Shown here: one piece after another, positions 1 through 48,826 of the stretch
How the letters are laid out: each line of letters begins with the position of its first letter
Position numbering within the stretch: the first letter of the stretch is position 1
Assembly: GCF_018678075.1 (NCBI RefSeq)
Contig: NZ_JAHHIR010000034.1
Span: forward strand, 1 to 48,826
From: Epibacterium ulvae
Lineage (GTDB): Bacteria; Pseudomonadota; Alphaproteobacteria; Rhodobacterales; Rhodobacteraceae
Length of the DNA stretch: 48,826 bases
Direction of reading: 5' to 3'
Translations under genes and position numbers: made by a program
Notes under the pieces: generated by a model
Seen by the model: only the letters and a program-made list of their open reading frames with translations
What the model was told of the DNA's origin: nothing
Database searches by the model: none

Positions 1-187
1 CGTAAGACGTTCGAAGCGCGACGCTTGCATCACCGCCAGCGTGCCGCATAATGCAACCAACCAGATGAGCCAGATACTCTCTTAGTTTAAGCTGCCATTG
101 GTTCCAAAAACCCTGACGACGGACACCTCGGTAGTCGATAAAACGAACATGTTTTACAAGTTCAACTTCTTCCCACCCCGCCTTCAT
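1..187 (-). pseudogene. hsdS: hsdS-like specificity subunit, 5' fragment (runs off window)
   Basis: The stop codon of the hsdM frame overlaps an ATG (ATGA at 184-187), the usual translational coupling of hsdM to hsdS. The new frame starts MKAGWEEVEL and reaches FIDYRG, which resembles the start of type I specificity subunits (a GW...L stretch followed by FIDYRGKTP). After DYRG (about position 125) the sequence no longer looks like HsdS, although the frame stays open to the window edge. I infer an hsdS gene broken by a rearrangement or insertion near position 125, or a divergent target recognition domain. The part beyond position 1 is unseen, so truncation is not proven. Confidence 0.45.
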
Positions 188-1656
188 AGCAGCCCCCGAA
201 TGGTGGCCAGCAGGTCTGCGCTCTCGTTATCCAGCGCGGCGATTTCATCCATGATCTCGGCAGGGTCGCGCAAGGGGGCTTCTTCGGGTGTGTTCGAGTT
301 TTTCACCGAGAGGTCATAGGCGTCATCCAGCGTGGAAATATCCAGCGACCATGATTGATCGCTGTCGGCAAAGCTTGCTTGCAGATCAACAAATTCCTTC
401 AGGTCATTGTCATTGAGCGGATTGGTCTTGCCCATGTTGCGCGGTTTGCCATCGGCGGATTTGGGCTCGAGCTGGTAAAACCATGTGTTATGCGTCGGCG
501 CGCCTTTTTCAAAGAACAGCACAACGGTTTTCACCCCCGCGCCGAGGAAGGTGCCAGAGGGGCAATCGAGCACGGTGTGCAGGTTGCACGATGTCAGCAG
601 TTCCTTGCGCAGCGCCTTGGACGCGTTGTCAGAATTGCTGAGGAAGGTGTTTTTGATAACAATCGCGGCGCGCCCACCAGCTTTGAGATGTTTGATGAAA
701 TGTTGCAGGAACAGGAAGGCTGTTTCACCGGTTTTGATCGGGAAGTTCTGCTGCACCTCCGCGCGTTCCTTGCCGCCAAAAGGCGGGTTGGCAAGGATCA
801 CATCGTGGCGATCCTTTTCCTGCACATCGCGGATGTTCTCGGACAAGGTATTGGTGTGGATGATGTTGGGCGTCTCGATGCCGTGCAAGATCATGTTCAT
901 GATCGCGATCACTTAGGCGAGCGATTTTTTCTCCCGACCATAGAAGGTGCTGGTTTGCAGGGTTTTGAGTTGCGTGGTGGTCAGATCGCCCAGTTCGTGG
1001 CGCATATAGTCATGCGCCTCACACAAGAAGCCCGCAGAGCCCACCGCGCCATCATAAACGGTTTCGCCAATTTACGGCTTCACCACTTGGATCATGGCGC
1101 GGATCAGCGGGCGCGGCGTGTAGTATTCACCACCATTGCGCCCCGCATTGCCCATGTTTTTGATCTTGGCCTCATAGAGGTGGGAAAGCTCGTGCTTTTC
1201 CTTTTGCGAGCGGAACCGCAGGCTGTCCATCAGTTCCAGCGCATCGCGCAGTGAATAGCCGCTTTGGAATTTGTTTTTGATCTCGCCAAAGATTTCACCG
1301 ATTTTATACTCGATGGTGTCCGGCCCTGAGGCTCGCTGCTTGAAGCCTTGCAGGTAGGGGAACAGATCGGTGTTGACGTATTGGATCAGGTCATCGCCGG
1401 TGAGCGCATTGTCATGGTCAAACGTGCCATCGGATTTTTTGGGCGCGGCCCATTTGGACCAATGGTGCGCGGGGTCGATGATATAGGCGTAAGCCTTGCC
1501 CACAAGTTCCGATTCAAGTGAGCGTTCATGTTCGAGGTCATCGAGATATTTGAGGAACAGCATCCAAGAGGATTGTTCGGTGTAGTCCAGTTCGGTGGTG
1601 CAGCCTGCTTCTTTCCACAGGACGTCATCGATATTCTTAAATGCTTGCTCAAACAT
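184..1656 (-). pseudogene. hsdM: Type I restriction-modification methylase subunit HsdM with two in-frame stops
   Basis: HsdM transfers a methyl group from SAM to adenine and pairs with HsdS and HsdR. The frame starts at 1656 (MFEQAFKNIDDVLWKEAG, typical HsdM N-terminus). It carries the EYYTPRPLI segment and the SAM-binding block TVYDGAVGSAGFL, then the catalytic NPPFGG motif. One uninterrupted frame covers all of this except for two TAA codons: one at 1072-1074, where relatives have lysine (QVVKPKIGE), and one at 913-915, in the LAYVIAIMNM region where tyrosine is expected. No frameshift is needed to restore the protein. Both stops separate essential motifs, so the gene is probably dead. No hsdR is visible in the window. 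An ATGA overlap links it to the hsdS fragment. Confidence 0.85.
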
Positions 1657-1931
1657 GCGTTTTTTATTCTTCCTGACAGACTTTTCGCCGCCTTGATATT
1701 CCCACCGAGGAATCATACAGAATCCGCCCTGCCTTGCATAGCGGTAATGTTATGAAGCATCCGCGCAATAACTTGTACCACTATGTTTTTTCTGGCTTAT
1801 TTCAAGATACTCGCGACACCTAAATCGCTTCAGACCAGCCAGAAGGTGTTGATTTGAGAGCCAAGAAATATTTACCAATAAGTTATGTTCGTTGGATCTA
1901 GATCGCCACATTTGAAGGCTGGATAAGTAAG

Positions 1932-2774
1932 GTGAAATTTATGAGCGTAGATGGTTCGCGCTACTCGGTTCTAACCCACAACGACAAGTTTGCGGTATCG
2001 ATTAGCCATTTGAACTATCTAACAGTTCATATCTCGACGGGAGCCTTAAGTACCCTGAAACGTCTTCACCTTACGGGAAAAGTCAATTTTTCAGTTGACG
2101 ATGCGTTAGCGTGGGCCATCCAGCACGAGCTGCACCACTTGGAACTTGGACATTTTGAACTACCGGATGGCGTGCCAGTGTTGAACCTTGTGTCGCGGGC
2201 GTCAGAGCCAGTGAGACCATTTGCAAGTATTCCTCAAGCGGATTGGCCGGATGTGTCACCATGTTTAGAGCTACAGGCTGATCACGAAGCCATAGAGATG
2301 GTGTTGGGCGGTTTCGACGCCTCTGATTGGTCTGGCTTGCGTGAACTTGCCTCTAGTATTTCGGCGGTGATGGTCTTGATCGAAAAAGCCGACGAGGATC
2401 TTGAGGGCGAACACTCAACCCACCCCAAGGCGGCGACGCGGATTTTTCAATTACTGGGGCACATCAGTGAAATGTGGGCGATTAAACATCAGCTTTCGGG
2501 GCGAGAACTACCGTCAGACGATCTGATCCGGTCTTTTTCAAGCGACGTGATTTTGCCCGCCTATTTTGACGCCATTTCTTTGGCCAATGCTGCTGAGGTA
2601 ACAAACATAGCCAAGGACTTGGGGGAACCAGATATCTTTTTCTCGGATATTGCCCGCGCCAAGCTGGGTGACTGGGACGCTTTGCAGACCGTCGGTGCAA
2701 AGGAATGGGCGCGCCTCAAGCCGTTGAATGAAAAGCTGCTTCCCATTTTGCCGTATTATGCGGATGCCACGTGA
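1932..2774 (+). CDS. M48/U49-like HEXXH zinc metallopeptidase, function unknown
   Basis: The 280-residue protein has HELHHLELGH near residue 66, a zinc-binding HEXXH motif. It then has ELQADHEAIE, where the glutamate fits the third zinc ligand of M48-type gluzincins, and STHPKAATRIFQLLG, which resembles the THPP..RI segment late in M48 domains. No membrane segment or signal peptide is evident, so it is probably cytoplasmic, unlike HtpX. The frame can start at GTG 1932 or ATG 1941, and neither has a strong ribosome binding site. Its 3' end overlaps the convergent gene at 2756-3499 by 19 bases. It sits in a restriction-modification island, and related soluble HEXXH proteins (Lit/U49) act in phage exclusion. 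A defence role is only inference. Confidence 0.6.
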   Translation: MKFMSVDGSRYSVLTHNDKFAVSISHLNYLTVHISTGALSTLKRLHLTGKVNFSVDDALAWAIQHELHHLELGHFELPDGVPVLNLVSRASEPVRPFASIPQADWPDVSPCLELQADHEAIEMVLGGFDASDWSGLRELASSISAVMVLIEKADEDLEGEHSTHPKAATRIFQLLGHISEMWAIKHQLSGRELPSDDLIRSFSSDVILPAYFDAISLANAAEVTNIAKDLGEPDIFFSDIARAKLGDWDALQTVGAKEWARLKPLNEKLLPILPYYADAT

Positions 2775-3499
2775 ACACTAATTACATGCCATTCGACTGT
2801 CTCGGATGGTGTGGGGATCGTGTCCAAATCTGGAAGATCATCACCAGTTTGCGATGTGATGACCACAAACTGATGTGGTCCAGTGTCACGCTGCTCAACC
2901 AGTGGATCGGGCGTGCCATCGAACTGTATGGGCAAGAGACCATCGCCCTCAGCAATACGTGCCGTCATAGATCCATCATCACAAAGCGGGATCGGATGCC
3001 ATTGACCTTTGTAGATCTGATAGGCCTGCGCATACCTCCCACCCTTGCATTCAATCTGAAGGCAGAACTTCTCGCCAAGGCGTAAGGTGTCGTCGGGTTT
3101 TACGGTTTGGCGTGCGCGTTCTACCAACCCAAGGGACGACGGCTTAAACTTCACCGAGCGCAATTGCCCACGAACGGCATGCTCATCAAGAAACTGCCCC
3201 CATGCATCTGTATTCGGTTGCGGGAATAGATCCGCCGCAAATTGGTGCCCCAACTCTGGATGATGGTTGGCAATCCAGCCATGGATCAGCTTCGCGTAAG
3301 ACCTCCTGATTTTGCCCCTGCGGAAGGTGGACATGTAGTCTGTGCCCATCAATGCCTTGCGGCCAAGGGCGGCGTCCATGATCGCTTCAACCGTTGTGTC
3401 GCTTGCATCTGCAACCGAACGCGTCGCCACATAAAGCTGTTTGCGTTGGTCTTCGCTGGCCTTCAACCAATCAATATCCACAAGAAAATTCCCAAACAC
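2756..3499 (-). CDS. Hypothetical protein with DUF4384-like C-terminal half
   Basis: This 247-residue protein has no confidently recognised family. The N-terminal half (about 1-100) is helical and contains a basic stretch, FRRGKIRRSYAKLIHGW, that could bind nucleic acid or membrane. From about residue 135 the pattern of a hydrophobic 'LGEKFCLQIECKG' strand followed by YAQAYQIYKGQWHPIPL resembles DUF4384-type beta-sandwich domains, which are often appended to bacterial effector or caspase-like proteins. It has no signal peptide. It converges with and overlaps the metallopeptidase gene at its 3' end, so the two are not co-transcribed, but both belong to the island cargo. The start at 3499 is the only ATG that keeps the conserved-looking N-terminus. 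Confidence 0.5.
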   Translation of the reverse strand: MFGNFLVDIDWLKASEDQRKQLYVATRSVADASDTTVEAIMDAALGRKALMGTDYMSTFRRGKIRRSYAKLIHGWIANHHPELGHQFAADLFPQPNTDAWGQFLDEHAVRGQLRSVKFKPSSLGLVERARQTVKPDDTLRLGEKFCLQIECKGGRYAQAYQIYKGQWHPIPLCDDGSMTARIAEGDGLLPIQFDGTPDPLVEQRDTGPHQFVVITSQTGDDLPDLDTIPTPSETVEWHVISVHVASA

Positions 3500-3599
3500 G
3501 AATACCCGTTTATACCCGCACTCTGCCTCGTGATGCGCGCGCGTGACCAGCCTAATCTTGGGTCAGTCGATACGACACGAACGAATTTCTGCTTTGGGA

Positions 3600-3650
3600 A
3601 ATAGGATTTTCATCCTATTATGTTCCACTTACGTTCCTTCACGGTGAAGG
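3600..3650 (+). promoter_or_regulatory. Two palindromes upstream of the recombinase operon
   Basis: AATAGGAT (3600-3607) pairs with ATCCTATT (3612-3619) across a 4-base spacer. CCTTCAC (3636-3642) is mirrored by GTGAAGG (3644-3650) around a single central G. They lie 60-110 bases before the small gene at 3708 and are not followed by a T-run, so they are more likely operators than terminators. The cognate regulator is unknown. Confidence 0.35.
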
Positions 3651-3707
3651 TTCGCAAAAAGGAGATCCCCAAAACAGAAAAACGCCAAGAGGCAGAAAGG
3701 CAGCACC

Positions 3708-4027
3708 ATGAGTGACATTCCCCCTGAGTTAAATCCCGAGACGGCTCCACCGCGTCTGAGCATCGACTGGGATGCCTATATGCCGTTTTTTGAAGATGAA
3801 GGCATCACCGACGCCCAAAAGCGTGAGATGATCGAAGCGCTGTGGTCGATCATGGTCAGCTTTGTGGATCTCGGTTTTGGTGTGCATCCAATCCAGCAGG
3901 CCTGTGGACAAGATATTTCTCTTGCACAATTGCCTGTGGCTGATGTGCTAAACTTGGACGGTATCACCACAGAATTGGAAGACGCCGCACGCCCTGAACA
4001 TGGCGGGCCGCAGAAAGGGAGTCGCTG

Positions 4028-4028
<1 letters not shown>
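3708..4028 (+). CDS. Small hypothetical protein coupled to serine recombinase
   Basis: The 106-residue acidic protein begins MSDIPPELNPETAPPRL and has a predicted helical core, DAQKREMIEALWSIMVSFVDLGFG. No catalytic motif, cysteine cluster or membrane segment is visible. Its stop codon overlaps the recombinase start by one base (TGATG at 4026-4030), so the two are translated together. Small proteins of this length commonly precede recombinases in alphaproteobacterial integrated elements, so a role in directing recombination is possible. A weak AGAAAGG lies 8-14 bases before the ATG. Confidence 0.6.
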
Positions 4029-5607
<1,579 letters not shown>

Positions 5608-5677
5608 GGTGAGGGCGGACTTAAAGAATGGCGTGGGGGAGCGCAAGAGGCCAAATACAGTTTTCTCGAAAAAATTT

Positions 5678-6259
5678 TCAAGTCTCGCGCAGCACTGTTT
5701 CAGCGCCATTTTCCAAGACATAGATACAACCCTGCTCATTCGACAGGGCCGCCATCTCTGCCCGGCTTAAGCCACAGACGATCCCCCGCAGGATCTGCCC
5801 CCATAGCCCATGTGCCACCAGAACAGTGGGACATTCCAAACGATCCAATGTTGCCTGCACCCGCCCGGCAAAAGTCTCAAACCCCTCCCCGCCTGGCGCT
5901 TCGCAAAACAGATCCAACACTTTGGGACAGGCCGCCGAAATGTCGGGATACGTCTGCGCAATCTCATTCAGGGTCAGCCCCTCAAACGCGCCTGCCTGCG
6001 CCTCAGCTAGCAGGGCATCGGTGACAAAGGGGTGCGTGCCCAATGCGATCTTGGCGGTTTGCTGCGCCCGTCGCAGCGGCGACACCAAACAGGGCGGCGC
6101 GTCGTGATCTAGGATCGGCGCAAGCAAACGGGCCTGCTGATGGGCGTGGCTCACCCCCATTTCGGTCAGATCCGATTCCATCTGCCCCTGAACCCGGTGT
6201 TCGGCGTTCCAAAATGTCTGCCCGTGGCGCAGAAACCAGATTTTGGGATAATGCGTCAT
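5678..6259 (-). CDS. Histidine phosphatase family protein (phosphoglycerate mutase-like)
   Basis: The 193-residue protein belongs to the cofactor-dependent phosphoglycerate mutase/acid phosphatase superfamily. The phosphohistidine motif LRHGQTFWN lies at residues 10-18, a second arginine pair occurs in SPLRRAQQTA, and the second catalytic histidine is in VLVAHGLWG near residue 155. The length matches small broad-specificity phosphatases (GpmB/CobC type) rather than glycolytic GpmA. The start at 6259 follows GGAGG by 5 bases; an upstream in-frame extension to 6340 lacks family similarity. The gene sits alone between two identical tRNA-Val genes, all on the minus strand. The substrate is unknown. 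Confidence 0.85.
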   Translation of the reverse strand: MTHYPKIWFLRHGQTFWNAEHRVQGQMESDLTEMGVSHAHQQARLLAPILDHDAPPCLVSPLRRAQQTAKIALGTHPFVTDALLAEAQAGAFEGLTLNEIAQTYPDISAACPKVLDLFCEAPGGEGFETFAGRVQATLDRLECPTVLVAHGLWGQILRGIVCGLSRAEMAALSNEQGCIYVLENGAETVLRET

Positions 6260-6397
6260 GGGGGGCCTCCGACGTTTGGTGCCCACCACCGCTACAGCGC
6301 GCCGCGTCCCAGTGCAATCAATGTCATGAGTTCGGTACATTTTGACACGGACGTCTCGTCAAGGACGGTCGAGGGCGGCTGGCAATGCAAACAGGAA

Positions 6398-6473
<76 letters not shown>

Positions 6474-6546
6474 GTGCGGCGGGGTTTAGCGACAGAATTA
6501 TGAAGGCGCAAGTGGCCTTTGCAAGAAAATGCACATTTTTTCGGAT

Positions 6547-7002
6547 CTAAACCTTAGGCAAGCTGTTTCGGCGGATCATCGTCCGCAAAGAGAAGCTGGA
6601 GCGCGTGTTGCGAATGCCGGGAACTCGCATCAATTGCTGTTCCAGAAAGCGGTCAAAATGAGTGAGATCACGCGCCACCACGCGCAACAGCATATCCCGC
6701 GTCCCGGTCATCAGGTGGCATTCCATCACCTGCTCAAAGGGGCGCACGGCGGCCTCAAAGGCTTGCAGCGCCTGGGCGCTTTGCTGTTCCAGCTCAACCT
6801 CGACAAAGATGGTGACCGTCAGGCCCAGCTTTTCGGGATCAACACGGGCGCCGTACCCCTCAATGACGCCTTGATCTTCCAAAGCAGCCACCCGGCGCGC
6901 ACAGGGCGTCGGCGACAGGCCGACCTTGTCTGACAGATCTGCCATGGTGATGCGCCCGTCTTCTTGCAAAGCGCGCAAAATCTTGTGATCGATTGAATCC
7001 AT
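6547..7002 (-). CDS. Lrp/AsnC family transcriptional regulator
   Basis: The 151-residue protein starts MDSIDHKILRALQEDGRI, with a winged helix-turn-helix (ADLSDKVGLSPTPCARRVAALE) followed by an AsnC ligand-binding domain (TIFVEVELEQ...HLMTGTRDMLLRVV). I chose the start at 7002 because the family N-terminus begins at MDSID; the frame extends to 7032 without homology. It is divergent from the amino acid dehydrogenase gene at 7133, with a strong inverted repeat between them. Local control of that gene in response to an amino acid, as with BkdR or LeuDH regulators, is a reasonable inference. Confidence 0.9.
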   Translation of the reverse strand: MDSIDHKILRALQEDGRITMADLSDKVGLSPTPCARRVAALEDQGVIEGYGARVDPEKLGLTVTIFVEVELEQQSAQALQAFEAAVRPFEQVMECHLMTGTRDMLLRVVARDLTHFDRFLEQQLMRVPGIRNTRSSFSLRTMIRRNSLPKV

Positions 7003-7042
7003 GCAGGTTTTCCCTAAAAAATGGCCATTCACGCAAACAATA

Positions 7043-7078
7043 CTCCAATATAGGTACGAACGAAGACCTATTTTGGAG
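7043..7078. promoter_or_regulatory. Inverted-repeat operator between Lrp and dehydrogenase genes
   Basis: CTCCAATATAGGT (7043-7055) and ACCTATTTTGGAG (7066-7078) form an inverted repeat matching at 12 of 13 positions around a 10-base spacer. It lies in the divergent promoter region, 55 bases before the dehydrogenase start. The size fits an Lrp-dimer site, probably bound by the adjacent regulator. Confidence 0.65.
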
Positions 7079-7132
7079 AAAACATGTGATCTACAGCCCT
7101 TAGACTGGCGTTCAACTCAACAGGAGAGCCAC

Positions 7133-8182
7133 ATGCAAGTGACCCCAGTCCCAAGCGAAACACACGAAGTCATCTACCGTGTCAGCGATGCAGAAACCGG
7201 GCTTTTGGGGTTTATTGCGATCCATTCCACTACATTGGGTCCTGCTGCGGGCGGTTTGCGCATGCGCCCCTATGACAGTGTTGAGGATGCGCTGCTGGAC
7301 GTAAAACGTCTGAGCGAGGGGATGACCTTCAAAAACGCCGCCGCGGGCCTGTCGCTTGGTGGTGGCAAAGCGGTGATCATCGGCGACCCTGGCACCCAGA
7401 AAACACCCGAGTTGTTGCGTGCGTTCGCCCGCACGATCCAGTCACTGGGCGGCACCTATATCACGGCTGAGGATATGGGGATGACTCCCGCTGATATGGC
7501 GATCCTTGCGACCGAGACCGCCTTTGTTGCGGGGCTCACCGAAGGGGAATTTGCCAGTGGCGATCCCTCCCCCATCACCGCGCGCGGCATCTTCAACGCG
7601 ATCCGCACCACATGGGCCCATAAACATGGCTCTGACGCTTTGACGGGCGTCACCGTGTCCGTCCAAGGTCTGGGCAATGTGGGATGGCACCTGTGCGAAT
7701 ATCTGCACGACGCAGGCGCGCAACTGGTGGTGACCGACGTGGACGCAGGCCGGGTGCAAAAGGCGCAAAGCCAATTTAACGCCCGCGCTGTCGCCATTGA
7801 TGAGATCTACGCCGCCGAGGCCGACATCTTTGCCCCCTGCGCCATCGGAGGCATCCTGAACGCGCAGACCGTTCCAATGCTCAAAGTCAGCGTGGTGGCG
7901 GGTGGTGCCAACAACCAGCTTGCCACCGACCAGGACGCTGGACGGTTGCATGCACGCGGCATTCTGTATGCGCCTGATTTTGTTGCCAATGGCGGCGGCA
8001 TTATCAATGTCGCCACAGAAGTAGAGAAAATTCGCGATCGCAGATCCTTTGTGGCCGCGAAACTGCAAGCGCTTGATGAGACGTTGAAAAACACGCTCGA
8101 CCAAGCGTCCAAACGTGATGTCAGCCCGGCTGACGTCGCAATTGCGACGGTAGAGGCGCAAATGGCAGCACAAGCCGCTTGA
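7133..8182 (+). CDS. Leu/Val/Phe-type amino acid dehydrogenase (Glu/Leu/Phe/Val dehydrogenase family)
   Basis: The enzyme reversibly deaminates an aliphatic or aromatic amino acid with NAD. The 349 residues match leucine/phenylalanine dehydrogenases rather than the longer GdhA (about 450). The N-terminal domain has GPAAGGLRMRPYDS, the catalytic-lysine segment MTFKNAAAGLSLGGGKAVI and the catalytic-aspartate region TAEDMGM. The Rossmann domain has SVQGLGNVGWHL and ends with FVANGGGIINVA. ATG 7133 is preceded by AGGAGAG with good spacing; the frame upstream to 7001 runs through the operator and is not coding. The divergent Lrp regulator suggests amino-acid-responsive expression. The exact substrate cannot be read from sequence. 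Confidence 0.88.
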   Translation: MQVTPVPSETHEVIYRVSDAETGLLGFIAIHSTTLGPAAGGLRMRPYDSVEDALLDVKRLSEGMTFKNAAAGLSLGGGKAVIIGDPGTQKTPELLRAFARTIQSLGGTYITAEDMGMTPADMAILATETAFVAGLTEGEFASGDPSPITARGIFNAIRTTWAHKHGSDALTGVTVSVQGLGNVGWHLCEYLHDAGAQLVVTDVDAGRVQKAQSQFNARAVAIDEIYAAEADIFAPCAIGGILNAQTVPMLKVSVVAGGANNQLATDQDAGRLHARGILYAPDFVANGGGIINVATEVEKIRDRRSFVAAKLQALDETLKNTLDQASKRDVSPADVAIATVEAQMAAQAA

Positions 8183-8313
8183 ACCATCGCGTGTCCTTCC
8201 GTAGAAGGCGCGCGCTACCTGTCGCACACTATGCTGCCCAGGCAGCCAATCATCCAGTTGGGGAAAACATTAAAACGCCAATACAAGGCGGCCTAAACAA
8301 TTAGGACAACTGC

Positions 8314-8343
8314 AAAGGGCGGCCCCATAGGCCGCCCTTTTTC
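8314..8343 (+). terminator. Rho-independent terminator after the dehydrogenase gene
   Basis: AAAGGGCGGC (8314-8323) pairs with GCCGCCCTTT (8331-8340) across a 7-base loop, followed by further T residues. The A/T flanks allow it to serve the plus-strand dehydrogenase and also the convergent lon gene. Confidence 0.85.
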
Positions 8344-8388
8344 AATTCAGAACCACACAGCGATCCAAGATCACATGGGTACCCGCGC

Positions 8389-10800
8389 TTAGTGCGCTGT
8401 GGCACCTTGGCCGGTTCCTTTGTTCTCCAAAGCGGCCTGGGCGGCGGCGGCCTCTTCAGCCTCCTCATCCCATTCGATCGCCTCGGGTGTTGCGGTCAGC
8501 GCGATTTTCAGAACTTCGGACACGTGGCTCACTGTGATGATGTTCAGCCCCTCTTTGACATTGTCAGGGATCTCCGGCAGGTCTTTGGCGTTTTCCTCCG
8601 GGATCAGCACAGTTTTGATGCCGCCACGTAGGGCCGCCAACAGCTTCTCCTTCAGACCGCCAATGGCCAGCGCGTTACCACGCAACGTGACCTCACCGGT
8701 CATTGCAATATCCTTACGCACCGGGATCTGGGTCAGGACCGACACGATAGAGGTCACCATGGCCAAGCCCGCGCTTGGGCCATCTTTTGGCGTGGCCCCT
8801 TCGGGCACGTGCACGTGGATATCGACCTTGTCAAATTTGGGTGGCTTCACACCGATCTGAGGCGAAATAGAGCGCACATAGGACGACGCCGCCTCAATCG
8901 ACTCCTTCATCACATCACCCAGTTTCCCGGTGGTCTTCATCCGACCCTTGCCCGGCAGGCGCAGCGCCTCGATGGACAAGAGCTCACCCCCAACCGAAGT
9001 ATAGGCAAGACCGGTCACAACGCCGACCTGATCTTCTTTTTCGGCCAGACCAAAGCGGTACTTGGGCACGCCCAGGAAATCATCCAGATTATCCGGTGTG
9101 ACGGTCACGCTTTCAGCTTCCTTTTTGACAATCTTGGTCAGTGATTTCCGCGCCACTTTGGCAATCTCACGCTCCAGGTTCCGCACGCCCGCCTCGCGGG
9201 TGTAGGTGCGGATGATATCGGTCAGCGCCTCTTCTTTCAGTTCAAACTCCTTGGCCTTCAGACCGTGGTTTTTGACCTGTTTGGAAATCAGGTGCTGCTT
9301 GGCGATCTCACGCTTTTCGTCTTCGGTGTAGCCCGACAGCGGAATGATCTCCATCCGGTCCATCAGCGGGCCCGGCATGTTGTAGCTGTTCGAGGTGGTC
9401 AGGAACATCACGTTCGAGAGGTCGTATTCCACCTCCAGATAGTGATCCATAAAGGTGTTGTTCTGTTCCGGATCCAACACTTCCAACATTGCCGAGGCCG
9501 GATCGCCGCGGAAATCTTGACCCATCTTGTCGATTTCATCCAACAGGATCAGCGGGTTGGTGGTTTTGGCTTTTTTCAGCGCCTGAATGATCTTGCCCGG
9601 CATCGACCCGATATAGGTCCGACGGTGGCCGCGGATCTCAGACTCGTCGCGCACGCCGCCCAAGGCGATACGAATGAATTCGCGCCCGGTGGCTTTGGCA
9701 ACCGATTTACCCAGCGAGGTTTTACCAACGCCCGGAGGGCCAACAAGGCACAGGATCGGGCCTTTCAGCTTGGCTGACCGTTGCTGTACCGCAAGATATT
9801 CGACAATGCGCTCTTTGACTTTGTCCAAACCATAGTGGTCCTGATCAAGGATCTCTTCGGCGCGGCCCAGATCCTTTTTGACGCGGGATTTGGTGCCCCA
9901 CGGGATCGACAGCATCCAGTCCAGATAGTTGCGCACCACGGTGGCCTCGGCCGACATGGGCGACATGTTCTTGAGCTTCTTCAGCTCAGCATCAGCCTTT
10001 TCGCGCGCTTCTTTGGAGAGCTTGGTGGCCGCGATCTTTTCTTCCAGTTCGGCAACTTCGCCAGCCCCTTCTTCGCCGTCGCCCAGCTCCTTCTGAATGG
10101 CCTTCATCTGCTCATTCAGATAATACTCGCGCTGCGTCTTCTCCATCTGGGATTTGACGCGGGTCTTGATCTTCTTTTCGACCTTCAGCACGGACATCTC
10201 GCCCTGCATCAGACCGTAGACCTTCTCAAGGCGCTCGCTCACGGACAGTGTTTCCAGCAGCTCTTGCTTGCGGTCCACTTCGATGCCCAGATGGCCGGAC
10301 ACCAGATCCGCCAGCTTTGCAGGCTCGGCGGTTTCACCCACGGCCGCCAGAGCTTCTTCGGGGATGTTCTTGCGCACTTTGGCGTAGCGCTCGAACTCAT
10401 CGCCAACCGTGCGCACCAGCGCCTCGGTTGTGGTCATGTCGCCGGGGATCTCGGTCAGCGCTTCGACGCGCGCCTCAAAGAAATTCTCATTCTCGAGGTA
10501 TTCGGTGATCTGAACCCGCGCCTGACCTTCGACCAGAACTTTGACGGTTCCGTCGGGCAGTTTCAGCAGCTGCAGCACATTGGCAAGCACGCCGATCTCA
10601 TAGATGCCATCAGATTCCGGATCGTCCTCAGAAGGGTCAACCTGGCTGGACAGCAGGATTTGTTTGTCATCCGCCATCACCTCTTCCAACGCGCGCACCG
10701 ATTTATCACGGCCAACGAAAAGCGGCACGATCATGTGTGGGAACACAACGATGTCGCGCAGCGGCAGAACAGGATAGGAGGAATTGAGTGGCTCTTGCAT
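8389..10800 (-). CDS. lon: ATP-dependent endopeptidase La (Lon)
   Basis: Lon unfolds and degrades misfolded and regulatory proteins in the cytoplasm as a hexamer. The 803 residues have the full domain order: LON N-terminal domain (YPVLPLRDIVVFPHMIVPLF from residue 9), a coiled-coil middle region, an AAA+ module with Walker A GPPGVGKTSLGKS and Walker B ILLDEIDKMG, and the protease domain. That domain holds the catalytic serine in KDGPSAGLAM, near residue 675, and a lysine about 40 residues later. Start MQEPLNSSYP at 10800 is preferred over a frame extension to 10821. The C-terminus has an Ala/Glu-rich tail. It is monocistronic and converges on the dehydrogenase. Confidence 0.98.
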   Translation of the reverse strand: MQEPLNSSYPVLPLRDIVVFPHMIVPLFVGRDKSVRALEEVMADDKQILLSSQVDPSEDDPESDGIYEIGVLANVLQLLKLPDGTVKVLVEGQARVQITEYLENENFFEARVEALTEIPGDMTTTEALVRTVGDEFERYAKVRKNIPEEALAAVGETAEPAKLADLVSGHLGIEVDRKQELLETLSVSERLEKVYGLMQGEMSVLKVEKKIKTRVKSQMEKTQREYYLNEQMKAIQKELGDGEEGAGEVAELEEKIAATKLSKEAREKADAELKKLKNMSPMSAEATVVRNYLDWMLSIPWGTKSRVKKDLGRAEEILDQDHYGLDKVKERIVEYLAVQQRSAKLKGPILCLVGPPGVGKTSLGKSVAKATGREFIRIALGGVRDESEIRGHRRTYIGSMPGKIIQALKKAKTTNPLILLDEIDKMGQDFRGDPASAMLEVLDPEQNNTFMDHYLEVEYDLSNVMFLTTSNSYNMPGPLMDRMEIIPLSGYTEDEKREIAKQHLISKQVKNHGLKAKEFELKEEALTDIIRTYTREAGVRNLEREIAKVARKSLTKIVKKEAESVTVTPDNLDDFLGVPKYRFGLAEKEDQVGVVTGLAYTSVGGELLSIEALRLPGKGRMKTTGKLGDVMKESIEAASSYVRSISPQIGVKPPKFDKVDIHVHVPEGATPKDGPSAGLAMVTSIVSVLTQIPVRKDIAMTGEVTLRGNALAIGGLKEKLLAALRGGIKTVLIPEENAKDLPEIPDNVKEGLNIITVSHVSEVLKIALTATPEAIEWDEEAEEAAAAQAALENKGTGQGATAH

Positions 10801-11250
10801 ACTCGGTCCTTTGTTTGGCAAGACGGTCCGGCCCCGATCGTGGCAGCCCTGTCCGTCTCCTCTTTGGAGCTTTTTATGTGGTCAGATGGTCCGTCGTTTT
10901 CAAGCCATCTGGGTTACCCTCCACATTGCCCGCAGGTCGCGGCGATCACAAGAGCACTTTTGATGAGAAGGTCAGCGAAAGCTTAAGAGGCGTGTTTGCG
11001 CCCAAAGTTTAAGGCCTGCGTCACAGGGGTTGCACGCCGCGTCTGTGAGCGAAAGAATGACACTCCAACCGTCAAAACATCTAAAATACGAGCAAAAATT
11101 GAAATATTAACAACTGTTAATTTTCGGAAACTATTGACCACAATAGGACCACGGAAACTCTGTTTTTTCCGATTTTGTTGACCAGTAGCGAACGTGAAAT
11201 GCGTCGCGTGTTTTTTGAAAAACTCAACAAAGTGATCGAGAAAATTCGAT
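10801..11250. other. 450-base intergenic region, divergent promoters of lon and membrane protein gene
   Basis: No credible gene is present. On the lon side, CTTGAA (10899-10904 on the minus strand) matches the -35 element of heat-shock sigma factor RpoH. A CCACAT segment 17 bases further is only a loose match to its -10, so a heat-shock promoter is possible but unproven. The right-hand 200 bases (11050-11250) are notably AT-rich, as expected for the promoter of the gene at 11251. Confidence 0.3.
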
Positions 11251-11874
11251 ATGTTACACAACATGCTTAGTATCGTTGCTGATACAAATCCGACAAAACT
11301 TGCAAAGGACCTCTTGGTCATTTCTCATTTGATGTCGTTGGCGTTGGGACTGGGAACAGTCCTTTTGACGGATCTTCATATACTACGCCACGCCTTTCGC
11401 CCCCTCGACAAAAGCGACACAGATCTGATCAAACGCGCACACAAAGTCATCACCGTGGCGCTTTGGGGGCTTTGGATCACCGGGCTGGGGTTGTTTTACC
11501 TCAAAACGAACGGCGATCTGGCAGCTGCATCTCCCAAATTGTGGGCGAAACTGGCAACTGTCACCCTGCTGACGGCAACCGCAATAGGTATGGCGCGCGT
11601 TGCTGTGCCCATCGTGACCGCCGTCGTGGGGCAACGCCTCATCGACTTGGGGCTCGGGAAAAAGCTGATGCTTGCCAGTTTTGCTGCAATGTCTGCGGCA
11701 GGCTGGTTGACCGCCTTATTGCTGGGCGGGGCCGAGACGACGCGCACCGCAGATTTCACCACCCTTGGCACCATTCTTGCGACCAGTTTTGGATTGGCCC
11801 AGCTGATCAGTTGCAGTTCTGTTGTCCTGACGCATTTTCTTCCGTCTCTGCGTCAAAGCCGGGTCATGTCGTAA
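11251..11874 (+). CDS. Hypothetical inner membrane protein with about five helices
   Basis: The 207-residue protein has about five hydrophobic segments: near residues 20-42, 66-84, 98-118, 138-160 and 172-196. Charged loops lie between them (HAFRPLDKSDTDLIKRAHK after the first). No catalytic, transport or cofactor motif is recognisable, apart from scattered histidines in the first helix and loop (ISHLM, DLHILRHAF) that could bind a metal or heme. Family and function are not recognised. It stands alone between two genes of the opposite strand. The start is uncertain: ATG 11251 lacks a good ribosome binding site and internal ATGs follow. Confidence 0.6.
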   Translation: MLHNMLSIVADTNPTKLAKDLLVISHLMSLALGLGTVLLTDLHILRHAFRPLDKSDTDLIKRAHKVITVALWGLWITGLGLFYLKTNGDLAAASPKLWAKLATVTLLTATAIGMARVAVPIVTAVVGQRLIDLGLGKKLMLASFAAMSAAGWLTALLLGGAETTRTADFTTLGTILATSFGLAQLISCSSVVLTHFLPSLRQSRVMS

Positions 11875-12017
11875 ATATCCTGCACCACTCAATCGTTGGC
11901 GCGCATTGGGCCGACAATTGGTATTGCTCCGGGGCTTAGTCGTCGACCAAGGCCATGCTTGTATGCGTGACGTTGGACAAAACTACGCCTCGGAGGCTTC
12001 CATAGCCCTTCAGCGGC

Positions 12018-13148
12018 TTACGACGGCTCGATGTCGCCCTGCGCGCGCATGGCATGAAAATCCGCTTCCCAGACCTCAAACGTACCGGCAGCAATCGCAT
12101 CGCGCATTTCTTGCATGATCTGCTGAAAGTAGTGGAGGTTGTGCCAGGTCAACAACATGCCCGAGATCATCTCGTTTGAGCGGAACACGTGATGCAGATA
12201 GGCGCGGCTGTATTTGGAACAGGCGGGGCAGCTGCAATTTTCATCCAACGGGCGCGGATCATCGGCGTGGCGGGCGTTTTTGATATTGATCTGCCCCCGG
12301 CGCGTCCAGGCCTGCCCGGTACGCCCCGAACGGGACGGCAGGACACAATCCATCATATCAATACCGCGTTTGACGGCACCGACGATATCATCCGGTTTGC
12401 CAACCCCCATCAGATAGCGGGGCTTGTCCTGCGGCAGAAAGTCCGGCGCATATTCCAGGCAGCCAAACATCGCCTCCTGCCCTTCGCCAACCGCAAGGCC
12501 ACCGATGGCATAGCCTTCAAAGCCAATATCAGTCAGCGCTTTGGCGCTTTCCTCACGGAAGTCTTTTTCCAACCCGCCTTGCATAATGCCAAACAGCGCA
12601 TGGCCGGGGCGGTCACCAAAGGCCACACGCGACCGTTCCGCCCATCGCATCGACAGGCGCATGCTCTCGGCGATCCGGTCACGGTCAGCAGGCAAGGCCG
12701 GGCATTCATCAAAACACATGACAATGTCTGACCCCAACAACCGCTGGATCTCCATCGAGCGTTCCGGCGTCAGTTCATGTTTGGAGCCATCGATGTGGGA
12801 TTTGAACGTCACGCCGTGTTCTGTCAGCTTGCGCAATCCCGCCAGCGACATGACCTGGAACCCACCGCTGTCGGTCAGGATCGGCCGCTCCCAGTTCATG
12901 AACTTGTGCAGCCCACCCAGCCGGTCAATCCGCTCAGCCGTGGGGCGCAGCATCAGGTGATAGGTATTGCCCAACAGGATATCGGCTCCCGTTTCGCGAA
13001 CGCTTTCCGGCATCATCGCCTTCACTGTGGCGGCGGTGCCCACGGGCATAAAGGCGGGCGTGCGAATATCTCCGCGCGGCGTATTGATAACACCGGTGCG
13101 CGCCTTGCCGTCGGTTGCGTTCAGGGTAAATCCGAAGTCCTGTGCCAT
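12018..13148 (-). CDS. tgt: Queuine tRNA-ribosyltransferase (tRNA-guanine transglycosylase)
   Basis: Tgt exchanges guanine 34 of GUN-anticodon tRNAs for the queuosine precursor preQ1. The 376 residues match bacterial Tgt length. Visible elements are [10 protein letters not shown], the general-base aspartate in [10 protein letters not shown], the substrate-binding FDECPALP segment, [12 protein letters not shown], and the nucleophilic aspartate in [15 protein letters not shown]. The zinc site is [16 protein letters not shown], with CxCxxC and a following histidine. The start at 13148 ([14 protein letters not shown]) matches the family; the frame to 13313 overlaps the neighbouring promoter. The gene is divergent from the SPFH gene. 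Confidence 0.97.
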
Positions 13149-13312
13149 CTTATCCGTTCCCACATGGTCCAAGGACGCTTCCTTACGAAGAGAATGCCCC
13201 TTTGCCAAGGCCACACAATTGTAGTGATGCCGCGAAATGCCTATATTATTGCCACATTTCACGGTAATCCGTTGTGGAAACTTAAAAAGTTCTTTTGGAG
13301 GAGCCCATCTCA

Positions 13313-14200
13313 ATGGAGCAGCTCATTATTGATATCTTGTCGCAGAACGTCGTTTTTATCGTTGCGGCCGTTGTCATTATTATCATCATCTTCCGCGGGG
13401 TGCGAATTGTCCCGCAGTCGCAGAAATTCGTGGTCGAACGATTTGGCCGCCTGCATGCGGTGCTTGGCCCCGGTATCAACTTCATTATCCCGTTTCTGGA
13501 TAATGTGGCGCACAAGATCTCGATCCTGGAACGCCAGCTGCCCAATGCCTCGCAGGATGCGATCACCAAGGACAACGTGCTGGTGCAAATCGACACTTCG
13601 GTGTTCTACCGCATTCTTGAACCGGAAAAGACCGTGTACCGGATCCGCGATGTTGACGGGGCCATTGCCACCACGGTTGCCGGGATTGTCAGAGCCGAGA
13701 TCGGCAAAATGGATCTGGATGAGGTGCAATCCAACCGCTCGCAGCTGATCAATCGCATTCAAGAGGCGGTCGAAGACGCGGTTGACGATTGGGGCATCGA
13801 AGTCACCCGCGCCGAGATCTTGGATGTGAACCTCGACCAAGCCACCCGTGACGCCATGTTGCAGCAGCTCAACGCCGAACGCGCCCGCCGTGCCCAAGTG
13901 ACCGAGGCCGAAGGGCTAAAGCGCTCTGTCGAGCTGTCCGCCGACGCCGAACTCTATGCAGCCGAGCAATCCGCCAAGGCCCGCCGGATTGAGGCCGACG
14001 CCGAAGCTTACGCCACCGAAGTCGTTGCTAAAGCGATCAAGGAAAACGGCATCGAGGCCGCCCAATATCAGGTCGCCCTGAAACAGGTGGAATCGCTCAC
14101 GGCACTGGGTCAGGGCGAAGGCAAACAGACCATCGTGGTCCCTGCCCAAGCGCTGGAAGCCTTTGGGGATGCGTTCAAACTGCTGAAAGGAGCCAAGTGA
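13313..14200 (+). CDS. SPFH/Band 7 (stomatin/QmcA-like) membrane protein
   Basis: The 295-residue protein has one N-terminal membrane helix (about residues 8-28, [15 protein letters not shown]). An SPFH domain follows from [19 protein letters not shown], then an Ala/Glu-rich coiled coil (about 190-250) typical of stomatin/QmcA oligomers. Such proteins assemble ring-like scaffolds in the inner membrane and influence membrane protein quality control. The ATG at 13313 follows GGAGG; a TTG frame start at 13295 would overlap the Shine-Dalgarno sequence. The TGATG overlap with the NfeD-like gene reproduces the widely conserved SPFH-NfeD pair. Confidence 0.9.
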
Positions 14201-14481
14201 TGCCCGATGCATTTTGGCAAATCTGGTGGATCTGGGGCGTTGCCGCGCTGGTTCTGGTTGGCGTCGAAATACTGGTGCCCGGCTTTATCGCGCTGGGGTT
14301 CGGCATCGGGGCGGCCATCATCGCGGCCCTGTTCTTCGTAGTGCCCGAAACGACGGTGGCACCGTCTCTGCTGGCCTTGCTCTTTGCCATCCTGTCCTTG
14401 GCTGCATGGCTTGTGCTGCGCCGGGTCTTTTCCCTGCCCACGGGACAGGTGAAAAAATTCGACCACGATATCAACGATTGA
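14200..14481 (+). CDS. NfeD-like membrane protein, lacking the C-terminal OB-fold
   Basis: The 93-residue protein has three hydrophobic stretches (WWIWGVAALVLVGVEILVPG, a glycine/alanine-rich second helix, and LLALLFAILSLAAWLVLRRVF), matching the membrane part of NfeD/YbbK. E. coli YbbK has about 150 residues with a C-terminal OB-fold; here the protein ends soon after the last helix at KKFDHDIND. This may be a genuine short form or a truncated gene. It is translationally coupled to the SPFH gene (TGATG at 14198-14202), consistent with a two-protein complex. Confidence 0.8.
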   Translation: MPDAFWQIWWIWGVAALVLVGVEILVPGFIALGFGIGAAIIAALFFVVPETTVAPSLLALLFAILSLAAWLVLRRVFSLPTGQVKKFDHDIND

Positions 14482-14613
14482 TGTAACATCACGCACAGAC
14501 GCGCAGCCACGGGCCAAGGAAAACACCCCACGGCTGCGTGATCTGGCCTGCCCCCTCTGGACGCACCGGCTCAGGTTCCCTATATATTCTGTCGGATTAC
14601 ACTCGAGGCCCAA

Positions 14614-14976
14614 ATGACCAACACAACTGAACCGATGGAAGGCACGCCGCTGATCGCGCCTTCAACCGTGAGCCATTCGCTGTATGACGCGGTGGTTGCT
14701 GCCTGTCGTTCGGTCTATGACCCTGAAATCCCTGTCAATATCTATGACCTCGGATTGATCTACACGATCGATATCTCCGACGAAAACGACGTCAAAGTCA
14801 TCATGACCTTGACCGCGCCGGGCTGCCCGGTTGCGGGCGACATGCCGGGTTGGATCGTGGATGCGGTCTCTCCGGTGGATGGAATCAAAAGCGTTGACGT
14901 CGAACTGACCTGGGAGCCACCCTGGGGCATGGAAATGATGTCCGACGAGGCGCGCCTCGAATTGGGCTTTATGTAA
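14614..14976 (+). CDS. sufT: SUF system Fe-S assembly protein SufT (MIP18/DUF59 family)
   Basis: SufT takes part in maturation of iron-sulfur proteins. The 120 residues contain the MIP18 signature: YDPEIPVNIYDLGLIY near 35-50, the reactive cysteine in LTAPGCPVAGDMPGWI, and a C-terminal LTWEPPWGMEMMSDEARLEL. The length and core match SufT proteins that usually close suf operons; here the gene stands apart from sufBCD, close to an A-type carrier gene at 15047. The ATG at 14614 is preceded only weakly by a purine-rich sequence. Confidence 0.9.
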   Translation: MTNTTEPMEGTPLIAPSTVSHSLYDAVVAACRSVYDPEIPVNIYDLGLIYTIDISDENDVKVIMTLTAPGCPVAGDMPGWIVDAVSPVDGIKSVDVELTWEPPWGMEMMSDEARLELGFM

Positions 14977-15046
14977 CCTTCCCGTGACTTGAAGCTTCGT
15001 CCTTGCGACCCTACGTTTAAAGACAGAGCTACATTGGAGATCAAAA

Positions 15047-15406
15047 ATGTTCGGCATTCCCGGCAAACAAGCTGTGACCATGACGCCCCGCGCCGCCGCG
15101 CAGATTTCCAAATTGATGGAAAAAGACGGCCGCGCCGGTCTGCGGATTGGTGTCAAAAAAGGCGGTTGCGCCGGCATGGAATATACCATGGAGTATGTGG
15201 ATACCGCCGACCCTAATGACGAAGTTGTAGAACAGGACGGGGCGCGCATCCTGATCGCGCCCATGGCGCAGATGTTTCTGTTCGGAACCGAGATCGACTA
15301 TGAAATCTCGCTCTTGGAAGCCAGCTTCAAGTTCAACAACCCTAACGTCGCCGAGGCGTGCGGTTGTGGTGAATCCATTAGCTTTAGCGTGCCCGGTCGC
15401 GAATAA
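15047..15406 (+). CDS. A-type Fe-S carrier protein (HesB/IscA/SufA family)
   Basis: A-type carriers bind and transfer Fe-S clusters. The 119-residue protein has the three invariant cysteines: Cys41 in KKGGCAGMEY, and Cys105 and Cys107 in EACGCGESIS. A start at ATG 15047 is preceded by TTGGAGA. It follows sufT by 70 bases in the same direction and could share its transcript. Whether it is the SufA or ErpA type cannot be decided from the motif alone, but the pairing with SufT favours SufA. Confidence 0.92.
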   Translation: MFGIPGKQAVTMTPRAAAQISKLMEKDGRAGLRIGVKKGGCAGMEYTMEYVDTADPNDEVVEQDGARILIAPMAQMFLFGTEIDYEISLLEASFKFNNPNVAEACGCGESISFSVPGRE

Positions 15407-15503
15407 TAGGCTAACACAACAGGCTGCGGCTATTTCAACAATTGTGAGCTCTGCGGCACGGTGCTATCTACTGCCGTTGTAACGGGTAAGGGAGATAACC
15501 GAT

Positions 15504-16253
15504 ATGGCGCGTAAGATTGCAGCTGGCAATTGGAAGATGAACGGTACAGGCGCTGCCTTGGCAGAGCTAAAAGCAATTGCAGAGGCAACCCGTGACAGCG
15601 CTGCTGAGGTTCTGATCTGCCCCCCCGCCACATTGGTTCACGCAGCCGCAACCACCATGTCGGGTGCGAATGTCGCCATCGGCGGACAGGACTGCCACGC
15701 CGTAACATCCGGTGCCCATACCGGTGATGTCAGCGCCGAAATGCTCAAAGACGCCGGTGCCAGCGCGGTGATTGTCGGCCATTCCGAACGCCGCACCGAC
15801 CATGGTGAAACCGACATCACAGTGCGTGCCAAAACCGAAGCCGCCCAGAACACCGGTCTGCTCGCCGTTGTCTGCATTGGTGAGACGTTGGATGAACGCG
15901 AAGCGGGCGACACGTTGAAAGTGGTCGGCACGCAATTAGCAGGCTCCCTACCCAACAGCATCACTGATGAGAACACCGTCGTGGCCTATGAACCCGTCTG
16001 GGCTATTGGCACTGGCAAGGTTCCGACGCTGGAACAAATCGGCGAAGTGCATGACTTCTTGCGTGCGGAACTGGTGGCCCGCTTTGGTGCGGACATCGGC
16101 AATGCCATTCCTCTGCTTTACGGCGGCTCGGTCAAACCCAGCAACGCGGCTGAGATCTTTGCGGTCTCCAACGTCGACGGCGCGCTTGTGGGTGGCGCGA
16201 GCCTCAAAGCCGCCGATTTCGGCCCCATCGTTGCCGCTCTGTCACAGGCTTAA
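15504..16253 (+). CDS. tpiA: Triosephosphate isomerase
   Basis: TpiA interconverts glyceraldehyde 3-phosphate and dihydroxyacetone phosphate. The 249 residues form the expected TIM barrel: AAGNWKMNG with the substrate lysine, VIVGHSERR with the catalytic histidine, [12 protein letters not shown] with the catalytic glutamate and flexible loop, and phosphate-binding YGGSVKPSN and GALVGGASL near the end. GGGAGAT precedes ATG 15504. It appears monocistronic. A DhaKL-like kinase elsewhere in the window (39.9-41.5 kb) could feed triose or tetrose phosphates into the same pool. Confidence 0.98.
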
Positions 16254-16304
16254 ATCCATACGAAAAAGGCACCAGTACTGGCGCCTTCTTACGTTATCTC
16301 AGAT

Positions 16305-16332
16305 GGCCCGCTGGTTTTTCCAGCGGGCCTTT
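16305..16332 (+). terminator. Hairpin between tpiA and dctM (probable terminator)
   Basis: GGCCCGCTGG (16305-16314) pairs with CCAGCGGGCC (16320-16329) over a T-rich loop and is followed by TTTG. It separates the convergent tpiA and dctM genes. A weaker hairpin with one mismatch lies just upstream at about 16267-16288. The short T-run makes intrinsic termination likely but not certain. Confidence 0.6.
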
Positions 16333-16335
16333 GTG

Positions 16336-17712
16336 TTAGTGGGTCACAATCTCCGGCCCCATAAAGTGGTTGGGCAAGAAGGTTGAAATCACCGGCACAT
16401 AGGTGATCAGGATCAGGAAGACGAACAGCACCGCCAGGAAGGGTAACGCCGCGCGCACAACGCTCATCATCGGCATGCCCGCCACGCCCGAGGTCACAAA
16501 GAGGTTCAGACCTACCGGCGGCGTGATCATCCCGATTTCCATGTTCACCACCATGATGATGCCCAGGTGGATCGGATCAATGCCCAGCTCAATGGCAATC
16601 GGGAACACCAATGGTGCTACGATGACCAACAGACCCGATGGCTCCATGAACTGGCCGCCGATCAGCAGGATGATATTCACAACGATCAGGAACATCACCG
16701 GACCAAAGCCTGCCGACAACATCGCATTGGCAATTTGCTGCGGCACTTGCTCATCTGTCAGCACGTGTTTCAGGATCAACGCGTTCGCAATCACAAACAG
16801 CAGGGTCACGGTCAACTTGCCGGCTTCAAACAGCGTGTGTTTGGTGTCCGGGTGCACAAAGGCGGTGATCAGCGCCAGCGGCTTTTTGATCAGCGGCGTT
16901 TTCGGCGCATCGTCACCGTTGGAAAGCGGCCCCATGTCCTTGTAAACAAAGGACGCAATCAGGAAGGCATAGACCGCCGCCACCGCTGCAGCCTCGGTCG
17001 GGGTAAAGATACCGCCGTAGATACCGCCCAGAATGATCACGATCAGGAACAGACCCCAGCCTGCGTCCTTGGCCGAGGCAAAGACCTCTCCCCAACCGTG
17101 CCATTCGCCTTTTGGCAGGTTCTTGACCTTGGCCATCACATAGATGGTGACCATCAGGAACAGACCCGCCAGCAGACCCGGAATAACACCAGCCAGGAAC
17201 ATCCGCCCCACCGACACTTCCACCGCTGCCGCATAGACAACCATCACGATGGAGGGCGGGATCAAAATGCCCAGGGTGCCTGCGTTACAGATAACACCGG
17301 CGGCGAATTCCTTGGAATATCCCACCTGGCGCATGCCTGCGATCACGATGGAGCCGATGGCCACAACGGTTGCAGGCGAGGACCCCGACAGGGCTGCAAA
17401 CAACATACAGGCAAAGACACCCGCAATCGCCAGACCACCGGGCAAATGCCCCACGCAGGCGATGGAAAACCGGATGATCCGTTTCGCGACACCGCCCGTA
17501 GTCATGAAACTGGAGGCGAGGATAAAGAAGGGGATCGCCAGCAGTGTAAAGTGGCCTTCAAAAGCCTCAAACAACGTCCCCGCCACGCTCGCCAGCGAGC
17601 TGTCGGAATAGATCAGCAGGAAGATGGTCGAGCTGAGGCCAAGAGAGACCGCGATCGGCACGCCCAGCAACAACAAGCCAATGACCATCCCAAAGAGAAA
17701 TACCACGTCCAT
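16336..17712 (-). CDS. dctM: TRAP transporter large permease (DctM family)
   Basis: DctM is the sodium-driven transport channel of TRAP systems. The 458-residue protein is almost wholly hydrophobic with about 12 helices. It starts MDVVFLFGMVIGLLLLGVPI and has the family segments FFILASSFMTTGG, FAALSGSSPATVVAIGS, NAGTLGILIPPSIVM and VNMEIGMITPPVGLNLFV. A hydrophilic insert near residues 255-285 lies between two helices. ATGA overlap with dctQ indicates translational coupling, and it is the last gene of the dctPQM set. Confidence 0.95.
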   Translation of the reverse strand: MDVVFLFGMVIGLLLLGVPIAVSLGLSSTIFLLIYSDSSLASVAGTLFEAFEGHFTLLAIPFFILASSFMTTGGVAKRIIRFSIACVGHLPGGLAIAGVFACMLFAALSGSSPATVVAIGSIVIAGMRQVGYSKEFAAGVICNAGTLGILIPPSIVMVVYAAAVEVSVGRMFLAGVIPGLLAGLFLMVTIYVMAKVKNLPKGEWHGWGEVFASAKDAGWGLFLIVIILGGIYGGIFTPTEAAAVAAVYAFLIASFVYKDMGPLSNGDDAPKTPLIKKPLALITAFVHPDTKHTLFEAGKLTVTLLFVIANALILKHVLTDEQVPQQIANAMLSAGFGPVMFLIVVNIILLIGGQFMEPSGLLVIVAPLVFPIAIELGIDPIHLGIIMVVNMEIGMITPPVGLNLFVTSGVAGMPMMSVVRAALPFLAVLFVFLILITYVPVISTFLPNHFMGPEIVTH

Positions 17713-18389
17713 CAGTCTTGCTCCCTATGCTGGGCTCGCACGGCGTCCAGCTCATCTTCTACTTCATGGCTGGCAACCAGCCGGTCGGCCTGGCCGTGTA
17801 GGATCCGCATGGTGGCCTGCGCAAATCGCACAACCAGCAACAACATCGACACGGGCAGCACCACATAGGGCACAACCTTCGGCAGCTTCTCGTAAGCGTC
17901 ACCATAGTTGATCATCTCTTCCAGAAACCGGAACGCCCCGACCATCGGCACATCCTGCACCTCATAAAAGCTCTGCGAGCGCGCGCTGGTGTTGAACCCG
18001 GTTGGGAACCAGCGACCCGAGGTCGGCGGCAGATCGGCAAAGACCGCCCAATAGTCATAAGCGCCCTTGAGCAGCAGCAAGGAGAACACCAGGCAACAGG
18101 CGGCGGCAAACAGACCAACGAGGCGGCGCGGACCCGGTGCCAACATGTTCACAATCGCGTCCACGCCCAGATGCGAGTGTTTCTTGACCGCATAGGAAGC
18201 CCCCAAAAGGACCAACCACGCAAACAGGAACACGGTTGCCTCCAGTGCCCACAGGATGTTGGAATTAAAGACAAATCGCGCAATGACATTGGCGAATGTC
18301 AGGGCTGTCATCAGCCCCAAGATGAGTGCAATCAAAGTCTCTTCGATTGCATCAATAAACCCGGTTGGCCCGGAATGTGCCCCCGACAT
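17712..18389 (-). CDS. dctQ: TRAP transporter small permease (DctQ family)
   Basis: The 225-residue protein has four membrane helices (about residues 15-35, 48-68, 88-110 and 168-190) with the family motif FLFAWLVLLGASYAVKKHSHLGVD. It pairs with DctM. The segment between helices 3 and 4 (about 115-165) is longer than in most DctQ proteins, and the C-terminus carries an acidic extension ending RAQHREQD. It begins about 100 bases after dctP. Confidence 0.92.
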   Translation of the reverse strand: MSGAHSGPTGFIDAIEETLIALILGLMTALTFANVIARFVFNSNILWALEATVFLFAWLVLLGASYAVKKHSHLGVDAIVNMLAPGPRRLVGLFAAACCLVFSLLLLKGAYDYWAVFADLPPTSGRWFPTGFNTSARSQSFYEVQDVPMVGAFRFLEEMINYGDAYEKLPKVVPYVVLPVSMLLLVVRFAQATMRILHGQADRLVASHEVEDELDAVRAQHREQD

Positions 18390-18491
18390 ACGTATCTCCC
18401 AAGATTTCAGGAAAGGGATGCGGCACCGTGATCGGTTCGCCGCGAGAGTGAGAGGGGCGCAGATCCCGCCCCTCTGAAGGTTTTAACTGGA

Positions 18492-19493
18492 TTAGAACCC
18501 AGCGTTTGCCGCTTGGGCTGCTTCGATCATTTCGGCGCCTACGTCACCCGCGAACTGATCCCAAACAGGCTTCATCGCATCAACCCAGACCGCGCGCTGC
18601 GCTTCGTCGAGGCTGCGTACAACGCCGCCCGCTTCGATGATCGCGTCTTTGGCTTCCAGATTGACCTTGGTGGATTCGGAGTTCCGCGTTGCGGTAACTT
18701 CGTTCAGGATGGTCAGGAATTGGTCGCGCACATCCGCGTCCAGGCTGTTCAGCCAGTCCACATTGGTCACAACGAGATAGTCCAGAACACCGTGGTTGGT
18801 CTCGGTGATGCCGTCCTGCACCTCAAAGAACTTCTTGCCAAAGATGTTGGACCAGGTGTTCTCCTGCCCGTCGACAACGCCCTGCTGTAGCGCGCCGTAA
18901 ACTTCGGAGAAGGCCATTTTCTGGGGCGAGCCTCCGATGGCTTCCATCTGTGCGACCAGCACGTCAGAAGATTGCACGCGGAACTTCAACCCCTGGGCGT
19001 CTTCGGGAGAGACCAGCGGCGTGTTCGCTGACATCTGCTTCATACCATTGTGCCAGAAGGCCAGACCTTGCAGACCACGGCGCTGCATCGAATCCATCAT
19101 GGTTTGGCCCGCATCAGAGCTTTGGAACGCATCAACCGCATCGATGTTCTTGAACATGAACGGCAGGTCAAACAGGCGGAATTGTTTGGTGAATTTCTCA
19201 AATTTCGACAGGGATGGCGCAGCCAGCTGAACATCACCTTGCAGCATCGCTTCGAGCACTTTGTTATCGTTATACAGCGTCGAGTTCGGGAAGACTTCGA
19301 TGCACATCACACCGTTCATCTCTTCGTTCACGCGTTTTTCCAGCAAAGACGCCGCAATCCCTTTGGGGTGCTTGTCTGTGTTGGTAACATGGCTGAACTT
19401 GGCGACGATCTCACCTTCGTCACAAGCTGCAAATGCAGCGCCTGCGGTGGTGGTTAAAGCAACGGCAGTTGCCGCAACAGTAAGGAATTTCAT
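18492..19493 (-). CDS. dctP: TRAP transporter solute-binding protein (DctP family)
   Basis: This periplasmic binding protein delivers substrate to DctQM. The 333 residues begin with a clear signal peptide (MKFLTVAATAVALTTTAGA, cleavage near AFA-AC). The body carries DctP features: FSHVTNTDKHPKG, YNDNKVLEAMLQGDVQLAAPS, LKFRVQSSDVLVAQMEAIG with the conserved carboxylate-binding arginine, YGALQQGVVDGQENTWSNI and a TETNHGVLDYLVV segment. This pattern and the flanking dctBD favour succinate, malate or fumarate as ligand. The start at 19493 follows GGGAGG; the frame to 19769 overlaps dctD and has no homology. Confidence 0.94.
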   Translation of the reverse strand: MKFLTVAATAVALTTTAGAAFAACDEGEIVAKFSHVTNTDKHPKGIAASLLEKRVNEEMNGVMCIEVFPNSTLYNDNKVLEAMLQGDVQLAAPSLSKFEKFTKQFRLFDLPFMFKNIDAVDAFQSSDAGQTMMDSMQRRGLQGLAFWHNGMKQMSANTPLVSPEDAQGLKFRVQSSDVLVAQMEAIGGSPQKMAFSEVYGALQQGVVDGQENTWSNIFGKKFFEVQDGITETNHGVLDYLVVTNVDWLNSLDADVRDQFLTILNEVTATRNSESTKVNLEAKDAIIEAGGVVRSLDEAQRAVWVDAMKPVWDQFAGDVGAEMIEAAQAANAGF

Positions 19494-19518
19494 GTTTACC
19501 TCCCAATAAAAATCCCTA

Positions 19519-19603
19519 CCTCCGTCGAAACGGAGGCTCGAAGGTAAATCTGTTCGAATGCAGCGCGACTCACAATGCTTGATTCGAACATGTGGGATTC
19601 GAC
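19519..19603 (-). promoter_or_regulatory. dctP leader: hairpin and TTCGAA repeats
   Basis: CCTCCGT (19519-19525) and ACGGAGG (19530-19536) form a 7-bp hairpin just upstream of the dctP ribosome binding site. Further up, TTCGAA occurs at 19553-19558 and 19583-19588, and TTCGAC at 19598-19603; the first two are 30 bases apart. I found no -24/-12 sigma54 promoter (TGGC...TTGC) in the 19494-19728 interval. Confidence 0.4.
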
Positions 19604-19671
19604 GTGAATTCAGCATTATTTTCAAAGACATATTAAATGGGCAGGATCGGCGGAGCTTCGTCCATTTTTTA

Positions 19672-19724
19672 ACCTGTGCGAAAACCCGCACAGGTCGAAT
19701 TCGCTTTGTGCGGAAATCCGCACA
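19672..19724. promoter_or_regulatory. Tandem DctD-type binding palindromes upstream of dctP
   Basis: Site 1: ACCTGTGCG (19672-19680) with CGCACAGGT (19687-19695). Site 2: TGTGCGG (19707-19713) with CCGCACA (19718-19724). Both share TGTGCG/CGCACA half-sites and their centres are 32 bases apart, about three helical turns. Tandem palindromic activator sites are known upstream of rhizobial dctA, where DctD binds them. They lie just after the dctD stop codon and some 180-230 bases before the dctP start. Confidence 0.65.
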
Positions 19725-19728
19725 TTTG

Positions 19729-20958
19729 TTAGCGCCGGTAGTCTTCGGGGCGAATCCCATAGCGCGCAAGCTTGTCGTAAAATGTCTTGCGCGGCAGCTT
19801 CAGGGACTGCGCCGCCACTGCCGCCCGCCCGTTCTGACGCCCAAGCGCCGCAATCAAAAGCGAACGTTCCACTTGCGCCATCTGTTCGCTTAGTCCCAGC
19901 TCCGCCGCCTCGCTGACTTCTTCGGGCATGCCTAGGACAAACCGCATGGCCGCCGACATCAGCGACCGCGCATTTCCGGGCCAATCGCGCGTCATCAGCG
20001 TGGTCAGATAGTCCGGCGAGATATTGGGCGTGGCAATGCCGGCCTGTTCAGCGGCCTGCGCCACATAATGGCGAAACAGCACCGGAATATCGGTGGGTCG
20101 TTCCGATAACGACGGGATCCGCACCCGCATCACGTCCAAACGATAAAACAGATCCGCGTTGAACCTGTCCTCTTTGACCAGCTGCGCCAGATCGGCAGTG
20201 GTTCCGGCAATGACCCGTGTTGCGGTGTCGTGTTCCAACGCGTCGAGCACCGCATATTGCGCTTCGGCAGACAGGGACTGCACCTCATCCAGGAACAAGG
20301 ATCCCTGATCCGCCTCTTTGCACAGGCTCGCCACATCTTCGGCAGCAATCGACGCCGCCGCCCGTTTCATAAACGGCCCCGCTGCCACCGGTGACATCAG
20401 ATGGATCACCTCGGCAACCTTGGAAACCCCACTGCCCGGCGCTCCGGTGACCAAGACTTCGGCGCGGGTTGGCGCGACAGAGCGCGCGCGCTTGCGCAAC
20501 TCCTCTGCCTGGGCGGAAGCACCAAACAACATCCGCGCCGCCGCATCGCCGCTTTCCAGTTTCTGCTTGAGCGCGCGGTTTTCCAAAACCAAGGCACGCG
20601 TGCGCAAGGCCCGCTCCAACACGGCCAGCAAATCGGCCGAGGCGCAGGGTTTTTCCAAAAAATCAAACGCCCCTTGCGACATGGCACGTACCGCCATCGG
20701 GATATCGCCTTCGCCGGTCAACAGGATCACCGGCAATTCGGGATCGATCTCAATCGCGTAGTCGAGCAGGTAAAATCCATCCCGCCCCGGCATGCGAATG
20801 TCCGAGAGGATCACGCCTGGAAAATCAGCGATGATATGATCTTTGGCCGCAACAAAAGATCCATGGGTCGAGGGATCCAGCTCGGCCAACTCCAGCGTTT
20901 GGCCCAGCGCGTCGCGCACGGCCGCATCATCATCCACCAACAAGACCTTGCGCGTCAT
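19729..20958 (-). CDS. dctD: DctD-like response regulator lacking GAFTGA and Walker A lysine
   Basis: The 409-residue protein has a receiver domain (VLLVDDDAA, phosphoacceptor in ILSDIRMPG, lysine in FLEKPCAS), an AAA+ central domain and a C-terminal Fis-type helix-turn-helix (GRAAVAAQSLKLPRKTFYDK). The central domain is reduced. Walker A reads GAPGSGVSK, where NtrC-family proteins have GxxGxGKE, so the nucleotide-binding lysine is valine. The ELFGH..GAFTGA region that contacts sigma54 is missing between FMKRAAAS and GSLFLDEVQSL. Walker B and the RFNADLFYRLDVMRVRIP segment remain. By analogy with Rhodobacter capsulatus NtrC, it may activate the housekeeping polymerase. It overlaps dctB by four bases. 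Confidence 0.88.
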   Translation of the reverse strand: MTRKVLLVDDDAAVRDALGQTLELAELDPSTHGSFVAAKDHIIADFPGVILSDIRMPGRDGFYLLDYAIEIDPELPVILLTGEGDIPMAVRAMSQGAFDFLEKPCASADLLAVLERALRTRALVLENRALKQKLESGDAAARMLFGASAQAEELRKRARSVAPTRAEVLVTGAPGSGVSKVAEVIHLMSPVAAGPFMKRAAASIAAEDVASLCKEADQGSLFLDEVQSLSAEAQYAVLDALEHDTATRVIAGTTADLAQLVKEDRFNADLFYRLDVMRVRIPSLSERPTDIPVLFRHYVAQAAEQAGIATPNISPDYLTTLMTRDWPGNARSLMSAAMRFVLGMPEEVSEAAELGLSEQMAQVERSLLIAALGRQNGRAAVAAQSLKLPRKTFYDKLARYGIRPEDYRR

Positions 20959-22709
20959 GCCTCAGCTTCCTCGTTCCAATAGTCCAATTCGACGGTAAAC
21001 AACGCGCCCTGTTCGGTGTTCACACCGCGAATATTGCCTCCGAAGCTTTGCACCAAACCGTATGAGATCGACAAGCCCAACCCCATGCCTTCCTCGCTCG
21101 CGCCGACGTCTTTGGTGGAGTAGAACGGGTCAAAGACCTTTTCCGGCTCTTTCAAACCGGGGCCAATGTCACGCACGCCCACGGTCAGCTTGCGCCTGTT
21201 GTTGATCACGATCCGGATCAGGCGTTCGTCTTGCCCCACCATGGCATCTGCTGCGTTGTTGATCAGGTTCACAAAGACCTGCCCCAACCGCACCTCTCCG
21301 CCCAGCGCATAGACCGGCGTTGCATAGGCCTCGGGGTTCCAGTCCATTGTCACACGGTCGGCCTTGAGCCGCGGTTCGGTCAGTTCCACTGCGGTGGAGA
21401 TCACGTCAACCAGATCGACACGCCCCACCGGTTCGCTTTCGTTTCGGGCAAAGGCGCGCAGGTTCTTGATGATCCGCGCCATCCGCGCCGACAAATCCGC
21501 GATCCGGGTGAGGTTTTCACCTGCGCGATCCCCTTTGCCACGATCCAAAAACGCCGAGCCGTTTTCCGCAAACTGTCGGATCGCCATCAAGGGCTGGTTC
21601 AATTCGTGGCTGATCCCGGCCGACATTTGCCCCAACGCGGACAGTTTGCCCGCCTGAACCAGATCCGCTTGGGCGCGGGTCAGTGCGGCCTCGGCATCTT
21701 CGCGTTCGCGCACCTCGCGGCGCAGATGTGCGTTGGTCTTGGTCAGCTCTTGTGTCCGTGTTGCAACGCGCGCCTCCAGTTCCACATTGGCCTGCGCCAG
21801 CGTGCGCCGCCGCTCCATCGCCAGATACAACAAGGCACCAAAGGCCAGACACAGCGCCATCACGGTTGCCGCCTGCAATGTCGCAAGACGATGCGCGGGG
21901 GTTACATCCACCAGAATTTCCCCAACCAACCCCAGCACCGGCAGGTTCACCGACTGATGCAGCGCCGTCTCAGGCAAATAGGGATTGAACGAGGACATCC
22001 ACAGGCTGTGCCCGCCCACCGTTAGCTGCCGGATCGAACGTTCCACCCCGTGGCTGTCATACAAGCGCTCAGTATCGCTTGATCGTTGCCAATGCAGCAG
22101 CTCGGGCCGGTTCGAGATAAAGATCTGATTGTCGTCATTGGTGAAAAACACCGCCGGCAGCGATCCGCGCCAGGTCTGTTCCACGTCCTCGACATCTGCG
22201 ACAACAACCAAGGCCCCTTGCACATGGTTGCCCTCAAATATCGGCGCAGCAAAGGAATAGGCCCGCCTTGCTCCCGGTGACAGGACGGCATAGCCCGTGC
22301 CCAACGCCCCCTGCATAACCCGGCGATACAGCCGCGTGCCTTGTACGTTACGTCCAGACCGGTCGGGGTCTTGGGCTGTGGGATGCCCATTGCGGTCGAC
22401 AAAAAACACATCCAGCGCGGCGGTTTTGTCCGCGGCCGCCTGCAGGAATTCCGCGATGTTCTCGGATGGCTCTCCGGCGGCCAACCGGCGTACTTCCGGG
22501 TGGTCGGCCATCAGAACTGCCAGCTCTTGGTAGACCTGCAATTGCGACACAACCCGGTCCGAGGCCAGTTCAAGATCCGCAGCCGTGCGCTGCGCCAATC
22601 CATCCAGCGCCTGACGAAAGCCATAGGTCCAGACAATCGCTGTCAATGTCGCGACCGCCGCCAGGAACCCCAAAATGATAGCCAGACGATTTTCGATAAG
22701 CTTTCCCAT
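20955..22709 (-). CDS. dctB: C4-dicarboxylate sensor histidine kinase DctB
   Basis: DctB senses periplasmic dicarboxylates and phosphorylates DctD. The protein has about 584 residues. It has an N-terminal membrane helix (LAIILGFLAAVATLTAIVW), a double-PAS periplasmic sensor of about 260 residues (VFFVDRNGHPTAQDPDRSG and RAYSFAAPI), and a second helix near 280-300. A coiled coil (ANVELEARVATRTQEL) leads to HisKA with the phosphorylated histidine in GISHELNQPLMAIRQFAENG. The ATPase domain follows, with NLINNAADAM, DIGPGL and MGLGLSISYGLVQSFGG. Start MGKLIENR at 22709 is as likely as 22718. It is the first gene of the dctBD pair and divergent from the P450 gene. Confidence 0.93.
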   Translation of the reverse strand: MGKLIENRLAIILGFLAAVATLTAIVWTYGFRQALDGLAQRTAADLELASDRVVSQLQVYQELAVLMADHPEVRRLAAGEPSENIAEFLQAAADKTAALDVFFVDRNGHPTAQDPDRSGRNVQGTRLYRRVMQGALGTGYAVLSPGARRAYSFAAPIFEGNHVQGALVVVADVEDVEQTWRGSLPAVFFTNDDNQIFISNRPELLHWQRSSDTERLYDSHGVERSIRQLTVGGHSLWMSSFNPYLPETALHQSVNLPVLGLVGEILVDVTPAHRLATLQAATVMALCLAFGALLYLAMERRRTLAQANVELEARVATRTQELTKTNAHLRREVREREDAEAALTRAQADLVQAGKLSALGQMSAGISHELNQPLMAIRQFAENGSAFLDRGKGDRAGENLTRIADLSARMARIIKNLRAFARNESEPVGRVDLVDVISTAVELTEPRLKADRVTMDWNPEAYATPVYALGGEVRLGQVFVNLINNAADAMVGQDERLIRIVINNRRKLTVGVRDIGPGLKEPEKVFDPFYSTKDVGASEEGMGLGLSISYGLVQSFGGNIRGVNTEQGALFTVELDYWNEEAEA

Positions 22710-22771
22710 AGGCCGCACCCTATCAAAGCGCGCTTTGCATTGACCAGTGATCGTGGCAAATAGTTTGAGCT

Positions 22772-23956
22772 ATGAAAACCTTGCATCAATCTCCCACCGA
22801 CCCGGCCTTTGTTCAGGATCCCTATCCGTTTTACGCACAGGCCCGTGCGGCGGGTCCGTTGCATCACTGGCAGGACTATGGGATGGTCGCGGCCTTTTCC
22901 CACAGCGCGGTGCATATGTTGTTGCGCGATCGCCGGTTTGGCCGCGAGCGCCCCGATGATATGGTGCAGAACACGCCCGCCCATCTTGTGCCGTTTATGG
23001 CGGTTGAGGCGCATTCGATGCTGGACGCGGAACCACCCCGCCACACGCGGCTGCGCAAATTGGTGCTGCGCGCCTTTACCTCACGTGCGGTGGAAAGCCT
23101 GCGCTGCTATATCGAGGCCCTGTGCCATCAGCTGATCGACCAGTTTCCGCAGACCCCGTTTGATATCTTGCGCGCCTATTGCGTGCAGGTCCCGGCGATC
23201 ACCATCTGCCGCCTGTTGGGGGTTCCCGAAAAGGACGCGATGCAATTGGTGGATTGGTCGAACGCGATTGTGGCCATGTATCAGACCGGTCGCACCCGCG
23301 CGGTTGAGGATGCCGCGTCCGAGGCGTCAGCTGCGTTCACCGCCTATCTGCACGACCAGATCACCCAGCGCCGCACAAACCCGCGCGATGATCTGATCAC
23401 ACGGTTGATCGAGGCAGAGGAAAAAGGCGACGCGCTCAGCGAGGACGAGCTGATCAGCACCTGTATCTTGTTGTTGAACGCCGGGCACGAGGCCACGGTG
23501 TCCTCGCTTGGCAATGGGTTGCGGATCATGTTGCAGCAGGGCTGGCAGTCCGCGTGGATCAGCCCCGAAGGGATCGAACGTCTGGTCGAGGAGATCCTGC
23601 GCTTCGACCCGCCGCTGCATATGTTCACCCGCTACGCCTATGAAGAGGTTGAAATGTTCGGCCATACCTTCCAGCGCGGCGATCAGGTGGCGCTGTTGCT
23701 GGCCGCTGCCAATCGGGACCCGGACGCCTGCCCGCGTGCGGAGGAATTTGATCCCACCCGCACCCCCAAGGTGAATAAATCCTTTGGCGGTGGTCTGCAC
23801 TTTTGTGTCGGCGCACCACTTGCCCGGATGGAAATGCAGATCGCGCTGCCGATCCTGTTGAACCGTTGCCCGGATTTGAAACTGGCTGAGATGCCGGAAT
23901 TTGCTGACAGCTACCATTTTCATGGCTACCCGGAATTGCGGGTCACCAGAAGCTAA
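22772..23956 (+). CDS. Cytochrome P450, class I soluble bacterial type
   Basis: The 394-residue monooxygenase has the heme-ligand loop FGGGLHFCVGAPLAR near residue 340, the ExxR pair in EEILRFDPP, and an I-helix LLLNAGHEATVSSL with the oxygen-activating acid-alcohol pair (E-A-T in place of ExT). DAEPPRHTRLRKLVLRAFT matches the C-helix region. The length and lack of a membrane anchor fit soluble CYP proteins needing a ferredoxin and reductase; no dedicated ferredoxin lies beside it, but a ferredoxin-NADP reductase is at 28680. The substrate is unknown. The divergent dctB promoter shares the 60-base gap. Confidence 0.93.
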   Translation: MKTLHQSPTDPAFVQDPYPFYAQARAAGPLHHWQDYGMVAAFSHSAVHMLLRDRRFGRERPDDMVQNTPAHLVPFMAVEAHSMLDAEPPRHTRLRKLVLRAFTSRAVESLRCYIEALCHQLIDQFPQTPFDILRAYCVQVPAITICRLLGVPEKDAMQLVDWSNAIVAMYQTGRTRAVEDAASEASAAFTAYLHDQITQRRTNPRDDLITRLIEAEEKGDALSEDELISTCILLLNAGHEATVSSLGNGLRIMLQQGWQSAWISPEGIERLVEEILRFDPPLHMFTRYAYEEVEMFGHTFQRGDQVALLLAAANRDPDACPRAEEFDPTRTPKVNKSFGGGLHFCVGAPLARMEMQIALPILLNRCPDLKLAEMPEFADSYHFHGYPELRVTRS

Positions 23957-23965
23957 CGCGCGCCG

Positions 23966-24433
23966 TTAATCGCCTAGCGGCAGCATGGTGGTGGACTTGA
24001 TCTCTTCCATCGACAGCAGCGCGGTCACATTGTGCACCCGCACCTCCGAGATCAGCGCCTGATAGAATTTGTCATAGGCCCGCGCGTTTTGCACCCGGAC
24101 TTTGATGATGTAATCAATGTCCCCTGCCAGACGGTGCGCTTCCTGCACCTCGGCACGGTCCTGCAGGGCCTTCAGGAATTTGGCCTGCCAGTCGGCCTCA
24201 TGCTCGGACGTGCGGATCAGCACAAAGAAGCACGCCTCATATCCCAACGCCTCAGCATCCAGCAGGAAAGTCTGCTGTTTGATGACGCCCGCATCCTTCA
24301 ATTTGCGGATACGATTCCAGACTGGCGTCTTGGAACTGCCAACCTGACGCGCAATTTCGTCCAAAGATTGCCCCGCATCGCGCTGCAGCTCGGCCAAAAT
24401 TTTCCGATCCGTCCCGTCAATCCGCACCGTCAT
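23966..24433 (-). CDS. Lrp/AsnC family regulator divergent from the siroheme/sulfite operon
   Basis: The 155-residue protein has an N-terminal winged helix (DRKILAELQRDAGQSLDEIA..SSKTPVWNRIRKL) and an AsnC ligand-binding domain (CFFVLIRTSEHEADW, AHRLAGDIDYIIKVRV). It converges with the P450 gene and diverges from cobA, which opens the sulfur assimilation operon. The position suggests that it controls that operon, in the place that CysB takes in enterobacteria. The intergenic region holds GGAATATTTCC (24529-24539), a short palindrome 42 bases before cobA that may be part of its site. Confidence 0.9.
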   Translation of the reverse strand: MTVRIDGTDRKILAELQRDAGQSLDEIARQVGSSKTPVWNRIRKLKDAGVIKQQTFLLDAEALGYEACFFVLIRTSEHEADWQAKFLKALQDRAEVQEAHRLAGDIDYIIKVRVQNARAYDKFYQALISEVRVHNVTALLSMEEIKSTTMLPLGD

Positions 24434-24580
24434 TCCAGTTTTCCTTCCTTTTCAGGACAAACCATTCCACGCGCCAAAACCCTTAGAATAATCATCCTTA
24501 TTTTTTCTTACATATGGCGGGCAAGGGGGAATATTTCCTATATCTAAGATCAAGTCAAACACAAGACGGGACCCTGCTGC

Positions 24581-25399
24581 ATGACCATCGAACGCCCATA
24601 TACCACCAAAGCTGATATCGCGCCCGGGCGTGGTCGGTTTTGCCTGGTGCCCGGCGCGGTCGCCTTTGTCGGCTCGGGTCCGGGTGATGCGGACCTGCTG
24701 ACACTCAAAGCGCTCAAATCGCTACAACAGGCAGATGTGATCCTCTATGACCGGCTGGTCAGCCAAGAGATCCTGGAACTGGCCGGCGATCAGGCGCAGC
24801 TTGAAAATGTCGGCAAAGAGGGCTTTGGCCCCCAGGTCAGCCAAGAAGATATCTGCGCCCGTCTGGTGGCCCATGCGCAAGCGGGGCTGAAAGTGGTGCG
24901 TTTGAAATCCGGTGATCCAACAATTTTTGGCCGTCTCGACGAAGAGGTTTCCGCCTGCGAAGACGCCGGTGTCAGCTATCAGATTGTGCCCGGCATCACA
25001 GCTGCCTCTGCGGCTGTGGCGGGTATCGGGCAAAGCCTGACCCAACGCGGGCGCAACACTTCGGTTCGGTTTATGACCGGTCATGACATGAAGGGCTTTG
25101 CCGATCATGATTGGGCTGCGCTTGCGCATCCCGGTCAGGTGGCTGCCGTCTATATGGGCAAGAAATCTGCCCGCTTTGTGCAAGGCCGTTTGATCATGCA
25201 TGGCGCTGATCGTGCGACGCCTGTGACAATTGTTGAAAATGCATCACGCTCCAACCAACGCGTTTTAGAAACAACGCTGGACCGCCTACCCCAAGATCTG
25301 GCAGAAGCCGCCTTTGAAGGCCCTGCCCTCACACTCCTCGGGCTTGCACCGCGCGAAAGCGCCGCCGCCCTTTACGATTTGCAAATGGAGCTCGCATAA
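24581..25399 (+). CDS. cobA: Uroporphyrinogen-III C-methyltransferase (SUMT)
   Basis: SUMT adds two methyl groups from SAM to uroporphyrinogen III, giving precorrin-2 for siroheme (and cobalamin). The 272 residues show the family blocks: VAFVGSGPGDADLLTLKALK, ADVILYDRLVSQEIL, RLKSGDPTIFGRLDEE, YQIVPGITAASAAVAGIGQS, VAAVYMGKK and TPVTIVENASRSNQR. As the first gene before cysI, it supplies the siroheme of the downstream reductase. Its stop overlaps the next start (TAATG at 25397-25401). Confidence 0.95.
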   Translation: MTIERPYTTKADIAPGRGRFCLVPGAVAFVGSGPGDADLLTLKALKSLQQADVILYDRLVSQEILELAGDQAQLENVGKEGFGPQVSQEDICARLVAHAQAGLKVVRLKSGDPTIFGRLDEEVSACEDAGVSYQIVPGITAASAAVAGIGQSLTQRGRNTSVRFMTGHDMKGFADHDWAALAHPGQVAAVYMGKKSARFVQGRLIMHGADRATPVTIVENASRSNQRVLETTLDRLPQDLAEAAFEGPALTLLGLAPRESAAALYDLQMELA

Positions 25400-25707
25400 T
25401 GCCACGCCCCTTTACACCCAAAGTGGTGACCGCCAATGACCTGCTCGAAGGTGATGTGATCTATTTCACAGCAGACAACAGCTGGACTCGTACATTGTCC
25501 GAAGCTGAGTTGATCACAGACGAGGCCATCGCCCCGCTGCGACTGTTGGAAGCAGAAAAGCACAATTTGGTTATCGTTGGCGCATATCTCGCCGACGCCA
25601 AAGAAGGCCCGAACGGCCCGGAGCCCACGCATTTCCGTGAAGAGTTCCGCCGTACCGGCCCGTCCAACTACAGCCACGGCAAACAGGAGGCCGAAGCCGA
25701 TGTATAA
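25399..25707 (+). CDS. DUF2849 domain protein of the sulfite reduction operon
   Basis: The 102-residue protein matches DUF2849: KVVTANDLLEGDVIYFTAD at the start, a central RLLEAEKHNLVIVGAYLADA and a proline-rich end. Function is not established. It is overlapped at both ends, by cobA (one base) and cysI (eight bases), so it is made in step with siroheme synthesis and the reductase. I infer an accessory role such as assembly or regulation of the siroheme enzyme. No metal-binding motif is visible. Confidence 0.85.
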   Translation: MPRPFTPKVVTANDLLEGDVIYFTADNSWTRTLSEAELITDEAIAPLRLLEAEKHNLVIVGAYLADAKEGPNGPEPTHFREEFRRTGPSNYSHGKQEAEADV

Positions 25708-27364
25708 GTATAACGCATTCGACACCGCCTTTCTGGCAGAGCGCAACGCACAGTTCCGCTCGCAAGTGGAACGTCGCATCGACGGCTCTCTGACCGAAGA
25801 AGAATTCCGTCCGCTGCGTCTGATGAACGGTCTCTATCTGCAGCTGCACGCCTATATGCTGCGGGTTGCCATTCCCTATGGCACGCTGAACCCTGACCAG
25901 ATGCGCACACTGGCGCTGTTGGCCCAGAAATGGGACAAAGGTTACGGCCACTTCACCACCCGCCAGAACATCCAGTACAACTGGCCGAAACTGAAAGACG
26001 TGCCAGATATGCTGGACGCGCTGGGATCTGTTGGCCTGCACGCGATCCAGACATCCGGCAACACTATCCGCAACGTGACCTCGGACCATTTTGCCGGTGC
26101 CGCCGCGGATGAGATCAAAGACCCGCGCCCCATTGCTGAGCTGATCCGCCAGTGGTCCACCGACCACCCGGAATTCCAGTTCCTGGGCCGTAAATTCAAA
26201 ATCGCCATCACCGGCAGCCCCAACGACCGCGCCGTAACCAAAGCCCACGACGTGGGTCTGCGGATGATCGAACGGGACGGTCAGGCTGGTTTTGAAGTGA
26301 TCGTAGGTGGCGGCCTTGGCCGGACGCCGATGATCGGCAAAGTCCTGCGTGACTTCCTGCCCCAAGAGGACCTGCTGCCCTATCTCGAAGCGGTTCTGGC
26401 GGTCTACAATATCCTGGGTCGTCGCGACAACAAATACAAAGCTCGCATCAAGATCACCGTGCAGGAAAACGGCATCGACACCTATCGCGAGATGGTCGAA
26501 GAGCAGTTCATCCAGCGTCGCGCCGAATTTGACGGCACCGATCAGGAACTGCTGAAAGATATCGAAACCCATTTCGCAGCGCCCGATTTCCGTGACGGCG
26601 GCACCGAAGCTTTTGACACGGCCTATGGCTCTGATCCTGTGTTCCGCGCCTGGGTTGACACCAACCTGGCCGAACACCGCAAAGATGACCACGCGATCGT
26701 GACCATCTCGATCAAGACCCATGGTGAGACTCCCGGTGATGCGACCGCCGAGCAGATGAACATCATGGCCGATATGGCCGAGCAATTCGCCTATGGTGAG
26801 CTGCGCATCAGCCACGAGCAGAACGTGATCCTGCCGCATGTCCACAAATCGGACCTGCCCGCGATCCACGCCGCGCTGAAAGAGGCCGGTCTGGCCACTG
26901 CAAACGTTGGTCTGATCTCGGACATCATCGCCTGCCCCGGCATGGATTACTGCGCGCTGGCCACTGCCCGCTCGATCCCTGTAGCCCAGGAAATCGCAAC
27001 CCGCTTTGACGAATTAAAGCTGGAGCACGAAGTGGGCGAGCTGAAGATCAAAATCTCGGGCTGCATCAACGCCTGTGGTCACCACCACGTGGGTCACATC
27101 GGCATCCTCGGCCTCGACCGCGCCGGTGTTGAAAACTACCAGATCACTCTGGGTGGTGACGGCACCGAAACGGCGGCTGTTGGCACGCGGACCGGTCCTG
27201 GCTTTGCCTACGACGAGATCATCCCAGCCGTAGAACGCATCATCAAAGCCTATCTTGAGGTGCGCGAAACTGCGGATGAGACCTTCCTCGAAACATACCG
27301 CCGGGTTGGCATGGCTCCCTTTAAGGCCGCGCTATACCCCGACAGTGAAAAGAAAGTGGCCTAA
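25700..27364 (+). CDS. cysI: Siroheme-dependent sulfite (or nitrite) reductase, hemoprotein
   Basis: This enzyme carries out a six-electron reduction using coupled siroheme and a [4Fe-4S] cluster. The 554 residues include the ferredoxin-like half-domains (GYGHFTTRQNIQYNWPKL; GELRISHEQNVILPHVHK) and the cluster/siroheme ligands CPGMDYC (CX5C) and CINAC (CX3C, in SGCINACGHHHVGHIG). The operon with cysH points to sulfite as substrate, although sequence alone does not exclude nitrite. ATG 25700 overlaps the end of the DUF2849 gene and is preceded by AGGAGG; the longer frame from 25577 covers that gene and is not real. Confidence 0.93.
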   Translation: MYKYNAFDTAFLAERNAQFRSQVERRIDGSLTEEEFRPLRLMNGLYLQLHAYMLRVAIPYGTLNPDQMRTLALLAQKWDKGYGHFTTRQNIQYNWPKLKDVPDMLDALGSVGLHAIQTSGNTIRNVTSDHFAGAAADEIKDPRPIAELIRQWSTDHPEFQFLGRKFKIAITGSPNDRAVTKAHDVGLRMIERDGQAGFEVIVGGGLGRTPMIGKVLRDFLPQEDLLPYLEAVLAVYNILGRRDNKYKARIKITVQENGIDTYREMVEEQFIQRRAEFDGTDQELLKDIETHFAAPDFRDGGTEAFDTAYGSDPVFRAWVDTNLAEHRKDDHAIVTISIKTHGETPGDATAEQMNIMADMAEQFAYGELRISHEQNVILPHVHKSDLPAIHAALKEAGLATANVGLISDIIACPGMDYCALATARSIPVAQEIATRFDELKLEHEVGELKIKISGCINACGHHHVGHIGILGLDRAGVENYQITLGGDGTETAAVGTRTGPGFAYDEIIPAVERIIKAYLEVRETADETFLETYRRVGMAPFKAALYPDSEKKVA

Positions 27365-27369
27365 GGCAC

Positions 27370-28128
27370 ATGTTCACATCTGCGGAACCACTCCAACCCG
27401 AGGCGCTCAGCGACGCTGACCGGGCTCTGGCTGAAAAGGTAGAGGTGCTCAACACCCGCTACCGGCACCACTCAGCCACGTCGGTCATGCAAGGCGCCCT
27501 GCGAGAGGCGGGTAACATCGCCCTCGTGTCCAGTTTTGGCGCGGAATCCGTGGTGTTGTTGCACATGGCGGCCGTCATTGATCCGGAAACACCGGTGGTG
27601 TTTGTGGATACGGAACTCTTGTTCACCGAAACCCTGCTCTACCAGCAGGAGGTCAGCGAACGCCTGGGTCTGCGCAACGTCAAGATCATCAAGGCCGATG
27701 ATATCGCGGAAAAGGATCCTTACGGAGCCTTGCGTTTCAGCGACAAAGACGCCTGCTGTACGTTGCGAAAGACCGTTCCCCTGGCCAAGGCACTGGATGG
27801 CTATGATGGCTGGATCACCGGGCGCAAGCGGTTTCAGGCCGGCACCCGTGCCGCGCTCGAATTCTTTGAAATCGAGCAGGGCACCGGCCGGATGAAGATC
27901 AACCCGCTGGCCCATTGGGCCCCCGAAGATGTGCGCGTCTACATGGACGAAAACCGTCTGCCCCGTCACCCGCTGGTGTCTAAAGGTTATCCCTCGATCG
28001 GTTGTGCCCCGTGCACCACACCGGTAAAGGACGGCGAAGACCCCCGCGCGGGACGTTGGCGCGGCGAGAACAAAGAAGAATGCGGCATCCATATGGTGGA
28101 TGGCAAATTGGTACGCACAGGAGCGTAA
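27370..28128 (+). CDS. cysH: Adenylylsulfate (APS) reductase, CysH family
   Basis: The enzyme reduces activated sulfate to sulfite. The 252 residues contain the PP-loop SSFGAESVVLLH, the substrate segment VFVDTELLFTETL, and the two cysteine pairs of the [4Fe-4S] type, DACCTLRK and GCAPCT. The catalytic cysteine follows in ECGIHMVDGK. Possession of the CC..CxxC ligands indicates an APS-type rather than a PAPS-only reductase. It starts five bases after cysI and is co-transcribed with it; the sulfite product is the substrate of CysI. Confidence 0.95.
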   Translation: MFTSAEPLQPEALSDADRALAEKVEVLNTRYRHHSATSVMQGALREAGNIALVSSFGAESVVLLHMAAVIDPETPVVFVDTELLFTETLLYQQEVSERLGLRNVKIIKADDIAEKDPYGALRFSDKDACCTLRKTVPLAKALDGYDGWITGRKRFQAGTRAALEFFEIEQGTGRMKINPLAHWAPEDVRVYMDENRLPRHPLVSKGYPSIGCAPCTTPVKDGEDPRAGRWRGENKEECGIHMVDGKLVRTGA

Positions 28129-28133
28129 GAGAG

Positions 28134-28535
28134 ATGAGTGTAATTGTAACCGATAGCGGTTTTGTCGCGGACAATTGGACCGGCGGTTTTGAGGGCGCAA
28201 ATGTGCTCCAGCTGGCGTCTGATGCGGCACTGAAAGATTACGTTGACTCGCTTGACGGTGTTGAGCTGGTGATCGTTGAATTCCCAAGCTTCGCAGATGG
28301 TCGCGGCTTTACCCTGGCCCGTCAGCTGCGTCTGCATGGGTTCGCCGGCCGTTTGCGCGCCAAGGGCCATGTGCTGGCGGATCAATATGCCATGGCACGC
28401 CGCTCTGGCTTTGATGAGGTGGAGATCAGCGATGAGCTGGCCACCCGTCAACCCGCCGATCAATGGCTGGCCCGCGCCGACTGGAAAAGCCACAACTACC
28501 AAGCCCGCCTGCGCGGTGGCCAAGCCGCCCGCTAA
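28134..28535 (+). CDS. DUF934 family protein of the sulfur assimilation operon
   Basis: The 133-residue protein matches DUF934, a family nearly always encoded beside cysI/cysH in proteobacteria. Visible core: VELVIVEFPSFADGRGFTLARQLR, GRLRAKGHVLADQYAMARRSGFDEVEI and a C-terminal WLARADWKSHNYQARL. Its biochemical role is not established; an oxidoreductase accessory function is only inference. It starts five bases after cysH at ATG 28134, preceded by AAGAGAG. Confidence 0.88.
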   Translation: MSVIVTDSGFVADNWTGGFEGANVLQLASDAALKDYVDSLDGVELVIVEFPSFADGRGFTLARQLRLHGFAGRLRAKGHVLADQYAMARRSGFDEVEISDELATRQPADQWLARADWKSHNYQARLRGGQAAR

Positions 28536-28679
28536 GCCAGCCCTGAGCGAGCTTTGGGATCACGCAAGCACCTTGCCTCCGGCTTCAATCGGGAAAAGGC
28601 GCCTGTGTGACCCATATCAAAGAGTATTCATTGGCATCGGTATCGATCTCCGCATGCCCCAGACAGATGAGATTGCCCC

Positions 28680-29519
28680 GTGACTGACGCTGCTGTTGAG
28701 ACCAAACCAAAGACCCCGACCCTGCCGGATTCGCAAACCGTAACCGAAGTGAAACATTGGACCGACCGTCTGTTTTCCTTCAAGGTCACACGCCCCGCGT
28801 CCTTGCGTTTTCGTTCTGGCGAATTCGTGATGATCGGCCTGATGGGCGAAGTGAACGAAAAGACCGGCAAAGCCAAGCCGATCATGCGCGCCTATTCCAT
28901 CGCCTCCCCCTCTTGGGACGAGGAAATGGAATTCTACTCGATCAAAGTGCAGGACGGCCCGCTGACCTCGAAACTGCAGCACATCAATGTCGGCGACGAA
29001 GTGATCCTGCGTCCCAAACCCGTTGGCACCCTGGTGCATGACGCGCTGATCCCGGGCAACCGGATCTGGTTCTTTGCCACCGGCACAGGCTTTGCGCCCT
29101 TTGCCTCGCTGCTGCGAGAGCCGGAAACCTATGAGAAATTCGACGAGATCATCATCACCCACACCTGCCGCGAAGCTGGCGAGTTGACCTATGGTGCCGA
29201 ACTGATCGAAAGCCTCAAGCATGATGAACTTCTGAACGAAGTGATCGGCGAAGGATTCTGGAAGAAGATCAAATACTACCCTACCACCACCCGTGAAGAG
29301 AGCCCCAAGATGGGCCGTATTACCGACCTGATGAAGTCGGGCGAAGCCTTCAAGGATCTGGGTGTAGAGCCGTTGAACCCAGCCACCGACCGCGCCATGA
29401 TCTGCGGCAACCTGGCGTTCAACCTGGAACTGAAGGAAATGTTCGAAAACTACGGTCTGGAAGAAGGCGCAAACTCCAAACCTGCGCATTACGTGGTCGA
29501 AAAAGCCTTCTTGGACTAA
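28680..29519 (+). CDS. fpr: Ferredoxin-NADP+ reductase (Fpr type)
   Basis: Fpr passes electrons between NADPH and ferredoxin or flavodoxin. The 279 residues have the FAD-binding motif MRAYSIASPSWDEEMEFY, the pyrophosphate loop VQDGPLTSKLQHI, the NADP-binding FATGTGFAPFASLLRE and the C-terminal CGNLAFNLELKEMFENYG, ending in YVVEKAFLD. The start is GTG 28680; the next candidates lie inside the FAD domain. A 25-residue N-terminal extension precedes the usual start of short bacterial Fpr proteins. As the last gene after the sulfur operon, it could provide reducing power for CysI. Confidence 0.93.
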   Translation: MTDAAVETKPKTPTLPDSQTVTEVKHWTDRLFSFKVTRPASLRFRSGEFVMIGLMGEVNEKTGKAKPIMRAYSIASPSWDEEMEFYSIKVQDGPLTSKLQHINVGDEVILRPKPVGTLVHDALIPGNRIWFFATGTGFAPFASLLREPETYEKFDEIIITHTCREAGELTYGAELIESLKHDELLNEVIGEGFWKKIKYYPTTTREESPKMGRITDLMKSGEAFKDLGVEPLNPATDRAMICGNLAFNLELKEMFENYGLEEGANSKPAHYVVEKAFLD

Positions 29520-29542
29520 GATCACCACCAGTCACAAATTGG

Positions 29543-29575
29543 AAAGCCGGGCGCATCGCAGCCCGGCTTTTTGTT
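29543..29575 (+). terminator. Rho-independent terminator after fpr
   Basis: AAAGCCGGGC (29543-29552) pairs with GCCCGGCTTT (29561-29570) over an 8-base loop, followed by TTGTTT. It lies 24 bases after the fpr stop codon and ends the sulfur operon transcript. Confidence 0.88.
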
Positions 29576-29594
29576 TGCGCCATGCCGACCCGGT

Positions 29595-29641
29595 TTGACA
29601 GGTCCGGGATAATCGAATTAAGTTGCATCATGCAACTTAAT
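29595..29641 (+). promoter_or_regulatory. Promoter with perfect 25-bp palindrome, likely MarR operator
   Basis: ATTAAGTTGCAT (29617-29628) is mirrored exactly by ATGCAACTTAAT (29630-29641) around one central C. A consensus -35 box TTGACA lies at 29595-29600; a -10 at the usual spacing (about 29618-29623) would fall inside the palindrome. Binding of a dimeric repressor there would block transcription of the MarR-GNAT gene that starts 15 bases downstream, so autorepression is likely. Confidence 0.8.
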
Positions 29642-29655
29642 ACACAAGGCGCGTC

Positions 29656-30588
29656 ATGACCGATCCGCAAACCATCACCACGATCCGCGCCGCGTCCCGC
29701 CTGTTGGTACGCGAGCTTGGCTTTATGGGCGGCGACTTTGCAGGCACCGACCTGCCACCCTCTGCCGTCCATGCGCTGATCGAAATTGAAGGCGGCGAAA
29801 TCACTGCCAAAGAGCTGTCCCAGCGTCTGCACCTCGAAAAATCAAGCGTCAGCCGTATGTTGCGAAAACTGGTGGGCGCTAATCTGATAATGGAAACACC
29901 GGGCACCGACGCGCGTGTCAAAACCCTATCGCTAACGGACAGCGGCGCAGACAGACTCGCCGCGATCCACCGCTTTGCCAGCACCCAGGTTAAGACCGCG
30001 GTCCAGGGCCTGCAGCCCGCCCAAACCGCAACGATCGCCGAAGGTCTCGCGCTCTACGCGCAGGCGTTGGCACAGACGGATCTGCCCTCGGCTCCGATCC
30101 ACTATCACTGCGGTTACCAGTCCGGCCTGGTCGCGCGTATCATTGGGCTGCACATGGACTTTTACGCAAAGCACGCGGGCTTTGGCGATGTGTTTGAAAC
30201 CGCCCTTGCCCGTGGGTTATCCGATTTCATCCCGCGCGCCCAAAACACCCGAAACGCGATCTGGACCGCGCAGCGATCCGACAAGATCATTGGCTCCATC
30301 ACAATTGATGGCGAAGATCTCGGCCACGACATCGCCCATCTGCGGTGGTTCATCGTTGACCAAAACACCCGTGGCTCTGGCGTCGGGCGCGCACTTCTGG
30401 ACAAGGCCGTCGCCTTTGTTGACGCACAGGGGTTTTGCGAAACGCAGCTCTGGACCTTCAAGGGATTGGACGCCGCTCGCACGCTCTATGAGGCGCAAGG
30501 TTTCAAATTGGCCGACGAACAGCCTGGCACCCAATGGGGGGCTGAGGTGCTGGAACAACGTTTCGTGCGCAAACATATAGCGGCCTAG
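29656..30588 (+). CDS. MarR-GNAT fusion: transcription regulator with N-acetyltransferase domain
   Basis: The 310-residue protein has two parts. Residues 1-145 are a MarR winged helix (SAVHALIEIEGGEITAKELS, LEKSSVSRMLRKLVGANLI, basic wing with DARVKTLSLTDSG). Residues 155-305 are a GNAT acetyltransferase, with HLRWFIVDQNTRGSGVGRAL forming the acetyl-CoA motif (R-G-S-G-V-G) and AARTLYEAQGFKLADE the terminal motif B. The fusion is known as a family, but its substrates are mostly undefined. The acetyltransferase could modify a small molecule or protein sensed by the same polypeptide. The palindrome at 29617-29641 points to autoregulation. Confidence 0.9.
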   Translation: MTDPQTITTIRAASRLLVRELGFMGGDFAGTDLPPSAVHALIEIEGGEITAKELSQRLHLEKSSVSRMLRKLVGANLIMETPGTDARVKTLSLTDSGADRLAAIHRFASTQVKTAVQGLQPAQTATIAEGLALYAQALAQTDLPSAPIHYHCGYQSGLVARIIGLHMDFYAKHAGFGDVFETALARGLSDFIPRAQNTRNAIWTAQRSDKIIGSITIDGEDLGHDIAHLRWFIVDQNTRGSGVGRALLDKAVAFVDAQGFCETQLWTFKGLDAARTLYEAQGFKLADEQPGTQWGAEVLEQRFVRKHIAA

Positions 30589-30596
30589 TGAACGGC

Positions 30597-30627
30597 AAAA
30601 AGCCCCCAGTAACACTGGGGGCTTTTT
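30597..30627. terminator. Bidirectional terminator between MarR-GNAT and repeat-protein genes
   Basis: AGCCCCCAGT (30601-30610) pairs with ACTGGGGGCT (30614-30623) around a 3-base loop, with A5 before and T5 after, so it can terminate transcripts from both convergent genes. Confidence 0.9.
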
Positions 30628-30664
30628 AAAATGCTCATTCATCAACACATGCAGAGCGCGGCGA

Positions 30665-31372
30665 TCAGAGACCCAGGGCCGATTTGACCTGATCCAGCGC
30701 AACTTGCAGCAGCTCGGGATTGTCACGGGCTTGGCTCAGCGCGGTAGTCAGTGCGGTTTTCTTGAGCGCGTCCAGCTCAGAGCCGTTCACCATCTCGACC
30801 ACTTTGTCGAAATCAAACCCATCGGCCGTAAACAGTGCCAACGGGCTGTCCAGCGATGCGGTCTGGTCTACCAGATCCGCCGCCGTGTCTGTGGCGTCCT
30901 GTGCTTCGTTGGTGACTGCCTCAACGGATGAAGTTGCCTGATCCGCCAGATCGGCCGCCCCATCGGTGACCGCATCCGCCACGTCAGAGGCCGTGTCCAC
31001 AGCCCCTTCAACCACATCACCTGCGGCCTCGACACTGTCGCCCACCACGGCAGCGGCACTTTCAGCGGCCTCTTGCGCGCTCTCGGTGACAGCGCTTGCT
31101 GCATCTGCGGCACCGTCCACGGCGTCCTGAACCGCGTCTTGCGCAGTGTCGACGGCGCTTTCCACCTGATCAACGATGGATGTCGCGGTGCCTTCTACCG
31201 CCTCAGCGGCCTCATCTGCGGCCTCTTCGACAGGTTCCACCACTTCGGGTGTTGCATCGGCTTGCGGTGCCTCAGCCTCGGACACAACGGGTGTGCTCTC
31301 TTGAGATTGATACCACAACACACCACCCAAGACGACGACTGCGGCTGCTGCGACAAGTGTTACAGGTTTCAT
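30665..31372 (-). CDS. Ala/Glu/Val-rich repeat protein with N-terminal anchor
   Basis: The 235-residue protein starts with a membrane anchor or signal (VTLVAAAAVVVLGGVLWYQS). From about residue 40 to 170 it has an acidic low-complexity stretch built on degenerate repeats of the pattern AxDxVxDAVxxA, lacking aromatic residues and predicted to form long amphipathic helices. A small globular tail follows (FTADGFDFDKVVEMVNGS ... LLQVALDQVKSALGL). It probably sits in the periplasm, tethered to the inner membrane. The repeats resemble LEA-like or apolipoprotein-like helices only in composition. Function is unknown; it is monocistronic. Confidence 0.7.
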   Translation of the reverse strand: MKPVTLVAAAAVVVLGGVLWYQSQESTPVVSEAEAPQADATPEVVEPVEEAADEAAEAVEGTATSIVDQVESAVDTAQDAVQDAVDGAADAASAVTESAQEAAESAAAVVGDSVEAAGDVVEGAVDTASDVADAVTDGAADLADQATSSVEAVTNEAQDATDTAADLVDQTASLDSPLALFTADGFDFDKVVEMVNGSELDALKKTALTTALSQARDNPELLQVALDQVKSALGL

Positions 31373-31657
31373 CGTGACTTCCTTTCGTTACCATATCCGA
31401 AATCGGACCCACGCCGGTAATTGAGCGCGATTGCACCCCGTCTCAAGGGGGAAAGAAATCTTTATAACCTCATGGGCTAAGCGCTGCTGATCAGAACAGC
31501 CCTCTTGGGCGGTCCTTAGCCGAGAAACAACGCCAGCCAACAGCAAACATGGGTTGAAAACCCCGAAAAGGCCGGTCATACCCGCATTTAACTTGAATCA
31601 TGCGCCTGCTGACTGTAGTTTTCAGGCACTTTTTGAAATGACAGAAGGATAGACGTC

Positions 31658-32206
31658 ATAGCCCGCAGACCGCACAATGCGCCGCCTACTCGTGAAACTG
31701 GCCCTCGCATCAATGACCGTATTCGCGCTCCTGAAATCCGTCTGATTGGCGCTGAAGGGGAGAACGTCGGGGTGGTACACCCTGCCAAAGCGATGCAAAT
31801 GGCTGCAGATGCAGGTCTTGATCTGGTGGAAATCTCCCCCAATGCCACACCCCCGGTGTGCAAGATCATGGACTTTGGTAAGTTCAAGTACGAGCAGCAG
31901 AAACGCGAAAGCGAAGCGCGCAAAAAGCAAAAGACCATCGAAGTCAAAGAGGTTAAGTTCCGCCCCAACACGGACACCCATGACTACGAAGTCAAAATGC
32001 GCAACGTCTTCAAATTCTTGGAAAAGGGCGACAAAGTAAAAGTTACCCTGCGCTTCCGTGGTCGTGAGATGGCGCACCAGAACCTTGGCCGTGAGCTGCT
32101 GCACCGTGTGGCTGGCGACGTCAAGGAAATCGCCAAGATCGAAAACATGCCCAAGATGGAAGGCCGTCAGATGATCATGATGATCGGCCCCCTTCCCGCT
32201 AAGTAA
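31658..32206 (+). CDS. infC: Translation initiation factor IF-3, probably starting at AUA
   Basis: IF-3 binds the 30S subunit and checks start codon pairing. The N-terminal domain begins [20 protein letters not shown] and includes [14 protein letters not shown]; the basic linker [14 protein letters not shown] leads to the C-terminal domain ([34 protein letters not shown]). The family N-terminus lies in frame only if translation starts upstream of 31772, but no ATG, GTG or TTG exists between the upstream stop (31634) and that GTG. ATA 31658, preceded by AGAAGG at 31643-31648, is the best start, giving 182 residues. E. coli infC starts at AUU, so that IF-3 represses itself. Confidence 0.9.
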
Positions 32207-32240
32207 CTCAGCTTAGTTTTCGGACATCTGTTCAAAATTT

Positions 32241-32272
32241 AAAAAACCCTCCGATTTCGGAGGGTTTTTTTT
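32241..32272 (+). terminator. Rho-independent terminator after infC
   Basis: AAAAAACCCTCCG (32241-32253) pairs with CGGAGGGTTTTTT (32258-32270) around a 4-base loop, with a T-run of eight. It lies 35 bases after the infC stop. Confidence 0.93.
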
Positions 32273-32350
32273 CGCGCGCCTTATCACAGTTACGATGCCG
32301 GTAACCATTTCCTCCTAAACAGAAGAGGATTTCCAAACGAGCGCACCCAA

Positions 32351-32983
32351 ATGAATAACCTCACCGAGATTCAGAACACGGCCTTCACCGCAATTGGTCC
32401 TTGTCGTATCGCAGCCTTATCGTTGATGGCATTGATGAATGAAGGCGCAGAAAACGCCAAGGCCGCAGAGATTTTCAAACTGTCCGCCAAACGCTTAGAA
32501 ACCGCACATAAGATGTTGACCATCGGGCTGCCGGATCTTCTGAAAAGCGCAGATCATGATTTCCCGCCCCTGGTTCAAGAACAATTAGACCAAAGCGTCG
32601 CGGCTCTGACCCCGTTGATCAACACGATCCGCAACGCCGATGAGCAGGTCGCCAATCTGCCAAAACCCTCCGAAAAATTTTCCGAGCACTGCCTTTATGT
32701 GTTGGAACCGACGGTCACACAGTTTTTGACCGACATGACCCAGAACTTGCTGGATACGCAGAAGAAAAAGAACCAGGACCGTGAGCGGGAGATGTTGGAC
32801 GCCATTTCCAACGCGGAATCCGTGGGCCGTAACATCCAGCTGATCGCCTTTAACGCATCGATCGAGGCTGCGCGGATCGGTGACATGGGGAAAGGCTTTG
32901 CCGTAATTGCCACCGAAATTCGCGAGCTCTCCGGTAAGACTCAAGTGCTGCTGGACGACATCGCAGGATTCTTGCGTACGTAA
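32351..32983 (+). CDS. Soluble protein with short MCP-like signalling tip
   Basis: The 210-residue protein has no membrane segment. Residues 1-150 form helices of unknown family (LEIFKLSAKRLETAHKMLTIG type amphipathic stretches). The C-terminal 60 match the hairpin tip of methyl-accepting chemotaxis proteins: NIQLIAFNASIEAARIGDMGKGFAVIATEIRELS, here split as NIQLIAFNASIEAARIG and GKGFAVIATEIRELSGKTQ. The usual MCP signalling domain is about 200 residues; here only the tip and a short stalk remain. No methylation sites are evident. It may bind CheA/CheW-like partners, or be an evolutionary remnant. Confidence 0.65.
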   Translation: MNNLTEIQNTAFTAIGPCRIAALSLMALMNEGAENAKAAEIFKLSAKRLETAHKMLTIGLPDLLKSADHDFPPLVQEQLDQSVAALTPLINTIRNADEQVANLPKPSEKFSEHCLYVLEPTVTQFLTDMTQNLLDTQKKKNQDREREMLDAISNAESVGRNIQLIAFNASIEAARIGDMGKGFAVIATEIRELSGKTQVLLDDIAGFLRT

Positions 32984-33222
32984 CCCCCGTCCGAGAACAG
33001 CCAATCGCGCAGATTTGCTGGGTTGGCCCGCGTGCAACACATTTACAAAGCCTTTTGGTCAATTTTCCGCCCAGATTGACCATTAACGCTTCGCAATGGC
33101 ATTTGTGCCAAATTAGAAATGGATCTGAGGTTTGGGCGCTGTGACACAGAAGTGAGGCGCGTCAGACCGTATGGTTCCCCGGTGCACCGGGATGTATCTG
33201 TTAACTCCGGGGACGCCGCAAA

Positions 33223-34269
33223 ATGCGCATCACGGCCGTCACATGTGTGAAGAACGAAGGACCATTTCTGCTGGAATGGATCGCCTTCAACAGGCTCCTA
33301 GGTGTCACGGATTTTCTGTTTTACTCAAACGATTGCAGCGATGGGACCGATCATCTGCTGGACGCGCTGGCCCAACGCGGCCTGGTGCAGCATTTGCCCA
33401 ATCCGGCTGAGGGGCGCAACTATCAGATGGAGGCGCTGAAAGACTCGCGCCATCAGGACGTGGTGACAGATGCTGACTGGGTCTGGATTGCCGATGTGGA
33501 TGAGTTCTTGAACATCCATGTGGGCGATCACACGATCCCTGCCTTGATTGAGGCCTGCGAGGATCCGGCTGCGATCTCGCTTACGTTTCAGTTCTTTGCT
33601 AATGCCGGGATCGAGACCTATAGCGACAGGCCGGTGATAGCCCAGTTCAGCCATAGCCACAATCCGGACATCTGGTGTGGTGAGACCGCGATTGAGGTCA
33701 AGACGCTGGTACGGCAAGATTTTCCGCTGCAATACTATGGCGCCCACCGCCCCTTCCTGCGCAAAGGCCTGCCTAAGGAACAGCGCCCGGCCTGGACCGA
33801 CGGCTCTGGCCAGCAGGTGCAGTTTCGTTTTCTGACAGCGGCCAACAGCCGCCGCATCCGTAAGTTCCCGGCCAAAGACGCGCGCGCCTTTGCGACCCTG
33901 AACCACTATGCGCTGCGCTCCCTCGACAGCTATCTGGTCAAAAACGACCGGGGCGACGTGAACCGGGAAAACCGCGCCTTTGACGACACCTATTGGCGTG
34001 AGCGCAATGATGCTGCGTGGAAAGACGCCTCGATCCGGCGCTATCTGCCCGACCTGAACGCGGCACTGAAAGAGCTGAAAAACGACCTCGAAATCGCCGC
34101 GCTCCACCGGGCCTGCGTCACGGCGCATCGCGCCAAATGCGCCGAACTGTTACACCTGCCCAGCTTTCAGGCGATGCAAGCGCAGCTCAGATCAGCAGCA
34201 CCCATAACCGCGCGCGAAGAGGCCCTGATCGCAGAAATTGGACTGAATGAATTGGAAGACGCCAAATGA
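33223..34269 (+). CDS. Glycosyltransferase family 2-like protein (Glyco_tranf_2_4 type), gene 1
   Basis: The 348-residue cytoplasmic protein starts MRITAVTCVKNEGPFLLEWI, the N-E-x-x-x-L-x-E-W motif of this GT-A-like family. It continues with FLFYSNDCSDGTD and a metal-binding DVDEF-type motif (WVWIADVDEFLNI). The segment LNHYALRSLDSYLVKNDRG near residue 225-245 is also shared with the homologues at 34910 (C-terminal half) and 37946. The three paralogues share the layout but not high identity. GGGGACG precedes ATG 33223 weakly. It overlaps the sulfotransferase gene by four bases (ATGA). Confidence 0.85.
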   Translation: MRITAVTCVKNEGPFLLEWIAFNRLLGVTDFLFYSNDCSDGTDHLLDALAQRGLVQHLPNPAEGRNYQMEALKDSRHQDVVTDADWVWIADVDEFLNIHVGDHTIPALIEACEDPAAISLTFQFFANAGIETYSDRPVIAQFSHSHNPDIWCGETAIEVKTLVRQDFPLQYYGAHRPFLRKGLPKEQRPAWTDGSGQQVQFRFLTAANSRRIRKFPAKDARAFATLNHYALRSLDSYLVKNDRGDVNRENRAFDDTYWRERNDAAWKDASIRRYLPDLNAALKELKNDLEIAALHRACVTAHRAKCAELLHLPSFQAMQAQLRSAAPITAREEALIAEIGLNELEDAK

Positions 34270-34910
34270 CATTGGATGTTGTGAACCTTGGCCTACCAAA
34301 GTCCGGCACCACCACCTTGGCCCGGGCGCTGGCAGAGGCGGGATTTACTGTCGCCGACCACCGGCTGCGCGACAAGGAAGAGGACAAGCCTGGCAAGCGG
34401 CGCATCTTTGTCGCCAATCTCCTGTATCGCGGGCTCTATGAACACGGCGATCCAATGGCCCTGCTGCCGGGTTATACCGCCATTTCCGAGATGAGCTTTA
34501 TCCACGGCAAATTCTCGGTCTGGCCACAATGTGATTTCATCCTTCTGCGTGCGTTCAAGGAACAGTTTCCGGCGCTAAAATTCATCGCCACCCGGCGTGA
34601 TGCCCGCAGCCATTCCAAATCGATCATGGCCTGGAACAACCTCGGCACCACGCGGTTGCCCAACAATCCGGTGCCCGGCCTGCCGGTTGGCTATGGCAAG
34701 TCTGAGGACCAGCAGATGCGCTGGATCGACGGCCATTATGAAGCGTTGCGACACTGGTTCCGCAACGACCCCGACTATCTGGAACTGGATGTCGCCGACG
34801 CGGATGCACAGACCAGGGTCGCCAATTTCCTCGGCCGGGACATGCCGTGGTGGGGCAAGGCCAACGAGAACCGCAAAGCAAAAGCCGCCAAAAAGGCAAG
34901 GGCCAGCTGA
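34266..34910 (+). CDS. Sulfotransferase family protein (PAPS-binding P-loop)
   Basis: Sulfotransferases move a sulfuryl group from PAPS to a hydroxyl or amine. The 214-residue protein has the PAPS 5'-phosphosulfate loop NLGLPKSGTTTLARALAEAG at residues 7-26, with the key lysine in PKSGTT. The 3'-phosphate segment is the basic FIATRRDARSHSKSIMAWNN, holding the conserved arginine and serine. It carries a Lys/Ala-rich tail. Start ATG 34266 lies inside the previous gene's end and its stop overlaps the next start (TGATG), so it is translated as part of the cluster. The glycan acceptor is not known. Confidence 0.85.
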   Translation: MTLDVVNLGLPKSGTTTLARALAEAGFTVADHRLRDKEEDKPGKRRIFVANLLYRGLYEHGDPMALLPGYTAISEMSFIHGKFSVWPQCDFILLRAFKEQFPALKFIATRRDARSHSKSIMAWNNLGTTRLPNNPVPGLPVGYGKSEDQQMRWIDGHYEALRHWFRNDPDYLELDVADADAQTRVANFLGRDMPWWGKANENRKAKAAKKARAS

Positions 34911-37249
34911 TGCGTATCCTGCTCCACATTGGCTTGCCCGAAATGGGTGCGGACCGGCTGCAACAGGTGCTGGCCGACAAACGTGACAACCTGCGCGCCA
35001 AGGGAATCTTGTTTCCAACCTCGCCGGGCAACACCAACCAGACGCGCCTTTATATGGCGGTCACCGACAGCGACCATATCGACAGCCTGCGGTGGAACCG
35101 GGGGTATTTTGCCGCCGACCGGCAAGCCACGCTGCGCTCAAAACTGGCCAAGGATCTGGCGCGCGAGATTGCGGCGGATCAGCCCAAGGCCCTGATCCTA
35201 TCGGCCAGCCAATTGGGCACCATCCACCGCAAATCCGAGCTGGAGCGGCTGCACACATTCCTGCGCCAGTTCTCGGACGACATCCAGATCGTGGCCCATA
35301 TTGATGAACCCGCCAGCGCGCTCACCCGTCATTATGGCGCGCAGGTGATGGAGGGGCGCGCAACCGCACTCACGCGCGACATTGCTCTGAGTGATGCTCC
35401 TGATTGGTGGCAGTCATGTCTGGAACAGTCCCCCACCGCGCGCCCGGCCAAAGGCCAGTTTGAAGAGATACAGGGACCGCCTTTCTGGCTCGACTACCCC
35501 CGGCTGCAACAGGTCTGGGAGGACATCTTTGGCGCAGGTTGCCTGACGTTTCGCGCCTATGATCCGGATCTGTTCTACAGCGACGCAGCTACCGAGGAGC
35601 TGCGCGCGGCTTTTGACATCGCCCCCCGCATTGGCAAGGCCACCCCGGCGAAGATGCCCGCGCTCCCCTCTGCCGCAAGCCTGACCCGCGCACGGCGCTA
35701 TAACACCGGGCTGCTCAAACTGATGGACACACGCGGACTGATGGTGCCGCGCCGTTTGTGGCGCAGCCTGCTGGAGGATCTGATGATCGACGGGGATGCG
35801 ATGTCGCCTGCCACCCTCGCACGGATCTCCAAACGGTTTGCCGAGCAGAACCGCGCGTTGCTGGAGCAGCACCCAGACCTGCCAAAAGACATGTTCAAAC
35901 CACCGCGCGCCCGCGCCTTGTGGCAGGAAGCAGACCCTGAACGTGGCTTTCGCGCCTCGCAATATCTTCTGGCCCATCTGCCCCGTATCGAAAAAGCCGC
36001 CCAGGAAGAGGCCGCCGCCAAGGATGGCTTTGCCGCGCTCAGCGCAGACGACGCCCTGCAGGATCTGTCACCCGAGGCACGCGCCCTGATGCCGCCGTTG
36101 GCCTTGCAGAATTTCGCCATGCTCAAAGGCTCGCCGTTTCGCCCCCACAACGGTGTTGGCGCAGATGACAGCGCCTTTGACGCCGCCGATTTCACGCTAC
36201 TGCCGGCGCGTAGCCTTGCCCAAGGCTCCAGTGGCAATGTAATTGTCGGCTGTATGAAGAATGAGGCGCCCTATATCCTGGAATGGGTCGCCTATCACCG
36301 CGCCATGGGGATCGACAACTTCCTGATCTACACCAATGGCTGCGAAGACGGCACGGATGAGATCCTGGGCCGGCTTCAAGAGATGGGCATCCTGCAACAT
36401 CGCAACAATGATGACTGGCGCGGCAATTCTCCGCAGCAATTTGCGCTCAACCAAGCGCTCAACGAACCGGCGATCCAAAACGCCGATTGGGTGATCCACA
36501 TCGACGTGGATGAATTTATCAATGTGCGCTGCGGCAATGGCACCTTGCAGGATTTCTTTGACCGGGTGCCAGATGCCACCAATGTCGCCATGACCTGGCG
36601 CCTGTTTGGTAACAACGGTATCACGGCGCTCGACGATCGTTTTGTGATCGACCAATTCGACCATTGCGCACCTAAATTCTGCCCCAAGCCTCATACTGTC
36701 TGGGGCTATAAAACCATGGTCAGAAACATCGGCGCCTATGGAAAATTCAGCTGCCACCGCCCCAATAAACTGGTCGAAGACATGCGCGATCAGGTCAAAT
36801 GGGTCAACGGTTCGGGCCGCGACATGACCAAGGAGGCCGCCGACAAAGGCTGGCGTTCCTCGCGCAAATCCATCGGTTATGATCTTTTGCAGCTGAACCA
36901 CTATGCGCTGCGCTCTGCTGAAAGCTTCCTGATCAAACGCCAGCGCGGACGAGCGTTGCATGTGGACCGATCTATCGGGTTGAACTACTGGATCCGCATG
37001 GATTGGAGCGATCACCGCGACACCACCATCAAACGCAACCTGCCCCGGCTGCGCGCCGAATATGACCGGCTGTTGCAAGACCGTGATTTGCAACGCTGGC
37101 ATGCCCATGGTCTGGACTGGCACCGTTCCAAGGCGCAGGCCTTGCACGGCCAACCGGAATTTGCAGAGCTCTATCAACAAGCTCTCAAAGTGAAACTAAA
37201 CAGCGTCGAACGGGTAGCCTATGCGCTGGCCCTGGATATGGAGAGCTGA
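34910..37249 (+). CDS. Two-domain fusion: sulfotransferase-like N-terminus and GT2-like C-terminus
   Basis: The 779-residue protein joins two modules. Residues 1-300 resemble a sulfotransferase: LLHIGLPEMGADRLQQVL aligns with the PAPS loop HIGxPKTGTTxLQ, but the lysine and threonine are missing (EMGA), so PAPS binding is doubtful. RHYGAQVMEG keeps part of the 3'-phosphate region. Residues 300-440 are a helical linker. Residues 440-779 match the glycosyltransferase-like family (NVIVGCMKNEAPYILEWV, FLIYTNGCEDGTDE, IHIDVDEFINV, LQLNHYALRSAESFLIKRQRG). ATG 34910 overlaps the upstream stop; it sits centrally in the five-gene cluster. The dead sulfotransferase domain may serve in acceptor binding. 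Confidence 0.85.
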   Translation: MRILLHIGLPEMGADRLQQVLADKRDNLRAKGILFPTSPGNTNQTRLYMAVTDSDHIDSLRWNRGYFAADRQATLRSKLAKDLAREIAADQPKALILSASQLGTIHRKSELERLHTFLRQFSDDIQIVAHIDEPASALTRHYGAQVMEGRATALTRDIALSDAPDWWQSCLEQSPTARPAKGQFEEIQGPPFWLDYPRLQQVWEDIFGAGCLTFRAYDPDLFYSDAATEELRAAFDIAPRIGKATPAKMPALPSAASLTRARRYNTGLLKLMDTRGLMVPRRLWRSLLEDLMIDGDAMSPATLARISKRFAEQNRALLEQHPDLPKDMFKPPRARALWQEADPERGFRASQYLLAHLPRIEKAAQEEAAAKDGFAALSADDALQDLSPEARALMPPLALQNFAMLKGSPFRPHNGVGADDSAFDAADFTLLPARSLAQGSSGNVIVGCMKNEAPYILEWVAYHRAMGIDNFLIYTNGCEDGTDEILGRLQEMGILQHRNNDDWRGNSPQQFALNQALNEPAIQNADWVIHIDVDEFINVRCGNGTLQDFFDRVPDATNVAMTWRLFGNNGITALDDRFVIDQFDHCAPKFCPKPHTVWGYKTMVRNIGAYGKFSCHRPNKLVEDMRDQVKWVNGSGRDMTKEAADKGWRSSRKSIGYDLLQLNHYALRSAESFLIKRQRGRALHVDRSIGLNYWIRMDWSDHRDTTIKRNLPRLRAEYDRLLQDRDLQRWHAHGLDWHRSKAQALHGQPEFAELYQQALKVKLNSVERVAYALALDMES

Positions 37250-37252
37250 CCG

Positions 37253-37942
37253 ATGAACGACCTCTCAAACAGCAACCGGGTGCTGCGCAGCCGTGGAATG
37301 AAGTTCCCGCTGGACACCTCGGTCCTGCCGCAACGCATTCGCACCCTGCTGCGCACCGAAGCCTATGAGGCCAAGGAAGCAACCGCGATCGAAAAACTGG
37401 TGCGCAAGGGCGATGTGGTCATGGAGCTGGGCGGCGGCATCGGCTTTATGTCCACCCTTGTGGCCACCAAAACCCGCGCCAAATCGGTGCATGCGTTTGA
37501 GGCCAACCCCCAGCTGATCCCTTATATCAAGCAGGTCCATGCGATAAACAAAGCCAAAAAGGCCGAAGTCACCCATGCGGTTCTGGGCGCTCAGGCCGGC
37601 GAAGCCACGTTTTATGTGCGCCCCAATTTCCTCGCCTCCTCCCTAGCTCCCATGGAAGACGACACCGATGTGACCGCGGTCACGGTGCCCGCGCTGGATG
37701 TCAACGCGGTGATTGCCGACCTGAAACCCTCGGTTCTGATCTGCGACATCGAAGGGGCCGAGGTTGATCTGTTGCCGCAAATGGATCTGACCGGCCTGCG
37801 CGCGGTCGTGATCGAAACTCACCCCCAATGGATCGGCAAAGAGGGCATTCGCAAGGTCTTTCGCTGCCTGGACGACGCAGGTCTGGTCTTTTTTCCGCGC
37901 TGGTCTCATGGCAAAGTGGCCGTATTCCGCTCTGATTGGTGA
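37253..37942 (+). CDS. FkbM family SAM-dependent methyltransferase
   Basis: The 229-residue protein has motif I VMELGGGIGFMST (SAM binding), the acid in HAFEANPQLI, and ICDIEGAEVDLL, the FkbM DxEGxE motif. FkbM enzymes often O-methylate sugars, so it fits with the surrounding glycosyltransferase and sulfotransferase genes. It starts three bases after the fusion gene stop, and the next gene starts three bases after its own stop. No membrane segment is visible. Confidence 0.9.
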   Translation: MNDLSNSNRVLRSRGMKFPLDTSVLPQRIRTLLRTEAYEAKEATAIEKLVRKGDVVMELGGGIGFMSTLVATKTRAKSVHAFEANPQLIPYIKQVHAINKAKKAEVTHAVLGAQAGEATFYVRPNFLASSLAPMEDDTDVTAVTVPALDVNAVIADLKPSVLICDIEGAEVDLLPQMDLTGLRAVVIETHPQWIGKEGIRKVFRCLDDAGLVFFPRWSHGKVAVFRSDW

Positions 37943-37945
37943 TCC

Positions 37946-39010
37946 ATGCGTTTTCTGGCCATACTTACCGTGCGCAACGAAGGCGCGTTTCTGTTGGAAT
38001 GGCTTGCCCATCATCGTGCGATCGGCTTCACGAATTTTCTTGTCTTTTCAAATAACTGCCAGGATGGCACCGATAAAATCCTCGACCGTCTGGATGAGTC
38101 TGGCCTGATCACCCATGTGCGAAATGATGGACCTTACGACAAATCCGGCATTCAATTCACCGCGCTAAAGACGGCCGACAAACACTCTCTGGTGAAAGAG
38201 GCCGACTGGATTTTGTCCCTCGACGTGGATGAATTTGTCAATATTCACACCGGCGACGGGCAGCTGGCCGACCTGCTGCGCACCCTGCCCGACGCCGATG
38301 CGATCACCCTGACGTGGCGTCTGTTTGGCAATGGCGATCAGGTCCGCTATTCGACCGATCCGGTAACCGAGACCTTTACCCGTTGCGCTCCAGCCGTGAT
38401 CAATTGGCCCTGGCGCGCCGCCATGTTCAAAACGCTCTATCGCAACGATGGCACCTACCGCAAAACCGGCGTCCACCGCCCGCGCAGTGTCAAGGATGAC
38501 GACCAGCTAGAGACTTACCGCTGGTTTGACTGCGAAGGCCGCGAGCTGGGCCGCCAATTCAAGACCAAGCGGCTGTTTTCCAACTACGGCCAGTCCAATT
38601 TCAAATACGCCCAGCTCAACCACTATGCCCTTGGCGCGATGGAGAGCTTTGTGCTCAAGGCCGACCGGGGGCGTGCGGTGCATTCCGACCAGATGCTGGA
38701 TGTGGATTATTGGGTCGAGCGCAATTTCAACATGGACAGTGACACCTCGATTGCCCGCTACACACCCATGCGCGACGCGCTGATGGCCGAGATGTTGGAA
38801 GACAAAAAACTGCAGCGCCTGCACGAAAAGGCTACCGCATGGCGTCACGCACGGTTCCGTCAGGTGATGCAGGAAGAACCCTTTCGCGCGCTTTTTGCCC
38901 GCCTGATGATGACGCCCCCGTCACGCTCCATCAACACCACCACCGCGCGCACCCTCTCGGGCTTCGCCGCGATGGGGCGGCGCAAACTGGCACCCGAGCC
39001 TAAGCGATAA
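37946..39010 (+). CDS. Glycosyltransferase family 2-like protein (Glyco_tranf_2_4 type), gene 2
   Basis: The 354-residue protein starts MRFLAILTVRNEGAFLLEWL and has FLVFSNNCQDGTDKILDR, LSLDVDEFVNIHTGDG, an HRPRSVKDD segment and LNHYALGAMESFVLKADRGR, parallel to the other two GT-like proteins. The length and order match the C-terminal half of 34910-37249 more closely than 33223-34269. It closes the cluster. The end lies 26 bases before a dead IS5 remnant, which may mark the cluster's old right boundary. Donor and acceptor sugars cannot be read from the sequence. Confidence 0.85.
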   Translation: MRFLAILTVRNEGAFLLEWLAHHRAIGFTNFLVFSNNCQDGTDKILDRLDESGLITHVRNDGPYDKSGIQFTALKTADKHSLVKEADWILSLDVDEFVNIHTGDGQLADLLRTLPDADAITLTWRLFGNGDQVRYSTDPVTETFTRCAPAVINWPWRAAMFKTLYRNDGTYRKTGVHRPRSVKDDDQLETYRWFDCEGRELGRQFKTKRLFSNYGQSNFKYAQLNHYALGAMESFVLKADRGRAVHSDQMLDVDYWVERNFNMDSDTSIARYTPMRDALMAEMLEDKKLQRLHEKATAWRHARFRQVMQEEPFRALFARLMMTPPSRSINTTTARTLSGFAAMGRRKLAPEPKR

Positions 39011-39036
39011 GCAACGCGCGCAGGGTCGACTTGGTC

Positions 39037-39718
39037 GGCTTTGTCGCACAAATCGGTTGAGGGGATTCAAGTTGTGAAACCAGCATGATAGCTGAAGGCA
39101 TGAGCAGCTGGGCCCCAACGAAGTACAAGACCACAAATTGGCCGTCTTACAATGACAGTTTGAAGCTACGCGGATCGCTGTCGATTTGGTTTGACCCAGC
39201 GATGGCCTGGGTGCCACCGCCAAGCGGCAAGCGCGGTCGATAACAGAGTTTCAGCGACGCGGCGATAGACGTGCCTGACTTTGAAGGTCCTGTTCGGGCT
39301 CCCATTACGGCAGACCACTGGCTTTGTGCAAAGCCTGCTGGCTGGTCGGACTGGACTGGGCGGCACCTGATTTTAGCACCCTTTGCCGTCCCATTGCCCG
39401 ACAGGCGATTGCGTAGAAATCTGCCGAGGGGCGAGGTCACCACCAGCGATATTGGTGATGCGCCGAAGCTGCCAGAATTGCTGGATCAAATTCCACCCGA
39501 TCAGAACATCGGCAGTGTCACAGCAGATGGGGCGTATGACACTCGAAAATTTCACGAGGCGATTGCCGCCCGCAATGCCCATGCTGTCAGCCCACCGCGC
39601 AAGAATGCCAAGCCATGGAAGCCCACAAGCGCCGGCCTCCGCCCGAAACGAGGCCGTAGGATAAGTCCCTCTGGGAAAAGGCGACGTCCGACCCTAACCC
39701 GATTTGTGCAACGAAGCC
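39037..39718 (+). mobile_element. IS5-family insertion sequence remnant (682 bp, internally deleted)
   Basis: The ends are a near-perfect inverted repeat. GGCTTTGTCGCACAAATCGG (39037-39056) and the complement of 39699-39718 match at 18 of 20 positions. They also match the end of the element entering from 48462. Between them lies a degraded transposase. A full IS of this group is roughly 1 kb or a little more, so several hundred bases are missing. It separates the glycan cluster from the kinase-transport module. Confidence 0.8.
39100..39680 (+). pseudogene. IS5-family transposase, dead
   Basis: The frame starts at ATG 39100 and is recognisable (KYKTTNWPSYN, LRGSLSIWFDPAMAW). TAA at 39241-39243 falls where glutamine is expected after KRGR. 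A frameshift follows, and the segment from LLRL..RRQ to the first catalytic aspartate (about 150 residues) is missing. EVTTSDIGDA, TADGAYDTRKFHEAIAARNA and PPRKNAKPW then follow, carrying the second aspartate region. Near the end ARNEAVG is joined directly to a stop, whereas the intact copy at 48515-48826 has about 80 residues between the ARNEAV and TEPVG segments. This looks like a deletion between short repeats. Confidence 0.75.
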
Positions 39719-39883
39719 CTCTGGCATCACAAATTCATCGTTTGGATGAATTGCCCATCTTTAAGCGCTGTTTCAATTGCTCCATTCCGCCAGAGGCAGC
39801 CCGATCGGGGTCTACATTATCGCAGGCCATGAATTTGGAGCGGCCACCCCTCTTTTCAAAACGGGCAGCCGCAAGCAATCAGT
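39719..39883. other. Short spacer between IS remnant and dhaL
   Basis: No gene is supported. AATTCATC (39732-39739) and GATGAATT (39745-39752) form a hairpin without a T-run, which might end the dhaKL transcript weakly. The rest shows nothing recognisable. Confidence 0.4.
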
Positions 39884-40486
39884 TTATGCGAAGCAATCTA
39901 TCAAGGACTTGATCGCAACCATGCCTGGATCGTCCATACCTTTGGTCTTGTCACCAAAGATCCTCGCACGACCAATTTTGCAGGCTTTGTCGTGGAACTC
40001 TTCCAATGCGCTGTCCGCGGCGGCTTTGGCTGCTTCAAGAGCTGCTTCAGCGGTCGCCTTTCCGGCCGTCGACGCAATGACAGCAGTCAGAGAGTCCAGC
40101 ATGGTCTTGTCACCGATACTCGCGCCACCACGGGCGATCATCGCGTCCAAAGCAGCTTGCAATAGATCTGGAAGCCTCTCCCAATCAATCTCGTTCTCGC
40201 CTTTGGTCTGTTTTGCGACAGCCATCAACGAGATCCCCATCAATGTGCCAAAAGACGAACCAGATACTTTGGTCATGGCCTTGGCACATTCCATGCACGC
40301 CATTCCAAAGTCATCCGGCAGATCATTGGCGATTGATGCGATGTTGTTGAACCCATTCACCATGGTCACGCCAAGATCACCATCTCCCAAACGACCATCA
40401 AGCTCGTTCAGGTGTGCCCCCATTGGGTCAACCTGGGCGGTAATCTTTTCGATACCGGTGCGCAGAGTTGCTGTTGTTAGTGCCAC
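39884..40486 (-). CDS. dhaL: DhaL-like kinase subunit (ADP/ATP-binding)
   Basis: The 200-residue protein matches the nucleotide-binding subunit of dihydroxyacetone kinases. It has ELDGRLGDGDLGVTMVNGF near residue 28-46 with the Mg-binding aspartates, SGSSFGTLMGISL and MLDSLTAVI, ending in a GRARIFGDKTKGMDDPGMVA segment. It starts two bases after the dhaK stop, so the pair is expressed together. Whether the phosphate comes from ATP or from a PTS protein (DhaM) is not settled; no dhaM is present in the window. Confidence 0.9.
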   Translation of the reverse strand: MALTTATLRTGIEKITAQVDPMGAHLNELDGRLGDGDLGVTMVNGFNNIASIANDLPDDFGMACMECAKAMTKVSGSSFGTLMGISLMAVAKQTKGENEIDWERLPDLLQAALDAMIARGGASIGDKTMLDSLTAVIASTAGKATAEAALEAAKAAADSALEEFHDKACKIGRARIFGDKTKGMDDPGMVAIKSLIDCFA

Positions 40487-40488
40487 GT

Positions 40489-41484
40489 TTATTTCCCCCA
40501 GAATGGATTGTTGGCTGGTGCGGCCAGAAGCTGCTCCAGTTCGTCGTCAAGTTTCATCAGCGAGATCGAGGCACCGGCCATTTCCATCGACGTGGCATAG
40601 TTGCCAACCAACGGATGCGCGATTTCGATGCCCTTGTCTGACAGAATGCGGTTTACAGCCCGGAACAGGATGTAAAGTTCTTCGGCAGGCGTTGCGCCCA
40701 GACCGTTGACCAAAACAGACACGCGGTCGCCTTTTGAAAGGTCCAGCTCGTCGGTCAGCTTGGCCAGTAGCTCAGCTGCCAATTCATCAGCGGGCTTGTT
40801 CTTGCCGCGCCAAACGCCTGGCTCGCCGTGAATGCCCATACCGATTTCGATTTCATCGTCGGCAATTTCAAAGGTGACTTTGCCGGCCTGTGGCACAATG
40901 CAAGATCCCAGCGCCACACCCATGGTACGTGTGTTCAGGCGCGCGCGATCTGCGCATACGTAAACTTCGTCCAACGATTTACCAGCCTGTGCAGCGGCGC
41001 CTGCGACTTTGACCACATAGACCAGACCCGCAACGCCGCGGCGCTTCTCGATCTCATCAACACCTGCGCTGGCAACATCATCATTGACGATGATCTGCTT
41101 GGCAGTGATGTCTTCCATGTCTGCGAATTCGCAGGCCATGGCAAAGTTCATCTTGTCGCCACCATAGTTGCCCACAACGCAAAGCACGCCTTGCCCTGTG
41201 TCTGCAGATTTGATGGCCTCTAGCATCGGGTTCATGTCTGGCGATGCAAACACATCCCCAACAGCACATGCATCCAGCAAACCGTCACCAACGTAACCAG
41301 CGAAGATCGGCAGGTGGCCGAAACCACCGCCCGATACAACACCAACGCTGTCAGCGCTGGCCGTGGGCTTGCGCAACAACCGACGGGTTTCACCATCGAT
41401 ACGGAAAACGTCTGGATGCGCGGCCTCTAGGCCTTCGAGTGTTTCGTCAACGTAGTTGACGGCATCATTCATAATTTTCTTCAT
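40489..41484 (-). CDS. dhaK: DhaK-like kinase subunit (hydroxyketone/sugar-binding)
   Basis: DhaK binds the keto substrate covalently as a hemiaminal. The 331 residues keep the substrate histidine (GMGIHGEPG near 218), the base aspartate (GNYGGDKMNF) and the histidine in VVSGGGFGHLP. E. coli DhaK has SGGGSGHEP, so serine and glutamate are changed to phenylalanine and leucine, suggesting a substrate other than dihydroxyacetone, such as a tetrulose or other keto-sugar. It is divergent from the IclR regulator at 41684, with TTAGTTT repeats in the gap. A distance of only two bases separates it from dhaL. Confidence 0.88.
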   Translation of the reverse strand: MKKIMNDAVNYVDETLEGLEAAHPDVFRIDGETRRLLRKPTASADSVGVVSGGGFGHLPIFAGYVGDGLLDACAVGDVFASPDMNPMLEAIKSADTGQGVLCVVGNYGGDKMNFAMACEFADMEDITAKQIIVNDDVASAGVDEIEKRRGVAGLVYVVKVAGAAAQAGKSLDEVYVCADRARLNTRTMGVALGSCIVPQAGKVTFEIADDEIEIGMGIHGEPGVWRGKNKPADELAAELLAKLTDELDLSKGDRVSVLVNGLGATPAEELYILFRAVNRILSDKGIEIAHPLVGNYATSMEMAGASISLMKLDDELEQLLAAPANNPFWGK

Positions 41485-41566
41485 CGCAGTTCCTCTTCAG
41501 GCTTTGCAGCGTCTAAGTCGTCTGACCCAGTTCGACAGTCTGCCCTTGTCTTTCGGTTGCATCATG

Positions 41567-41616
41567 TTAGTTTCATATCTCAAAACTAAAGTACCACATT
41601 ATGGATAATTTAGTTT
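41567..41616. promoter_or_regulatory. TTAGTTT repeats between dhaK and iclR-type gene (putative operator)
   Basis: TTAGTTT occurs at 41567-41573, inverted as AAACTAA at 41583-41589, and again at 41610-41616. The first two form an inverted repeat with a 9-base spacer. They lie in the AT-rich 200-base gap between divergent dhaK and the regulator gene, so they are good candidates for its binding site. Confidence 0.5.
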
Positions 41617-41683
41617 TTTTTACATGTCAATCGGACGGTCCCGCCTTCTTGATGTAACGTTGGAAATGAAGTAGGACAGGAAA

Positions 41684-42466
41684 ATGCAAAGCTCTATTGT
41701 CACTAAGTTATTGACCCTCCTCACAGTTGTCAGCGAAACTCGAAAACCGCTTACGTTCTCTGAATTGGTGACCAAAAGCGGGCTAAACAAAAGCACCATC
41801 CATAGACTTTTGAACATCAGCACCGAAGAGCGCCTGATAACTTTTGACGAGCATCGTAAGGTCTATTTTGTTGGTCCTAAGATCTTTGATCTCGTACGAA
41901 ATGCTTACAGCGGCTATGATATTCAGGCCGTCGCACTGGACGAGATGATGCGCCTGCACGCCCTTTTCGAAAGCAACGTGACCATCGGCCTGCCCAATGG
42001 AAGAGAGGTTGTTTATCTGAGGGTTCTGGAGTCTCGCCGTTCAATGGGCCCCGTTCAACGCCCTGGCATGCGTGAACCCATTCATTGCTCAGCCTCCGGC
42101 AAAGCACTCTTAGCTTTTATGCCAGACAAGATGATCTTATCCAAGCTGGACGGCTACAAATTTGAGAAGTTCACAGACCAGACCATCCAAGACACAGAAT
42201 CATTTTTGAACGCTTTGGAGGAAGTCCGCGAACTGGGATATGCACGCAATAACCGCGAAGAATATGAACACTTCATGGGCATTTCAGCGCCGATCTTCAA
42301 CTATATGAGCGAGCCTATCGCGGTGATCAACATATGGACCGTTGATTCCCTGCACTCGATTGACGAGCTTACATCGTGGTCGGGAGAACTTCGGGCCTCA
42401 GCAGAACGCGTGACCAGCCTGATAGGCGGGACCGCGCCGGATCTTGCGACCCTACGCAGTCAGTAG
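41684..42466 (+). CDS. IclR family transcriptional regulator
   Basis: The 260-residue protein has an N-terminal winged helix (VTKLLTLLTVVSETRKPLTFSEL.. NKSTIHRLLNI) and a C-terminal effector-binding domain with RPGMREPIHCSASGKALLAF and the typical LGYARNNREEYEHFMGISAPIF. It is divergent from dhaK and convergent with the cupin gene (4-base gap), so it probably controls the dhaKL genes and possibly the whole module. ATG 41684 is preceded by AGGACAGG. The effector is unknown. Confidence 0.93.
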   Translation: MQSSIVTKLLTLLTVVSETRKPLTFSELVTKSGLNKSTIHRLLNISTEERLITFDEHRKVYFVGPKIFDLVRNAYSGYDIQAVALDEMMRLHALFESNVTIGLPNGREVVYLRVLESRRSMGPVQRPGMREPIHCSASGKALLAFMPDKMILSKLDGYKFEKFTDQTIQDTESFLNALEEVRELGYARNNREEYEHFMGISAPIFNYMSEPIAVINIWTVDSLHSIDELTSWSGELRASAERVTSLIGGTAPDLATLRSQ

Positions 42467-42471
42467 CTTAA

Positions 42472-42846
42472 TTATTTGCCGTCATGCGGTGGCAGGTTGT
42501 CTACCGACACAATAACAAAGTGCTTTTTGATATAGTTATCGACGGTCCATTCTGTTTCCAGACCCGCGTTCATGACAAATGCGTCGCCCGCAGCAACGTC
42601 GTAAGAGTTGCCATCGCTGGTTTTGATCGTCGCGCTACCTTGAAGAATATGGCAGAATTCAACAATACCATCCATTACGGCTGTGAATTTGCCAGCGGTG
42701 CTGTCCCAAATACCTGACCGAATAGCCTGCTGATGGCCATCATACATCATCCAGGAGAACTGCTTGGGGTTTCCTTCAAGGATGTCGTCCTGAATGTTCT
42801 TTTCAACGGCATCAGGATTCTGGTCCACGAATTTAATGAAGCTCAT
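42472..42846 (-). CDS. Cupin domain protein
   Basis: The 124-residue protein has a single cupin fold: DGIVEFCHILQGSATIKTSDGN (motif 1 region, here quoted in part as VEFCHILQGSATI) and GDAFVMNAGLETEWTVDN (motif 2). It resembles the cupin_3/DUF861 group. The usual metal-binding histidines are reduced to one near the first motif, so an enzymatic role is uncertain; it may bind a small ligand. Upstream lies a terminator for the oxidoreductase gene, so it may have its own promoter or be read through. Confidence 0.8.
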   Translation of the reverse strand: MSFIKFVDQNPDAVEKNIQDDILEGNPKQFSWMMYDGHQQAIRSGIWDSTAGKFTAVMDGIVEFCHILQGSATIKTSDGNSYDVAAGDAFVMNAGLETEWTVDNYIKKHFVIVSVDNLPPHDGK

Positions 42847-42869
42847 TTGTCTGTCCTTGTTAGCATAGA

Positions 42870-42908
42870 AAAAAACGTGCTGGCCCAGGGGAGCGAAACC
42901 AGCACGCT
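42870..42908 (-). terminator. Rho-independent terminator after the FAD oxidoreductase gene
   Basis: On the minus strand CGTGCTGG (complement of 42899-42906) pairs with CCAGCACG (complement of 42876-42883), followed by a run of seven T (42869-42875 region). It ends the transport-oxidoreductase transcript before the cupin gene. Confidence 0.82.
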
Positions 42909-42973
42909 GTCGCCTTCCGTCATTGAGGGCGACCAGTTACGGGCGAACAAAAGAAATGTTCACACCGCGGGGA

Positions 42974-44287
42974 TCAAAGCCGATCAAAAATTGTATCCAG
43001 ATTATCGCGGAACGACATGGCTGGAGCACCCAATGGCAAGAGCTTTGTGGTGCCCCAATGCCAAGGGATCGGGCTGACAGGTGTGACGGGGAACGGCAGC
43101 GTGTCGTTCGCGGCGCCCATGGCCTTTCTAGCCAACGCGCGCCCCATAACAGATGTCATTGCGATGCCTCGGCCACTGAAACCAATCGCAGCCAATACGC
43201 CTGGCGCGGGTTCGTGCAAATGCGGCATCATTTCGGTGGTTACGGCAATACGCCCTGCCCATGCGGTTTCAATCTTGGACTGCTGCAATTGCGGGAAGAC
43301 CCGATGCAAACCATTGCGAAGACGTCCCAAACCGCCAAGTGCTGCGGCTTGATCAGTGCTGCCAACACATCCAAAGATAAGACGGCGATCCCGATCATAG
43401 CGCGCGAAATAGATAGCGCGCCGTGTGTCCGCAATTGTAACAGCATTTGGCAGAACTTGTTGCTGGAGTTCCGCTGACAACGGTTCTGTCGCAAGCGCAA
43501 TACTGACCATAGGAAAGAAGGTCTGCTGCAGGCCTGGCCACAGTCCATTGGTGTGCGCATTGGTGGTCAGGATAACCTGCTTTGCAATAACACGTCCTTG
43601 TGGAGTGTTCAGATGCCAGTGGTCACCCACGCGTTTCATGCCTGTCACTTTGCTGTTCTCAAACAGCTGCACCCCTAGGCGTTCTGCCGCGCGGGCATAA
43701 CCATAGGTCAGCGACAGTGGCTGCACGTGGCCACCTTTCTTGTGGAACAGGGAAAACCCGTATTCCTTTGACCCACTCATCTTTTGGGTCTGCTCTCTGT
43801 CTAGAAAATCAATGGAAGCGCCGGCTTTGTTCCAGGCTTCTCCCAGGGAAATCAGGCGTTTTTTCGCAGATTTACAATGCGCGGCTTGAACCCAACCGTT
43901 TTGCTCGGCGTCACAATCGACATCGTATTTGCCAATGTCACGGAACAACGCATCCGCAGAGCCCAATGTTGTCTCAATCAACCTGTTCGCCTGCGGCTCG
44001 CCAAATTTCTTGACCAGCTCGTCAGGCGTTGCACGCCAAATAGGGTTACATTGGCCGCCGCTGCGACCCGACGCGCCCCAGCCAATTTCCATTGCGTCCA
44101 GCACGGCAACGGTGGCCCCTTCTTCAGCAAGTCCAATCGCCGTGCGGCACCCCGTCAGACCGCCCCCGACGATTGCAAAGTCAACTTCGATATCTTCGCT
44201 CAGAACCAGAGCCTTCGGTCGTTCAGCAGCGGTTCTGCGCCAATGGACTTCGTCAATGCTCTGGGGGTTGAAGCTGTTGATTGTCAT
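42974..44287 (-). CDS. FAD-dependent amine/glycine oxidase-like oxidoreductase (DAO family)
   Basis: The 437-residue protein belongs to the DAO superfamily (DadA, PuuB, glycine oxidase). FAD binds at DFAIVGGGLTGCRTAIGLAEEG near residues 35-56 (GxGxxG variant GGGLTG), with GWGASGRSGGQC following, a PuuB-like segment. The C-terminal FAD loop has GFSGRGIAMTSVMGRALA. These enzymes oxidise secondary or primary amines, releasing ammonia and an aldehyde or keto acid. It follows the transport genes, 149 bases after the permease, separated by a strong hairpin. The transported solute could therefore be an amine; this is inference. Confidence 0.88.
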   Translation of the reverse strand: MTINSFNPQSIDEVHWRRTAAERPKALVLSEDIEVDFAIVGGGLTGCRTAIGLAEEGATVAVLDAMEIGWGASGRSGGQCNPIWRATPDELVKKFGEPQANRLIETTLGSADALFRDIGKYDVDCDAEQNGWVQAAHCKSAKKRLISLGEAWNKAGASIDFLDREQTQKMSGSKEYGFSLFHKKGGHVQPLSLTYGYARAAERLGVQLFENSKVTGMKRVGDHWHLNTPQGRVIAKQVILTTNAHTNGLWPGLQQTFFPMVSIALATEPLSAELQQQVLPNAVTIADTRRAIYFARYDRDRRLIFGCVGSTDQAAALGGLGRLRNGLHRVFPQLQQSKIETAWAGRIAVTTEMMPHLHEPAPGVLAAIGFSGRGIAMTSVMGRALARKAMGAANDTLPFPVTPVSPIPWHWGTTKLLPLGAPAMSFRDNLDTIFDRL

Positions 44288-44392
44288 TCTGTGCTCATAC
44301 GGTTTCGCAACATCTCAATGTGCTCTTTGGTTGCTATTTGGGTCGCCGAAAACCACGCCGACCCGACGGGCACCCACCGAAGCGGGTGCAAT

Positions 44393-44432
44393 TGACTTCT
44401 GGCGCGCGGAGGAGGGAGCGCGCCAGAAGTCA
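44393..44432 (-). promoter_or_regulatory. 15-bp perfect RNA hairpin between permease and oxidoreductase genes
   Basis: TGACTTCTGGCGCGC (44393-44407) pairs exactly with GCGCGCCAGAAGTCA (44418-44432) around a 10-base purine-rich loop. No T-run follows on the minus strand, so it is more likely a processing or stability element, or a partial attenuator, than a full terminator. It starts just after the permease stop codon. Confidence 0.6.
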
Positions 44433-44436
44433 GGGC

Positions 44437-45702
44437 TTAGCTCTTGCCTTTCCAAGGCACGAGATAACGTTCAGCCCAGCGCATCATCATATCGATGCCG
44501 AACCCGATCACACCAATCAGGACGATGCCCATGATGACGATATCAGTGTTCTGGAACTTCGACGCGGTCATGATCATCATGCCAGCCCCTTGTTCCGCAG
44601 CGACAAGTTCAGCCGCGACAACGGTGCCCCAGCACACACCCATCGCAACGCGCGCACCGGTAAAGATTTCGGGTAACGAGTTGGGAATGATGACATGGCG
44701 CATGATTTGCCACTTGCTGGCGCCCAATGAATAGGCTGCATGAACCTTGCTGATGTTAACACCAGACACACCTGACCGCGCAGCAATGGCCATGATCCAC
44801 AGGGCTGCAAGGAACAGCAGGATGATCTTACCCGCCTCGCCGATACCGGCCCAGATGATGACAAGAGGGATCAATGCCAGCGGAGGAACAGGACGCATGA
44901 ATTCAACAATCGGATCGAACCAACCGCGAAACCAGTTGCTAAGTCCCATTGCATATCCAAGAGGAATGCCAACCACTGCGCCAAGGATAAAGCCCAGAAT
45001 AACCCGGTACAACGAGAAGCCCAGATGCTCCCAGATTGAGAAGTTCCGAAAGCCTTCTTTGAAGATCTTTACCGTACGGGTCCACACAGTCTCGGGTGAG
45101 GGCAAGTACAGCGGCTCCATTTGAAGACCGCGCGAAGGTTCAAAGTTTGGGGTGCCTTTGTCAGACAAGGTCACAGAGCCAAAGTCGAAATCGACAGTGC
45201 CCCCTGGAGTAATAGGTTGACCGTTGATGGCAACAATTTTTGCACCCTCTTTCCGGGTCGTCTCGTCGTTCTTGTCCCAAGGGATCAGCACGGACCGCCA
45301 CTGCGCAACAACAGCCGCGTCGTTCTTGGCAAACCCATCGCCCGCAGGGACTTCGGCTGTTTCGGCGGGTGTCTCGCGGGGGTGAACCACAACACGCACC
45401 AAGGCATCATCCGTCGCACCATCAGCCTTTTGCGCGGTGTAGGTGAACTCAGCCGTTCCTTCGAAAGGCGCAGGGGCATGAAGGGGTTTCGGGACGATAA
45501 CCGACCCGGTGAAGATCCCCCAAATCAGGAAAATCGTGGCGATAGAGATAACACCGGCTATCCGGTTGGGGCGCACAGCACTTTCATCTCCGAAGGTGAC
45601 AGTTTTCAGCGAGGTGAAATCGCGGATGCCTGCGCCTTGCAGTTTCGTCACCAAGTAGAAAGAGACAACAAAAACAGCAACGTAAATTAGGAATGGAGTC
45701 AT
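44437..45702 (-). CDS. ABC transporter permease, TauC/SsuC family with inserted domain
   Basis: The 421-residue protein is far longer than usual TauC (about 270). Two helices (about residues 3-21 and 49-69) are followed by a hydrophilic 125-residue region (about 75-200, with AEFTYTAQKADG, VRVVVHPRE and VAINGQPITPGGTVDF), predicted to be beta-rich. The normal permease core then starts at LPSPETVW and includes the EAA loop (AAYSLGASKWQIMRHVIIPNSLPEI) that docks to the ATPase. The insert is probably periplasmic or at the membrane face, and might replace or aid ligand recognition. An ATGA overlap joins it to the ATPase gene. Confidence 0.88.
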   Translation of the reverse strand: MTPFLIYVAVFVVSFYLVTKLQGAGIRDFTSLKTVTFGDESAVRPNRIAGVISIATIFLIWGIFTGSVIVPKPLHAPAPFEGTAEFTYTAQKADGATDDALVRVVVHPRETPAETAEVPAGDGFAKNDAAVVAQWRSVLIPWDKNDETTRKEGAKIVAINGQPITPGGTVDFDFGSVTLSDKGTPNFEPSRGLQMEPLYLPSPETVWTRTVKIFKEGFRNFSIWEHLGFSLYRVILGFILGAVVGIPLGYAMGLSNWFRGWFDPIVEFMRPVPPLALIPLVIIWAGIGEAGKIILLFLAALWIMAIAARSGVSGVNISKVHAAYSLGASKWQIMRHVIIPNSLPEIFTGARVAMGVCWGTVVAAELVAAEQGAGMMIMTASKFQNTDIVIMGIVLIGVIGFGIDMMMRWAERYLVPWKGKS

Positions 45703-46505
45703 TTTGAATCTCCCGAACGTCCCATGATTTCTTCTTCCATGTCCCAGATCATGCTGAGAATTTCTTCGCGCTTCACACCAAAGTCGGGGTGTTTCTTGAC
45801 CTCACGTAGGTCGGCCTCAACGCCAAGATCTGCAAAGGGAAGACGGTATTCAGTGTGGATACGTCCTGGCCGTGGCGCCATAACCAGCAGGCGTTCCCCC
45901 AGCAGCAGGGCTTCTTCAACAGAGTGGGTGATCAAAATGATGGTCTTGCCGGTTTCTTTCCAAAGCTTCAAAACCAGCGACTGCATCTTTTCGCGCGTCA
46001 ACGCGTCCAGCGCACCAAGCGGTTCGTCCATCAAGATCACATCCGGGTGGTTCGCAAGACAGCGGGCCAAGGCCACACGTTGCTGCATACCGCCGGACAA
46101 TTCGTAGATCGCTTTGTCCTTGAAGTCTTGCAGGCCTACGATTTCAAGAAGATGATCAACCTCATCTTTGTATTCCGCTTCCCGCTGGCCCTGCATACGC
46201 GGGCCAAAACTGATGTTGTCGCGCACAGACATCCATTCAAACAGCGCACCCTTTTGGAAGACCATTCCTCGGTCTGCGCTAGGCCCGTGAACAGCTCTGC
46301 CGTTCAAAGTGATTTCACCACCACTGGGCGCCAGAAAGCCCGCAACAATATTGAGGAGTGTCGTTTTACCGCACCCAGAAGGACCCAGTACGCTTAGCAA
46401 TTCCCCAGATTTGAGGTCAAGAGAGACGTCCTGCAACGCTTGAACTGCACCACCGCTGGGCAGATCAAAGCTCATGGATAGGTTTTGGATCGAAAGTCCA
46501 GTCAT
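45699..46505 (-). CDS. ABC transporter ATPase, TauB/SsuB family
   Basis: The 268-residue protein has Walker A GPSGCGKTTLLN, Q-loop VFQKGALFEW, signature LSGGMQQRVALARCLA, Walker B VILMDEPLGALD and switch histidine ILITHSVEEALLLGERL. The size, sequence pattern and gene partners fit nitrate/sulfonate/bicarbonate-type importers. A short acidic C-terminal extension ends in EEEIMGRSGDSK. It is the second gene of the operon, 94 bases after the binding protein. Confidence 0.93.
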   Translation of the reverse strand: MTGLSIQNLSMSFDLPSGGAVQALQDVSLDLKSGELLSVLGPSGCGKTTLLNIVAGFLAPSGGEITLNGRAVHGPSADRGMVFQKGALFEWMSVRDNISFGPRMQGQREAEYKDEVDHLLEIVGLQDFKDKAIYELSGGMQQRVALARCLANHPDVILMDEPLGALDALTREKMQSLVLKLWKETGKTIILITHSVEEALLLGERLLVMAPRPGRIHTEYRLPFADLGVEADLREVKKHPDFGVKREEILSMIWDMEEEIMGRSGDSK

Positions 46506-46566
46506 TCCCCACCTATTATATTTATTTTAAAAAAAGGAGCCATGCCGCCGCGGGGCAGGCAAAAGT

Positions 46567-46590
46567 GGCGCGAGGGAGAGCCCTCGCGCC
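46567..46590 (-). promoter_or_regulatory. Hairpin after the binding-protein gene
   Basis: GGCGCGAGGG (46567-46576) pairs exactly with CCCTCGCGCC (46581-46590) around a 4-base loop, ten bases after the binding-protein stop codon, without a strong T-run. Such hairpins commonly protect the upstream mRNA, so that more binding protein than ATPase and permease is made. Confidence 0.7.
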
Positions 46591-46599
46591 TGGTCGGGC

Positions 46600-47592
46600 T
46601 TACATGTCCTGAACGGCCTTCAAAGGATCTGTGTTGACTGCGCTGTTGTAACTTTCCAAAGAATAGTCCATCGAGCCGGCTTCCACGAACACTTCGGCAA
46701 CACCCTTCATGAAGGTTTGCACGTTGCCACCCAGCCACTTCTCAGACAGCTGCTCTTCGACCGAAGGCATTTTCATGGTTGCGATGGCAGATTTCGCGGC
46801 ATCCAGGTCCAGGCCCGCTTCCTGAGCAATCACGCTCAGCAACTCGTCGCTGCCATCAGCGTACCATTTTTTGTTTGCTTCCGCGGTAACCGCCAAGAAC
46901 TTCGCAACAACGTCGCCATTTTCAGCGATGTAGGATGCAGGTGCCGATGTTACGTCAAACACCAGAATGCCCAGCTCTTCTTTCTCATCACCGGTCAGCA
47001 GAACGTTGCCGTGTTCCTTCATACGGGAAAGGCCACCGCCGAAACCGCATGCAAAGTCCACAGCACCTTGGCTAAGCGCGACTGCGCCTTCTGGTGGCGC
47101 CATGTCCACAACCTGCAGTGAATCAACTGGAATGCCGAAATGGCTCATTTGACGCAGGAAGCCGTAGTGCGCGGCGGTTCCCAATGGAACAGCGACTTTC
47201 TTACCGGCCAGCTCGCCAGCGGAGTCTTTGTCAATTTCCAGTCCAGAGGAAACAACACAGTTATCATTGTCAGAATAGCTCACTGCGATGTCGACAACCT
47301 GAAGATCTTGACCGCCCGAAGCTGCAACAACGAAAGGAGGCAGGCCTTGCGAAACTGCGATTTGAACGTCACCTGACGCCATCGCTGCGCTCATTGCGGT
47401 GCCGGTTTCGAAAGAAACCCAGTTCACCTTCATGCCCAGTGCCTCGTCGTAAGCGCCTGTCGCTTTGGCTGCCATCATGGGCATTGGCCATTCCAAGAAG
47501 TACGCAACGGTCAGTTCTTCCGCCATTGCAGCTGCCCCGGAGACGGCTGCAATCGCTGCAGCCAAAATTGTCGTTGATGTCTTTTTGATCAT
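46600..47592 (-). CDS. ABC transporter periplasmic binding protein, TauA/NMT1 family
   Basis: The 330 residues begin with a signal peptide (TSTTILAAAIAAVSGAAAM-AEE). The body follows the NMT1/TauA pattern: LTVAYFLEWPMPMMAAKATG, VNWVSFETGTAMSAAMASGD, QIAVSQGLPPFVVAASGG, KKVAVPLGTAAHYGFLRQ and VDMAPPEGAVALSQGAVDFACGFGG. The family covers taurine, sulfonates, thiamine precursors and amines. Several ligand-pocket motifs of true TauA were not recognisable, so the substrate is open. It is the first gene of the transport operon; upstream 500 bases are free of genes. Confidence 0.9.
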   Translation of the reverse strand: MIKKTSTTILAAAIAAVSGAAAMAEELTVAYFLEWPMPMMAAKATGAYDEALGMKVNWVSFETGTAMSAAMASGDVQIAVSQGLPPFVVAASGGQDLQVVDIAVSYSDNDNCVVSSGLEIDKDSAGELAGKKVAVPLGTAAHYGFLRQMSHFGIPVDSLQVVDMAPPEGAVALSQGAVDFACGFGGGLSRMKEHGNVLLTGDEKEELGILVFDVTSAPASYIAENGDVVAKFLAVTAEANKKWYADGSDELLSVIAQEAGLDLDAAKSAIATMKMPSVEEQLSEKWLGGNVQTFMKGVAEVFVEAGSMDYSLESYNSAVNTDPLKAVQDM

Positions 47593-48125
47593 TTTGCTTT
47601 CCCTGTTGTACTAGTTCCGCATTGCAAAACTTTTATTTTACAATGCGAGAATAGCGGGAGCATTTCATCTTCGTCAATAATAAAAACAAGGCCTAAAGCT
47701 CCGCGCAACGCTGCACGCTTATTCTTAAAGCGCCGCGATCCTAAACCTCTGGAACTATTTATGTTTCCCCTACCCTCTGTCGACGTTCAGAGAAACGTTA
47801 GGTAAAATCATATCCCCCTTGTTTGAGGTATGAGGAGGTAAAACGCCTATAGGGAGAAACATGCCACGTTCAAGTCAGCGATTCTTGGGCCCAAATTGCG
47901 CGGAATTCCGTACCCGCGACCATCGGCCACCATAGAACCATTTCAGATAAAGATCGGTGAATCACTTTTAATATAATGAATTCTTACACTTAACCCAAAA
48001 TGGTGCCCTACCGCCTAAGTACAGGCCACGCTCTATTTGTTTTTCATGATTGAACTTACATTTTGCATTGTACAGCTACGATCAGATTGCAAACTCACCC
48101 CGGCCCAGAGGAGACAACTGGAACG
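47593..48125. other. 533-base region upstream of the transport operon
   Basis: No convincing gene. A short frame at 47862-47934 (24 codons after GGGAGA, ending TAG) has a good ribosome binding site but no recognisable product, and may be a leader or a remnant. AT-rich segments near 47620-47680 could hold the promoter of the transport operon. A CRP/IclR-type palindrome was not found by eye. Confidence 0.4.
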
Positions 48126-48461
48126 GTGAAGTCTTCGGAACCCAATATTGAACAAGTACCGGCGCGCCGATCAAAGGCTTGGAACGTTCATCCAAAGCTG
48201 CCGATCGACATGTAACCGGTCTTTGACGTACCGCCAAAACCAAAGGCGTCGCTTAAATGGCTGCTCGGCACATGGCTCAAGTTCTCGCCGCCTATGAACC
48301 ACCCAATTTTTGTACTGATCATGGTCTACTTCCTGATGCCAAGCCCCGAAGCGATGCAGCTTTTCTCGGCAGATTGGATGCTCAAAATCGCAGCAATCCT
48401 TTTCGGTTCTATCATCCTGCTCGGGACAGAGCTCCATTTGTACCTTTATGTACCTGCCGCA
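48126..48461 (+). pseudogene. Sterol desaturase/fatty acid hydroxylase-like gene, 5' part, nonsense and IS-truncated
   Basis: From GTG 48126 the frame reads SEPNIEQVPARRSKAWN and VHPKLPIDM, is stopped by TAA at 48213-48215, then continues in the same frame as PVFDVPPKPKASLKWLLGTW and MNHPIFVLIMVYFLM, with further membrane helices to LHLYLYVPAA. The pattern (an HP.LPI segment followed by PVFDxPP, then membrane helices) resembles the N-terminus of roseobacter sterol desaturase-family proteins, whose catalytic histidine boxes lie further on and are lost here. At 48462 an IS5 end begins. Two independent lesions, a stop and an insertion, make it non-functional. Family recognition is moderate. Confidence 0.55.
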
Positions 48462-48826
48462 GCTTTGTTGCACAAATCGGGGTTTGAACGGATTTCCCCT
48501 TTCCCCGGACGGATTTATCCTACGGGCTCTGTGATAGGTATGCCAAGAACGGTGTAGCGGTTGAGCACCGCGATCCGGACTTGGAGCTCGGCAACTTGCC
48601 GGTCGAAGTCCCGCGCCATGAGGCTTTGGCCGAGTAGTTTGACGCAGTGCATGTTCGTCTCTGCTTGGCTTCTGCGGTGATATCCGGTCAACATTCGCCA
48701 GAGTGCTCGTCCTAGATATTTGCAGGCTCTTACGGCTTCGTTTCGCGCGATAGCTCCTGCCGTGCTTGACTTCCAAAGTTGGGCATTCTTGCGTGGTGCG
48801 ATGATGGCTGCGGCTCCCCGAGCGGG
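48462..48826 (-). mobile_element. IS5-family insertion sequence, right part outside window
   Basis: The element starts with GCTTTGTTGCACAAATCGG at 48462-48480, the same inverted repeat as in the remnant at 39037-39718. The transposase gene lies on the minus strand, so this copy is oriented opposite to that remnant. Its other end and any target duplication are outside the window. Confidence 0.85.
48515..48826 (-). CDS. IS5-family transposase, C-terminal 103 residues
   Basis: The visible part reads APRKNAQLWKSSTAGAIARNE, then GYHRRSQAETNMHCVKLLGQ with the glutamate of the DDE catalytic triad, then LMARDFDRQVAELQVRIAVLN and a terminal TEPVG. The frame is intact as far as it is seen, so this copy may be active. 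The N-terminal two-thirds, with the two aspartates, is beyond the window. It matches the family of the dead copy at 39100 and supplies the segment deleted there. Confidence 0.85.
   Translation of the reverse strand, partial: PARGAAAIIAPRKNAQLWKSSTAGAIARNEAVRACKYLGRALWRMLTGYHRRSQAETNMHCVKLLGQSLMARDFDRQVAELQVRIAVLNRYTVLGIPITEPVG

Follow-up and report, generated by a model that had tools for sequence, protein, structure and literature searches.

A conserved gene set pairing a TauABC-type importer with an amine oxidase and a DhaKL-like kinase, probably for a taurine-like compound

Introduction

The described cluster nearest in layout to the locus analysed here is tauABCXY, the taurine dissimilation operon of Sinorhizobium meliloti and Paracoccus; in its form on S. 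meliloti pSymB, genes for TauA, TauB, TauC, a small protein and a DAO-family flavoenzyme follow one another in the same order as in our locus. An initial annotation, made from the sequence alone, had not recognised this gene combination. That judgement is partly wrong, as the layout is a variant of the taurine type (tauA-B-C-oxidase-small protein) in which the oxidase and its small partner differ. Algae make aminosulfonates, among them cysteinolate and substituted taurines, and N-(2,3-dihydroxypropyl)taurine occurs in red algae. In the literature that we searched, no paper dealt with bacterial genes for the use of cysteinolate or substituted taurines, and none named glyceryltaurine. We analysed a window of 48,826 nt, which is the whole contig, and describe a gene set whose probable role is to take up a sulfur compound resembling taurine, oxidise the amine and phosphorylate a product of three carbons.

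Results

Gene content and flanking IS5 elements

Eight open genes (dhaL, dhaK, iclR, cupin, FAD oxidoreductase, tauC, tauB and tauA, in this order) lie where the initial annotation had placed a DhaKL-like kinase, an IclR protein, a cupin, an FAD oxidoreductase and a TauABC-like transporter.

39037..39719 (about), + (strand of best plasmid match): left flank, decayed IS5-family element outside the module; best match 80.4% in 3 pieces
39884..40486, -: dhaL, Dak2-domain phosphotransfer subunit, GDGD motif intact
40489..41484, -: dhaK, Dak1-domain substrate subunit, GGGFGHLP
41558..41608, no strand: low-scoring copies of the shared site between the divergent dhaK and iclR genes (spacer of 199 bp); 13.5, 13.1 and 11.4 bits
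41684..42466, +: iclR-family gene, whose product probably controls the gene set
42472..42846, -: small Cupin_3 (EutQ-like) protein
42974..44287, -: FAD amine oxidase/dehydrogenase of the DAO family; closest to AmaA (L-pipecolate oxidase) among named families, but below its cut-off
44437..45702, -: tauC-like permease with N-terminal extension
45699..46505, -: tauB-like ATPase
46600..47592, -: tauA-like binding protein, Asp205 kept, Phe at the Trp176 position
47613..47652, no strand: predicted shared regulatory site, tauA promoter; two overlapping matches, 27.8 and 23.4 bits
48038..48067, -: third-best site copy, directly before the hydroxylase remnant; 18.6 bits
48102..48461, +: broken 5' part of an FA_hydroxylase-family gene with an in-frame stop, followed by the right IS; 83% to its E. 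ulvae counterpart over 120 aa
48462..48826, + (strand of best plasmid match): right flank, IS5-family element outside the module; stops at the contig end

The interrupted gene of the fatty-acid-hydroxylase family is a ninth gene, cut by the right IS element and absent from the initial annotation.

Both flanks match plasmid records that carry annotated IS5-family transposases, and inverted arms of 68 nt (39650-39717 and 48462-48529, 79% complementary) bear out the two related IS5 elements in opposite orientation reported earlier. The similarity of the two elements is 79% over 68 nt and 71% over 77 nt; they are related but are not copies of each other, and the right one is cut off where the contig, and with it the window, ends. 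We find no support for a mobile module delimited by this pair. A composite transposon carried in by both elements, or else a chance neighbourhood, would agree with inverted IS5 sequences on either side of the segment and with the absence of DhaK (at E≤1e-60) from a genome of the same genus, G293. However, the segment (39891-48457, 8580 bp) aligns co-linearly with Epibacterium ulvae at 84.9% identity, which does not exceed the value for the rpoB region (85.5% over 5612 bp); the elements differ and are decayed, so that near-identical IS copies around a host-unlike segment are not what we find, and two related loci (L105 and L106) keep the gene order without IS elements. An IS5 composite transposon was rejected on the grounds of different, decayed elements and no excess similarity over the rpoB region, and the explanation as a whole, chance included, is contradicted already and can be given hardly any credence. 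Seven of the eight genes have dN/dS values of 0.043-0.093 against E. ulvae, the cupin yielding no value.

Conservation of the set and relationships of the oxidase

The oxidase clade comprises 40 loci (55-91% identity), at which TauA is a neighbour in 29, IclR in 28, the cupin in 20 and a DhaKL with the GGGFGH loop in nine (eight within the examined neighbourhoods and Psychromonas L112 just beyond the edge). Two more loci (L107 and L122) have an unrelated one-chain DHA kinase, so that this activity has been recruited twice. Forty outgroup oxidase loci, by comparison, gave one DhaK, seven TauA and one weak cupin. The check proposed in the initial annotation, whether the set is scattered in relatives, thus has a divided outcome: oxidase, TauA and IclR occur together in many loci, but the kinase is confined to a minority and the transporter is swapped in several. 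Neither DhaKL nor the one-chain kinase is found near 29 of the 40 oxidases (31 when one-chain kinases are not counted as present), and the kinase is therefore not essential to the oxidase.

The best NCBIfam match of the oxidase, AmaA, reaches 300.8 bits against a cut-off of 600, which leaves it outside that family, and among solved structures its closest relatives are enzymes that oxidise glycine, sarcosine and dimethylglycine. Its identity to TauY (29.3% over 403 aa) is at superfamily level only, and the cupin compared with the SnoaL-like TauX gives E 0.95; orthology with TauY and TauX is ruled out by identity and fold family, despite the similar layout. The sarcosine- and dimethylglycine-oxidising relatives would suit N-methylated taurines as substrates, demethylated by the oxidase and with DhaKL and a PanB-like enzyme serving one-carbon assimilation, and a PanB-like gene (PF02548) does adjoin 4 of the 40 loci. 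We regard this as very unlikely, as neither dihydroxyacetone synthase nor formaldehyde genes were recognised in the neighbourhoods read.

A shared predicted promoter site

Perfect 7-bp palindromes revealed no common site. A gapped site of about 30 bp was first spotted by eye in the palindrome output and then tested with a model trained only on the dhaK-iclR spacers of five relatives, L105 and L106 (which have a 29-base version) being excluded from training. The two best matches of the whole window fall in the tauA promoter, and neither score was reached in any of 200 simulated windows, while that of the copy before the hydroxylase remnant was reached in 4 of 200. Copies in the dhaK/iclR spacer are weak, the best score being reached in 82 of 200 simulated windows and not significant alone in the window. 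Scores of at least 17 were obtained for 20 of 29 module TauA promoters versus 2 of 18 others. The gene set is apparently co-regulated, and we infer that the IclR protein reads the shared site. Conservation together and a common promoter site mark the genes as one functional set, in agreement with the initial annotation.

The importer and its binding pocket

The best NCBIfam models for the transporter are TauA, TauB and TauC, each below its equivalog cut-off, which identifies an importer of the TauABC type. Its proteins are 58-85% identical to those of canonical taurine loci, and the module TauA copies form their own clade (25 rows, support 93/96). In E. coli TauA, Trp176 packs against the N-substituent of MES (PMC6906117). 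At this position 13 of 14 canonical TauAs have Trp, whereas all 22 module TauAs have Tyr or Phe, in hand-picked groups that omit L133, L083, L095 and eight TauAs belonging to a more distant group; the amine-binding Asp205 is kept in 36 of the 36 compared. Gln30 and Thr132, which bind taurine in E. coli TauA, are already changed in both groups, and for this reason the mapping of the pocket is partial.

If the substrate were plain taurine, the oxidase and cupin would constitute a second kind of taurine dehydrogenase producing sulfoacetaldehyde, and DhaKL would be a bystander in the regulon. The gene order is that of the S. meliloti tauABC-X-Y-xsc-pta locus, L123 has Xsc near the oxidase, and in Psychromonas L112 the oxidase and cupin are in line with a TauE/SafE-family gene and a SafD scoring above its cut-off (826.6 versus 700). 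Yet Tpa, which acts on taurine, is already present in 24 of 27 module genomes (G293 not counted), with two copies in the window's genome; canonical taurine TauABC occurs beside or besides the module in L109 and G174/L141; the TauA pocket has changed; the promoter site is common to the kinase; and sulfoacetaldehyde lacks a hydroxyl for a DHA kinase. On balance plain taurine seems unlikely. A candidate TauXY in canonical tauABC loci (frame F08) was discarded as an antisense frame over Tpa.

A kinase clade with an altered loop

Dak1 and Dak2 domains are both present with their catalytic residues, which places the kinase among the DhaKL proteins, although the NCBIfam scores are below cut-off (382 of 406 for DhaK and 101.7 of 138.3 for DhaL). 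DhaK keeps the catalytic His56, Asp109 and His218 (E. coli numbering) and has Phe for Ser54 and Leu for Glu57; the loop beside His56 differs from that of the DhaKL(M) dihydroxyacetone kinase. The altered loop pointed out initially was confirmed as GGGFGHLP, the mark of one clade among the DhaKs examined, in a survey whose pattern missed L014 and which left out second DhaK copies without a locus. The GGGFGH loop is not strictly limited to the oxidase clade: it also occurs in kinase copies that adjoin other genes, L221 of E. ulvae and L222 of Pelagibius, and, within a different surrounding sequence, in another kinase of Pelagibius (L216, 58%). The second DhaKL of the module clade in E. ulvae adjoins another DAO oxidase, a betaine-type ABC transporter, a glycerol dehydrogenase and an IclR gene.

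Sulfonate genes and the case for cysteinolate

Searches of the window's genome (a draft 97% complete) gave no Xsc over the cut-off (best 267.9 of 676.4) or at E≤1e-150, no SafD at E≤1e-120, and a best HpsN match of 36%, the level of HisD; sulfonate breakdown via HpsN or Xsc was rejected here, neither gene being found. DhaKL is present in all three genomes without Xsc and HpsN (the window's, Psychromonas and Pseudocolwellia) versus 8 of the 24 that have Xsc (hypergeometric 0.056), as expected if carbon is drawn from the non-sulfonate half of the substrate. For taurine as such, these genomes possess Tpa.

Cysteinolate (2-amino-3-hydroxypropane-1-sulfonate) differs from taurine by a CH2OH group at the carbon that bears the amine, and its oxidation would give 2-oxo-3-hydroxypropane-1-sulfonate, the sulfonate analogue of dihydroxyacetone, which DhaKL might phosphorylate or which might be reduced to DHPS. 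The abundance of cysteinolate in marine microalgae (PMC8703288) and the report of its ketone in phytoplankton (PMC11131964) count in its favour. So do HpsN near 3 of the 40 oxidase loci, ComDE in L141 and HpsO/HpsP-like genes in L128; HpsN (E≤1e-150) is also found in 23 of 27 module genomes versus 143 of 295 in the family, a comparison confounded by marine lineage. However, the three genomes without HpsN and Xsc have nevertheless retained the genes, and we know of no route for a phosphorylated sulfonate. Cysteinolate is accordingly a minority possibility, rather doubtful as the principal substrate.

Discussion

The sequence itself shows the gene content, the conservation of the set, the one kinase clade tied to it, the promoter site and the distinct TauA clade with its altered pocket position, whereas we infer the substrate, the oxidation products, the kinase's substrate and the role of the cupin. 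Our preferred reading, to which we would give about an even chance, is a regulon for the catabolism of a taurine derivative bearing a three-carbon polyol part, preferably N-(2,3-dihydroxypropyl)taurine. The TauABC paralogue would import the derivative, the DAO-family flavoenzyme, partnered by the cupin, would oxidise the amine, and hydrolysis of the imine would release a triose or triose-like carbonyl compound, which the GGGFGH-loop DhaKL would phosphorylate for entry into central metabolism; the IclR protein would control both transcription units. With the preferred substrate the products would be glyceraldehyde and taurine, the latter passing to Tpa. Import, amine oxidation and phosphorylation had likewise been proposed in the initial annotation, whose interpretation as a whole is partly supported.

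Several observations weigh against a polyol-bearing substrate: SafD in L112 and Xsc in L123 both suit plain taurine, HpsN near a few loci suits C3 sulfonates, the site copies in the window's dhaK/iclR spacer are weak, and the TauA pocket mapping is partial. More tentatively, and with the balance somewhat against it, the set may constitute a hitherto undescribed route in algae-associated bacteria for N-glyceryltaurine or its hydroxymethyl analogue cysteinolate, in which uptake through a TauA paralogue, a DAO oxidase working with the cupin and a DHA-type kinase dedicated to the route, its substrate loop remodelled, would all come under one IclR operator. The locus joins a specific importer, an oxidase, a kinase loop and a promoter site, and this linkage makes the question of the substrate testable; the GGGFGH DhaK, the 30-bp site and TauA position 176 are markers with which to find the pathway in other genomes.

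Each of the known systems shares part of this arrangement. With the sulfoacetate-excreting SafD/SafE taurine pathway the link is L112, in which the oxidase has SafD and a TauE-family gene in line with it, but SafD was not found in the window's genome at the threshold given above. L-pipecolate oxidase AmaA and the glycine, sarcosine and dimethylglycine oxidases belong to the same DAO fold family, but the module oxidase scores at half of the AmaA cut-off and lysine pathway genes were not seen nearby. The DhaKL(M) dihydroxyacetone kinase has the same domains and catalytic His/Asp/His, whereas the module kinase is under the NCBIfam cut-offs, has no DhaM seen in the module and carries the GGGFGH[LI]P loop. 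The tauABC-Tpa-TauR-Xsc loci of Rhodobacteraceae encode similar transporters, but the module lacks Tpa, TauR and Xsc, has a different promoter site, and its TauA belongs to another clade with Trp176 changed. Finally, the tauABCXY operon matches in gene order, but the module oxidase is only 29% identical to TauY, the small protein is a Cupin_3 protein where theirs is the SnoaL/NTF2-like TauX, and the module, without xsc or pta, has an IclR regulator instead of TauR and the DhaKL kinase added.

Gene content and IS flanks

The genome is a 4.09-Mb draft in 107 contigs (97% complete), in which the window is the entire contig C58. Gene calls and domains bear out the genes listed in the initial annotation: positions 39884–47592 hold dhaL, dhaK, a divergent iclR and then, on the minus strand, genes for a cupin, a DAO-family FAD oxidoreductase (the oxidase), TauC, TauB and TauA, transcribed in the order tauA-B-C-oxidase-cupin. 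The nearest NCBIfam models are taurine TauA, TauB and TauC for the transporter and L-pipecolate oxidase for the oxidase, each match falling under its curated cut-off, and DhaK and DhaL score under their equivalog cut-offs. Seven of the eight genes give dN/dS values of 0.043–0.093 against E. ulvae, the method yielding no value for the cupin.

Two IS5-family sequences had initially been taken as the borders of this module. They are mutually inverted and related (79% over 68 nt, 71% over 77 nt) without being copies of each other; the left one is decayed and the right one runs off the contig end. Positions 39891–48457 (8580 bp) match Epibacterium ulvae U95 in a single alignment of 84.9% identity, and Cognatishimia sp. 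1_MG-2023 aligns over 7839 bp of the segment at 77.7%. With the IS sequences differing and the segment co-linear with E. ulvae, the flanks are incidental. We also rejected a transposon-cargo reading: the segment is about as similar to E. ulvae as the rpoB region is (85.5% over 5612 bp), so there is no excess similarity of the kind left by recent transfer. An old transfer is conceivable. No DhaK was detected at E ≤ 1e-60 in the single genome of the same genus that was compared. Glycosyltransferase-like genes lie beside the left IS at 34847–39010 (PF13704 and PF01697 in 37946–39010).

The E. ulvae alignment shows that the right IS hit the beginning of a gene of the FA_hydroxylase family (assigned to PF04116 in the relative), leaving a remnant with 83% identity over 120 aa to the E. 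ulvae gene and an in-frame stop before the IS. PanB-like and ferredoxin-reductase-like genes follow this gene in E. ulvae. The trio adjoins the module in 4 of 40 relatives' loci (L105, at 3318–6239; L137, L139 and L141), and the window keeps just the broken start of its first gene. At the other contig end, positions 1–126 match 5873–5996 of locus L106 (82.5%), there just upstream of tauA; this is probably a shared mobile-element end.

Conservation and a shared promoter site

A single scan of 84,980 species genomes was made with an alignment of four oxidases as the query. Among the best 80 of 151 relatives, 40 loci (L105–L144) carry oxidases 55–91% identical to that of the window, the next reaching at most 43%. 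In counts from clustering, with some of the 40 loci ending early at contig ends, TauA is present in 29, TauB in 25, IclR (two types) in 28, the cupin in 20 (21 by tblastn), the hydroxylase in 9, PanB-like and reductase genes in 4 each and HpsN in 3. Window-type DhaKL is found in 8, a ninth (Psychromonas) lying just past the end of the L112 stretch; L107 and L122 have a one-chain DHA kinase from another branch in its place. The full set occurs in identical order in L105 and L106, while 40 outgroup oxidase loci (35–43% identity) contain DhaK once, a weak cupin match once and TauA seven times. Judged from these sequences, the set is conserved. Six changes are needed to place DhaKL on the oxidase tree, so its gain or loss has happened repeatedly. 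In L109 (3116–9792), a canonical tauABC-Tpa-TauR locus, an additional, isolated TauA from the module clade adjoins the oxidase, as if one TauBC served two binding proteins.

The dhaK/iclR spacers of relatives share a 30-bp site, TGCAAAACT(N)5TTTTRCAATGCGGAATA. A weight matrix made from five such spacer sites (L118, L136, L137, L139 and L141), with no window or tauA-promoter site included, was scanned across both strands of the window. The top two matches (27.8 and 23.4 bits) overlap at 47613–47652, 21–60 bp before tauA, and scores of 27.8 or 23.3 bits arose in none of 200 simulated windows of the same dinucleotide make-up. The third (18.6 bits, reached in 4 of 200) precedes the hydroxylase remnant. 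The next three (13.5–11.4 bits) fall in the window's dhaK/iclR spacer and are not significant alone, since 82 of the 200 simulations reach 13.5; the E. ulvae spacer scores 20.3 bits. Within 300 bp before tauA, a score of at least 17 is found in 20 of 29 module copies (L105–L144) versus 2 of 18 others (L083 and L087), the oxidase-bearing tauA promoters of L080 (17.9; same contig as L117) and L085 (17.3) standing outside both counts. The set is thus a predicted single regulon, with the IclR protein as the inferred reader of the site. The interpretation first given to the module holds in part: it stands as to one gene set, and fails as to the IS boundary.

The kinase loop and TauA

The altered substrate loop, GGGFGH[LI]P, is present in the window and in all eight oxidase-linked DhaKs of window type examined. 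None of the 30 other loci in which the pattern caught the motif has it; these read GGGSGHLP or GGGSGHEP. GGGFGH DhaKs form a single clade (9 of 44 tree rows, support 100/99). The window DhaK keeps the catalytic His56, Asp109 and His218 (E. coli numbering); Ser54 is replaced by Phe and Glu57 by Leu. The loop is, at the level of sequence, a marker. It also occurs away from the module oxidase, in E. ulvae (L221), Pelagibius (L222) and a more distant Pelagibius copy (L216). L221 (contig C13, 52000–70000) holds at 527–10077 a second GGGFGH DhaKL cluster, about 43 kb from the first on the same contig, where the kinase neighbours are a different DAO oxidase, an OpuAC-type betaine ABC transporter, an SDR and IclR, and a glycerol dehydrogenase exceeds its family cut-off. 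The L222 DhaKL has a ProX-type transporter and IclR as its neighbours. Triose enzymes with amine oxidation alongside are therefore a recurring arrangement.

Amidohydrolase and CobW-like genes adjoin the L222 kinase and transporter (10695–17999). A GGGFGH-type DhaK in Marinomonas phaeophyticola (L146, 12462–13992) has a reading frame broken near the motif; its neighbours are SafD, Tpa-like, TauR-like and TRAP genes.

Module TauAs separate in the tree from canonical ones (from tauABC-Tpa-TauR-Xsc loci). A 25-row clade (support 93/96) comprises 21 module-locus rows, L080 and L085, and also L083 and L095; module row L133 and eight rows of distant type fall outside. According to PMC6906117, E. coli TauA holds the taurine amine with Asp205, and its Trp176 lies against the morpholino group of MES. 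All 36 TauAs compared retain Asp205, Gly61 and Gly79. At the Trp176 position, 13 of the 14 canonical proteins have Trp, whereas the 22 module proteins have Tyr (21 of them) or Phe (the window's alone); this pocket mapping is partial, since neither group keeps the Gln30 and Thr132 of E. coli.

A second TauA in the window's genome (L226, contig C3, 4929 bases; 79% over 159 aa, truncated at the contig edge) is accompanied by a Tpa-type aminotransferase, a MocR-like regulator and a TauE-family gene, possibly a second taurine locus without Xsc.

Candidate substrate

The window's genome and 26 others that carry the oxidase were searched at E ≤ 1e-150: 24 of the 27 have Xsc and 23 have HpsN, and HpsN occurs in 143 of 295 family genomes. 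Of the 27, those without both are the window's, Psychromonas and Pseudocolwellia, and DhaKL is present in all three, versus 8 of the 24 with Xsc (hypergeometric 0.056). Xsc, HpsN and SafD were looked for in the window's 97% complete draft and none was found; it holds two Tpa-type aminotransferases, a TauR-like regulator and a TauE-family exporter fragment. Cells able to use taurine's nitrogen and not its carbon, yet keeping the set under purifying selection, would benefit from a substrate with usable carbon of its own. We give an even chance to a C3-polyol-bearing taurine derivative other than cysteinolate. In a glyceryl-bearing taurine, oxidation of the secondary amine would yield glyceraldehyde, which could pass to DhaKL, and taurine, which could pass to Tpa. 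N-(2,3-dihydroxypropyl)taurine occurs naturally in red algae; the literature searched has no mention of glyceryltaurine, and papers pairing 'dihydroxyacetone kinase' with 'tauABC' were, by their titles, unrelated. Cysteinolate would suit a DHA-like kinase and the HpsN neighbours of 3 of 40 loci, but is a doubtful candidate, with no onward route known in the window's genome, Psychromonas or Pseudocolwellia; the accessible parts of the cysteinolic acid/cysteinolate literature describe no bacterial catabolic genes.

Comparison with taurine systems

In Psychromonas (L112), a TauE/SafE-family gene and SafD, which scores 826.6 bits against a cut-off of 700, come next after the oxidase and cupin in the same orientation; DhaKL lies further on, past a TRAP transporter and IclR. 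In the sister Pseudocolwellia (L118), DhaKL and a TRAP transporter (83–91% identical) are also present, and the SafD, SafE-like, TauR-like and Tpa-like genes sit elsewhere. Taurine catabolism and the module set therefore co-occur in cells as partly separate units. Plain taurine as the substrate would agree with L112 and L123, but we think it unlikely, as it is ill-suited to the kinase and to the changed TauA.

The S. meliloti taurine locus runs tauA-B-C, an NTF2/SnoaL-like small protein, a DAO flavoenzyme, xsc and pta, and PMC4254191 reports that growth on taurine requires tauC and tauY. The window shares the tauABC-oxidase-small-protein plan, although its oxidase is distant (29.3% over 403 aa) and its small protein unrelated. 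The module is a new form of taurine-type operon, in which the oxidase and cupin make a distinct pair and a dedicated kinase joins them in one predicted regulon.
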